Below, piece after piece: positions 1 to 64,000 of a stretch of 64,000 bases of DNA. The translations under genes were made by a program, and so were the position numbers. This stretch comes from Phoenix dactylifera. Its lineage: Eukaryota; Streptophyta; Magnoliopsida; Arecales; Arecaceae. The notes under the pieces were generated by a model. It made no database searches and had not been told where the DNA came from. It saw nothing but the letters and a program-made list of their open reading frames with translations. The DNA is taken from the NCBI RefSeq assembly GCF_009389715.1, contig NW_024068246.1, forward strand, positions 1-64,000. Reading direction: 5' to 3'. The first letter of the stretch is position 1, and the number at the start of each line of letters is the position of its first letter.

Positions 1-1455
1 CCCGGACTCGTCGGTCGGCGTCGGAGGCACCTCCTTGCGGGACTTCTTCGCCGGCGGGGCCCCGCTCGGAGGAGCTCGTTTCCTCCTCCGGACCGCTTCC
101 AGTAGGACGACCTACCAACAGCCGGTCCCTTGTCCGACCGCATGACGTCGTCAATCTCTGCAACAAGAACGAGATGGTCGGCTGAGAAACCGAAGGAAAG
201 AACGAGACGAAAGAGGAGAAAAGAGTCAAAAAAGAAATGGTGGCGGGCTCACGGTCGGTGGGGACCGAGCTCAGACCGACATTCACTAAGGTATCCTCGG
301 AAATAAGGCGGGCCACCGGGGGGAGCTGGCCCTCGGCAACCAACCCCTTCAAGGCGGCCAAGCCATCGATTCCTCCCTCGACAGTCTCGATAGGCCGATC
401 GGGGACTTCATCGGCGTCTCCCAGGTCGCCCTGATTTCCCAAGAGGGATCTACATCGATGAAGAAGAAACGCTCCTTCCAGCCGTGAATGGAGGAAGGAG
501 CCTCTTTGACGAGGCCGCACCCTCGCCGCGCCGCAAAGCACCACCACCCTTTGTCCTGGGGGTGGCCACTCAGGCTGTAGAACTCCTAAAAAACATTCAG
601 AGTGGCGGAAATCTCGTGCATGCGGCAGAGAACCTGGAAGACCGTCAGGGCACGCCGCGAGTTCGGCACCAGTTGCGTCGGCGCAACTCTTAAACCCCGG
701 AGTACCTGCACGACTAAGTCCGAAGGGGGGAAGCGGAACCCGGCCTGGAGAATGCCCTCATTGATGGCGATCTTCCCTGGAGGAGGATGGGACATCCTCT
801 CCTCAGGCCCCGGGAGTGTAACGTTGCAGGCCTCGGGAAGGTGGTACCGAGCCACGAGTTTGTCTAAGTCTTCGGCGACCAGCTCCGACTTAATGTGGTC
901 TGCTCTCACTTCGCCCATTCCTAATGGCCAATAAACCTACGGTCAGGACGGGGACAAGAAGGGGGGAAAGACCGGGACGACTGGGGTACACTAGTACAAA
1001 AGGAGAAAGTATGGAGAGCCCTAAGTAGAAGAATGGGGGTAACTCACCGGAAGAGAAGGAAGAACGGCTTCCGAGAGCGTCAAAGGAGAAGCAAGCGAAC
1101 AGTCCGACGGCAACAACGGCAGCGCAAAGGGGAAACTCGAAAATATCTGTAAAGAGGAAGACGGACGGGGGAGGGCCCCCGGTTAAATAGGCGGAAAGGC
1201 GGGTGATGCCTCGATGACGCCAGAGGACGCCTGGCCGCCGAAGGGTCGCTCGCGCCCCAAAGGCGAATCGACACCATTAAGGAAGGATGTCCGCCGAAAT
1301 CCACAGACTGCCAGGTCAGCAACAACCGCCATACGCCATAAAGAAGGCGGGGAGCTCGAGGCGCGTGCGCCTCTCCGAGGGATGGCGGCAATCTCGAAGC
1401 ATCACTCCCTTCACCCGTTCCCCTTCTGGTTCCAGGCTCGGAAGTGGGGGGCTAC
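1..1455 (+). mobile_element. Ty3/gypsy (Tat-like) retrotransposon, 3' internal region, partial
   Basis: GC-rich stretch that runs off the left edge and ends in a short purine tract (about 1441-1451) directly before the TGTTAC start of an LTR. That order (interior, polypurine tract, LTR) puts the element on the + strand with this as its 3' interior. No pol motifs are visible inside the window, so the family rests on the antisense ORF at 586-918, which resembles the extra ORF known from Tat-lineage plant elements. The element is incomplete and looks like a fossil. The opposite orientation cannot be excluded; in that case the LTR would be the 5' LTR, but I see no convincing tRNA primer site next to it. 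Confidence 0.6.
586..918 (-). mobile_element. Antisense extra ORF resembling the 'putative gypsy type transposon' domain
   Basis: About 110 residues read on the minus strand. The segment containing GFRFPPSDLVVQVLRGL followed by VAPTQLVPNS resembles the plant 'gypsy-type transposon' domain (Pfam Transposase_28, PF04195), which usually reads as a GFRFP...VLR...PxQLxPNSW pattern. That domain occurs in extra ORFs of Tat-lineage Ty3/gypsy elements, sometimes antisense between pol and the 3' LTR, which fits its place here about 0.5 kb before the LTR. Function of such ORFs is unknown. It is part of a fossil element and not counted as a host gene. Confidence 0.55.
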
Positions 1456-2270
1456 TGTTACGGGGGAACTAAGCCGCCATGCTCCACGTGACCGGCACGC
1501 GCGCCCATGAAGACTACGGCTGTCCTTTGATCCAGCAATCCGACCCCGAGTCGGACATCTTCGGCTCCACAGCCCGACCTCGAGTCGGCTGCCCTTCGAT
1601 CCAGCAGTCCGACCCCGAGTCGGACATCTTCGGCTTCGCAGCCCGACCCCGAGTCGGCTGCCCCTTAATCTAGCAATCCGACCCCAAGTCGGATATCCTC
1701 AGCACCGCAGCCCGACCCCGAGTCGGCTGCCCCCTGATCCAGCACTCCGACCCCGAGTCGGAGATCTCTTGATAACGACAGGCTGCTCCCCAGAGGCGCG
1801 CCGAGGCCTCCTGCTCCACTACTCCCTGCAACGGCTGTATCCGATGCTGTTCCACGATCTCCTGTATCAGCCGTACAAAGCGGAACTCCACTACGCCCTG
1901 TCATGGCCGTACCCAGTGCTGCTCCACGACGCCCTGTAACGGCCATGTCAGTGGCCACTCCATCGCGCCCCACGATGGCAAACCCCCCTGAGAGACCCCC
2001 CAGCCAGGTATATATGCGGCTGGGGGGAGAAGGGGGGGTAAGCAATATCTTCCAGAGCACTCTCTTGCTTGCTATTATCATCTCTCCTCCTCCTCCAATC
2101 TCCTCTGACTTGATCGTCGGAGGGCCCCCACTACCCCAGTGGTGGTGCGAGGCTTGCTTGCAGGTTTTCCGGTGGAAGGTGGAGCACAATCAACATCAAC
2201 CAAGGCAGCTCAGACGGAATCCCGTTCACACCGCTGTGCCAATTGTTCTCGGTTTGGACCACCAGCAACA
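1456..2270 (+). mobile_element. LTR of the gypsy-type element (about 815 bp)
   Basis: Starts TGTTACGGGGG and ends AACA, giving the short TGTT/AACA inverted ends usual for LTRs. A purine tract precedes it. Inside are a TATA-like TATATATGCGG at about 2009 and a pyrimidine-rich stretch downstream, consistent with a U3-R-U5 plan on the + strand. A 69-bp tandem repeat occupies its first third. The other LTR lies outside the window, so neither target-site duplication nor age from LTR divergence can be read. Confidence 0.6.
1526..1770. repeat. 69-bp tandem repeat with small hairpins inside the LTR
   Basis: About 3.5 copies with an exact 69-bp spacing: TCCAGCA/TCTAGCA begins at 1531, 1600, 1669 and 1738. 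Each unit contains CCGACCCCGAGTCGG, whose arms CCGAC and GTCGG pair, so every unit can form two short stem-loops. Tandem repeats are common in U3 regions, but regulatory meaning is not shown. Confidence 0.85.
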
Positions 2271-2713
2271 GATAGTAATTTGAGAAGTAGGGATAATTTA
2301 GAATCATTATCATATAGCATTAACATGGTGCATCCAAATATGATGATCTTGTTACCTTCATCGATGTCATTCTTGATCTTGGAATGATTATCTCATATCA
2401 AATGCTCTATCAAATAATAAAACCACAACATTAGTTAACGAACAAAAACTAAAAACAAAAACTAAGAACTGCGGCATAGTTTTAGGTAAAGTCTATTATT
2501 GAGTTATGTCTTGAGTTTACGAGTCGTATACTTTTGAATTATCATTTATGTATGCAATTGAAGTAACATTGAATTATTTATCACAAAACCCAATCATGTA
2601 GATTCCAAGAAGTAACTTGTTTCTTTTTTGGCTTGTTTTATCATTTATCATTTATGTATGCAATTGAATTATTTTCTTTGATATAGCCTAACATTGAATT
2701 TCTATATTTTCAG
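2271..2713. other. AT-rich spacer, no gene seen
   Basis: AT-rich DNA between the LTR and the next coding scrap. A direct repeat of 'tcatttatgtatgcaattgaa' type occurs at about 2542 and 2645. It ends in a splice-acceptor-like TTTTCAG at 2707-2713. Nothing else recognised. Confidence 0.5.
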
Positions 2714-3067
2714 ACATGGATCCCGGTCCCTCCAGAGTTAGACCTACGGCGTCAGCTAGGAGACGTCGTGCTAGGATTGCTTCTCCCGAGTACTCATTCT
2801 GGAGCTAGGGGAGGTCATGATGATGCTGACATGCACCGGCGGCGTATTGCAGATGCACTCGGTATCAGTACCGACATTGTACGGATGGGTCCCTCAGAGG
2901 CTACGTCACTAGGTGCCGGGCACCTATTTCATGCTATTTGTCAGATGCATCAGTTACTTCTGGGTGATGAGCCTGGCCCGAGTACAGCACCCTCTCATTC
3001 GGATCCAGCACCCTCTCATTCGGACGTACAGCAGTACACGCGTCGACGACGGCGTCATAGGGATTGA
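2714..3067 (+). pseudogene. C-terminal exon of a transposon-type gene (unidentified)
   Basis: An open frame runs from a TTTTCAG acceptor to a TGA. It starts TWIPVPPELDLRRQLGDVV and ends in a run of arginines (RRRRRHRD), with a short duplicated PSHSDPAPSHSD segment before it. The style, a hydrophilic tail of an otherwise missing protein amid repeats, recalls plant mobile-domain (PMD) transposon proteins, but I cannot see a diagnostic motif. No upstream exons can be joined to it. Treat as a transposon-derived fragment of uncertain family. Confidence 0.35.
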
Positions 3068-3361
3068 TGATGGAGCCTTTATTTTGATTATGTAGCTTCG
3101 ACTTTTTTTTTTGTGTAATTTGAAACTGTTGATATTAATGAAAAATATATATTTTTGGTACATTTACGTGTAATCTTTGTAAAGCCTGGCCCGTTCTATT
3201 TTACACAAATATAACAGTGCACATAACAATCAATCTAACAATGCGAAGACAGATATTTTTTGATTTATATTGATGATGGAGTTTCACAGTACATGACTCT
3301 AAGAGCCCAAAAAAATTTACAACTTTCAAAAATTGTACATATATAAACAATCAATCTAACT

Positions 3362-4239
3362 CTACTGTCTCGCTAATTATAACATTAGGTGAGATGCTCT
3401 CTTTGAACTGTTGAATCCGGGCTTCATATAAATTTTCCCATCCGGTAGCACAAGGAAGATGATATTTTCGCCAATTGGTCGCTACTGGCAGAACGGGATG
3501 TCCCGGCAACAAGAACACCTTCAAAATTAGAAATAAGAAAATATTAATAGCTACAAAATTATAAATAAGCAAAATTAAATAAGCAAAATTAAATATTCGC
3601 AAGTGTTGTGAACGTAGTACCTCAACAAAATGATTTCCATTTACAACAAAGTATAATGATTTCCATTTATGTAAGTACACAGTTGTAAAAATAGCTCGCT
3701 AAACTAATACAAAATTGCACAATACATTATAATACCTCGTAAGTTGTAAATTCGCTTGTGTAATCCAGTACAAATTCTGATCCAATTATACTCGATTCGG
3801 TTGTAGCATAGCCCCTACATATAAAATAATTGATCACCAAGAATTAATGAATCAGAGGATCTGTTCGGTACAAAATTCAGCACGGCACGCGATTTGACAC
3901 CAGAAGCCTTCTGTTCGGCTGCACAGTGCCGAACAGAAGGCTTCTGTTCGGCTGCACAGAGCCGGACAGAACCCTTCTATTCGGCTGCACAGTGCCGGAC
4001 AGAAGGCAACAGAAGCCTTCTGTTCGGCACTGTGCAGCCGAACAGAAGGCTTCTGTTCGGTTGAGGGTTGCCGAACAGAAGGCTTCTGTTCGGCACTGTT
4101 CAGCCGAACAGAAGCCTTTTGTTCGGCGATCCAGTGCCGAACGGAGCACGAACCGTGAAAAAAAAAAAATTTCGAAACAAGGTGGAACACGTACCTTTGC
4201 GGCCGATTCTTCGTCCCAAATCACTAGTTGCTTGTCCAT
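3362..4239 (-). pseudogene. Scattered exon-like blocks of an unidentified transposon-type gene
   Basis: On the minus strand, a 15-residue block starting MDKQLVIWDEESAAK (4239-4195) ends at AAAG|GTACGT, a good donor. Further protein-like blocks follow: one around 3814-3735 containing FVLDYTSEFTTYE, and one around 3518-3362 containing GHPVLPVATNWRKYHLPC and ending in a TGA. The blocks are separated by AT-rich gaps with acceptor-like ends. I do not recognise the family. The surroundings (poly-C, inverted repeats, the fragment at 2714-3067) suggest a decayed mobile element and not a host gene. Whether the blocks belong together is inference. Confidence 0.3.
3895..4150. repeat. Array of interleaved inverted repeats
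   Basis: About 250 bp made almost entirely of the near-palindrome GAACAGAAGGCTTCTGTTC alternating with GGCTGCACAGTGCC or its complement GGCACTGTGCAGC. The polarity flips around position 4010, so the left and right halves can pair as one long imperfect hairpin, while each unit is also self-complementary. It lies where intron 1 of the minus-strand transposon-like blocks would be. Confidence 0.85.
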
Positions 4240-4481
4240 GCTTCGAATGGGGCTTAAATCTCCTTCAAAGATCGCCTAAACGATGTAAATGGATCGAGGG
4301 GTTTAAGGGGGGTTTGAGGGGTGTTTTTTTTTTTTCTTTTCAAAACGAAACGGAGGAGGAGGAAGGGGGGTGTACTAAGAAAATTTCAAGGGCAATATGG
4401 TAATTACATTAAAGGTTAGTTTGGGTTTTTTTTTTGGTTTTTGGGGGGTGTCCTTAGCAATAGGGGGGTGTATATAGAACC

Positions 4482-4482
<1 letters not shown>

Positions 4483-4517
<35 letters not shown>
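4483..4517. repeat. Poly(C) tract of 35 bases
   Basis: An uninterrupted run of 35 C, preceded within 60 bases by two GGGGGGTGT blocks (about 4443 and 4463). It may mark an end of the decayed element to its left. Length may be partly a sequencing or assembly artefact. Confidence 0.8.
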
Positions 4518-4520
<3 letters not shown>

Positions 4521-5690
4521 TAATGAAGATAATATAAAAATAAAAAATCTTTCTATAGCTAAATCTTGATTTTTTATATTTATGTTGTTTTTATTTGTAC
4601 CGTGCAGCTTTTTGTGGATTTAGAGTTGTACTCGGTCAAATTTTTTTCTGAAAAGAAATTTTTATTTTACTAACTTATTTATGGTTTAAACATTGTTATA
4701 TGCTCTTGATCAGTGCGCGTGTCAAACATCATAGAGCATGATATATCATTGTAGATCTTGAAAATAAGCTAATTTGTGAACAAAAGTTTTGATGTATAAT
4801 TCATTTTTTGATATGATAGATTTTACTTCTAGATTTTATCGTGGCCTATCCAAAATCGAAGTGGTCATAGACGGTTCCGGTGATCCTCATGAATTAGGAT
4901 TCCCTCTATTTGAAGAATTTAGCTTCGACTAAATTAAGATTAGAGAAAGAAAAATATTTGATTCCCTCTTTTACAATCGAACCACTTGGTCTTGTTAGAA
5001 AATTGACTTTTCTAGTAAATCCAAAAAATATCGTTACTCTCGCACTTGGTTTCTACAACATCTCTCGTGATTTTGATGTGTTTATTGAAACTTAATCATT
5101 TGAGCTCAAGCCAATTTTTTATTTAGGGTGACATAGAGTTTCCATGACGGAATATGATGGTCTCTCATTCTTCAACAAAAATCTTGCTTTTGTTACCTTA
5201 CCATCTTTCCATGGCTAAAGATAACAAAAATTATGCTTCCAGTCCAATTCTATTTTCTTGAGCCCTAACTTTTTTATCTTATTGTGAACAATATGATCTC
5301 TTGCTTTAAATTCTATTAATTAACTTAATTATGCATGTAAATGATGTTCACCAGGATTAAGAATTTTACTTTGCGCTTCATGTTGGACCGTCCAAAATCT
5401 TAGGATCAATTTGTTTGGCAAAGTTTGGAAGTCGAAATTTATTCACAGTATTCATCATGCCAGGTATCTGGCCAGCCAAAAGCAAGCTTATCCATTGATT
5501 TGATGTCATTTGAACACCAGAGCTTTTTTTTGTGCAATCTATATTTTAGATATGGGCATGGCGGTGGTCAAACCCTATCCAAAACTGATCCGCTGACTCC
5601 GTACAAGTTCCAATCATCTCCAAATCCGCGGCCGCCGTGGTGAAAAGAAGAAACAGGAATGTTGGATGTCCCCAGCCGTTGATTGCATCA
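4518..5690. other. AT-rich intergenic region upstream of the first AVT3 gene
   Basis: AT-rich DNA with one 61-residue open frame (4910-5095) that I do not recognise and that has no intron or neighbour support. The last 100 bases are presumably promoter of the transporter gene at 5840. No RNA gene or intact mobile element seen. Confidence 0.5.
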
Positions 5691-5698
5691 ACACCGCC

Positions 5699-5722
5699 CT
5701 CTCTCTCTCTCTCTCTCTCTCT
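5699..5722 (+). repeat. (CT)n microsatellite in the AVT3 leader
   Basis: About eleven CT repeats, followed by more pyrimidine-rich sequence, 120-140 bases before the start codon at 5840. CT-rich leaders are common in plant genes and mark the probable 5' UTR; the transcription start itself cannot be read. Confidence 0.7.
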
Positions 5723-5839
5723 ATTCTCTCTCGTTTGTCGCTCGTCTCTTTAAAATCTCCTCCTCCCCGTACTCGAACGAAGGCCAAAACAAAATCCTCG
5801 GGCAATCTCCCTTCTTACCCTCCCCTTGTTTTCTTTCTG

Positions 5840-8790
5840 ATGGAGACGACCGAAGCGCCGCTTCCACTCCTCGACGCGAACCAAAGAAGCAAAAACGGCG
5901 GCGGCGGCGGTGGGGCCACCTCCGCCCAGACCCTCGGCAACATCGTGGTCTCCCTCCTGGGCACCGGCGCCCTCGGCCTCCCCTACGCCTTCCGCGTCTC
6001 CGGCTGGCTCTCCGGTTCCCTCGGCCTCGCCGCCGCTGCTGCTGTCGTTTATTACTGCATGCTCCTTCTCGTCGGTGCTTCTATGCTTCTCCTCTCGCCG
6101 CTCTCTCTTTCTCTCTGTGTCACCATACATATAACATCTTCTTCTCAACCGTAACCCTTACATTTCTTGTTTTTTTGGTTTCTTTTTTTTTGTTATGACG
6201 TCGATCAGATAAGATGCAGAAATAAATTGGAAGAAGGACGAGATAAAGATGGGGCGGCGGTCCAGATCCAAACCTATGGAGATTTGGGCGCGGAGGCATT
6301 CGGAGTCCCCGGCCGCTGCCTGACCGAAGTACTTGTCGTCATCTCCTATGCCGGCACCACCGTCTCCTATCTCTTCTTCATGGGTGAAAACCTCTCCTCC
6401 GTCTTCTCCTCTTACGGCATCTCGCCCTCAGCATTCGTCTTTGCGCTCCTCCTCCCCCTCGAGGCTGCTCTTTCCTTCATCCGCTCCTTCTCCGTGCTCG
6501 CCCCCTTCAGCATCTTGGCCGACGCATGCAATGTCCTCGCGATGGCCATCGTCCTTGCGGTGGACGTTCAGCAGCTTAGAAAGCCTTCGGGGAAGGCCAA
6601 AAGGAGCGCTTTTAATGGTGCTTGGAGCTTGCCGTTCGCCGGAGGTGTGGCCGTGTTTTGCTTCGAGGCATTTGGGTTGACGCTGTCGCTGGAGGCATCG
6701 ATGGCGGAGAGGAAAAAGTTCCCTTGGGTGCTGCTTCAGGCGTTTCTTGGGACTGCAGCGGCTTATATATGTTTTGGAGTTTTTGGTTATCTGGCTTATG
6801 GCGAAGACACAAACGATATCATAACGCTGAATCTTCCAAGCAACTGGCTTGCTTCCATTGTTAAGGCGAGTAACTTAACTTGCTCTCTGTCTACCGCTAG
6901 TACTCATCATTCCTACTATCTTACTACTTCTATTGCATTCTGAATTAAGTGTGTGTTCTAGGTTTGAAGCACACTCTAGCTAGGGCCCTTAAAAGGCTTA
7001 TATTGGTCCGATCCTTGCACTTGTTTCTTCTTTTTTTTGATAGAAAAGAAATTTGCCTTCTCTTAATGAGTATTCTTCTGAGCTTTAAGTTAGTTTGCTA
7101 TGTGCTTCCCACCACAGATTTATCAAGTACCTTAAGTTGTTATTTGAGAAGCTGAACTTGGTATTGTAGTTTCAAATCGGGTAAAATATTGTAGTGTACT
7201 TTGTTATTGAGAAGCTGAAAGATTCTTAAGTTGTTATTCAGAATCAGGTCTTTTTTTTTGTTATAATTTCAAAAACAAGCACAAGAAATGTTATAGTGTA
7301 CTATAGTATTTTAGTTTTAAACCAAGCTACACCAATAACCGGGAGAATTCAAGAAAAGCAAAATCTACCTACAAACCCCAGCTAGGCTTACAAAGAGCAG
7401 CAAACTCTATGAAAAGTATCCTTGACATCGGCTTTACTGGATGAAGATTACTACTTGCTGTTGTGACTGAGAGATGCATCATTTTTGGGGGATAGGATGT
7501 GTTAGGGTGTCTTTTGTTTGTTGTACTGCTAGAAAAGATATCATTTTGTTTGTATTATTTTGTCAAGCAACAAAAGGATTTCTTATACGATGCCAAACAT
7601 ATTCAGACTCTTAACCCTTATAGTTTTGAATCTGTACTTGGAATTACTAACCCGTAATTTTAGTATTCAAGATGATAAGTCTTGCTACCATAAGAAGCAT
7701 ATGCAGTATGGTTTAAACCATGACACACAAAGAATCACTGAAACTATTTAGCTAGCATGCAACATATTTCTTAGATTCCAGGAAAATCTTCATATTCAAC
7801 CTACATTTCATGTTAATATGCTGGGCTGCCAATATGGATATCCTATAATTTTTGTATTAACTAGTAACATTTTGTGTGCGTGTGAATATCAAAAATATTA
7901 ATATGAAACAATTTGAAATGCTGCAAGTAGTGATAGTGTTCAAGGAGCTGCAAAAATTGTTGATTCTAGGGTGTATCCGAGTCCAAAACCAAGAGATAAA
8001 CTTTAAGCCTGCACCACTTTTATCTGTTACAGTATAAATCGACATCTTGCTGCTTAAGAACCTCGAGACTAATTAGAGACATTTCATTCCCAGAAAGATT
8101 TATTTAACAAATCGAACTAATCTTTTCTAGTTTTTTGGAGACCATCTTTTCTTTGAGTGTCCTTGTAAGATAGCAGGGACTAGGGAGGGAGGATTTAGGA
8201 ATTCTCTTTATAGCCTTCTTTGTGCCATGCTGAATTTTGATGCATCTGTTTACATAAAAAACTGAGCAATCTAATCAACGATGGATGAGTTAGGAGGAAA
8301 AACATCTGCTATTTTTTTTTTCTTTCTTGCACTCGAATTCATTCATTCTGCTAAACATGCGTGCCGGATGCTCGAACAGGTTGGACTTTGCATTGCTCTA
8401 GCATTTACCTTTCCGATGATTATTCATCCAGTCAATGAGATCATAGAGAACAAGCTGGACTCGAGCGAATGGTTTCAGAAGCTCTGCCAGAATTTACCAG
8501 GTAGGAATTGGTTAGGACTGCAAGCTGTCCGCTTGCTGATTGTGGTGGCTGTGGCCTTTTTAGCTACTTCAGTTCCAGGCTTCGCAATACTCATATCATT
8601 TACAGGGAGCACGGTCTGCGCGCTGCTCGCTTTTGTCTTGCCTGCCACATTTCACCTCAAGCTCTTGGGGTCTTCCTCGACTCCATTGCAGAGAGTGTTG
8701 GATTACAGTATACTTGCCACTGGCCTGGTATTTGCAGGGTACAGCATTTACAGTGCCGTGTCAGGTCACTCTATGGGGTTCATGACTTGA
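5840..8790 (+). CDS. AVT3: Vacuolar amino-acid transporter, AVT3 type (AAAP family), copy 1
   Basis: Three exons: 5840-6070, 6209-6865 and 8380-8790, all phase 0, giving 432 residues, the usual size for AVT3 (about 430). These proteins export neutral amino acids from the vacuole across the tonoplast. Seen: acidic/Gly-rich N-terminus (1-27), then the family opener TLGNIVVSLLGTGALGLPYAF (31-51), a cytosolic loop QIQTYGDLG, the ADACNVLAMAIV segment, GGVAVFCFEAFG, and the final part VGLCIALAFTFP...ISFTGSTVCALLAFVLP. About ten hydrophobic segments. The exon 1 donor is CTC|GTCGGT and the acceptor GATCAG|ATAAGA. Exon 2 ends AAG|GCGAGT, so intron 2 (1514 bp) appears to be of the GC-AG type; the paralogue at 15148-9892 has AAG|GTTAGT at the same place, which fixes the junction. 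Start chosen at the only ATG before the conserved region. Convergent with its paralogue. Confidence 0.9.
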
Positions 8791-9891
8791 TTTCGTTTAC
8801 AGGCCTGTGTATCTTTTTCCTTTTTCTCTTGATTCATTCTTCTGTTTTTGTGACAAGAATGAGGAAATTACGTCAACTGGTTTCAATGAGAACATCACAA
8901 TATGGGATTTGGTTTTGCGAAGGGCAAACTGAAGAAATTTTTTTCCCTTTGCTTGCAGCTCAGCTCGATGGACATGTTTGCATCGCTGTTCGCATCATGC
9001 TAGTGTATAACTTCCATTTCCAGAGCTATCAAGGTGTGGTAGTAGTTCATTATATGCGATTGCATGAAGCACAAGATTGAAAGGAGAGCAGGAATACGGG
9101 GAGCTCGACCATTTACATAAGTTCCTAAGGCCACCATGTCGCAAATCTTGCATATTATCATGCAGTGATCCCACTGGAGAAAGCAGGAGATACGACAAGT
9201 GGGAGCCTGACACTGTGATTGGATGTCGGCAGCAATTGTTCTTGTTTCACCCATCGCATGGTCTTCAGCCTTGGCAAAGGCTTTTGAGGAAATGAATTGG
9301 GGCTCACAAGTATCTATCCACAAAATAAGCAACAGAAAGCGCCCAAGCAAACCATCCCAAGCCCCTTAACATTCAGAACTCCTAGAACAGGCCCAAAGGG
9401 TGATGACGTCTCATACTTGGAGGCTGAACGAATTTATATGGCCCAACTGTAATCATCCTTCCTGTAAAAGTTCTTTATAACAGGTCAAAAAAACCAACTC
9501 CTTTCAGACAATTACAAAAAGTTAATGCTCACAGATAAAAACAAAGTATATCATGTCCGTTTTATTGACTCTGCAACTTGTGAGGGACCCCAGCGTACAA
9601 TGTTAATTAAAAATTGTGCGGTGTGACGATTGATTCAAGAGATCTTCTCCTGGGAAATGCTGCAAACTGGACGCTAGTTATATGCTTCTCCAAAAAGATT
9701 ACACAAGCGTCATGCAGCCGTCCCGCTAAGCTATGATGACTGCATAGGCTTACATTACCAAGGACATGAAGGCTAATCCCTCAGCAACCAGCTAAGAGCT
9801 GTTTATCCTGCCACCTGTGACTTCATCCTATGGAATCAAGCCAAGAGCACATAAACTGAGGCTGAGATCTCCTCTGACCAACAAAGTCATA
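8791..9891. other. Intergenic region between two convergent AVT3 genes
   Basis: 1101 bp between the two stop codons. It should hold both 3' UTRs and poly(A) sites. No third gene and no clear transposon; open frames on both strands here are short and unsupported. Because the genes converge, transcripts reading past the first poly(A) sites could overlap. Confidence 0.6.
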
Positions 9892-12800
9892 TCAAGAACT
9901 GATGGAATGGCCCGAGATGGCATCATATGTTCCATATAAAGCAAACACCAGACCAACAAGAAGTATACAGTAATCCAACATTCTCTGCCATAATGCCATT
10001 GATGAACCCAGGAAGGTGAGATGAAATGAGGCTGGCAAGACAAAAGAGAGCAGGGCACACAGAGTGCTTCCAACGAAAGAGATGAATGCCCCAAAGCCCG
10101 GGATAAATGAAGCCAACACAGCCAGCGCCACCAAGGCAAGTATGCGGATCCCATGCAAGCCTATCCACTCAGCAGCTTGGACTCTGTTGCATGCCTTGTG
10201 AAACCATCTGCTTGACTTCAGCTTTGCCTCGAGAATCTCTTGAATTGGGTGCATCATGATCGGAAATGTGAATGCTAGAGCAATGCAGAGCCCAACCTGT
10301 TGAATATTAGTAACCACATTTTAGAAAAAAGCATCATTAAGGCTATAAACTCAAGATGTACTATGTAAAATGCAAGCACCATGTAGCAAATGATGTGGTG
10401 CACTTTGCATACATAAACTAATATAATGCAAGAGAAGTCAAATATTCTGACTTTCCAATCAATATAGCATGTGCTATCAAACTGTCAAATAATCACTAAT
10501 TAATTATACAGATTAGTGAAATCACTTTCAGAGGAGAGATTCCAATTAATCATTTAAAAGAGAAAAAAGTACAAGTTTTAGCTCTAGAAGAATGGTTTGC
10601 AATTTCAACTGATGTCAACAAGAATTTGCCACTGTCTGTGACCGCATAGTGTAATTGGAACCAAGTGATGCAGGTGATATATTCATTTCACGTAGTGAAC
10701 AGTCATCTGTTAGTAATTTCACGGATAATTTGTAACTTGTTTGCTATTTTACTGCAGAAAATTTAGAAAACCAAGATATTCAGAATGGAGTGGGCAATCA
10801 ATCTGAATGAATAAAGAAAAGCTAAGCTCTAGTCCACTTCAATCTTCAATAAAAAGAAATCTGAAATTGTCAAACATACTAAAACAGCACCAAAAGCTTG
10901 TATCAGCCGCTTTTATCTATTTTCTTCTTTTAATGGATTGTATTTGAAATTTGAATATTTTTGTACTCTCATAATGCAAGTTCAACACTGGATCATAGTC
11001 TAGAAGGTTGCTCCTTGGCTGCATGAGCTGAAGTTGCAACTTATAAGGTAGATCTCCTTACCTGCTAACCAGCCATATAGGTTTCATGGCATGGCCTCTT
11101 GTGCCTATACCTGCCTTGATCAGGAACTATGCATCATTTTCTAGAGGATTCTGGCAGACAGCTGGTTGCAAAATCTACTCAGTCCTAATGGAGCTATCTT
11201 AGCCAATTAAACATTTTATGGAAGAAGGTTTTGAGGATAATGACAACAACGAAACAATGGGAAATCAAGGGTCAGGCCTGTAATAGCAGTTGTATTATGA
11301 GAAAAAATATTACGAGGACTGTTCATTTACCCAGAGTACACGCACCGGAACTTAGAGCCAGGTAGGGTTATGATTCTTGTGTATAGGTCCTCAAGAAAAG
11401 TTTTTTTAAAGATCAGAATGATTTGATGCCTAGGCATGGGTCTGTAACGCAAACCTTTTACCTAAGTTCATGTAACACAGATGGTAAGTAGACCGGTCAG
11501 TTTGAAGACATTGGCTTAATGGAATCCTTACCATACCAAGCACAGACACTTTGATCTCTCTCTTTCATTCCTATGGTGCAGCAATCTAAAAATGCAGCGT
11601 ATATGTTCCTAAAGAATAACTTCACATGGCCTCCAAAGCCAAACAACAGTCTAATTTATCCCCCAGTTAAATCATTTGCCATCACAGTTATTTGGGATCA
11701 ACATACCATGTCAAACATGCACAGACACTAGCTTTGGGAATGAAAACCTCATTACTTGCATACCTTAGCAGCTAGAATCCTCCAGCTAAGCTGTTAACCT
11801 GTTGTAAATGGTCCAAAATCTTGTGCACTACCTTATACTTACACCACTGTCTTTGAATATCTTTTGTTGTGATTGGATTTTATTTATGCACCTCTTGAAC
11901 ACAAAACCATCAAACTCATGGTTCTTTATTGCTATATTTAGATACTTTTTCCTTTTCTTTTTGATGTGCATTCGCACTATAACATCCAATTCAAAATATT
12001 TTTTAATACACATGCAAAGCAAAACATTAAGGGAGAGAAGAGGCAGAAATTTTGCACTAACCTTCACTGCAATAGCAGACCAGTTGTTGGGAAGATTGAG
12101 CGTTATGATATCTTTAGTCTCATCACCATAGGCGAAGTAGCCAAATATCCCAAAACAAATATAAGCAAGAGAAATCCCAAGAAATGCCTGACAGAGCACC
12201 CAGTGAAACTTCTTTCTTTCAGTCATCGATCTCTCCAAGGCCAGAGTCATGCTGAAGCCCTCAAAACAGAAGACAGCCACCCCAGCTGCGAATGGTAAAC
12301 CCAAAGCCCCGTTAAAAGCATTCCTTGTCTTAAGGGGCCTATTGAATAGTTGGAAATCCTCCTTCATGACTATAGCCATGGAAAGAACATTGCAGGCATC
12401 AGCAAAGGCACTGAAGGGGGCAAGCGAGGCAAGAGATCGGATGAATGAAAGGACAATTTCAACTGGAAGGAGGACAAGAAAAATAAAAACAGAAGGTGAG
12501 ATTGGTTGGTCTTTGGTTTTAGTCGAAGAGAAGACAGAGGAGAGGTTCTGTCCAATGAAGACAAGGTAAGCTACAGAACCTCCAGTTTGGGCAACTAAGA
12601 TAAGAAGTTCAGTTAGATAGCGGCCTACCGACCCAAAGGCCTTTTCACCCAAATCTCCATAAGTTTGGATTTGATTTGGCTTATCTATTTCTTCTTCTTC
12701 TTCTTCTAACTTATGTCTGCACTGGACCTGTGAAAAGTAGAAAAGTTGAAGCATCATGATTAAAAAAAACTAATGGGAGATATCCAAAAGTAAACTTCTA

Positions 12801-15148
12801 TTTTTATAAATATTTAGGCTTTGAGTCTTTTAAGTGAACATACTGTAGCGTATACTGTAGACATTTTTTTGTCTATCCCAAGAGATATTATTGATGAACC
12901 TACTGCTCAAAATAACCACCTTGACACTAAAATTTGAATTTGCAAGCACTTTCTTTTCTATTATAACTCTGCACCGACAAAAGATGAAGTGATAAACAAT
13001 TGCTTCTTTCAGGGAGAAATATTTCATGGTATGGTGGATGTCGTTTTGTTGCTGGTAAACTAAGCTGCAAAGTTGCAAAGTTCAGAGAAGCAACATTTTA
13101 ATGGAAATATTACAAATTTTTATAGTGATAGAACATTAATTTAAAGTCAAATGTTCCTTTGATGGTTGAATGTTTACAGGGGAACAACTTCAAAAAGAAA
13201 GTGTAGCCATCCAAGTATTACCAAATCTCAGATGAAGATGTTTGTTTGCTTCCTTACTACATTTTATAAGCCTATTTGGTCACATCATTGGACTCATCAA
13301 TGGGCCAATGAACCAGAGATGCACATTGAAAATGCTGTATAGTGATTCAATAAAAGATACTATGAATTTTTTTTATTTAATAATAGGGCAGTGAAAAGCA
13401 TACTTCAGTAATGAAAGAAAAGCAACCTAAATGAAACTAAGCTGCCCACTAAGATGTTGACACAGAAAAAAAAATGGTGGATTGTAATGCTGCTGCATGC
13501 GGTTATTTTGGTGCGAAGTTACTAAGAACCGAAACACATTTCTAACTATGAAAACTCATATGCAATCAAATCCGCATACAGGAAACCAAAGAAGCAGATT
13601 TATTATCAAAGAAGGATTAGAAATAAACCTTACAAACCAAGCTTTTGGATATTGTTCTTAGGACTTCCATCTGCCCTTTTCCAGGTCTCACCTTCTTACT
13701 CCCTAAGCATCATAGAGAGTCAAGCATCCCCTTCACCTATGCCTCTCCAATCTTTGTTCTACATGCCTTTACCATCTCAAAACATTTTCCCATCAATTTA
13801 TCTTTTAATAGTGGAACTAATATGGCTCTTTAGTTTGCTAGCAACCCATGACCATTTTAGCTTCTACATACATTTCAGCATTCTTATATCCGGAGACTCA
13901 TCATTTTCGCTTATGCTATATATATATCATCTAAAAGAACAGATTGTACAATACAACTGAAACACACTTATGAGAATAATGTGGATCGGTGCCAGCTTGA
14001 TGTCAAACGAATTCAGTTTTGATGCTTCAGAAGATAATGGAAAAAAGTATGTACCAGAAGTTTTGTTCACCTTGGGTTTTACGATTACAATTATAAAGGG
14101 AGAGCCAAACTGAACAACCATGGAGGTTTAAAACGGACCAACTGTTAAAAATGTGCATGCTTTATCAACATATCTCGTCCCAATCATATAATATAAATTC
14201 AGTACTACAAAAATGATTCCAATTTAATCTAAACAATTGTGGCCATCAGTAAGTTGATTGGAGATGGCCAATCATTACAATATTTAAGTTTGTTGCACCT
14301 ACGGAAAGGATTCCTTCTCCAGTAGCCTATTACATTAGAGAAGAAAAGGTAGGCAGTTCTCAGAGTTCTGCTACACTGTTCTAGTTAGTTCTAAGAAAAG
14401 GATGTTAACAAGAATTTAATATTTCAACCACATTTTTTCCTTCTAATTTCCAAGTAACTTGGTGGGATACAAACTATCAATCATTCTATATAAAATAACT
14501 AATTGACCTATCTATTGAAGATAGATTTCGTGAAATAAATCTGGCAGCAACGTAATTCCCCAAGTTTGCTTTAAAACCTTTGCAAGAGTTAGATGGTATT
14601 ATTATTTAAATTTAGGAAGAGACCCTCTTCCACATTTCTACATTATATAACTATCATCAAAATAATGCCTGATTATTTTTGTGCAAACGCTTCTCGCTCC
14701 AATTCTGAAGCCCATGATTCCTCCCACAAATATAATGCTTCTCGAAACGAAACAGTAGCAAAAACAAGATCAGGATAAATTATTCCAAAAATGAAAAAAG
14801 AAAAAACAGATCAAGATAAATACCTAGTACTAAAGAAACAGATTACTCAAGAAGGAGAGGAGGAGGAGAGATACTGACGAGGAGAAGCATACAATAGTAG
14901 TTGCCCAGTCCGGCGGCAGCGACGCCGAGGGAGCCGGCGAGCCAGCCGGCGACGCGGAAGGCGAAGGGGAGGCCGAGCACTCCGGTGCCGACGATGGAGA
15001 CCACGATGTTCCCCAGGGTCTGGGCCCACGTGGCCCCTCCACCGCTCGTCGCCTGTCCATCCGGCCCCCGCCATCGCCCCGGCGATCCCGCCGGCGAAGA
15101 GGGCCCCAGCAGCGGGACCGCCACCGCCTCTTCCGCCTTCTCTCCCAT
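9892..15148 (-). CDS. AVT3: Vacuolar amino-acid transporter, AVT3 type (AAAP family), copy 2
   Basis: Minus-strand gene of three phase-0 exons, 15148-14879, 12727-12062 and 10296-9892, giving 446 residues. Introns are 2151 and 1765 bp, at the same codons as in copy 1, with donors CTC|GTCAGT and AAG|GTTAGT and acceptors CACAG|GTCCAG and CAACAG|GTTGGG. Seen: N-terminal acidic stretch with VAVPLL, TLGNIVVSIVGTGVLGLPFAF, a run of six glutamates after VQCRHKLE (coded by a GAA/GAG repeat near 12690-12706), the QIQTYGDLG loop, ADACNVLSMAIV, GVAVFCFEGFS and SFVGSTLCALLSFVLP. Start set at 15148: the same frame is open upstream to 15211, but the codon there is GTG. Clearly diverged from copy 1 along the whole length, so an old inverted duplicate. 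Both genes look intact; division of labour between them cannot be read. Confidence 0.9.
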
Positions 15149-15211
15149 TCTCGGGAACAACGTCTCGTCGTCTACTTCCGCTGCTTTAGCTTTCCGTTCT
15201 TCCTCTCTCAC

Positions 15212-16430
15212 CCCTTTTCACTACGATCTAGAGGTTGCAATCGGATCGGGCCACACGAGACCACCAGATAGTTATTACAAGCAAAACGAAAACGGTGTAT
15301 AAGTAATGGCAATGGATAGACCACCTGCAAAATTTACCAAATCCATTTCAGAATCTATTTAAAATTTTGCTATCCGAATCTATCCGAAATTTGATTAAAA
15401 ATTAGTACACAAATCCTAAATGCATTCCATAAAAAATCATTAATTTCGTTGGATATCCGAAGCCGCTCAATTAATCTTTATTCAGATCAATCGGGTACCG
15501 GATAAATATGAGAAGAAACAAAATTAAAAAAGAGGGAAAAAAATAAAAAGATGAACGAGCCCAAATAACCTAAAAGCCCAAGCTGCCTCATGAAGGTCAG
15601 GCCCAACCTAAGGTAGCCTAGGTTGTTAAACCTACGCCACGATGCCAAGCAACCCAGCTCCTTGGCTACACCACTGGCCCACTCAATCACAGGGGATATG
15701 CGGCTCGGGTTGGGTCGGGCTAGATACGGGCTTGGTCGGATGTAAGATCGGTCAAAAAAAAATTTTCAACCCGAATCCAATCTATTTATTAAACAAGTAA
15801 ACTTACCTGATCTAAAATAGGTTGAAACACTACGGTCAGTTCAATAATAGACTAGTTTAAGCTTCTCTAATAACACGAGGGGAGCTAAAAAATTACCAGA
15901 GGTTGAATTTGAGCATCTTGGGCTTGCAGCAATGTATGAGCTTGGTTGGGCTTGACAAGAAGCCTGGTTGAGCTCAAATAAAATGACAAGCCAACCAAGC
16001 TCAAACACAGCATATCAGCTTAACCACTCCTTTCTATTAAAAGCTGCGCTTGAGTAATCTACTGTTTCAGCTTGGCTCAGGGCATTTATTTGCATATGAT
16101 GCTCTCCATCCAACCTAATCCCATCTCTATGTGATACACATGGCGGATGATGATGAACTAGGACTAATTTATCTAGTTAAAGCACAGACCTGAGAGGATC
16201 CGAACCTTCCATATGCTAGTCTTAGTAGCCAAGTCAAGTCATCTTTACTTTAAAAAAAGAGTCTCCTTTAATTTTCCCTAGTCCAAGAGCGATGTTAGAA
16301 AATACAGGAGAATAGCTCAAGAGGTGCAGTTCATCAGAGATTGCAGCGTGTAGAAGCTACCTAGAAGTATATCCTGTCAGGCGTTAGCATATCCTCAGCT
16401 CCTGATATCACCCTCCTCTCCACACGGATT
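15212..16430. other. Intergenic, remnants of GC-rich 'GGGTTGGGTCGGG' repeat
   Basis: Upstream of AVT3 copy 2. From about 15300 to 16100 there are decayed low-complexity segments built on GGGTTGGGTCGGGC and AGCTTGG/GAGCTC words (for example near 15700 and 15930). Similar wording occurs at 22190-22620, 32340-33100, 36590-37090 and 42690-42860. No gene recognised. Confidence 0.45.
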
Positions 16431-18940
16431 TTACTCGTTTTGACTAGAGAAAGTCGAAGTCACAAGTCAAGAAAAAGAAAAAAAAAAGACTCTGTAAAGT
16501 CGAAGTCTAAGGTCAATCACGAAATTGCTGCGAAGTTCACACCTTCCCTATGTCCGTTTGCCTCCGTATTCTCAGCTTTCTTTCTCTCCATTCATATGGG
16601 CACCAAAAAGACGCTGGCCCGGCCAACCATAAGGTAAAGGAAAACCAGACGTTAAACTGGGGATGTGGCTTTCCAAGTTCCATTGCTGGCTTCTCGAACG
16701 CTTTCCGAGAGTAGGAATCATCGGTAACAAGGCCAGATTTATGGGAATCGGGTTGGGGGAAGAGTTTTAGTGAGATTCTCACGGGAGGAAGACCAACAGT
16801 AATCTTCCTGCTGTTTGGTAGTAACTCAAAATAGTCTATTATCTGCATTCCGTGCATGGACTGTAAATATTCCTCTTCTCCTTGATAATTAAACTGGGTT
16901 AGGAATTCCTAACTCTTTTCTGAATAAAAAAAAAGATAGAAGAAACTTAAACACACCTACTTCTATGCGTATACGAAACGCAAAGTTGATTATTGGTTTA
17001 CTTAATCAAACCCAACTCGCACTGAAAAATTTGATTGTTAGGATCACTCATTAATCCTCGAGTCTTTCTTATTAATTGGTCAACAAATTCTGGTTGGGCG
17101 TGTGGTTGCCATAAGTCCGGCACAATGCTTCTTTGGGGTTCAGGTTGTATGTTTTTTTCATGCGAAAGAATGATTGTTCTTCTTTCATGATGTCAATCAT
17201 TGGATCACATCTAACGCAGATCTCAAAATACTCTAAATTTCTTCATTCATTCATCTAAGCAACCATTGCATGATTCCATAATAGATTTGTGCATGCGAAG
17301 GAAGGAAAACCCCTCTTTCATACGAAAAATACACCCCCCCCCCCCCGGTCCAATTCTCAATTTGAGTTGGGCTCCATATGACATTGAAGTGGCAATTTTT
17401 TTTTAAATTGGTGGTCCTTATTGGCAGCAATCTGTGTGTGGGAGAGAACAATAACTTTCTTTGATGACTAAGTCAAATTTTATTGGCAATAAAACTTGGC
17501 TCTGGATCCCCCATTTTGGGGTTGAATTGGAGAAGATCAGTCCTATAATCATCAGTCTCCATGAATCGTGTGATCATCTGCGATTGCACTGATCCATCCT
17601 ACTTGCGGGGCATGCTCCATGTGTAGCCAAAGGCCCATGCAATCATGGGCGATTGCGTGATTTACAGATGGCTAACACAATTAATTTCGAGCCCAAATTA
17701 GAGATGAACCTAACCATGTGTACGATAGACTCACGAAGTTAATAACTAGATTTTCTACAATAGCAGTTTGTTTTGTTTGAGGCATCGATAACGATTAATT
17801 AAATCAATTATCATATTCTAATCTATCATTTTTTAAGATCGTATCTATATATCTGCACTCTCTCTTTGCGTAGCCAAAAACGAGTAGACCAAGGCTAATG
17901 CTCATAGCATCGAGATTCTAAAAAATAAGAGCTCCAAAGAGATGATCGACGTTCTTTGCTTAAGAGACAAGGGATGATACCATCCGAACTACTATTTGGT
18001 GGTTACCTAATTTTTATATTTAATATCATCATGGAAATGGGTTGATTTGATTTTTTTAATGATTTGGTCAAAGGAAATATAACAGCCATCCACTTGATTC
18101 TTGGTTCCTTTCGAACCAGCCAAAATGAGAGGATATTTCCTTGCCATTTGGCCTACTTTGTTATATTTTTATTCGATTCTTATCTCCTTTGGAACCAACC
18201 GAACATGAGTTACGGGGCATTTTTCTACCCTTTGGCCTACTTTGTTGACGTTTGTGGTTGTAGTCGTGCACGCTAGATGACCGATGACCTGAGAAAAATG
18301 CTGCTGCTAAAAATATGAAGCTTACTAGCTCATTCATATAACATGGTGTTATTAGACAATTTGCGAGGGATTAAACTATTTTTTAGATGAGTCATATCTA
18401 CCGCGAGGCTAATAAAATAGTGAATTGGATTGCAATATTCTACATTGCATGAAACTAGGTCTTTCTTTATGTTCGATATACTTATATTTGATTTGTATGA
18501 TATGTTAATTCTTTCCATTGAAGAAAAAATTATAACTTAGTGCATGTTTTGCTGCAAAATAGATATTAAACAGTCCTAATCTAATTATGATGCGGACCGT
18601 TGGTGAGAAGAGGCTGCACCCTGTTGTGCTTCATGCATAGGACTGCGGAGCCAACTAATGGGGTGGGTCCAGAGTTACAACTTAGATCTCATTTTGGATG
18701 CAAACTATGCTGTCTCGAATAAGCTAAGACTCTATAAACAACTTGCCGTGCAGGCTATCACAAATGTTTTCTCGTATCTAATTTTCTTTCTTATTACAAT
18801 AGAATTCCGCCGTCAATTCTTACGTCTACATCACAGGAACTTGCTCGGAACCTTCGCCTCCTTCAGGAAGGAGCTTTCCTGCTTGAATACGTCGACGGCA
18901 ATGGCCGTTGAGTACGGTATAAGACATTAAAAGTCTTTTC
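16431..18940. other. Intergenic region, no gene seen
   Basis: AT-rich DNA with a 12-C run near 17335 and an imperfect tandem duplication at 18094-18247. Open frames are short, without splice or similarity support. I see no RNA gene. Confidence 0.5.
18094..18247. repeat. Imperfect tandem duplication, about 78-bp period
   Basis: Two diverged copies of a segment that begins GATTCTT..TCCTTT.GAACCA and ends TTTGGCCTACTTTGTT; the shared end occurs at about 18147-18162 and 18230-18245. Flanks an AT-rich region; function unknown. Confidence 0.6.
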
Positions 18941-18945
18941 AGCCA

Positions 18946-18960
18946 CTCTATATATACTTA
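18946..18960 (+). promoter_or_regulatory. Probable TATA box of the calmodulin-like gene
   Basis: CTCTATATATACTTA lies about 620 bases before the start codon at 19574 and just before a pyrimidine-rich stretch that reads like a leader. If used, transcription would start near 18980 and the 5' leader would be about 590 bases, or shorter if a leader intron exists. Confidence 0.4.
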
Positions 18961-19114
18961 AGAAACCCCAAGCCAAGATTCCAAGCTCGCAAAGCTTCCT
19001 CAGCTTCAATCCCTCTCTTCCTCCCTCCTCCTTGCAATAAGGGGATCCATATTGTAGTTGAGAAACCTTCTCTCTCACCCACTTTTTGACCCAAGTCTTC
19101 TCTCAGTTCTCACC

Positions 19115-19180
19115 ATGTTGTACTCTCTAATATGCGGCCATGAAGCTCCATTACCATCAAAACACAAAAGCAAACAATAG
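19115..19180 (+). promoter_or_regulatory. Upstream ORF 1 (21 codons) in the calmodulin-like gene leader
   Basis: ATG in a fair context (CACCATGT) followed by 20 codons and TAG, starting MLYSLICGHE. It lies in the predicted long leader. It could damp translation of the main ORF. It matters only if the leader is not spliced out. Confidence 0.35.
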
Positions 19181-19305
19181 GTGTACTTCCCAACTCTCTC
19201 TTTTCTTTTGCTTTCTGTAACTTGCTATTTTCCTCTATAATCCATTCTCTAGTTAAGCCCTGTCCTCCAGTCTTGTAGTCTATTGAACTCCCACCATTCC
19301 TCTGA

Positions 19306-19512
19306 ATGGCAGGTGCACCCAATTACCCAGGTCATCCTAACCTTCCACCAAATTCCCTTGCTTCTCTCACTATGTCGCACTCGTTTGCCGATTTCATGAG
19401 ATTTAATCACAATCCAATCTCAGAACAACGCCTCTCTTTAATCTCCATGGAACAACAGTCTCTCTATAGATTCACCAGCTCCATAGCTTCTGCCCACTTC
19501 TTGTGTTTATGA
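19306..19512 (+). promoter_or_regulatory. Upstream ORF 2 (68 codons) in the calmodulin-like gene leader
   Basis: 68-codon frame beginning MAGAPNYPGHPNLPPNSLAS, ending 61 bases before the main ATG at 19574. No family recognised. Its length and position make it a candidate regulatory uORF. A leader intron ending at GCTTGTAG (about 19520) would remove it, so its reality depends on transcript data. Confidence 0.35.
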
Positions 19513-19573
19513 GCTTGTAGCCATCCAAATTCTACCCGAAGGAAACATTGGCAGCCAATTTCTGCGTTCAAAC

Positions 19574-20158
19574 ATGAAGTCAGAAGCGGGAGCCTCCACC
19601 AGCTCCACAGCACCTCAGAAGAAAGAGCGGTCCTTTCTCGGTTGGCTGAGCTGCATCCTGTGGCCACCAAAGAAGGAGCAGCCTGAAAAGGCCAAGCCCA
19701 TTGGGCCCCCGAAGGCATCTCGCATGCTATTGGCTGGGCCGAGTACCCCGCCGTTGCAGCGGCTCTTCCGCTACTTCGACGGCAACGGCGACGGCAAGAT
19801 CTCCCCGGCGGAGCTCCAGAGCTGCATGCGGACGATCGGCGAAGAGCTCTCGCCGGAGGACGCGGCAGCCCTGGTGGAGTCCACCGATTCTGATGGTGAT
19901 GGGCTGTTGGCCTTTGATGAGTTCGTCGAGTTGGTGACCCCCGAGGGAGAGGAGGAGAAAGGGAGGAATTTGAGGGAGGCTTTCCGGGTCTACGAGATGG
20001 ACGACCAGGAGTGCATCACACCCACCAGCCTCAAGAGGGCACTTGGCAACCTTGGAGTGTCCAAAACAATCGAGGACTGCACGATCATGATTCATCAGTT
20101 TGATATCAACGGGGATGGTGTGATCAGCTTTGATGAGTTCAGAATCATGATGCTATGA
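19574..20158 (+). CDS. Calmodulin-like calcium sensor (CML), intronless
   Basis: 194 residues, one exon, TGA stop. It binds calcium and relays the signal to partner proteins. N-terminal extension 1-58 is basic and carries a hydrophobic/aromatic patch FLGWLSCILWPP (21-32), possibly a membrane or target contact. EF-hand loops: DGNGDGKISPAE (69-80), DSDGDGLLAFDE (105-116), a degenerate third loop EMDDQECITPTS (141-152) with Glu instead of Asp at position 1 and no Glu at position 12, and DINGDGVISFDE (177-188). So three loops look functional and one probably does not bind calcium. Layout and length fit the CML group with an N-terminal extension (CML41/CML19-like); I cannot assign an orthologue. 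The start is the first ATG before the basic extension. The long leader with small uORFs suggests translational control, which is inference. Confidence 0.9.
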   Translation: MKSEAGASTSSTAPQKKERSFLGWLSCILWPPKKEQPEKAKPIGPPKASRMLLAGPSTPPLQRLFRYFDGNGDGKISPAELQSCMRTIGEELSPEDAAALVESTDSDGDGLLAFDEFVELVTPEGEEEKGRNLREAFRVYEMDDQECITPTSLKRALGNLGVSKTIEDCTIMIHQFDINGDGVISFDEFRIMML

Positions 20159-20369
20159 CTGCAAGGCCATAGTATGGGTGCATGTATGTCATGTGGTTTG
20201 TGGACCAGCGACATAGTGAATATCAGCGTAATTATTTCGGACTCGTTTGGTCTGTAAAAAGAATTTTATCTTGCTCGAATATTTTTTTTGAAAAATTGAT
20301 ACTTGAATATATATAATACTTAAAAAATAGTTTTTACATATTTGGTTGATCATAAAAAAAAAATGATAT

Positions 20370-21062
20370 AGGGACGACGTCTGAGCTCAGAGCAGAGGAG
20401 GTGTAGGTTTTGTGATCAGGAACAGAGCTGGCCCAATCCTTAGGCGACCGAGGCGGTCGCCTAAGGCTCCGACCTAAAGAAGGCCCACCGTAGGAAAGAC
20501 CTCAAAGACAAAATGAAAAAAAAAGCCCTTCTGTGAGTTCGCCTTAGGCTGACTCACTGCAGAGAATACCTCAAAGACAAAATGGCTTAAGGCTTTTAAA
20601 TACATTAGGTTGCTCTTGATCAGAAATCATGATTTCAGGTTGATTGCTGTTAGGGGACAACGCACCTTTGGATGTTAGCCATAGGGTTGGAGCTCAGGGC
20701 AGTATGGAAGGGTATCACTTATGCGAGACGGGTTTTGGGGGCTGAGAGTATCCTCCTTGAAGGGGACTCAACCACGGTGATTGAGTAGATACGACATAAG
20801 GGGCGGGAGGGAGATGGATATTCGTTGCTGTGCGGCATTCGTTGGCTGGAGAGAGAGAGTGCAGCGCCTTTCAGGCTGTTCATATATACCGAGAGGTGAA
20901 TAGAGCTGTAGGCTCGGTCGCCTCTTTTACTGCTCAACACTCAGGAGAGGTTCTCTGGACATATCATGCAGTCGCTCCACCTTTACACTATCTTTTCTTC
21001 ATTGACTCTCTTGGCTGTACTCACATTAGCTCTGTCTGAGCAGCTGTTGTACCAAAAAAAAT
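20370..21062 (+). mobile_element. LINE (L1-type) 3' end, RNase H domain and poly(A), split by a small insertion
   Basis: Truncated non-LTR retrotransposon. The frame near 20395 reads GGVGFVIR, a typical LINE RNase H beginning. After a 197-bp insertion it resumes with NHDFRLIAVRGQR, then shifts frame to GLELRAVWKGITYARRVLGA and LLEGDSTTVIE, followed by a TAG at 20786 and then NRAVGSVASFTAQHSGEVLWT to a TGA at about 21037. A short A-rich tail begins at 21053. The RNase H acidic residues and the ELRAxW...LEGDS pattern are diagnostic. It lacks all of ORF1 and the RT, carries at least one stop and a frameshift, and is dead. Confidence 0.8.
20420..20616 (+). mobile_element. 197-bp hairpin-bearing element inserted in the LINE
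   Basis: Flanked by TGATCAG at 20413-20419 and 20617-20623, a 7-8 bp target duplication. Deleting the element plus one copy rejoins the LINE frame GGVGFVIR-NHDFRL. It contains a perfect 12-bp stem, CCTTAGGCGACC with GGTCGCCTAAGG (about 20438-20464), then an ~80-bp partial internal repeat (CTCAAAGACAAAATG occurs twice). A second copy in reverse orientation sits at about 32140-32332. A small non-autonomous DNA element, perhaps hAT-like from the 7-8 bp duplication; class not settled. Confidence 0.65.
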
Positions 21063-21336
21063 AATATAGAAAATATTTTTCAGAATGACTTATGTTTGGC
21101 TGAGCATCCACTTTTTTAGAATAGTTGTATAAAATATATGTTATGCCTTTAATAAAGGGACTATAAGAAAAAACATATCACATGCATAATTTTTAAAATC
21201 AAATATTTGGAACATCAAGGTCCGGAGGTTTTGATAGCTATTTTTACATATTTTTAATTATAAAAATATTTGTTCCTGCGGCTGCTCTATTTTTTTGTTT
21301 AATAGAATGAATTTTCTTAAAACATCAATTTATGTT
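21063..21336. other. AT-rich spacer, nothing recognised
   Basis: AT-rich DNA between the LINE tail and the first SINE. No open frame or RNA gene of note. Confidence 0.5.
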
Positions 21337-21440
21337 TGGTTTAAAAGTGAGCTTTGGTTCAAGGATAAGATTCCTCCAACATGATCTAGAGATCATGAGT
21401 TCGAAATATGAAAATTGTCTTTCTACATACGAGGTAAGGC

Positions 21441-21503
<63 letters not shown>

Positions 21504-21548
21504 ACCATTTTTAGACCCTGCAATAACAGCAACCATGTGCACCAGCCA
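21337..21548 (+). mobile_element. Au-like SINE copy 1, interrupted by a TA microsatellite
   Basis: tRNA-derived SINE layout: a degenerate A-box-like start (GGTTCAAGGATAAGATTCC), a B-box-like GAGTTCGAAATATGA near 21396, then the family's GAGGTAAGGCTACATA at about 21431 and a 3' part reading TAGACCC..GCAATAACAG.AACCATGTGCACC. Plant Au SINEs show the GGTAAGGCTGCGTACA ... GGAGCC..GTGCACCGG pattern. The middle is blown up by about 58 bp of alternating TA. Confidence 0.6.
21444..21501. repeat. (TA)29 microsatellite inside the SINE
   Basis: Uninterrupted AT/TA run immediately after the SINE motif GGTAAGGCTACA. It probably grew from the GTACATA-like part of the SINE itself, since the copy at 21555 has only a short TATATATAT at the same place. 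Confidence 0.9.
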
Positions 21549-21554
21549 CCTTTC

Positions 21555-21705
21555 ATGAAAGTGAGGCTTGGCGCAATAGTAAAATTATTCCATTAAGTTC
21601 GAAATACAGAAATAATCTTTCCATATACGAGGTAAAACTATATATATCTGAGTCTGATTCAATAATGGTGGAAGCCTCATGCACTGATCATCTATTTTGT
21701 TATCT
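21555..21705 (+). mobile_element. Au-like SINE copy 2
   Basis: Directly follows copy 1 in the same orientation. It starts GAGGCTTGGCGCAATAGTAA, has the B-box-like TTCGAAATACAGA, GAGGTAAAACTATATATAT and the 3' part GGTGGAAGCCTCATGCACTG followed by a T-rich end. Diverged, transcriptionally dead in all likelihood. Confidence 0.65.
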
Positions 21706-23231
21706 AGTTATGTTTGTTTCAAGACCAATTAGCACTTATCTTAACATTTCAATAGGAAAAGAAGCAGCAAGCATTTAAAAAATGTCGGTCTGCCTACCTG
21801 CCAAGTCCCCATATTGAGCTGGCCACCGGTGATTGGAATCCTCGGCATATGTATGTATATATGTATGTATATGTATATATATGTATATATATTTTTATAT
21901 ACTGAAGTTTTAATACCATAAACATTCAGAGAGAGATGGCATTACCACCAAAAAAGGAAAAAAATACATACATCAGGGCACAACTAAACATCGATGATTT
22001 GATGTGTGCTAACATGTCATCAGCTAACTCTCTCCTTTGATCTGACACTAATCAAAGATGCTCAAAATCACTTTTTGGCAATATATACAATTAAGCTAAA
22101 AGGAACTAACTATAGCCTATAGGCAAAGTTATTGCTCAAAATGATAAGGAGAGACTTTTCCTATAATGTTATTAGACTGTAGAGGTGGCAATCTACAGGT
22201 CATGTCGGTTCATGTTTAGGTCAAGTTCAGATCATATGCAAAAGACCATAGAGCCTGACCAAACCCGATCGACGGCCAGCCTGCCGATCTGCAACCAACC
22301 CGACTAGCTTCACTTGGCCCAATTCTATCTAATTTTGGAGTTTACACCATGTGAGTACATTATTTTTACCATAATTTTCAAACTAAATCACATGACATAA
22401 AAGAACAGCATATATCACAAATCTCTAAACAAGTATTACATACCAATTCGAGTTTTAAAACAAGCTAACAAGATCATTGATCCAATGGCTGATATTCACT
22501 CCACAAAGCCATAAATATGAACCCGACCCGACCCGCTTGACAAGCGAACCCAAACAGGTGGGAATTGGGATAGGCAAGTGGGATCCAGTTCGGTCACGGG
22601 GCAAATGGGTTCAGTTCAAAAATTACCACCCCCAAAAATTAAGTTTATCTGATCCATATTTTCCTTTTGGTTTCTTGTTTTGGTCGGCATGTCCAAATGA
22701 AACTTTTTTGTCACCTCAGAAGGGTTAAACAAACAAACCCCCCTTCCCCAAGTAGAACTAAAAAGATCACATTCTTCCCAAGTGAAAAACACTGGAGGAT
22801 TCGAAAGAAAGCACTCAAATTCACAGAGAAAAGGAGGAAAGTAGACAAAAAGAATTCGACATAAAATAGAAGCATAGAGTAAAGGAATTAGGAAAGGGAG
22901 GGATTAGAGGGGAAAGGCTCTAATTTTTACCTTGTAGGTGATGAGACGGCAGCCTCGCCTATGGGAAGGGATGACGAGGGCTTTTTTTCTTTTTTTTCTT
23001 TTTTTGTCAATACGGTATTTGAATTCATATAGTTCTAATGTGACTACAATATGCCAAATCAAGTAAAAGTAAATAGTAAAAAAAAAGTATGAAATACTAG
23101 CTAAGTTTGTCTACAGGACTTTTCTGGAATACTGAACGACATGAGAGGTGATTCAATCTGCTGCACTGTTCGTCTTTAGATATATATGAGCTATCTGAAA
23201 AGAGGTCAACTTCTTCGGAGCCCACTTGGCG
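21706..23231. other. Intergenic region with low-complexity repeats
   Basis: Contains a (TATG/TATA)n stretch at 21848-21898 and, at about 22180-22620, a decayed segment rich in GGTCAAGTTCAG, ACCCGACCCG and GGGATAGG words of the same style as at 42690-42860. An A/T-rich stretch around 22980-23090. No gene recognised. Confidence 0.5.
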
Positions 23232-23239
23232 GCCATGAA

Positions 23240-23292
23240 TAGAGATAGGCATCGGGCCGGGCCGGGCCCGGAGCGCACTTGGCGGCCATGAA
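23240..23292 (+). repeat. 53-bp duplication of hAT end plus flank
   Basis: TAGAGATAGGCATCGGGCCG, the left terminus of the adjacent hAT element, occurs at 23240 and again at 23293, each time preceded by CACTTGGCGGCCATGAA. So 53 bp including the host flank and target site have been tandemly duplicated at the left end of the element. Confidence 0.85.
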
Positions 23293-24607
23293 TAGAGATA
23301 GGCATCGGGCCGTGCCGGGCCCAGGCCCACCGGGCCACAGACCAAACGGGTCGTGCCTGGCCTGGCCTATTACTAAACGGGCCGTGCCTGGCACGGCACG
23401 AGACGGCCCGTCAGTCCAAAAAAATAGCCATTATGGGCCACCCATAACGGCTATTTTTTGGCCCATAACGGCTATTTGTGGCTTTTTACCCATTTTGCCC
23501 CTCCCAACAACCATAAAACAGCTAATTTGATGGGTATTTTGGGGAAAAAATTGGAGTCCTATAAATATCCCTTTCCTCCCTTATTCTCACCACACCAAAC
23601 CAACTCTTCTCTCCTTCTCTACTACTACTATTTCTCTTTTCTAGCAATATTTAGCAAGTGCTTTAGGCTTCTAGCAATTTAATTTTTAGTTTGCATTTAG
23701 CAAGTGTTCAAGTGCTACACAAGAGGAAGTTATGTCTGCCATTGCACGTGATATTTTAGCTGTGCCGATGTCCACAGTAGCATCGGAATCCGCTTTTAGT
23801 GCAGGTCGGCGTGTTCTTGACGAAAAGAGAAAAAGGATGACTGGCGAAACGGTTGAGATGCTTCTATGCTTCCAAGATTGGTTGGATGTTGAGGCGAGAC
23901 TTCAAGATAAAGGTGGACATGATACAACATCCTCTGATGATGATGATACAAACACTACTGAATAGTGAATACTGATGATTAATAAAATTTTGATCATTTA
24001 TTTTTATTTCTTAATTTTTTATAATTGTATATTTTTATTTTTTTAATTGTTAAAGTGAGTCATCTCTATTTTTTCTCCTTTCTTATTGTATTCTGGAGGT
24101 CAGAATAAACCTCCCTTCATGTACCATTTTGATTTAAATTAATAAACTGGTAGGGGTCTATGCCAAATCTCCCACCATTAAGGTGGCTTTATATTAATAA
24201 ATCCTTAGTTCCCAACATTTATTAATTTATTAAAAAAAATTTATAAATAAAAAATTTTATTTCTATTTATTTTAAGGGGGACGAGCCGTGCCTGGCCCGG
24301 CCCAGGCCCTTGTGGGCCATGCTGGGCCCGGTTCAGGCCCTTATGGGCCGTTCCGGGCTGGCCCGCGGGCTGTGCCGTGCTTGGCCCACGAATCGTGCCA
24401 GTCCAAACCCTTATGGGCCGTGCCGGGCTCGGCCCGCGGGTCAGAAATCCTTAATCCAGCCCGGCCCCCTTTTATGAGCCGTGCCTAGCACGGCCCGTTA
24501 CTGTAGCAAGCGGGCCGTGCCGGACGCGGCCCGGCATGAGGTACGGCCCGGCGGGCAGCCCGCCCTCCGGCACGGCCCGGCCTGGTCCGGCCCAATACCT
24601 ATCTCAA
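23293..24607 (+). mobile_element. hAT DNA transposon, internally deleted, with 8-bp target duplication
   Basis: Ends are TAGAGATAGGCATCGGG and, reverse-complemented, TTGAGATAGGTATTGGG, an imperfect terminal inverted repeat of about 17 bp. GCCATGAA flanks both sides (23285-23292 and 24608-24615), the 8-bp duplication expected of hAT. Both subterminal regions are crowded with GGGCCGTGCCGGGC words. A hairpin (AAAAAATAGCC..GGCTATTTTTT) lies at about 23418-23459. At 1315 bp it is far shorter than an autonomous element and keeps only the last coding part of the transposase, so it is non-autonomous. Confidence 0.88.
23732..23965 (+). pseudogene. hAT transposase C-terminal dimerisation domain (remnant)
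   Basis: 77 codons, MSAIARDILAVPMSTVASES then AFSAGRRVLD and MLLCFQDWL, ending at TAG. This is the hATC dimerisation signature (ARDxLAxPxSTVASESAFSxGxRVLD). The DDE catalytic residues and BED zinc finger, which would lie upstream in a full transposase, are absent. The acidic tail TTSSDDDDTNTTE is usual for the family. Cannot catalyse transposition alone. Confidence 0.85.
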
Positions 24608-24615
24608 GCCATGAA

Positions 24616-25719
24616 TTTGGAGGAAGGGGTGTTCGAAGTGACACAATAGTTTGTAAAAGAGCTCCATGCCTTTTTCTCATACACAGCTTCCTTCGGTAGG
24701 CTTTGAAGTGGCCAGTTTTTAACCCTCCAGTTTGGAGATGGGACTGGAGACTAACATCATTTTTTATTTATTATTTAGCGATTACGACAAGCGCTTGCAA
24801 GTTGCAACCTTGTCTCACGAGGACCTCCCAACAACCGATGCAAAAAAAAAAAAGCACCAAGGCGGAAGCATCTCGTCTCTTTTCATGGCCAGCTCACCCC
24901 ACTAGGTGCTCTTGTTGGGAAACGTATCTAATTAAACCTCGCAGCGCCCCTCTAAACCCATAGTTGATAAGCCCATTACTCTTTTCCATGACAAGGCTGG
25001 ATATTAAATTAATCTCCATACGACATTTATTGCCCTATTTTAACGCCTACCGTCCCTTCTTTCTCTTAATTATATATAATGATGCTGCAAATTTTTTTTC
25101 TTTTCTCTTTGTTAATTAAATAATATAGTACTCACCAAGCAATAATAGTCCGTATAACCTAACTCAAATAATTAATAAATAAAATAATCAAGCAATTATA
25201 CATCATAATTTTTTTATATAAAAAATCTTTCTATATATGAAAAAAAACATCAGATCTAGTCCAGACAAAAAATTCTACTATTTAAAATAATAGAATTATA
25301 ATAGATCCTCTCTAGTTCAACTAGAGGTTGTACAAACATCAACAAAATTTAATCTTGGCTTCCACAACAAAGATATTTATCACTAATAAGACAGATTTCA
25401 GCAATAAACAATAAAATAGGGAATATATCTCACCAAATGTTGAGGCTTGAAATCAACAATGGAGAATGCTTTTCAAAGATCCAAACCGTTCAATCTGTAG
25501 TTCTCAATGCCGAAACAACATATTGGAATTTCAACCAAATTTACATACAATCAATTGTCCAATCATCTGACAAAGCAACACCTTTCTTTCTCTCCTTCTC
25601 TATTTTTTTTTATTCCGTTTCTGTAAAGTCCCCGACTCCACAGTCTCTATTTGCGATAACCTCACCCAGCCAGCTGTTTCTTTCTTATTTTTCATTTATT
25701 TAAATAATATGGGTCCCAC
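24616..25719. other. AT-rich intergenic region
   Basis: AT-rich DNA without a supported gene. The right part (from about 25265) may be terminal DNA of the copia element next to it, but I cannot define LTR edges. Confidence 0.4.
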
Positions 25720-26642
25720 ATGAGGAGGAACCACATCAACAAATCTTTCTCTTTCAACTCATCTGGGAGGTTCTACCAAGCCCACTTTCTTTCTAAAAGC
25801 AATAATTTTTTCATAAGCAAGATTTTAATGACCCATTATCATCGGTATGAATTTTTTCAAGGGAAAATACTTTCATCTCCAAAGCATCCCGAATCCAATG
25901 ATATCTCACATCAATATGTTTGGATCTCAAATAAAATGTTGGATTCTTTGAGAGATGGATGATACTTTGTCTGTCATAATAAAGTATATATTTCTCTTAT
26001 TCTTGGCCCAACGCTTGTAAGAAATTTTTTATCCACAAAAGTTCATTACAAACTTATGTAATTGCAATATATTCGGCCTCCATAGTGGATAAAGCAACAC
26101 ATTTCTGTAGCTTAGATTGCCATAACACTTCTCCCACTGGAAAAGTCATCAAGTACCATGATGTAGATTTTCTATAATCTATATCACCGACTATATCAGT
26201 ATCTGTATATCCATCCAACATAGGTTTACCATTACCAAAACATAAATAGACTTTAGAAGTGCCTCTGAGATACCTGAGAATTCATTTGACAACTGCCTAA
26301 TGTTCCTTACCAGGATTAGAAAGAAACCGACTTACAACACCAACTGCATGAGCAATATCCGGCTTTGTGCAAACCATGACGTACATCAAACTGCCAACTA
26401 CGGATGCATAAAAAATCTTCTTCATTTCTTCTTTATCTTTCTGACTTGTAGGACACTGCTTGGAAAACTTTAAGTGACCTATAAGTGTTGAGCAAACTGG
26501 TTTGGACGTGCTCATGTTGAACCTTTCTAATACTTTTTCGGTATATCTCTCTTGAGATAACTAAAGCTTTCTATTTTTCCTATCACAAGTAATTATTATG
26601 CCAAACATTTGTTTAGCTAGCCCCAAGTCCTTCATGGCTACC
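25720..26642 (-). mobile_element. Ty1/copia pol fragment (RT end and RNase H)
   Basis: Read on the minus strand, the clear block at 26515-26297 contains SLMYVMVCTKPDIAHAVGVV and SRFLSNPGKEH, the well-known C-terminal part of plant copia reverse transcriptase. Upstream is the MKDLGLAKQMFG-type segment near 26640, and downstream are RNase H pieces (LSKNPTF..RSKHIDVRYHWIRD near 25950-25880). Only the 3' third of pol is present; it is broken in several places and is a fossil. Its 5' side stops exactly at the edge of the segmental duplication (26641). Confidence 0.85.
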
Positions 26643-27491
26643 AATCATCAAGACAAGCGCATGGCGAATGGATCCCATAGGAACAAGACATGGAGATTGG
26701 TGTAGTGCATGACCGCCTAGCGATAAAATACTTACTCAAATCTTTTAATGATGAAAGTAAACAATTTTGTGGCCAAATTTTTTGTTGTTAAAATTCTGAG
26801 TTTTTTTAGTGAAATAAGCCATGCAGTAAAACATAAACCGTTGGACATTGTCTCCATGGCCTGGTGGCTTCAACGAAAAGCCACTTTAGTAAGATACTGA
26901 ACCAGAATGAATAAATATCTCAGGTATAGAAGTCCTCGCAGGAGGCTGCATAAGTTAATTTTAACTTTTTAGAACTAGAACAAGTAGAAGTCCGGTAGAT
27001 TCAAACCCAGGTCACTAATATTAACATCCAAGAATTTCATCAACCAAGAATTGAATCTGCATCTTTTTTGATGCAATGTAAGATTTGAATCAGCTAGATG
27101 TTGTAGAATTGTTTCTGCAGGTCTGCCTCACATTGACCAATATTTTGTTGTCAAAAAATGTTAGTGTCTCATCTCTTGACACTACAAGAAATAGGGGCTT
27201 TGGCGACGCTTTTTAAGGCTTTTACCGACGCTTATAAGCGTCGGTAATTTTCGTCCCGACGCTTTCCAAAGCGTCGCCAAAGCGTCGGCTATGTCGGGGT
27301 GGAAAAAAAATTGCTGACGCGTTTGAAAAGCGTCGCTAAAGGTTATTTTTAGCGACGCTTAAAAGCGTCGCTATAATCCGTCTAGCAACGCTTTAAAGCG
27401 TCGGGTTTAATTACTGTTTTTAAGTTAGCGACGCTTTAAAGCGTCGTCATAAATTTTTTTTAAAGAAAAAAATATATAAAAATATATTTTC

Positions 27492-27908
27492 TTACCGCAA
27501 CCTGAGGGGAAAACCGATCCGGGCCTCGTCGCGCCACCGGATGGCGGTCTGGAGCTTGGACTGGGTTTCTTTGAGGGAGATGAGGATGGATCGGAAGGAG
27601 CCGTAGGCGTCAGCGAAGCGGAGGAAGTCGTCGAGGAGGCGGTCGGTCCAGGGGGTGGAGGAGCGGCGGTGGAGGGTGTCCTGGGCCTGGGGGAGCTGGT
27701 GGAGGTCATCGAGGGAGGCGTGGAGGAACTCGATCCGGGCGAGGCCGGCGCAGATCCAATCCGGGGAGCCCGACTCTGGCTCCGGGCGGGACTGCCAGGA
27801 CCGGAGGGCGCGGATCTCGTCCTCGAGCGAGGCGAGAAGGCTTCGGCGATCTGCTTCACGGTCAGCGGGACGGCGCCCTGAGCCCTGCGAATCTGAGATT
27901 GAGAGCAT
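27492..27908 (-). pseudogene. Captured fragment of a DUF241 (plant BPS1-like group) host gene
   Basis: 139 codons from ATG at 27908 (MLSISDSQGSG) to a TAA at 27492. Diagnostic stretch: LASLEDEIRALRSWQS, then ICAGLARIEFLHASLDDLHQ, LPQAQDTLHRR, and WTDRLLDDFLRFADAYGSFR followed by LKETQSKLQTAIRWRDEAR. This is the DUF241 pattern (LxxLExLYxxLDDLLQLP..., WVDRLLDxSLRLLD, LQSALRRR) of plant proteins of unknown biochemical role. Only about the N-terminal half of a usual 270-300 residue protein is present. The stop overlaps a donor-like GCG|GTAAGA, so a spliced transcript could go on. The frame is open and uninterrupted, suggesting recent capture. GC content is far above the flanks. Confidence 0.8.
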
Positions 27909-28087
27909 GATCGAGAACAAGGATTCAGAGGTCGAGACATCGAGATCGTGATCTCCACACACAGAGAGAGAGGCAATTGGTACCTTGGCGGGGGAGAAGG
28001 AGGAGGGATCGGGGGCCTGGGTGGCCTAAGAAGGCATGAAGCCGACGCCGGAGAAGAGGGAAGAAGCTCCATCGGACTATCTATGAA

Positions 28088-28460
28088 GCATGGCCGCTCT
28101 CTCTCTCTCTCTCTCTCGCTTCTTGGAAGGGGGCGAGCGGCGGCAAGCGGCGGAGAGAGAAGGGGAAAGGGTTAGAGATTTGTAAGGGAGGGGGTTTGAG
28201 GGATCAGGAGGGTGGAGGGGAGGGGGGAGGGGATTTGTAGAGAGGAGGGGGGAGGGGGCGAAAGATGGTGATGAATTGCGATTGGTCCAAACCTTCTAAA
28301 AGCGGCTTCTTGCGACCTGCCCAGAATGAGGGGGGAGGGGATTTGTAGAGAGGAGGGGGCGAGCGGTGGAGAGAGAAGGGGAGGAGATTTGTAGAGAGGA
28401 GGGGGAGGGGGCGAGCGGCGGAGAGAGAAGGGGAGGGGGGCGGCTGGATGGGTTGGGATC
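28088..28460. repeat. (CT)n run and G-rich tandem repeats inside the CACTA element
   Basis: A CT/TC microsatellite at about 28088-28118, then purine-rich DNA in which GGGATTTGTAGAGAGGAGGG-type units recur near 28231, 28337 and 28385, with GGCGAGCGG.GGAGAGAGAAGGGG between them. Probably the 5' leader region of the captured gene, expanded. Confidence 0.65.
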
Positions 28461-28744
28461 GGGAGGAATTTGCAGGCCTCCGACGACGCTTTCTAAAGCG
28501 TCGTTGGAAAGGAAAAAAAGAAAAAAAAAAAGGGAGATGGCTTCGGTTGGAAAGTTTTCGGCTTCCGCCGACGCTTAAAAGCGTCGGTGTAATCTTATAA
28601 TTTTTCCGCAGCATCGTCTTAGGCCAGATCTACTCACACTTTATAAAAGCGTCGGTAAATTTTGGCGCTTAGCAAAAATTACCGACGCTTTTACTTAGTG
28701 TCGGCAGAGAAAAATCGCGAAAAGTACTTTTTTCTGTAGTGTGA

Positions 28745-30463
<1,719 letters not shown>

Positions 30464-33400
30464 ATGGTTTGGCAAGCAGCTCTTCTTGTTCAGTTGGCGA
30501 GCCTTGCAGCGGCATCAGGAGAACGGCATATCGCTCGGTCCGGCTGCCAGGCGAAGTGCGGAAACGTCAGCATCCCCTACCCTTTCGGCATCGGCGAAGG
30601 CTGCTTCCTCCATGGCTTTGAAATCACATGCAACACATCCTTCAACCCTCCCAAGGCCTTCCTTGGCAGTGGCAACATCGATGTCGAAGAGATCCAGCTT
30701 CTCAAGGGTCGTGTGGTCGTCAATAAGCTTATAGCCCGTGACTGCTACGCCAAGAATGGCAGCCGCCGCAATAGCACGTCCACAAGCATCGTGCTTTCCA
30801 AGCCCTACATGTTCTCCAGCACCCGCAACAAGTTCGTGGCGATCGGGTGCGACACCATCGGACGCCTCGAGGACATGGAGTCGAAGTTCGAGACCGGGTG
30901 CTTGTCGCTGTGCAATAGCACCAGCTACATCACTAATGGGACCTGCAACGGCATCGGCTGCTGCGAAACAGTTATTCCAAAGAAACTCAGGTCCTTCGAG
31001 GTCTACGTCAGCAGCTTTCGCAACCACACCGAGTGTTGGGATTTCAATCCTTGCAGCTACGGCTTCTTGGCTGATGAGGGGCGGCTAAACTTTAGCGTCG
31101 ACAGCTTCTCTCGTCTTGCCAGCACGGAAAAGATCCCGGTGACGCTGTCCTGGGCCGTACGGGACAAGAGCTGCGAGGAAGCTCGCAATAACCGGACGAG
31201 TTTTGCGTGCAAGGCCGAGAACAGCTACTGCGTGAACTCCACCAACGGAGGGGGATACCGCTGCAATTGCTCAGAAGGATTTGAGGGCAACCCTTATCTA
31301 GAAGACGGATGCCAAGGTAATTCCGTTTCTCTTCCCGGTAGCCAGAATTCCGTCTTGACTTGGCAAAACTGAGTATACGCACCGTGCTCTTCCATCCGAG
31401 GTTCAAATCTTGGTTGGGAGGTCTCGCCAGGTGTTTAATTAAAAAGCGAATATCTTCCTTAATTGTTGTATGAGAGAGATCCCTCTAAACTTCCCGCTCC
31501 TCGTATATATAGCTAATAGCTTGAATAATTTCAGAAACACACCATGTACAACTCATAGAATATTCCCAATCTTTCAACTGAAGATGGCGACTACCGATCA
31601 CAACTTAATCTAGTTTTCCATTACTGCTAGTTATCGTTCCATTATAACATCTAATAATAGTTATTTCATTACAAAAAAATCCAATCAGATGTTTTACTAT
31701 GCAAATGATGACAATCATGTTTTCTTAATACTATAGACTCTGAAACTTTTTGATGTCTCGTTGTTGGGGGATATTAGGCTATTAGCCCTGTTCAAATTAA
31801 CCTTGATCATGAGTTTGAATCTCTAGGCATCAGGAAGATCACAGTTGGGCTTTGTGTGGTTAAATGTATTCTTGAGCTTATATAGCCTAATACTACTTTG
31901 CCCACTCATAATCAGCTGGGTTATTTTCCTCTCGGCAGAACAACAACACGTTCATTTAATTTTGAGTGTTGATTACTCGAGTGATAACACCCTTTTAAGA
32001 GTTGGGAATGGTTTGCCTAATTCCTATCCCACTATCTGGAGAAGTTCAGAAATTCTTATTGGTTGGATCAGGTCACCACGGCTGGCCCAACCACAAAGAG
32101 ACGCGTACAAATAGACGGGGAGCAATAGCCAATAAGAAGCGTCCCAATATATTTAGGGGCTTAAGGTGATTTTGTCTTTGCGGCCTTTCCTGCAGTGGGC
32201 CGGCCTAAGGTGAACTCATAAAGTGGTTTTTTTTCTTTCCATTTTATCTTTGAGGCATTTTCTGCGGTGAGCCTTCTTTGGGCCGGAGCCTCGGCCATCT
32301 CAGTCGCCTAAGGGTTGGGCCGGCCCTGGATGTTTGTGTGTTGTCCCAAATTATGGTTGGACTGGTCTATCTCTGAGTTGGCCAGGCATCTCTTTCACCA
32401 AGCTCAGGCATCTCTTTTTGGTCCATCGCCAACCCCAAGCCTCAGAGTTTGGTAAGGTTTCGCCAAGCTTACTCAACCAGTCAAACTAGAGGTCCACTTG
32501 ATAAACCGAGTTTGGGTTGCGAAACTTACATCCAAGATTGGGCTCAGGGTTCGCATATAAGCGTGCAGGTTGTGAGCCGAGTCATGTTTGGCTCAGAAAT
32601 TTAAGTTGAGCCCGGCTTCCTCTGAGATAGCCGAGCCCGAGTCTTTTCTTTTTCTTTTTCTTTTTCTCTTTTTTTTTATTAATCTTGGAAGTTATATGAG
32701 CTGCATTTGAGCGAGGCTCAGCTAGCTCGATTTTGGTTCATACCCAGCTCAAAATTAATAAACAAGCAAAGATAAAAATCATATAATTTTTTTATATATT
32801 AAGATATTTCTGAGCCCTTGGCGACGATGACGCGCGGTAGGGTGGTGCAAGAGATCGTGACGTCATAGGCGAGGATGGAGAATTAGAGAGGAGGCTGGGC
32901 GTGATGGAATAATTTCAAATTATATTTATCATATTATATAATATATATTTATATTTATATTATAATATATATTATATAAAATCAGGCTTGGGTTGCGTTA
33001 ATGTAAACTCGTGCCCGGCTCGTTTATTGGTCGGGCTTAAATTTCAGACTTATCCAATTTTGGGGGCTTAAAGGCCAAGCCGAAGCCCATCCACAATGGT
33101 TCAGGTACGAGCAGAGGCCCCGGTATTTGAGTGGCTATAAATTAGACCTCGCTCTGGTAATCAAGCATTCTGTCCGATCTTCACCCTTGTTATCTTAGAT
33201 TCGGTGGAGGACAGGAGTAAAGGTGGCAAACCATTTACTTGTTAGATTTGGTGGCTGACTTATGTTATCTTAGATCTCTGCTTGCATGCTCAAGTGGGAA
33301 TATCTTAGTACTCTTTCTGACTAACATCTTGATGGCTACTCTCTAGATATTGATGAATGTGCATCTTCACCCTGCGTAGAAAGATGTGAAAATTTCCCTC

Positions 33401-34803
33401 CAGGAAACTATACCTGCCGTTGTCCTTGGCACATGTATGGGGATGGCAAGAAAAATGGAAGCGGCTGCAAATCTATATCCAAGCTCCTCCACTGGGTTCT
33501 AGGTAAGGCTCTCTACCCAACCAAACTAACCAAGTGTTATTAGATCTTCATGCATGATATACATTGCAGATGAAAGAGCCTGGTTTCACATGTATATAAA
33601 CTTCCAATTTACCTCTACGTACTTATTCTTGTAGGCTCAGGGTTTGGTCTCTTAGTTCTCGCGGTCCTCAGTTCTTTGCTTTATCTGATGATCAAGAAGC
33701 GAAGACACATTAAGCTCAAGGAGAAGTTCTTCAAAAAAAATGGAGGTCTTCTGCTACAGCAGCAACTCTCTTCGCTAGAGGGTAGTGCCCCAGTGACAAG
33801 GTTGTTTACCACAGAGGAGCTCTTAGCAGCTACTGACAACTACTTGGAGAGCCGCATCCTCGGCCAGGGAGGTGCCGGGACAGTATATAAAGGAATTCTT
33901 TCGGACAAAACAATCGTGGCGATCAAGAAATCCAGAATATCCGATGATAGCGAAATCGAGCTGTTCATAAATGAGGTGGTGGTTCTTTCCCAGATCAACC
34001 ATAGAAACGTAGTGAAGCTCTTGGGGTGTTGTCTGGAAACCAGAGTCCCACTGCTCGTTTTTGAATTCGTGCCCAACGGATCCCTCGCTCACATGTTACA
34101 CAGTGAAGGTGGCAAAGCCTCGCTGTTCTTGGAGTGCCGTCTGAGGATCGCAACAGAAGTAGCAGGAGCGCTGGCTTACCTGCACTCCGCAGCCTCGGTG
34201 CCTATTATTCACAGAGATGTCAAGCCCAGCAACATACTCTTGGATGAGAACTACACAGCGAAAGTATCTGATTTCGGAACTTCGAGGCTGGTTCCCTTCA
34301 ATCAGAAAGCATTTGAATCATTGATTCGAGGGACCTTTGGATACGTGGATCCTGAGTACTTCCTCACCGGCATGTTCACCGACAAAAGTGATGTCTATAG
34401 TTTTGGGGTGGTTCTGGTCGAGCTCCTCACAGGCGAGAAGCCAGTAGTACCGACAAAATCGATGGAGTTCACCAATCTCGCCTTGCAGTTCGGTTCTCAT
34501 GTGAAGGAAGGCCGTCTTCTCGAGATTCTGGAGCAACGTCTAGTCCAAGAGGGATCTCCTGAGCTGCTTCTAGCAGTTGCGGAGCTTGCGACCCGATGCC
34601 TCAGCTTGAAGTGGGAAGAAAGGCCTACGATGAAGGAAGTCGCCATGGAGTTGGAGGGGCTGAGAACATCCAGCAGGCATCCTTGGGTTGAAAAGAACGA
34701 AGAAGAGGGAGACCGTTTGACGGCAATTGAATGCTCCACAAGTACCTTTGGTGAGGGTGATTCTTCCTCGCACATCATGCTGTCCTTCGACATCTCGCGG
34801 TAA
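30464..34803 (+). CDS. WAKL: Wall-associated-kinase-like receptor kinase, gene A
   Basis: Three exons: 30464-31316, 33347-33502 and 33635-34803, all joined in phase 1, giving 725 residues. A plasma-membrane receptor for cell-wall signals with a cytoplasmic Ser/Thr kinase. Seen: signal peptide (1-18), Cys-rich galacturonan-binding-type domain from [20 protein letters not shown] (28-47), EGF-like repeat ending at 284, calcium-binding EGF beginning DIDEC (285-289) encoded by exon 2, a membrane segment at about 338-356 ([16 protein letters not shown]), and a kinase: GQGGAG loop (413-418), VAIK Lys 434, HRD 529-531, DFG 549-551. HRD with Arg marks an RD kinase; all key residues are present. An in-frame ATG at 30419 would add 15 residues; I prefer 30464 because it precedes the signal peptide and matches gene B. 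Intron 1 (2030 bp) contains two insertions missing from gene B. Confidence 0.93.
31880..32059. mobile_element. About 180-bp insertion in intron 1 of gene A
   Basis: Compared with gene B, where TTCTTGAGC runs directly into AGGACACCAGG (near 41567), gene A has about 180 extra bases between TTCTTGAGC and AGGTCACCACGG. No terminal repeat or family recognised; it could equally be a loss from B. Confidence 0.5.
32140..32332 (-). mobile_element. Second copy of the 197-bp element, in intron 1 of gene A
   Basis: Reverse complement resembles 20420-20616: GCCGGCCCAACCCTTAGGCGACTGAG, GGCTCCGGCCCAAAGAAGG and CTCAAAGATAAAATGG in the same order, ending TTAAGCCCCTAAATATATTG. Gene B lacks it at the matching point (about 41613). 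The 12-bp hairpin seen in the other copy is partly eroded here. Target duplication not resolved. Confidence 0.6.
32340..33120. repeat. Degenerate GCC/GAGC-rich repeat in intron 1 (present in both gene copies)
   Basis: Words such as GAGCCGAGTC, GGGCTCAGG and GGTCGGGCTTAAA recur, with an AT palindromic stretch at about 32925-32985. Matches 41640-42390 in gene B, so older than the duplication. No coding potential seen. Confidence 0.5.
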
Positions 34804-35574
34804 TTGGATTGGATCAAACTGCTCTGGGATTTAATATGCTGCATGTTCTATATCTTTATTTTCAAGATAAGGATGTTTGTCTAATTTTGAACATCACATA
34901 ACAACTTGTATGCAGTTTTTTTTATAGGGTTTGGACATGAGTATATATTATTTCTAAGATATACCAAATGTGTTGGAATAGAAAAAAAAAAAAAAACCTT
35001 TCTCTCTCTTTTTTTTTTTTCTTCTACAAATATTTTAACATAGTACCTCCGATATTAGCATAATTTTAGAGGTCACGTAACAATATGTATCAGCCTATAA
35101 TATTTTTTTTATTAGTATGATCTTGTTAAAATAATTTTAAAAAACACAATAATTTCATCAGTAAGTATTATTTTTTTATTTAATGTCCGAGTATATATAA
35201 CTGCGGAGATGTGCCGAAATAAAAAAATAAAATTACTTTTTTTTCTCTCTTCTTCTACAAATATTTTAATAAGGGAGACTGCAACATGGCAGATCCAAAG
35301 GTTCTAAAAACTACATTAAAGTCTCTTTTTAGCTCTGTTTCTTTAGGTTTATGAGTAACTTCTTCACCCTGTGTACTTTAAGACAAGCTTATTAGAATAT
35401 GAAGAGTAGTATATATTAGACAATCTGAGCCCAAGGCGAGGTAAACAAGATAAACATTGGACACTACAGTACTAGCAGTCGGCATAAAAAAACTAAAAAA
35501 AACATAAAAGAGACATTACTATTTGTTTTTATAAGCTACATCAATTGCCGAGGTTTCAACAATGTCGTAATCTT
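34804..35574. other. 3' flank of receptor gene A
   Basis: AT-rich 3' UTR and beyond. Most of the first 250 bases have no counterpart behind gene B, which lost this piece together with its original stop codon. No further gene seen. Confidence 0.5.
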
Positions 35575-36180
35575 ATAATGAACTTAAAATCCTTATTGAT
35601 TCTTGCTAGAGAAAATATTGCACTTCGACCTCGAACTAGACCAATCTCATTGACCTCAGATGTAAACCGAGGCGAACGATGTCGGCCTCAACTGGGGAGC
35701 ATACCAGCTTAGGAACCTCCAGCCGAGGAGAACAATCAGTGAGCATCGACAAAGGCTGACAGCCCTAACAACCGACGACCTTGCAGGCCGTAGTTGCGGC
35801 AGCACCACACTCTGCGCCAGGCCTGTGCGGCATGCCTCCCATGTGGACTGATCTCTGCACCACATCCTATCACTGGTTATTGCCTATCCATCATTTTACG
35901 CCACGTTGGCCCAGGTAACAACAAAGTTGATTTTTCTATATAAAGGGAGAAACTTGGGGGACCTCACAAAGCGACCCTCTACTAAAATCCTCTCCCTTCC
36001 ATATCGTTGCCTTGATATGCATTGAAAGGTTCCTCTCCAGAAACTCTCCAAAAGTGGACTTCTTGAAGGCCATCCAGTGGAGGAGACCAGCGCCCGACGC
36101 CTCAACTAGCCTACTCAGTCCGCTTCTAGCAGACCTTAGGGTCGTCCAAGCTGCTCTCCCACCTCGGTCCGAATTCGAAT
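35575..36180 (+). mobile_element. LTR-like segment (solo LTR candidate), copy A
   Basis: Moderately GC-rich island downstream of the gene, with CTATATAAAGGGAGAAAC at about 35936, followed by CTCTCCCTTCC and ending CACCTCGGTCCGAATTCG. A TATA box, then a short pyrimidine leader and a CTCGGTCC end, is the usual look of an LTR. No coding region next to it, so if real it is a solo LTR fossil. Edges approximate. The matching segment is 45228-45838. Confidence 0.4.
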
Positions 36181-36589
36181 AATGGTTATATAGCAGCCAT
36201 TTGTTCTCCAAATTTGCCGAAATTGGGATTATTTTGGAAGATAGATTGTTCAAATTTGTAAAAACATAGTGACAATTTGTGTTAAGAAATCATATAAAAA
36301 AGAGGAATTACATGGGATATTGCTTGCCCAAATTTTGAATATGTACTGCAAAATTCTAGCTGGTTATCGAACCAAGAATAAAATATAGGTGGGCATTTTG
36401 GCGTGACAGGGCTTTGAACATTTCCGGCTATCGTCCGAGAAAATGCAACCGAAAAGGAGTGTATCAAAATTGGAAATACTAAAAGTAATTGCGTTTCCTT
36501 TCACGAAATAATCCTAATCATCTAAAATTGGTTGAGATAAATGGATTTGCTTGTGCTATGAACCAAGTATAGCTTGTAGTATCCTCGGT

Positions 36590-37090
36590 ATATGGTTCTA
36601 TTCTCCTTTGGGCTATATTTGGGCTTGGACAGGCCTGAGGCCCGTCAGGCTTGGCCTCAGTTTCAGGTAGTGGAGTCCAAACAACAATGAGGCTAGCCCG
36701 ACTCGAGCCCAACATGGCTCAGCCCAGTCTGCCACCTAACTGGAATATAGGAACCCTTCACCCTTCCTTCCTTCCTTTCCATCTCTCATCTCCTCTCTCT
36801 CTCTCTCTCTCACAATTCCCTTCCCAACTCCCTTATCATTTCTCTTCCTGAGAGCCTCCGGTTGGGTGGTGCCGTCCCCACTGCATCGGGCTAGATTTGG
36901 ATAGGGCATGTTGGATATTTCGGCCGGCCTTGGCTTCGGGCTTGAGTTGGGTTCGGGCTTTAATCTTTAATATTTCGGATCTAGGCCCAGACCAAATCTT
37001 GAAAAATTCATCAAAACTTGAAAAAAAAAATCATCTAAGCTAGGACCATGCTACATGGAAACCTGACCCAACCCAGACTAATAATTCCAG
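36590..37090. repeat. Degenerate GGGCTTGG/GGTTGGG-type repeat downstream of gene A
   Basis: Non-coding, built of GGGCTTGGACAGG, GGCCCGTCAGGC, TTGGGTTCGGGC and ACCTGACCCAACCC words, with a (CT)n at about 36792-36810. The matching stretch is 46260-46745. No gene. Confidence 0.45.
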
Positions 37091-37730
37091 CTCTAACATC
37101 CGATAAAAAAGGGTGCGACCGTGTTAAGATTGATGAATATTAGTCCATGGAAAACATTTCATGGGATAGATAAAACATGGGGCTATCTGGTCAACAGAAT
37201 TAGTGAAATTAATGGGACGAAGAGGGTACCCTGTGAGCTCCTCTCTTGGGAAGTTTCACCTACTATCAAACAAGTCTTGTGATGATACATCCAATTTACC
37301 ATTGTACAGGTCCTGTGGTTCCATTTCCTTAAAAGGAACATGTGCTACATGACAATTAGTTACCTTTGTTAGATGTGCGATCAACTTTAATGTGTGAACA
37401 AATCTTGCATATAACATTAGATCTTCAGTCCTAGAAGTTGGGCCAGCCCACAGACTGAGTTTTATATTGTTTGGAATAAATTGCTAGGCTTTCTTTTTTT
37501 ATAAAAAGAGAAAAGTTCTGAGATGGAAGTGATGTCATGGTCTCATGGAGTCGCGGCAGAGATATTGTACAGAATAGAACTTTTTTTGAAGGATTCATGA
37601 GAAAATATTTGCTAGAAATGCAGAGAAATCAGTTTCAGGCTACAAAAATCCAAAATTTTCATCAATAAAAAAAAAAAAATAGACACAAGGGTCATAGAGC
37701 ATAAAATTTTGCAAGGGAGCCAACCTCTCT

Positions 37731-37875
37731 AGTCCCTATATTTTGCATTGTAGAGATCTATATAAAGTCAGATAGCCACCATATCATTCATCTCGGAGAT
37801 GAAAAATTATGTCGCACACTACATGCACCAGTATGGCTGTGCACCATGCTAATTATCGTGTCTTATTCTTGTGGG
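37731..37875. other. 145-bp spacer between the two duplicated segments
   Basis: Unique sequence (starts AGTCCCTATATTTTGC) between the end of copy A and the start of copy B. It marks the duplication junction. Confidence 0.75.
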
Positions 37876-38411
37876 CCAATCATGGACATGAGAGTATGAC
37901 GAATGGATCCCATAGAAACAAGACACGGAGGTTAGCATAGTGCACGACCCTAGCGACAAAATACTTTTGGTTACTAAAATCTTTTAATGATGAATGTAAA
38001 CAATTTTATGGCCAAATTTTTTGTTGCTAAAAGTCTGAGTTCTTTTAGTGAAATAAGCCATGCAGTAAAACATAAACCGTTGGACGTTGTCTCTAGTATG
38101 CCCGGTGGCTTCAACGAAAAGCCACTTTAGTAAGATACCAAACCAGAATGAATAAATATCTCCGGTATAGAAGTCCTCGCAGGAGGTTGCATAACATTTG
38201 TTTTTAATTTTAACTTTTTAGAACTAGAACAAGTAGAAGTCCGGTAGATTCAACCTCAGGTCACTAATATTAACATCCAAGAACTTCATCAACTGAGATT
38301 TGAATCTGCATCTTTTTTGATGCAATATTATGTAAGATTTGAATCTAGATGTTGTAGAATAGTTTCTGCCTCACACTGACCAATATTTCGTTGTCTAAAA
38401 ATGTTGTATCT

Positions 38412-40202
38412 CATCTCTTGATTTTGATGATCATTTTACATCTTAATCTCTAGCTGTTTACGTATTTATATACAATTGCATGCAAAACATATATAAGTGT
38501 GTAGAGAAATAGATTTAATGATGTGGACCAATATTTAACTATATATAACAAGGACTAACACAAAATCCTAACCAATAGCAAATCTAAAATATACAGGCCA
38601 GTTCAGAAGCCATTCAATACCTTAAGATCCACCTGAAAGGCCTTTCTTAACACCGCATTTTTCTTTTTCAAAAAGGAGGGTTATACATAGGTCATCTTCG
38701 TTGAACAAAAGATGCTATATCTAGTAGTTTTTGTTGACGTCTCTCTTATTTTGATGAAGCTTTGTGACCCCCCTCTTTAATTTGTTGACCTCTCTTTTTG
38801 TTGACCTCTGATGGCCACCTAACTAGTAATAGTAGACAGGATAGAGCGAGTCTCAATTCACTCCCTTTTTCATTGGTTCTTTATTCATCGGTGAACGTCT
38901 ACCCAAGAACTCATGTTTTATCTTCTCCTCTGCTGTCCCGCTCAACTTACGTATTGCATCACCGTGAATATTCCTTAGTTTGAAATTATCTTCAGGTTTC
39001 TATTCTTTGATGGACCCCAATGGAAGACTTTAGCCTCGCGGGACTTTGGTCGACCATCACTTGATTTAAGCCGATTGGGGCTTTGTGCCTCAATTATTGG
39101 CATAAAAATAACGAAAGCTTCTAGAAGATGGTATCCTTTTTATCCACATCCATATTTTATCCATCTTCAAAGTAACTGATCTCCTCAGTGGGCCGGGGGT
39201 GGTCCTCCAGATATTCCGGAAGTACTCCATTTGATGCTCTACTTATTCCTCCAATTCCAGATATTTACCCCGTAGCATGCTGTTTATCCTCTATATATAC
39301 TCTTCTCCGAATCCCTAAGCTTTGTTCATACGACGGGAATAGTACTTGTGAACGCCCAAGTGCCTTGGAACACCATAAAGCGTGGCTCATAAGGCTATGC
39401 ATGATCAGATTTAGTAATTGCAGCTAGCCAATCGACCGTGAAATCTTTTTTCCATGAGAATTCTCATGAGTTTGGATCCTTTATAATGCATTACAGAGGA
39501 ATAAAGGATGGTGCACATTTGGATGGATGATCTAATTGGCATACCAAACAAGCTAGCTCGACGAACCCCATAAGTTGATCTATATTATCTTCAAGATAGG
39601 TGATGTATTAACCATCGATATATATAGCTTTTTTTTTTTTTTTTTTTCCATACGTCCACCATTGGATCATACAATAGTTATTTCGAGATATGTGCAGATA
39701 GATCGATAAAAAAGTTTCGAGTGCCTTAAGAGCCGTGCGCACATTGTTGAGGAAGATCAGTCTGCCTTCCTTTGCTCCGAAGGTTCACCAACCCGAACCC
39801 ATGCAAAACACGCGGAGGATCCAAGACATCCATCCATAGAAGCTCACCGAATCTGACGGCCAGAAATACTCTAGGTTGACTAAAAGTAAACATCAAACTT
39901 TGAAGTCTTCGTCGCACCTTGTTTAATATAAATTACTCGTACTTTGATCAGAACACCATCGCTGTCATACTTCGCCTTTAGCTATAGCGTCGTTCTGGCA
40001 CTGTGGGAATTGATTTGCCGGGCTATGATGATAATGGAGGTCGTCCGAGTGGGGCAGCCGTCGACTATTCTTCGCAATCAAGTGAGCACGCAGCCGTGAC
40101 GCCGGAGCTGTGTCAATTAAAAGGATACGTACCATAGCCCAAAATAGATCCGCAAACGGAGCAGCAGTTAGCCCCTTGTGAGGAAGAAGCTAGAAATTAA
40201 GA
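38412..40202 (+). other. Upstream region of receptor kinase gene B
   Basis: Counterpart of 28742-30463. Holds the preserved empty site of the CACTA element at its left end. A poly(T) run lies at about 39631-39649. No separate gene. Confidence 0.55.
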
Positions 40203-43200
40203 ATGGTTTGGCAAGCAGCGCTTCTTGTTCAGTTGGCGAGCCTTGCAGCAGCATCAGGAGCACGGCATATCGCTCGGTCCGGCTGCCAGGCGAAGTGCGG
40301 AAACGTCAGCATCCCCTACCCCTTCGGCATCGGCGAAGGCTGCTTCCTCCATGGCTTTGAAATCACATGCAACACATCCTTCAACCCTCCCAAGGCCTTC
40401 CTTGGCCGTGGCAACATCGATGTCGAAGAGATCCTGCTTTTCCAGGGTCTGGTGGTCGTCAATAACCATATAGCCCGTGACTGCTACGCCAAGAATGGCA
40501 GTCGCCTCAATAGCACGTCCCCGAGAATCCGGCTTTACAAGCCCTACAAGTTCTCCAGCACCCGCAACAAGTTCGTGGCGATCGGGTGCGACACCATCGG
40601 ACGCCTCGCGGACATGGAGATGAAGTTCGAGACCGGGTGCTTGTCGCTGTGCAATAGCACCAGCTACATCACTAATGGGACCTGCAACGGCATCGGCTGC
40701 TGCGAAACATTTATTCCAAATGAACTCAGGTCCTTCCAGGTCCACGTCGACAGCTACCAAAACCACACCAAGTGTTGGGATTTCAATCCTTGCAGCTACG
40801 GTTTCTTGGCTGATGAGAGACGGCTAAACTTTAGCGTCGACAGCTTCTCTCGTCTTGCCAGCACGGAAAAGATCCCGGTGACGCTGGACTGGGCCGTAGG
40901 GGACAAGAGCTGCGAGGAAGCTCGCAATAACCAGACGAGTTTTGCGTGCAAGGCCGAGAACAGCTACTGCGTGAACTCCACCAACGGAGGGGGATACCGC
41001 TGCAATTGCTCGGAAGGATTTGAAGGCAACCCTTATCTAGAAGACGGATGCCAAGGTAATTCCGTTTCTCTTCCCGGTAGCCAGAATTCCGTCTTGACTT
41101 GGTAAAACTGAGTATACGTACCGTGCTCTTCCATGCGAGGTTCAAATCTTGGTTGGGAGGTCTCGCCAGGTGTTTAATTAACGGGAATATTTTCATTAAT
41201 TGTTTTATGAGAGAGATCGCTCTAAACTTCCCACTCCTGGTATAGCTCGAATAATTTCAGAAACACACCATGTAAAACTCATAGAATCCCACTCTTTCAA
41301 CTGAAGATAGTGACTACCGATCGCAACTTTATCTAGTTTTCCATTACTGCTAGTTACCGTTCCATTATAACATCCAATAATAATTATTTCATTAAAAAAA
41401 ATCCAATCAGATGTTTTACCATCCAAATGACAATCGTGTTATTTTAATACTATAAACTCTGCAACTTTTTGATGTCTATTCAAACCTTGATCGTGAGTTT
41501 GAATCTCTAGGCATCAGGAAGATCACGGTTGGGCTTTGTGTGGTTAAATGAATTCTTGAGCAGGACACCAGGGCCAGTACTCCAACCAGACGCACAAACA
41601 CAGACGAGGAGCAATGAGGTCATGTTTGTGCGCTGTCCCAAGTTATGGTTGGACTGGTCCATCTCTGAGTTGGTCAGGCATCTCTTTCACCAAGCTCAGG
41701 CATCTCTTTTTGGTCCATCGCCAACCCCAAGCCTCGGAGTTTGGTAAGGTATGGCCAAGCTTACTCAAACAGTCAAACTAGAGATCCACTTGATAAACCG
41801 AGTTTGGGTTGTGAAACTTACATCCAAGATTGGGCTCAGGGTTCGCAGATAAGCGTGCAGGTTGTAAGCCAAGTCATGCTTGGCTCAGAAATTCAAGTTG
41901 AGCTCGGCTTCCTTTGAGCTAGCCGAGCCGAGCCATTTTTCTTTTTATCTTGGAAGTTAAATGAGCCACATTGAGCTAGGCTCTGCTTGCTCGATTTTGG
42001 CTCATACGCAGCTCAAAATGATTAAACAAGTAAAGATAGATATCATATAATTTTTATATATATATATTAAGATACTTCCGAGCCTTTCAAGTTGGCGACA
42101 ATTAGGGTAGAGTGGTGCAAGAGCTTGTGAGATCATGCGTGAGGATGCAAAATTAAAAAGAAAGGTGTGCTTGAAGAGATAATTTCATATTATATTTTAT
42201 CACATTATATAATATATGTTTTATATTATATTATAATATATATAATATATATTATATAAAATCATGTTTGGGCTGCGTTGATGTAAACTTGTGCCCGGCT
42301 CGTTTAATGGTCGGGCTTAAATTTTAGACTCGCCTGATTTTGTGGGCTCAGAAATCAGGCCGAAGCTCGTCCTAAACAGTCCAGTTCTCAATATTTGAGT
42401 AGCTCTAAATTAGACCTCCCTCTAGCAATCAAGCATCCTCCCCGATTTTCATCCTTACCCTCCGTTTGGGAGTTTTGGGGAGAAAAGAAAAGAAAGGAAA
42501 ACTTTAATGGGGAGGAAAAAGAAAAGAAAGGAATAGAATAGATTTTCCTCTCCTCTTGTTTGGGAGTTTTAGGAGGAAAGAGAAAGTACTTTCCATCCTC
42601 TTGTTTGAAAATTTGGAGAGAAAAGAAAAGAAAGTATACCTTTTTAACACTTTTACTAAAATACCCTTATTATAAAAGGGGCATACTTATGAGTAGAGGT
42701 GCAAATGGATCGGGATGGATCGGATCATGAGTGACCCCGACCTAACCTGGATCCTTGTTCGGGTCCTAATTTTAGACCCAGGCCCAACCCACTAGAAAAT
42801 CAGGTCAGGTCGGATTGGGTCCACGGCTACAATTTTTGACCCAAAGAGTCGAAATTTTATTTCTTCCATAGAGATGCAGCATATGGGTATATAGAGGTGG
42901 AGATGACATATGAAAGGTTAAAACAAAAGATGCCTTAGGATATATTTGTCCTTTTAATTTAGTACTTTTTTAATTTAAGGGTAAAATAGGTATTATAAAA
43001 AAATTATTAAGTTTCAATTTCTTTCTCTCCAAATCCTTCCACTTATGAGAGGAAAGAAATGAGAGAATTGGTCCCCAAAATTTTTCCTCCTATTCCCTCC
43101 TATTTTCTCCTTTTCTTTTCCTTTCCCTCCATTAAAAAACTTTCAAATATCAAAATTTTTAACTTTCCCTTCCATTCCATTCCTTTCCTTTCTCCTCAAT

Positions 43201-44762
43201 TCCATGTTTTCAAATGGAGCCTTATTATCTTAGATTCGGTGGAGGAGAGGGGTAAAGGTGGTAAACCATTTACTTGTTAGATTTGGTGACTGACTTATGT
43301 TATTTAGATTTCTGCTTGCATGCTCAAGTGGAAATATCTTAGTACTCTTTCTGACTAACATCTTGATGGCTACTCTGTAGATATTGATGAATGTACATCT
43401 TCACCCTGCGTAGAAAGATGTGAGAATATCCCTGCAGGAAGCTATACCTGCTATTGTCCTTGGCATATGTATGGGGATGGCAAGAAAAATGGAAGCGGCT
43501 GCAAATCTATATCCAAGCTCCTCCACTGGGTTCTAGGTAAGGCTCTCTACACAACCAAACCAAACCAAATTAACCAAGTGTTATTAGATCTTCGTGCATG
43601 ACATTCATTGCAGATGAAAGAGCCTGGTTTCACATGTATATAAACTTCCAATTTATCTCTACTTATTCTTGTAGGCTCAGGGTTTGGTCTCTTAGTTCTG
43701 GCTGTCCTCAGTTCTTTGCTTTATCTGATTACCAAGAAGAGAAGACACATTAAGCTCAAGGAGAAGTTCTTCAAAAAAAATGGAGGTATTCTGCTACAGC
43801 AGCAACTCTCTTCACTAAAGGGTAGTGCCCCAGTGACAAGGATGTTTACCAAAGAGGAGCTTTTAGCAGCAACCGACAACTACTTGGAGAGCCGCATCCT
43901 CGGCCAGGGAGGTGTCGGGACAGTCTATAAAGGAATTCTTCCAGACAAAAGAATCGTGGCGATCAAGAAATCCAGAATATCTGACGATAGCGAAATCGAG
44001 GTATTCATAAATGAGGTGGTGGTTCTTTCCCAGATCAACCATAGAAATGTGGTGAAGCTCTTGGGGTGCTGCCTGGAAACCAGAGTCCCACTGCTCGTTT
44101 TTGAATTCGTGCCCAATGGATCCCTCGCTCACATCTTGCACAGTGAAGGTGGCAAAGCCTCGCTGTCCTTGGAGTGCCGTCTGAGGATCGCAACAGAAGT
44201 AGCAGGAGCGCTGGCTTACCTGCACTCTGCAGCCTCCGTGCCTATTATTCACAGAGATGTCAAGCCCAGTAATATACTCTTGGATGAGAACTATACGGCG
44301 AAAGTATCTGATTTCGGAACTTCGAGGCTGGTTCCCTTCAATCAGAAAGGACTTGAATCATTGATCAGAGGGACCTTTGGATACGTGGATCCTGAGTACT
44401 TCCTCACTGGCATGTTCACCGACAAGAGTGATGTCTACAGTTTTGGGGTGGTTCTGGTCGAGCTCCTCACGGGCGAGAAGCCAGTAGTACCAGCAAAATC
44501 TATGGAGTTCACCAATCTCGCCTTGCAGTTCGATTCTCATGTAAAGGAAGGCCGTCTTCTCCAGATTCTGGAGCAACGTGTGGTCCAAGAAGGATCTCCT
44601 GAGCTGCTTCTAGCAGTTGCGGAGCTTGCGACCCGATGCCTCAGCTTGAAGTGGGAAGAAAGGCCTGCGATGAAGGAAGTCGCCATGGAGTTGGAGGCGT
44701 TGAGAACATCCAGCAGGCACCCTTGGGTTGAAAAGAATGAAGAAGAGGGAGACCGAATGTAA
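40203..44762 (+). CDS. WAKL: Wall-associated-kinase-like receptor kinase, gene B (shortened C-terminus)
   Basis: Exons 40203-41055, 43381-43536 and 43675-44762, same junctions and phases as gene A; 698 residues. Same plan: signal peptide 1-18, [23 protein letters not shown]-like region, DIDEC calcium-binding EGF (285 on), membrane segment about 338-356, kinase with GQGGVG loop, VAIK, HRD and DFG intact. The last 27 residues of gene A (from after EEEGDR) are missing: a deletion of about 350 bp relative to A brings GACC next to GAATGTAATTTAAAGATCAC, giving a new stop after EEEGDRM. The kinase domain itself ends before that point, so activity is probably kept. Intron 1 (2325 bp) is enlarged by a Harbinger-like element. 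About 29 residues differ from A in exon 1, nearly all outside the EGF end. Confidence 0.92.
42458..43221. mobile_element. Harbinger/Tourist-like element in intron 1 of gene B (764 bp)
   Basis: Flanked by TTA (42455-42457 and 43222-43224), the 3-bp duplication of PIF/Harbinger elements. Ends CCCTCCGTTTGGGAG and, complemented, GGCTCCATTTGAAAAC form an imperfect inverted repeat. Gene A has the empty site CACCCTTGTTATCTTAG (about 33182). Purine-rich GAAAAGAAAAG on the left is mirrored by TTCCTTTCC on the right. The middle (about 42690-42890) contains an inserted GATCGGG-type repeat. No transposase; non-autonomous. Confidence 0.82.
42690..42890. repeat. GATCGGG-type repeat nested in the Harbinger-like element
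   Basis: Begins AGAGGTGCAAATGGATCGGG and continues with GACCCCGACC, GGGTCC and GACCCAGGCCCAACCC. Same style as 22190-22620. It separates the purine-rich left half from the pyrimidine-rich right half, so it probably inserted into the element. Confidence 0.5.
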
Positions 44763-45227
44763 TTTAAAGATCACATAACATATTTATCAGCGAGTATTAT
44801 TTTTCTTATATAAAGTTTGTACATAAATATATATAACTTCTTAGATGTGCCAATTGTGCTGAAACAAAAAAAAAAAAACTTGGTTTTCTTTCTTTTCTTC
44901 TTCTTCTATAAATATTTTAACAAAAGAGATTGAAAAATGGCAAAACCAAAGGTTCTGAAAACAGCATTAAAGGCTCTTCTTAGTTCTATTTCTATAGGTT
45001 TATGAGTACCTTCTTCGCCGTGTGTGCATTAAGAGACAAGCTTATTAGAACATGAAGAGTAATATATATTAAACAATCTGAGCCCAAGGCGAGGTAAGCA
45101 AGATGAACATTGGACACTACAGTACTAGCGGTCAGCATCAAGACAACTACAAAGAAACATAAAATAGACATCACTATTTGTTTTTATAACCTGCAACTAT
45201 TGCCAAGGTTTCAACAATGCCTTAATC
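44763..45227. other. 3' flank of receptor gene B
   Basis: AT-rich, aligns with about 35070-35574 of copy A. No gene. Confidence 0.5.
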
Positions 45228-45838
45228 TTATAATGGCCTTAAAATCCTTAGTGATTCTTCCTGCAGAAAGTATTACACCTCGACTTCGGATTAAACCAAC
45301 CTCATTGGCCTCGGACATAAACTGAGGCGAATGATTTCAGCCTCAGCCGAGGAGTAGACCAGCTTAGGAGCCGCCAGTCGAGGAGAACAATTAGCACGTA
45401 TCGACAACGGCTGATATCCCTAACAACCGACAGCTTTGCAGCTCGCAGTCGCGGTAGTACCACATCTTGCGCCAGACCTGCACTGCACGCCTCCCACACG
45501 GAATGGCCCCCGCGCCGCGGCCTACCACCGGCTATTGTCTGCCATCATTGTATGCCACATCGGCCCAGGTAACAACAAAGTTGGTTTTCCTATATAAAGA
45601 GAAAAACCTGGGGGACCTCACAGAGTGACCCACTGCTAAAACCCTCTCCCCTCCATACTGCTGCCTCCTTGTGCATTGGAGGGTTCCTCCCCAGATACTC
45701 TCCAGCAAGTGGATTTCTTGCAGGCCACTCAGTGGAGGAAATCAACACCCGACGCCTCAACCAGCCTGCTCAACCCGCTTCCAGCCTACCTTAGAGTCGT
45801 TCGAGCTGCTCTCCCACCTCGGTCCAGATTCGGATAAT
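45228..45838 (+). mobile_element. LTR-like segment (solo LTR candidate), copy B
   Basis: Counterpart of 35575-36180, with CCTATATAAAGAGAAAAACC at about 45590 and the end CCACCTCGGTCCAGATTCGG. Present in both duplicated units, so it predates the duplication. Fossil; edges approximate. Confidence 0.4.
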
Positions 45839-46259
45839 GGTTGTATAGCAGCCATTTCTTCTCCAAATTTGCCTAAGTTGGGATTATTTTGGAAGATGGA
45901 TTGTTCAAATTTGTAAAAACCTAGTGACAAAATTTGTGTTAAGAAATCATATATAAAAAAGGGAATTACACGAGATATTGCTTGCCCAAATGTTGAATAT
46001 ATACTGCAAAATTCTAGATGGTTATTGAACCAAGAACATAATATAGGTTTGCATTTTGGAGAAACAGGCCTTTGAACATTTCCGGCTATTGTCGGAGAAC
46101 ATGCATCCGAAAAGGAGTGTATCAAATTGGAAATACTAAAAGTAACTGCGTTTCCTTTCACGAAATCATCCTAATCATCTAAAAATGGTTGAGATAAACG
46201 GATTTGCTGGTGCTATGAACCAAGTATAGCTTGTAAAATCCTCCGCATATGGTTCTATT

Positions 46260-46745
46260 GGATTCTCCTTGGGGCTATATTTGGGATTGGACAGGCCTAA
46301 GGCCCATCAGGCTTGGGCTCAGTTTCCGGTAGTGGAGTCCAAACAACAATGAGGCTAGCCCGACTTGGAGCCCGACATGGCTCAGCCCAGTCTGCCACCT
46401 AATTGGAATATAGGAACCTTCACCCTTCCTTTCTTCCTTTCTACCTCTCATCTCCTCTCGCTCTCACAATTCCCTTACCAACTCCCCTCTCACTTCTCTT
46501 CCTTAGAGCCTCCAGTTGGGAGGTGCCGTCCCCACTGCATTGGGCTAGATTTGGATCGGGCATGTTGGATATTTCGGCCGGCCTCTATTTCAGGCTTGAG
46601 TTGGGTTCGGGCTGTAATCTTTAAGATTTCGGGTCTAGAACCGGACCAAATCTTGAAAAATTCATCAAAATTTGAAACAATCATCTAAGCTAGGACCATG
46701 CTGCATGGAAACCTGACCCAACCCAGACTAATAATTCCAGCTCTA
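46260..46745. repeat. Degenerate GGGCTTGG/GGTTGGG-type repeat downstream of gene B
   Basis: Counterpart of 36590-37090, slightly shorter. No coding potential seen. Confidence 0.45.
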
Positions 46746-47360
46746 ACATCCGATAAAAAAGGGTGTGACCATGTTAAGATTGATGAAGATTAGTCCATGG
46801 AAATCATTTCATGAGATAGATAAAACATAGGGCTATCGGGTCGACAGAATTAGCGAAAGGGGACAAAAGGGGTACCCTGTGAGCTCCTCTCTTGGGAAGT
46901 TTCACCTACTATCAAACAAGTCCTGTGAGGATACATCCAATTTACCACTGTACAAGTCCTATGGTTCCATTTCCTTAAAAGGAACATGTGCTACATGACA
47001 ATTAGTTACCTTTGTTATATGTACGATCAACTTTAATGTATGAACAAATCTTGCATATAACACTTCTTTCATATCTTCAGTCCTAGAAGATGGGCCAGCC
47101 CACTAATAAATTGCTAGGCTTCCTTTTTTTTAAAAAAAAAGGAGAAAAGTTCTGAGATGGAAGTGATGTCATGGTCTCATGGAGTCGCGCCAGAGATATC
47201 GTACAGAATAGAACCTTTTTTGAAGGAATCATGAGAAAATATTTGCTAGAAATGCAGAGAAATCAGTTTCAGTCTACAATATCCAAAATTTTCATCAAAA
47301 AAAAAAACCCAGACGCAAGGCTCAAAGAGCATAAAATTTTGCAAGGGAGCTAACCTCTCT

Positions 47361-48690
47361 GTTTGCTGACAGTTCTAAAAATCTAAAGTAAGAAACAGTT
47401 CTTAAATGAGCTAGGCCAGAGTAAGGAGCACTGCCATTCAAACAGAATTAACTGCACTAGAATCCAATTATAATGGATGATGCCTGAAATCATTATTGGG
47501 CATTATAATTGTCATATGTTATTCATGCAAATATGCGTGGATTTAGGATTATTTAAAATTAACGTATTGACTGTTGTCATGGTCATTATTTGTCATTATA
47601 ACATAAAATAACAGTCAATAAGTTAAAAATGCAATGATGTTATCCACCAAAATAATTATTCACTGGATAAAATATCATTAAATAATGGCTAAATATAACG
47701 AAATAATGGTCAGAGCCATCAAATTTTTGCAATTAATACATTACAACCTAACAGACCACCTCCAAAGCCATTACAACTATGACAACTTAACATTATAATC
47801 ATGGTATAATTGCTCCAAAATGTTCTTCATACATTAGAGGAAAAAGCTCTGGCACTAGCCAAGGTTAATTAATCACTTAGCTTGTGTTTGGACTTTTAGG
47901 TAGAGGAGGTTTATCCCTACTTTATTCTATTCAAATTCCCTCCTTCATCTTTAAGAACACATGACCAATTTAGCCTCCTATAGTATTAGTATAGTATGAA
48001 TATTATAATGATATAATATTATAGGATATATCAAATTCAATATTATAAAACATTATATATAATATTGTTATATAATACAATATTATTGCATAGATATATA
48101 ATATTATATATTATATTATAGAGTAATAGGGATTGGAAAGATAAACTTGTCTAATTAAAATACAAAATTATTATTTTTTCTTTCCACCGCTTATTTCTAA
48201 TATCATCCAAAGACTACGTTACTTAAAACATGAAATAAGAGCTATATCCATCAAACCTGGTATAAATCCAACATAACCTATCTTTATTCTTGAAAAAACC
48301 ATCTCCATTCCAAACGAAGTGCTCATGATCTCATTTGTGTGGCCAAGGACAATCTCTAAGTCAAAATATTAATGATAGCTTTGTCCGCAAGATTGGAGTT
48401 TTATCTTTCAAGAAGGAAGGAAGGAAAAAGGATTATGCTTTAATAAAGTTGAGGGTTGGGATGGAGAAAAAATCCTCTCCAATGGAGTTGGTGCGAAAGC
48501 ATCGTAGAGAGCGACGGGCTTATCACCCACCCTGGGAAACGGGTGAAGAGGACTCGGCTTCACGTGGGTTGGTGGAGACTCCTGTGGCTGTGGTTTCCGG
48601 GCCGGCCGCTTGGCGATCTCTCGTCCTTGAAGAACGAACGCAATTAAGCAAACCTGTCCCCCTCGCCAGTGACGAAGGTTAGGAATAGGA
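47361..48690. other. AT-rich intergenic region with a possible MITE
   Basis: Very AT-rich. Between about 47878 and 48323 the ends TTAGCTTGTGTTTGGACTTT and (complement) AGCACTTCGTTTGGAATGG are similar in reverse, and the centre is a TATAATATTAT palindromic stretch, so a Harbinger- or hAT-like MITE of about 445 bp is possible. No gene. Confidence 0.35.
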
Positions 48691-48930
48691 GACAAACTTA
48701 GGAAGATAAGGCATCTTCTTCACTTTAGCTGTCCTACAATATTCGTCATCTATTAGATGAATGTGCTTTCTATCGGACTACTCATATTTACAGAAAGGCA
48801 AACAGTGCAGCGGATTGAACCGCATTCTATGCGGTCCATCATTCTGAAGACTTTATTTAGGAGGACTAGGCCTCTGTTCTGATCTTTCTACAGCCATTGT
48901 GTGTGAGTTGCTGATGTACTGAAAAAAAAA
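48691..48930 (+). mobile_element. LINE 3' end, RNase H tail (diverged)
   Basis: In one frame 48776-48915 reads THIYRKANSAAD, a stop, TAFYAVHHSEDFI and so on, matching the RNase H tail of plant LINEs (VYREANxAADWxASYxAxHSGDVLW). It ends in GTACTGAAAAAAAAATCC, a short poly(A). Only the last 240 bases are recognisable, with several stops. Older and more worn than the copy at 20370. Confidence 0.6.
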
Positions 48931-51150
48931 TCCAGAGAGACCTATATATATATATATACATATGGTGAGATTTTACTAGATAAATGATTTTGCACCTATT
49001 TAGATTCATCGAAGAAGTTCATTTAAAATTTTCCTAAACTATATAAAGCTGCACTTGTAAGTGAATTGCCAGAATTTTATGCAACCATAGCATGTGCCAC
49101 AAATTTGAAATGTTAGCCTACCTCGATTGTTGTAACCTGATGATCTTTGTCTAGATTACGGATAAGATATGGATGATCCAAAAAAGGTAAACTTGTCATT
49201 GTCTCAATCATGTTATTTGTGGGGCTGAGCATGTGTATGAATGATATGATGGTATCTCGTACCTATCTGATTTGGTGCTCGCTAGAGCATTGCTTTATAA
49301 ATGATGCTTGCTAGAGGGCAAGCATGGCATCTACATCTTGCTTGCATTGAATAGGACTATTTGTCACTAAGTGGATTGAAGTTGGATGGATTTTTCATGG
49401 CATATATGACACAATTGAACGGAATATCACTAACTCCATTGCAAAACCCCTTGCTTCGGTGGTGTGTGTCCTTCCATTGGAGAGTGGAGATTGGCCGATG
49501 TCTTTGCAAAATTATTTGAGTAGCATGACTTACTCAAGGGATTTACTATGTCATTCTAAATGGGTGCACTAAATGACTTAAATTAACCCAACTCAGATTT
49601 TGTCATGCTTTGAAATTTGTGTATATTTGATTTTGGATTATCCTTTTACCAATTCAAGTCAAGTAATTGTCAACTATATGCAGAAGACATGCTATTAGGA
49701 GTAGATCGACCACATTGACTCAATATCCAAAGCAAACACCAAATGCCAAAAAGAATATTTACAGAGAATTGATAAGAAAAAAGTACTAGAAAAAAAATTT
49801 GGAAGACAAAAATATATTTACTCTAAAGAAAATAAAAGCCGAAACAAAGAATTTGATTTTCTCACACAAGGCAACTTACTAAAAAGGCACCGCACACAAA
49901 AAGAATTATATCCTAGTTTTTTTGATGGAACTTTCTCCCCCTATTTATAAAACCACATTTTTTATCCCACCATAAGACAAAAATATTACTAATTAAAAAA
50001 ACAAACTCAAATATTACTATAAGACAAAAATATTACTATCCCACACTAATTAAAAAACAAACTCAAATATTTTTAGCCTAAGGCTCAACCTAACTATAAT
50101 GGACTAGTATAAAAAGACAAACTATTCCAACTAGTATTGGAATAGAAAATAAAAATAAACTAGAAACAGAATCGTGATACAAGTAAAACAAGCAATGGAT
50201 CTCCAACACTATATCGAGCTAGCTTGAGCTGCAGCTCTACCCTCCATTAAGGATCATGATAAGAGTTGATAGCCAGCCTAAATCCATCATCTCTTAGGTT
50301 TGGGTATGCAAAATGTATGCAATTTGGCTATTTGGTAGGGTTCGAGATGCGAAGCATCACCGAATCTATTAGGCGGGCTCGTCATTGATGAACTAAACCC
50401 AAATTTGAGATTATACCTTTCTCACCCTCAATTTGCATTTGCATTATCTCCACCTTCTGAAGGTGCCAGTCCACCCCTTGAGCAACTCCTTCCTCCATCT
50501 TTTTCAAAATAAATTTTATGACTCATAGTCTCCTAAAACGAAGTTGAAGGTTTATTCCAAATATAGCAAAAACCATGCTGTATAGATACCATCCTGCTTT
50601 TGTTTGTGCAAGGATCCAAGCAATAAAAGAGCTAATAATGCACCCGATTCCGGGGACAGATCATCTCACATCATTTTGTGCCTATATGGGTCCCACCTTA
50701 CGTGATTCTCCCGCGTGGCAGGGACAGCCGTTGTTACAGTTATTTCAAGTCTTTTTTTTTTGGAAAAAAAGATAAAAAATGAGAAAGAAAAAGGACTGAA
50801 AAAATAGCAGCCGCACGCACATAGGGGATGGTTGTGGAAGAATCACGCTGCCACGCGTCTCCTTCGCTCGCACAAATCCAAACTCGGAATAAAATTCTGA
50901 TAAAATGACAAAAACGTACAAGATCCGACGATCGTCTGAGCTGGCGCGCAGGGATTGACGGCCAAGAGTGGGATTTTAATGTTCGGCTCTCAAAGTCGCA
51001 GTGGTGGGTGAAGGGCCATTAATTGGCGGGCTCATCGCTTGTTTCTGACCGCTGCCGTTGCTGCTTTTCTCTTTATTCTTCTTTTAGAGCGATACGGCAG
51101 CTTAAACGGAGCAGGAAGCAGCAAGCACTTAAGCCGGAGTACCTGATGAA
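48931..51150. other. Intergenic region, no supported gene
   Basis: Contains a TATATATATATACATATA run near 48943 and an imperfect direct repeat at about 49966-50075 (CATAAGACAAAAATATTACTA twice, each followed by CAAACTCAAATATT). The last 400 bases are GC-richer and probably promoter of the phototropin gene. Nothing coding recognised. Confidence 0.5.
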
Positions 51151-51263
51151 GCCTGAAGCCTGAAGCCTGAAGCTTTGTCATACGTCTGCGCGATCCATTT
51201 CTGGACGCTTCTACAAGGTCTTTGCTGCTTATCTCTATTATTATTATTATTATTATCGATATA
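51143..51263 (+). repeat. Short repeats in the phototropin leader region
   Basis: GAAGCCT occurs four times in tandem (about 51149-51174), and a (TTA)n/(TA)n microsatellite follows at about 51237-51276. They lie in what is probably the 5' UTR or a leader intron. Confidence 0.65.
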
Positions 51264-51885
51264 TATATATATATTTAAAAAAGTTTCTTGCATGCTGTCT
51301 GAGAGATTTTGATTGAAGGAAAGCATTTCCGGACTTGTTTTTTGTTTTGGAAAAAAAAACATATTTGAAATGAAATAATTGAAGGAACATCTCCTGTGAT
51401 TGGAAGCTAAGCTTTTGCAGAGTATGTGGTTTTTGATAGTGTCTTGAAGCAACTGCTAGTATTTTTGTAATGTTGAGACTGAACAGTTTATTTATTTATT
51501 TTGTCTCACCTTTTCTTCATAATTTTTGTTTTTTTTGTTTTTTGTGGGGGAACAAGTGGGTCTTTGCCATTTTTTCATAAACAAAGGCCAGTGTCATAGG
51601 TGTTTGATTTCAAGTTTCAGCACATTATTTTCTATAAACTTGATACTGCCCCCAACTTTTTCTAACTGGGTTTCCTTTAGTTTTTATGTTTCTCTGCATG
51701 AAATTTAAATATTCGTTTCTGATTTTATTTTCATTCTTGAATTGGAGTTAAATTAGTAGCTCCCAGCAATGGTTTTGACATGGTATCAAGTGCATCTGCA
51801 GGGCTCTCAATATTAAAGTCAACCAACCGGTCTTTGACCTTTGAAAACAGGGAGTCCAGAGGCTTAATTTGGTACAAGTCATTGA

Positions 51886-54800
51886 ATGATGATAACAAGC
51901 TCATCCAAATATGCACATGAAGGTGGAGAGACCTCCAGCTCTAAACCCATCGAAAAGTGGATGGCATTTCCGAGGGTAGAATCTAAAGCACATTCAAATG
52001 AGATACTTGAGGAATCGAAGGACACTGGAAGCAATCAATCGGCGGCTGAAACGGCAGCAGAACGGGGACTGAGTGGGAATCCTAGCAGCCAAATTGGGGG
52101 CTTGAGGTCATCAGGAGAGGGAACCAAGTTAACCATGGAAAGGACTGTGGAAGGAGCAAGGACATCAGATGAGTCGAGTAATGCTCTGGAATCAAGCTTG
52201 CTTCGGGTCTCTCAAGAACTGAAGGATGCATTGTCAACACTAAAGCAGACGTTTGTTGTATCAGATGCAACCAGGCCTGATTGCCCTATCATGTATGCTA
52301 GTGCTGGCTTTTTCAGCATGACAGGCTACTCATCAAAGGAGGTTATTGGAAGAAACTGGTGCGAGCCATGTCTGATATAGCATCTACTTTCTAAAAATTG
52401 TATCTGGAAATCAAATTTCATGATAGAGCCAAACATTTGGTACTATAAAATCACAAGTTGTAGTTTCTGAAAACAAGCAATATTACAACTATAATAATTC
52501 TAGCAGTGATTCTTCTGAAAAGCAACTTTTACTAGATTTACAGTTCCAGCTTCTTTAAACCTTTGGAAATATTTCATTCATTTTGTTTTTTTTCTTTTTT
52601 TTTTTTGATGCGATGAGGAGGTGAATTACAGGTATCATCATAAGTTTATTAAATAGATAGGCAGTTTATATCTTTGGAGTTCTAACTAGCATTCTTGTAC
52701 AATAACAAAGTAAAATGATTTGATATGAAGTAACACTTCATGCAAATAACTAAATCATCAATTGTATGGCCGAATCAAGCGCACCTAGAATTATCAATTC
52801 TACTATGTTCATGCAACTCTTTTATTTCTTTCTTTTTTCTTTCAGTCGGTTTCTTCAGGGACCAGATACAGATAAGAAGGAAGTAGCAAAAATAAGAGAA
52901 GCTGTAAGGACAGGAAAAAGCTACTGCGGGCGGCTCTTGAATTACAAGAAGGATGGCACGCCATTCTGGAACCTTCTTACGGTGACCCCCATAAGGGATG
53001 ACCATGGGAAGGTTATCAGATTTATAGGGTGAGGTTATTTCTCCTTGTAACTAATGCATTTCTGATAGTTTTCACTCACCTGACCAACTACAACCCATAC
53101 TGAGATGTGCTGTCATGTACCTGCTAAGAATTAATTCCATTACTATAGCTTCAAGAAGCCCCTGCATTATTAAGCAAACACTAGAGGCTCACAGAAGACA
53201 AATGCTGAATAGTATTTGGAGTTTGCATCCATGTAAGGATTAAGTTTTTTGCACATAATGTCCAATTATCACTAGAATCTATGAAGTCATGGTAAGTAAA
53301 CTTGAATATGCCTGGAAATTTCAGATATTCTGTTGTGAACTTTCCAATCATCTAGGACCAATGCCAACTTGCTTAATCGGATACCGTAAAACATAACCTG
53401 CCTGTCAATCATATTCATGAAAGATCTCATCGTACAGATGCTTTTCAATAATGTTTCCCAAATTTATATATGTTGCCTTTTGAAGTCTTCTGAGTCCTTT
53501 GATTTTATTGTTGCCTTAAATTTTAAATACACTATCTAGCTGAGACATCATGTTTCAGAGATGACTTTTCTACATACTTTTCCACATACCCTTCTATACT
53601 TTTCTACATACCTTTCTACATACTTTTCTACCAACATGTCTGAATCATTTAGATTGTAATATTTCAGAATGCAGGTTGAGGTCAGCAAATATACAGAAGG
53701 TCTAAATGACAAAACATTGCGTCCAAATGCTTTGCCAGTGTCACTAATCCATTATGATGGTGAGCATACCCATCAAAAACATTCTAAATATTGAAAAAAT
53801 TGAATCTGCTGAATATGACGGTTTTTTTTGTCAGCACGACAGAAAGAGAAGGCCTTATCATCTATGACAGAGGTTGTCCAGACTGTGAAGCATCGCCGCT
53901 CTCGCTCACAAGCTGCAGATGAGTTTGCTGTCAAGCTTGATGAACATGAAAAGTTCTATGTTGACTCTCCTCTTCAAAAATCTTCAGACATTAAAAATCT
54001 CAAGTCACGAGGTACACTGACTCCTCTACTGGATGCCAACAGCGAGTCACCAAGAATGAGCATTAGAAAATCAGGCCGTTCTTCCTTAATAGGGTGAGTT
54101 CATCATTTTTTAGCTTCAGAGTGTCAAAAGGGGAAAAAATGAAAAGGGATCACTTCATTGATACAATGAAAATTTAGAGAATAAAGCCTGAGATGCAGAA
54201 TGTCGTATCAACTTAAATGACTGCTGTTATTTTTATCTTTCCACATTGGACTAGATATCAAGGCTGGGGAATTGGATTTCTTGGAACAAGCTCTAAAGAA
54301 GATTGATGAAAAGAATATAAAATGGTTTTTTTTCTATATAAATGAAGTTATTTCTATCTTTCCACATCGGACTAGATCTCGCAGGAGGAGAACTGGATTT
54401 CTTGGAACACACTCCCTAAAGAAGATTGATAAAAAGAATGTTAAATGGGAAAAAATCTTGAACTAATAAACTTCTATTCCATGGAAAGAACTGAGAGTAA
54501 ATTTCTGACTAGTGTCCACAATTATGAATAACTGAAAAAAATAATGGCTAAAGGTAATTTCTGTCTCTCACAGAATGAAAACTTAAAAGTAACAGTAATG
54601 GGGAATAAAACTAAACTTTCTAAATGCAAAACTCTACCATAAACATTGGACTAATGAACAAATATCCCTTTTAACTTACCTAGAGGTCTGCAAACTACTT
54701 TTTTCAAGTTCAAAAACATTTAGAAGACCAGGATGCTCCTGCTCCATCCTTCAAACTTCACCATGACAAGTAGTTGAGCTCAATACAGGAGAAGATCAGA

Positions 54801-57800
54801 AGGAGTGTTTTCAACTAGTTTCCAGGTCTGTTTGTGGTGTAAAAACGAGAAAAGAAATGAAATCAAAAGGGAAACCTACCTCCTACTACTTGGTTGCAGG
54901 GAGAAAAAGAAGACACTAAATTCTAAGTAATATCTCAAAATAGGTGCAATTGTGATAGGATATCAACTATTAAAACTAAAGGAATATCTAGAGATCTACA
55001 TAAAAGAAAAGGAATAGTAAGAGATCATTGGTCTCTAACACCCTATGAACACTAGCACTGTCCGTGAAAGAATCACCATGTAGTGACTAATTGACCAATG
55101 TTACAAGCACCACCAGCTCTGCCACCATCCTCATGATCATTGATGCCACCAGTGCCATGAATCAAACTGCCATCACCTCTGCTACCACCAACTCTCACCA
55201 ACACCTTTGTTGATGCCAGTAATGCTGCTAATACTGTTGCCACTATCAGCACGCAACTATCACTGCTGATAATCCAATTCTACTACCACAAGAACCACCA
55301 CTACCTGCACTAATGCTGTTGTCACCATCGTCACCTGCAAGACCATCAATGCCACTGGAACTACCAACTACCACTGTTGCTGCTCTCAATATCATCAGGA
55401 AGAATACTGCCATCATACCAAACCACCCACTTCAACCTTTTCTTCTATTGTATGCTTCTAAATGATAAAAAATCTTCTTTCCTCTATTTTCAGTTTATCT
55501 TTAAGAGTTTCTGTTTCTCTCATTTACAACCATCTAGTGTAAGCTGTCACTATAATGCACCAATGGTTTCTTAATATACGAGCAGCAACCTTTGCCATTT
55601 TTGATAAAATGCTCCAGTTGTTTGCAGGTTTAAAGTAAGAAAGCAGAGTTCTGTAGAAAAGAGCGAATCTCTTGTCGAGCCAGAGATTTTAATGACGAAA
55701 GAAGTTCAACACACAGAAAGCTGGGATCATATGGAAAGAGAAAAAGATATACGACAAGGAATTGATTTGGCTACAACACTGGAGCGCATTGAAAAGAATT
55801 TTGTTATAACAGATCCTAGACTTCCTGATAATCCAATAGTAAGATCAAGTTGGCAAACGATAATCTGATATTATCTATAGGATCATAATTAAAGGGATAT
55901 AAGCTACTCATGCACAGGTGCAAACGTGTGCATGAATACATAAATACATACATGAATACCCAGATAATATGTAAATATATGCATGTTCTTTTGAATGCAT
56001 CTGCCACTGCATACATTTTCACATATTGCCGCTCACCAATCTCATCAGCACTTAATTCAAATTCAACTGCTCTATTGGAGTTTTTTTTTGCTCTGCATTC
56101 ATTTGGTGATGCTTAAGCTAGCCTTAAAAATGCATTTGGTTGAGTCCTGTTTAAAATAGAGGGATGATTATCCCCTTAAGTTGGTCATCTAAAGTAACTT
56201 ATAACAGCAAGCAGACAGATGCTCTATGCTTCATCAGTTTAGTACATAATAACCATTTAACATTACAATTCCTATAATTTTCGAATTTTACTTAAGAGTA
56301 TATGTAAATGATAATGTCAACTTAAAGCTTATGTCCTGTTTTGTTGTCTACACCAAAAAAAAGCTAAATCATGCTTGGTGTTATGCTCTGCAGATATTTG
56401 CATCTGATAGCTTTCTTGAACTGACAGAATATTCACGGGAAGAAATTTTAGGAAGAAACTGCCGGTATGGAAAAACGCAAGCCTCCCATGCATCTTTGTT
56501 CTCATCTATTACAGTAGTGTCTATTAATTCTTGATCTGTTTGATGTTGTGAATATCATTCTTGGTTTTTTTCAAAGTCCCACTACATTATTTGCTCAAAA
56601 AATGTCCCACTAGATTATACAATATGTGGAAGGGCAAAGGCTCTTTTCACAAGTCGTGTCCAGCAAAATCTTGTAACACTATGAAATTTTGGTCTTCATA
56701 AAAAGGTGGTGGAACATTTTCTAACCAAAGAGATACATATGTTGTATTTTCTCTTTAACTATGATAGGATTAGGCTGACCTCTATAATTCTTTGCGGAAG
56801 TATTACTATGCTGCAAGAACCTAAGCTAACAATAATAAGAATAATAACAAATACAAAGAAAAAAATCGTGAAAGCCTATGCTACAGGAGACTAGATGATC
56901 TCTTAGTAAAGTTGACAAGTGCAGATGGCCCTTGATTCATATGGGGAGAGATTCTGCCAATGCTTGGAGGAATTGATTACTTTTGTCAACATAGTTTGTG
57001 CATCAGTAACATGGCTAGAAAATTCAGTGATATCAAGCATATACACACACACACATATACATACATACATACATATATATAGAGAGAGAGTTGTACTATA
57101 CATTTTATGTTAACTCCTTGTGGAAAAGTTAATGATTTTAAAAACAATAATACGCCATTCAAATTGAAAATCCAAACCATTAAACATGATCTACACTATA
57201 AAAAAATACCAAGAAATCAAAATTCATATATTTTGTTGGTCTCTAACCTATGCATCAAGTCGGTACAAAAATGAATGGTATCGATTGCACTAGCATGGTA
57301 AAATACATGATAGGGCACTTAAATTGAAAATCTGTTTTATGGATCATGATCTACACTCTTAAAACATGGGTTAAGTTCACTAGGTTTAGATGATTGTGTC
57401 ATAGTAAAACATAGCATCGTGCTACTAAAACCATCCATTCTGACACTTACTTGTGATTAGATTAGAGACCATCAAAATACATGAATTTTGGTTTCTAGGT
57501 ACTTTATAGTGTAGATTATGGTCGATGATTTGGATTTTAAATTTGGATAGTCTTTTATTAATTTTAAATCATTAGCTTCTTCTCCAAGGAGTTAAAATAA
57601 AGTATAGAGTCCAACTCATCTACATATATGTATGTATATATATGTATGTGTCTGTGTGTGTGTATAATGCAGTGAACGATTTGATAAAATTTGCTTTTGT
57701 CTAGGCTCACCAGGTAACATATTGTTCAACTATAGGCACATGCTTCTTTTAATCCTAATGAATCATGCACATTGATGATCAATGATTGTCTAGTCTACTG

Positions 57801-60800
57801 ATGATTATAGATGCCTATAGTTATTTCTATTTATAACCATAAACAAATTTTTTCATAAGGAAAATATATACCATTAGATCTAACTATAGTGCCAATAAGA
57901 TTTAGTGTCTGTCGGTGAGAGGTAAGCAGAATAAAGTGGAGCACAGTTTGAGGGTTAATACATACTTCCATAAAAGAATAAATATAGATAGACTTTTTAC
58001 ACACAACAAGCAAATTAGATAGGCAACTGGCTTTTTTTTTATTGAATATATTTAAGAAATGTGATGTTATAGGTGAACAGATTATTTAGTCCTTGCCCCT
58101 CTTCGATATAGAACATGGTGGTCAAGAATTAATTGAGAAATGGAGCTATTTAATGAACAATGAACAGTTTTCATTCATTGAAGAGAAATCTTTTTCTTCT
58201 ATCATCCGCATATGTTTAAAGCAGTTACGGAAATTGCAGTAATCACACCAAAACCTAGAAGCTCTAGCAATCATCATGTTTATAGCATCACTATCTATAC
58301 CTTTTGCGATATTTTCTAGAAAGAGTTATGTTTATCAAAGTGATAGTTTTCTAAGACAGAAGACACACTTAGCATGTTAGTTTGCTTGTAGTTGATCAAC
58401 TTTGATATAAATTTACAATGCTATATGCCTATAGCTCTGATTATTAATTCTTTCCTTTGTGAAATTTCATGCTATTAGCACTTCTCTCACTGCCATGAAA
58501 ACCATACTTTTAATATAAAGAAAGTAAATGTACTTTTTTCATAGTTGCCATCTCCTATCACAAAGTTGATCATATAGTTGATTTTCTATCATAGTTTCAT
58601 CTAAACTTGAACTGCAAATTTAAGAATATGAGCACATATATATTTCTACTATGACATTATCTCGTTTTGCATATTGTCACTAGTTTGATATGTGATTATT
58701 GTATGCACTCCAGCAATAATCTTCATATGGTATTCCAGGTTTCTTCAAGGACCCGACACAGATCAAGCAACTGTTGCAAAGATAAGAGATGCTATAAGAG
58801 AACAACGGGAAATCACCGTCCAACTAATTAATTATACAAAGAGTGGTATATAAGTGCTTTCTAAGCTATTTAAGTTATGGCTTGATTTTAATAATGCAAA
58901 AACTGACCTAAACTAGTGCATTAAATTTGATAACCTTCCAAATAGCACGTTATGCAGCTTTTCTTTTTTTTTATAATTTCCATATTTAAATGAGATAATA
59001 AGTTGCAACTTTGCTTCTAACTAGTAAGCTGTACACTGAAAAGAATGGGATCCGTATGGATGCAAACAAGAATTCTTATTTGAACGAAAACATAGTCAAT
59101 TTTTGGGGACTCAAAAGATAGCGGCCTTTCTAGAGAAAACTTGAGCTATACATCTCTATTTGAGGCATATTGGTACTCATTTGAAGCTGTCTTTGAGTCC
59201 TAAATGTTTTCTAATTTTGAGTTTCAGCTAGTGCTTACAATATGATGGTCAAAATCTTGCCCGAAGTTTCAGTATAGGATTAGAGTTGAGTTTTGAGTCA
59301 AATTAGAAAAGTTCTTTAGTGGTTTTTGGGCTGAATCAAGATTTCTAGATGGTAATTTTTTTTAAGGAAGTGTTTGCCATGTCTTCTAGTTAGTTTAGGA
59401 GTTGTTTAAGTGGGTTTATATACTACAAAAGCGATGGCTATGAATTTACTATATTACTGCTTCATTAAGTAACATTTGGTCAGAATCCTGGAAGTACTAA
59501 TTCTCACCGTTGGTGCACTTGATTCAGGAAAGAAATTTTGGAACTTATTCCACTTGCAACCCATGCGTGACCAAAAGGTAGCAGATAATATCCTTTCCTT
59601 GGACTATCATTGTCTGTGATCACAAGTTCTATTTTACCAAAAAACTGTAGATTTTCCTGCACTTTCATGGTTGGTCCTGATATTGTTAGGGTGAGCTTCA
59701 ATACTTCATCGGCGTGCAACTAGATGGAAGTGATCATGTTGAACCCCTTCGAAATCGCCTCTCAGAGAAGGCAGAGTTAGAAAGTGCTAAGCTGGTAAAT
59801 AGTAAACAACTTTCAATATCTGCATCCATCTGGGCATTGTTTACATAGGAATGTATTATTTGTGCTCTCGCTGTTCTATGTTAGGGTTGGGGGGGGGGGG
59901 GGTGTGGATTGCACATTATGCAAACTTGTTAAAGTCATGTCTTGCCCACTTAATTCTTTTACTCACTTCCATGTTATAATTCTAGGAAATGACAAGTATC
60001 CATGACATTACATATCTTGAAAAGTATTTCATATTTACGTATCATACTTCAGAAGTTGCCAATCGAAGCTATAACCTTCTTTTCCTCCACCTTTCAGAGA
60101 CTATGTTTTCCTTTTCTTATTGAGAGATAAAACATGTTAGATATTGATCCAACAAGTCTACCTAAAGTGGGTGCTACATGTTTAGACCATGAGAAAATGT
60201 AAACCTTTCATAGGATTAGTCGGACCAAAAATTATTCTTGAATGTGCTTCAGTTGGTTGAGTTCAGGCATTTGAGGAGAAAACATACCAAGTTGAAGGAA
60301 AATTCTTTATTCTTTATATTTCGACTGTATAACTCCTATTTATGAGACTAGACTCATTAATTTTGTACCACTCATTTGTACAGATCTCAACTATTGTATG
60401 TAAGTAATATAAAACTGGTTAATACTAGATGCTAATGCATTGTATTATGCTTATCAACCAATTTTTCTTAAATTTCTATCATATAAAAAACATTTAGTTA
60501 CTATTCAGTCGTCTGACGTTCATATGACATGGAAAACAATGAGTTTTGACTTTCATGCTCTTAAACAAATTTTTGTTTTCACCAAACAACTATTTTCTCA
60601 GATTTACTGCTTCAGTGCTGTAAAAAATGGTATAATGTTTTACCATGTAATCCACCTTGTAACTGCTTACCCAGGTTAAAGCTACAGCAGAGAATGTCAA
60701 TGAAGCTGTCAGGGAGCTTCCTGATGCCAACTCGGTAAGGTACATTTTTAATTGTTTTTCTATTTGGATAGACTGAGAACTGAAACAAGCAATGATAAGG

Positions 60801-63527
60801 AAAATGACTTATTAATTGTTAAATCTTATGCTGTTCAAGTAATAAAAACTATGTTCATATCTAGAAGAAAAGCAAACCATTTGAAAGCACACAGCCACGT
60901 CTTTGGAATTGCTCTAATATCAAAATGCTATAAAAGGTGATGAATAACTATGTTATTCAAAACTGAACACCAGATATAAGCTTGCAGCTATGATGGTCTC
61001 AGTTTTCTGGACCATCTTCTGAAAGGTGTTCTTTTCACTGGGTACAACTTAACAAAAGATTATTATGTTTATATCAGGAGCAAGCTGAACTTGTCAATTG
61101 GCTGTTTGCAGGAAAATATAGAGTATTCAGTCTACAATTAAGTGACAAATATAGGTTCCCCAGTTCTATATGTAATGCACAACATCAAGTTAGCTCCAGA
61201 TTTCTTGGTGATGTCTGAGAGTTTTTGCTAGTATTTCCTGCTATCAGTAGTGATGGAAGGTGTATGTCTAATATAACCTGCCTAGCTATTTCTGCAATCA
61301 GCAAGGACAAAAGCTTGAAAATTCCAGAAGGAAAGTGAATGGCATTACTATAAAGAGTGTGAAATATTTAGAAACCTAAAGGAACGGTATACCTAAGCTA
61401 ACGTGGATGGAAGCTGTGAGTAATAATTTGGAAAAGTCTGCAGTAACACTAGAGTTATCCTCAATAGAAAGAACTAATGAATAAGGATTCATAAAGCCAA
61501 AACCAAATAGTTGGGTCAAGGCTTGGTTCTTGGACTGAGAATTTAAGTTGATCATGGTGTCACTCTGTGTAGGACTATCATAGATTAAGGTTTAGAAGAA
61601 TATGTACTATTATATCTTTTTTTCTTTATGTAAGGAAAGCTTCACAATCATGCTTGCTATGGATAAAATATGACATCTATGGACCATGAAGGCTAAAATG
61701 GTCCTTAAAATGAAACCCAATTAAAAACTTTTGAAGCTGAAGTTATCTCCCTTTTCTAACCTGAGATGCCAGATGGTATTACATAGATAGTGACCTATTA
61801 TAAGCATGGTATTCCATGCACTTTGTGAGTTAATCAGGTGGAGTTGAAAACATCAATCAGATAAAAGGCCTAATTAGGTATTTGGGGAAAAAAGCATGCA
61901 TAATAGCCATATGTTGGAGGAGCAATGAAATGTAAAACTATGAAGGTGGATTTCCTTGGCTGCCAATTTAGAAATGATAGACTTGAGACAAGGCAGTTAT
62001 GTTTTATCGAAGCAACTGACCATTTGAACTCAGTCTTACTCTTCAGCCTCAGCAGGTCATGGTTTCATCCATCAACTGCTCAAGTTTCTCTATACTCTCT
62101 TTTATAATATTGTTTCTTTTCTCTTTGCTCCTAAGCACCTTGCTTAGGACTTCTTTCTTCTTCATTTTCTGAATGAGGCAGGTGGAACTAGTCTCCTCCT
62201 TTGCCTCAAAAACAGAAGATGCAGATGGCTCATGAAGTGTTGGATATGTAGTTACCTAGGCATGAACTTATGCAACTCACTGGCAGTCATGAAAAGCTAA
62301 TACTAATCGGCTATTGTAGACAGCTCATAGATCCTAAAAGGTAACTAGTTCTCATGAGTAGTTTAACAGCCAGATATTCAAGGACAAATAAATGGGTCTC
62401 CGGGTTTGTCGAACCAATATGATAGGAAGAGGTCATCATGCAATAATCAGGGAACAAGGGCTACAAGCTAACTTGACTAAGGAATGATAGAAAGAACCAC
62501 AAGCAACATTCATAAGGTTGCACTATGCAAAGAAACTACGTCAATGATCATCAAGGAAGCTGAAGAGAACTCAAATGAGGTTTCTATAAGTGATTTAGGA
62601 ACAGAAAAGGAACTACATACAGAGATCTTGTCATTATCAAGGGATTTGACTGAAAATCAATATGTATGTATTAGAAATGATAAAACCAATATGATGCCCA
62701 AAAATTGCCAGAGGAAGTGTTATATTAAACATGCCAAATATATCACTCTTTAATAATCAGAAACAAGATAGGAAGGAATCGGGGAGAACCAAACTTGGAA
62801 TAGTGAATGTAATGGTTGCTAGTGGAGGGAAGAATCACTTTTACACGAATAAAATGAATGCACTGCTATCACTCTAGGTGTGGAAGAATGCACTGCTATA
62901 CCTCTAGGTATGGAAGAACTATGTAAACCTCCCAATGGTGGCAGAACCTGGGAGGCATCAAACAGAACCTAAAAAAAAGTGATGATTTTGGCTTCTTGGA
63001 TGTTCAAAAGAAGACCATTGATCATTTGCAAACTCAGTTGAAGAAATGTAGGAGAACCCTATGGTTCCAATCGAGCTTAGTAACTTTAAAGAAACTGCTG
63101 TCTGCCAAAGAAATGTCAAACCCACCAAGACCAGAATGGCAGAACTGATTATTTCTGGCCAAAACTGCTGAATCTAGGCAGTACCAAAACAGTTTTGGCT
63201 CACCTTGCTAATCAGATTTATGCTTTCATTGAACATGGGATCTACGAGATACTGAAGAAAGCATATTCTATTTTACTATCTTTAAGATTAGTGCATACTA
63301 TCATTGCTAGTTGCTCTATTTAATCTTTTATATTGCCCAACTACACTAAACCAGATATGTGCTTGGCATTTGAAGATTTTGTTTTCAACTTAAAGATGTA
63401 CGAGTTAATGACCCGAATATTGAATTATTGTTTTCAGAGTCCAGATGATTTGTGGGCAATCCATTCCCGACCTGTCTTTCCAAAGCCCCACAAAAGGAAT
63501 AACTCTTCGTGGATAGCTATAGAGAAG
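51886..63527 (+). CDS. PHOT2: Phototropin-2 blue-light receptor kinase, N-terminal two thirds (gene runs off the window)
   Basis: Eleven exons: 51886-52358, 52846-53028, 53668-53759, 53835-54093, 55628-55838, 56394-56464, 58739-58845, 59528-59577, 59690-59794, 60675-60734, 63438-63527; 567 residues in one frame. Phototropins bind FMN and trigger phototropism, chloroplast movement and stomatal opening. LOV1 (about 121-225) has GRNCRFLQ with Cys158, whose codon TG|T is split by intron 1. LOV2 (about 385-495) has GRNCRFLQ with Cys429; the next codon CG|G is split by intron 6. Then [15 protein letters not shown] and the linker to [12 protein letters not shown]2, not PHOT1, from [22 protein letters not shown], the short hinge, [11 protein letters not shown] and SDHVEP. 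A TGA directly before the ATG fixes the start. The Ser/Thr kinase exons lie beyond 64000. Both flavin-binding cysteines are intact. Confidence 0.95.
54228..54448 (+). repeat. Tandem duplication in phototropin intron 4
   Basis: Two copies of about 100 bp, 54228-54324 and 54345-54448, sharing TATCTTTCCACAT.GGACTAG, GGATTTCTTGGAACA and AAAGAAGATTGAT.AAAAGAA. Diverged by roughly a tenth. No coding role seen. Confidence 0.75.
55095..55385. repeat. Cryptic trinucleotide-rich stretch in phototropin intron 4
   Basis: Nearly 300 bp of irregular ACC/GCC/ACT/GCT triplets (for example CTGCTACCACCAACTCTCACC and GCCACTATC). Looks like simple-sequence drift or the relic of a Gly-rich coding region on the minus strand. 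Not a convincing exon. Confidence 0.5.
57042..57089. repeat. Compound (AC)(ATAC)(TA)(GA) microsatellite in intron 6
   Basis: ACACACACACACATATACATACATACATACATATATATAGAGAGAGAG-type sequence directly before the left end of the MITE. A related TATG/GT-rich stretch (about 57620-57665) sits directly after its right end. Confidence 0.8.
57088..57617. mobile_element. MITE with long terminal inverted repeats in phototropin intron 6
   Basis: Left arm (57088 to about 57250) starts GAGTTGTACTATACATTTTA; the complement of the right end (57617 down to about 57455) starts GAGTTGGACTCTATACTTTA, and the match continues for about 160 bp through AACTCCTTG, CTACACTATAAA and GGTCTCTAA. Element about 530 bp, no coding region. 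Long arms suggest a Mutator-like or foldback MITE. Flanks share TACATATAT, a possible 9-bp target duplication, but this lies in microsatellite DNA and is uncertain. Confidence 0.75.
59889..59902. repeat. Poly(G) run in intron 9
   Basis: About 14 consecutive G at 59889-59902, within phototropin intron 9. Likely polymorphic in length. Confidence 0.7.
60735..63437 (+). other. Large intron 10 of the phototropin gene (2.7 kb)
   Basis: Bounded by CTCG|GTAAGG and TTTTCAG|AGTCC. AT-rich, with no recognised gene or element; the 60-90 codon open frames inside it (for example 62484-62753) have no family resemblance. Confidence 0.6.
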
Positions 63528-64000
63528 GTGTGTCATATGTAACTTATGTTTAATCATTTATTAATGCAGCCACATTGGATTTGTCATAGACAGATACCAT
63601 GATAGTCTGCTTTTCATTGCATCTCTAACATAATACTTGAAGATATACTCTTTGAAGCCATCCTGAAATACTGAATGGTCTGTGCTTTTCCCCTAACTGA
63701 TTAGCCAGTTTATCAAATAATATAAATGCCTCTACATGCCATTTGAGATTTTTCCTCATTCCCTCACCTCATCACTTAGTTTTGATTGGCAGAAAGTATA
63801 TATATATAAAACTCAGTTCAAGCTTAGCAGGTCTTATCGAGAATTGAACCCACTTGCTTTATGCAAATACTAACAATAACCTGAAACATATATGTGAGTA
63901 TGAGGTGTATGCAAAATATTGGTAATGATATCAACAGATATAGTTGGGCCATTCTATTTTTATTGATGCATGAATGTACATGCTTGTTATATTAAACCTC

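Follow-up and report, generated by a model that had tools for sequence, protein, structure and literature searches.

The window, which is the whole stretch of 64,000 nucleotides of Phoenix dactylifera DNA analyzed here, contains a tandemly duplicated segment on its plus strand, with a first unit at 26641-37730 and a second at 37876-47360. Their identity across aligned pieces runs from 80 to 94%, apart from one short piece at 76%, and the first includes a 1.56-kb stretch (27180-28741), missing from the second. Within this stretch, upstream of gene A and absent upstream of gene B, lies a minus-strand frame with a BPS1 match (27495-28025). Each unit carries one three-exon wall-associated kinase (WAK) gene, A in the first and B in the second, and both are open WAK-type gene models with matching exon phases, GT/AG splice sites, and intact frames. 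On the plus strand, exon 1 (30464-31316 in A and 40203-41055 in B) encodes, as read in A, a signal peptide, the GUB_WAK_bind domain (residues 28-86), the WAK-type Cys-rich region, and the start of the EGF domain; exon 2 (33347-33502, 156 nt, and 43381-43536) is EGF-like; and exon 3 (33635-34803 and 43675-44762) encodes the membrane segment and the kinase, followed in A by the full C-tail. The proteins comprise 725 aa (A) and 698 aa (B). At the end of the B kinase exon (44739-44762), the protein is 27 residues shorter than A; copy M, described below, has the longer tail.

Pfam comparison placed GUB_WAK_bind above its cut-off of 29.4 bits in both proteins (42.5 in A and 39.4 in B), with kinase domain scores of 163-164 bits in each. 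The WAK domain PF08488 (cut-off 22.1) scored 24.0 bits in B, above the threshold, and 19.1 in A (21.3 for exon 1 alone), below it; EGF_CA matches were weak and under the cut-off of 27 in both (19.2 bits in A and 20.7 in B). The DIDEC motif at the start of exon 2 is typical of the EGF/EGF_CA repeat, and the membrane segment is a 14-residue hydrophobic stretch ahead of the kinase, spotted by eye. With WAK/WAKL receptor-like kinases, A and B share the signal peptide, GUB_WAK_bind, the WAK-type region, the EGF-like exon, the membrane segment, and the Ser/Thr kinase, as well as the three-exon structure and the tandem arrangement, but differ from them in the subthreshold scores of EGF_CA (A and B) and PF08488 (A). 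A and B thus belong to a small tandem array of wall-associated receptor kinases. WAK genes have roles in pathogen and cell-wall sensing.

Elsewhere in the window, two Aa_trans (Pfam) amino-acid transporter genes (5597-8790 and 9892-15217) lie in opposite orientation as diverged inverted duplicates, and a frame for a calmodulin-like EF-hand protein occupies 19487-20158. The frame at 51886-52380 resembles the start of a phototropin, with a LOV-type motif, and has no Pfam match in that exon. The stretch 57043-57659 and its reverse complement align at 72%, and 3901-4145 holds short direct and inverted repeats with several frames open on both strands.

A search of the 773-Mb genome gave 43 matches, 30 of which are given as loci. 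The window belongs to a contig with two copies, A and B (C599), and the matching contig (C22) has three, A', M, and C. Array differences aside, window positions 19421-51470 are collinear with C22, mostly at 96-99.6% identity; A' is identical to A in exon 1 and differs from it at 7 of 6129 sites across the gene region. The two contigs differ in copy number, and we infer that they represent two haplotypes; an error in contig assembly may also underlie this picture of the array. Copy C (L031 and L032; C22:2011746-2015471) carries a 728-bp insertion in kinase exon 3 and approximately 2.1 kb of extra unrelated sequence close to the C-terminal end of the kinase, and judging from these two features, it is probably non-functional. 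Inverted ends and a target-site duplication were sought for the 728-bp insertion, and none were found (longest candidate repeat, 4 bp). A further WAK array (L010-L014), with nearly identical exon 1 sequences, has three copies on contig C719 and two on C1, perhaps another haplotype pair differing in copy number.

The first-pass annotation of this DNA had counted codons with replacement and silent changes between A and B (29 and 7 in exon 1, 5 and 2 in exon 2, and roughly 20 and 33 in exon 3) and read them as diversifying selection on the ectodomain next to a conserved kinase. Our recount returned exactly the same numbers for exons 1 and 2, and 21 and 36 for exon 3, with a difference between exons 1 and 3 (Fisher P = 4.2e-5). 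By region, exon 1 has 1 replacement and 3 silent codons at positions 1-66, 28 and 2 at 67-245, and 0 and 2 at 246-284. The proposed clustering within 67-245 holds for the replacement/silent contrast inside versus outside (P = 3e-4, with boundaries picked after seeing the data), but the replacement codons alone are weakly clustered in exon 1 (P = 0.099, largest-gap permutation).

Nine exon 1 codons carry two A/B differences, and NG86 path counting gave 11.5 changes at 186 silent sites and 33.5 at 666 replacement sites, a replacement share of 74% against approximately 78% expected by chance. Pairwise counts were made by NG86, along with codon models (GY94 F3x4, M0/M1a/M2a) run in our own code, not in PAML. 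Exon 1 yielded dN 0.052, dS 0.065, and ω 0.81 by NG86, and ω 0.62 by maximum likelihood (ML) with codon frequencies (P = 0.20 against 1); for codons 67-245, the NG86 values were 0.081, 0.058, and 1.40 (one-sided P = 0.26), with an ML ω of 1.03. Exon 2 had ω 0.75 (NG86) and 1.11 (ML). Conservation of the kinase was borne out, exon 3 having dN 0.026, dS 0.170, and ω 0.15 by NG86 and 0.20 by ML (P = 6e-9), and the ω values of exons 1 and 3 differ (2ΔlnL 8.6, from ML lnL differences). Estimated on its own, exon 1 is not different from ω = 1, but with a single silent rate imposed on exons 1 and 3, its ω drops to 0.42 and ω = 1 is rejected (2ΔlnL ~14). Neither an ω significantly above 1 nor a robust site class above 1, which would signify diversifying selection, was found in A and B.

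The silent divergence of exon 1 is unusually low. Synonymous differences number 12 of 186 in exon 1 versus 39 of 256 in exon 3 (Fisher P = 0.004), with a borderline difference between the ML silent rates (2ΔlnL 3.8), so the replacement skew of exon 1 is partly due to the low silent rate and not to replacements alone. An overlapping minus-strand gene could in principle constrain silent sites, given a 189-aa frame (30515-31084) that is open in both A and B. That this explains the pattern is extremely improbable, and we rejected the candidate, since the frame itself changes just as freely (dN 0.065, dS 0.078), matches no Pfam family, and is interrupted by stops in outgroup O3. The outgroup pair O1/O2 likewise has a lower dS in exon 1 (0.141) than in the kinase (0.232), so that the low silent rate between A and B need not all come from conversion. 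As a neutral reference, K80 between the units was taken by region: it is 0.12 upstream and 0.135 in the 3' flank, 0.04 for intron 2, and 0.075, 0.17, and 0.05 for three successive stretches into which intron 1 was divided; the dN of 0.08 in codons 67-245 is no higher than the K80 of the flanks. This patchiness indicates exchange between copies.

Sites at which A, B, M, and C split two against two provide evidence of such exchange. The 57 sites fall into 8 runs, and none of 20000 shuffles gave as few (mean 38.4, minimum 22). In A coordinates, the order is AB|MC to 29121, AM|BC at 29501-30018, AC|BM at 30021-30983, and AB|MC again at 31286-33129, with exon 3 mainly AM|BC. Among the sites that distinguish M from C, B is mixed at 38419-38865 (10 C-like and 8 M-like), C-like at 15 of 15 in 38866-39692, and then M-like at 8 of 8 in 39693-40202, 22 of 22 in exon 1, 72 of 80 in intron 1, and 2 of 2 in exon 2 up to 43430. 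From there, it is C-like at the single late exon 2 site, at 4 of 4 intron 2 sites, and at 23 of 26 exon 3 sites (27 of 30 for intron 2 and exon 3 combined); the borders of these block counts were picked after earlier inspection of the data. The M-like block in B (39693-43430) thus covers approximately 510 bp on the promoter side, exon 1, intron 1, and the first third of exon 2, with a C-like backbone around it and the switch located between 43430 and 43511. The array is a mosaic with block conflicts beyond chance, of the kind that identify gene conversion or unequal exchange, and the conversion alternative raised in the first-pass annotation is accordingly supported.

At the 12 exon 3 AM|BC sites with outgroup bases, O1 and O2 side with A/M in 4 cases and B/C in 3 (5 undecided), a split from which A, too, likely took part in exchange. 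M and C are near-identical in intron 1 up to approximately A position 33089 and yet differ at 22 of 853 exon 1 sites; their ectodomain differences thus adjoin sequence that appears freshly equalized. Since conversion is in evidence for the four array copies, the divergent core of one gene might have been imported from a more distant family member, and B indeed has outgroup-like bases at three codons (40, 229, and 233) that are alike in the other three copies. We consider such an import improbable: among the 43 genome matches, no donor was found outside the array, the other exon 1 sequences being at most 62% identical to A at the protein level, and the core lacks the elevated silent divergence that a distant donor would bring.

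Codon comparisons covered exon 1 of 20 of the 30 loci, leaving out L017, L021-L030, and the L010-L014 kinases; site models were fitted to the four array copies alone, to these plus O1 and O2, once without C, and to six tandem WAK genes of a sister cluster (C2). Taken at face value, the earlier reading implies that diversifying selection acts strongly on A and B. Exon 1 has 17 replacement and 2 silent codons between M and C and 20 and 3 between B and C, and the raw M1a/M2a comparison for the four copies is significant (2ΔlnL 11.5, P = 0.003). However, pairwise ML ω values are 1.84 for M/C (P = 0.34) and 1.49 for B/C (P = 0.48), and part of the change in C, with its insertion and extra sequence, may be unconstrained. 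Allowing multi-nucleotide changes lowered the statistic to 4.7 (P = 0.10); with O1 and O2 added, the values were 6.5 (P = 0.04) and, with multi-nucleotide changes, 2.0 (P = 0.37), and the set A, B, M, O1, and O2 gave 6.3 (P = 0.04, uncorrected for multi-nucleotide changes). The raw statistic of 11.5 was reached in 24 of 45 null simulations; these, like the 60 for C2, relied on a single M2a start with the multi-nucleotide rate kept fixed, and slower fits may be under-represented. Residues replaced between A and B are enriched at positions selected in C2 (7/28 vs 23/244, P = 0.02), an enrichment that is weaker when restricted to 67-245 (6/27 vs 16/150, P = 0.09). Given that the focal site tests fail once controls are applied, A, B, M, and C settle the matter of selection neither way, and strong selection in A and B is, in our estimate, unlikely. 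The step from the A/B counts to diversifying selection is too strong for this pair alone, whose pattern is compatible with a loosely constrained ectodomain together with gene conversion.

The contrast between ectodomain and kinase is real and recurs among tandem WAK genes elsewhere in the genome. Among the six C2 genes, pairwise ω was 0.61-1.10 in exon 1 and 0.18-0.42 in the kinases, with exon 1 above the kinase in 15 of 15 pairs; for O1/O2, the values were 0.65 and 0.18. C2 exon 1 gave a 2ΔlnL of 60.3 in the M1a/M2a comparison, with 12.6% of sites at ω 5.6, and 55.2 after gap masking. The signal persisted when exon 1 was divided into thirds with their own trees as a recombination control (summed 2ΔlnL 43.6, P = 9e-8), when multi-nucleotide changes were allowed (23.0, P = 1e-5), and under both together (23.1, 6 df, P = 8e-4). 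When recombination and multi-nucleotide changes were both built into 60 null simulations, none reached 55 (95% point 22.8, maximum 28.4); this spread means that the chi-square P of the uncorrected statistic is too small, and the signal nonetheless holds. In the kinases of the same six genes, 2ΔlnL was 1.7 (0.7 after trimming).

Diversifying selection is therefore real in the WAK family, acting at the level of sites in the C2 ectodomains, where the tests have enough power to reveal it. This bears on whether relaxed constraint alone, with a loose ectodomain core, a tight kinase, and no replacement favored, accounts for the pattern. The exon 1 ω of 0.62-0.81 and core ω of 1.03 between A and B, not different from 1, agree with such an account, as does the failure of the controlled focal tests, but the C2 ectodomain class at ω 4.9-5.8 survives the controls, and the ectodomain cysteines and ends remain conserved. 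We therefore regard relaxation alone as rather unlikely, even slightly more so than strong selection in A and B. The earlier reading probably holds for the family, by the C2 genes, but is not demonstrated by the A/B pair, with core values of 1.03-1.40 and no robust class above 1 in the focal copies. The AlphaFold2 model built from the two-row alignment of A and B had a mean pLDDT of 26.5, unusable for placing the changed residues, and we accordingly make no claim that these sit on the surface; a phmmer search revealed no solved relative of the ectodomain core, only weak EGF matches and one chance-level match (best E 0.14).

Two reports, as far as the excerpts available go, indicate that the selection bias of WAK ectodomains is already known. 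In an Arabidopsis RLK pan-genome survey, WAKL ectodomains have more positively selected sites than kinases, and the WAK1 tandem group is in the top 20 (PMC12382012); that survey differs in covering the pan-genome of one species, and gene conversion is unmentioned in the excerpt. For Rosaceae WAK/WAKL genes, to which roles in pathogen and cell-wall sensing are ascribed, 26 positively selected sites (M2a/M8), mostly extracellular, are described with an overall ω well below 1 (PMC10278292). Those sites, in the portion of that report available, concentrate in GUB_WAK_bind, whereas the C2 sites also lie far beyond it (105-108, 143-153, 193, 218, 226, and 266 in A numbering). In titles and abstracts from one open-licence collection, a search that is no proof of absence, neither gene conversion nor unequal crossing-over was found together with wall-associated kinases, and nothing in that collection combined WAK, ectodomain, gene conversion, and diversifying selection. 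What is new here is the chimeric copy and the two- versus three-copy array, as a new instance.

Our preferred explanation, to which we assign a probability of roughly 0.7, is a tandem WAK array with exchange between copies, a kinase under purifying selection, and an ectodomain core that tolerates and partly favors replacements. Ectopic conversion or unequal recombination would pass sequence between copies while purifying selection holds the kinase; the signal peptide, start, cysteines, and EGF end of the ectodomain would likewise be held, and replacements in its core tolerated and in part favored. Exchange would reset silent and intron differences patchwise and carry whole ectodomain blocks from one kinase backbone to another, and this resetting and block transfer would leave the A/B pair rich in replacements and poor in silent changes, with ω close to 1 without exceeding it. 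The selection seen in C2 presumably also acts on A and B, and its source, judging from the family, would be ligand or pathogen recognition.

The locus illustrates how a raw replacement/silent count misleads when silent differences stay low and codons are doubly changed. It also offers a controlled case, with one array on two contigs of unequal copy number, a chimeric receptor, and the kinase as an internal control. More tentatively, exchange in WAK arrays may swap ectodomain cassettes between kinase backbones, B being a haplotype-specific chimera with a C-like upstream flank and kinase and an approximately 3.7-kb M-like ectodomain block ending within the EGF exon. In combination with selection at individual sites, swaps of this kind could be the engine of WAK diversity.
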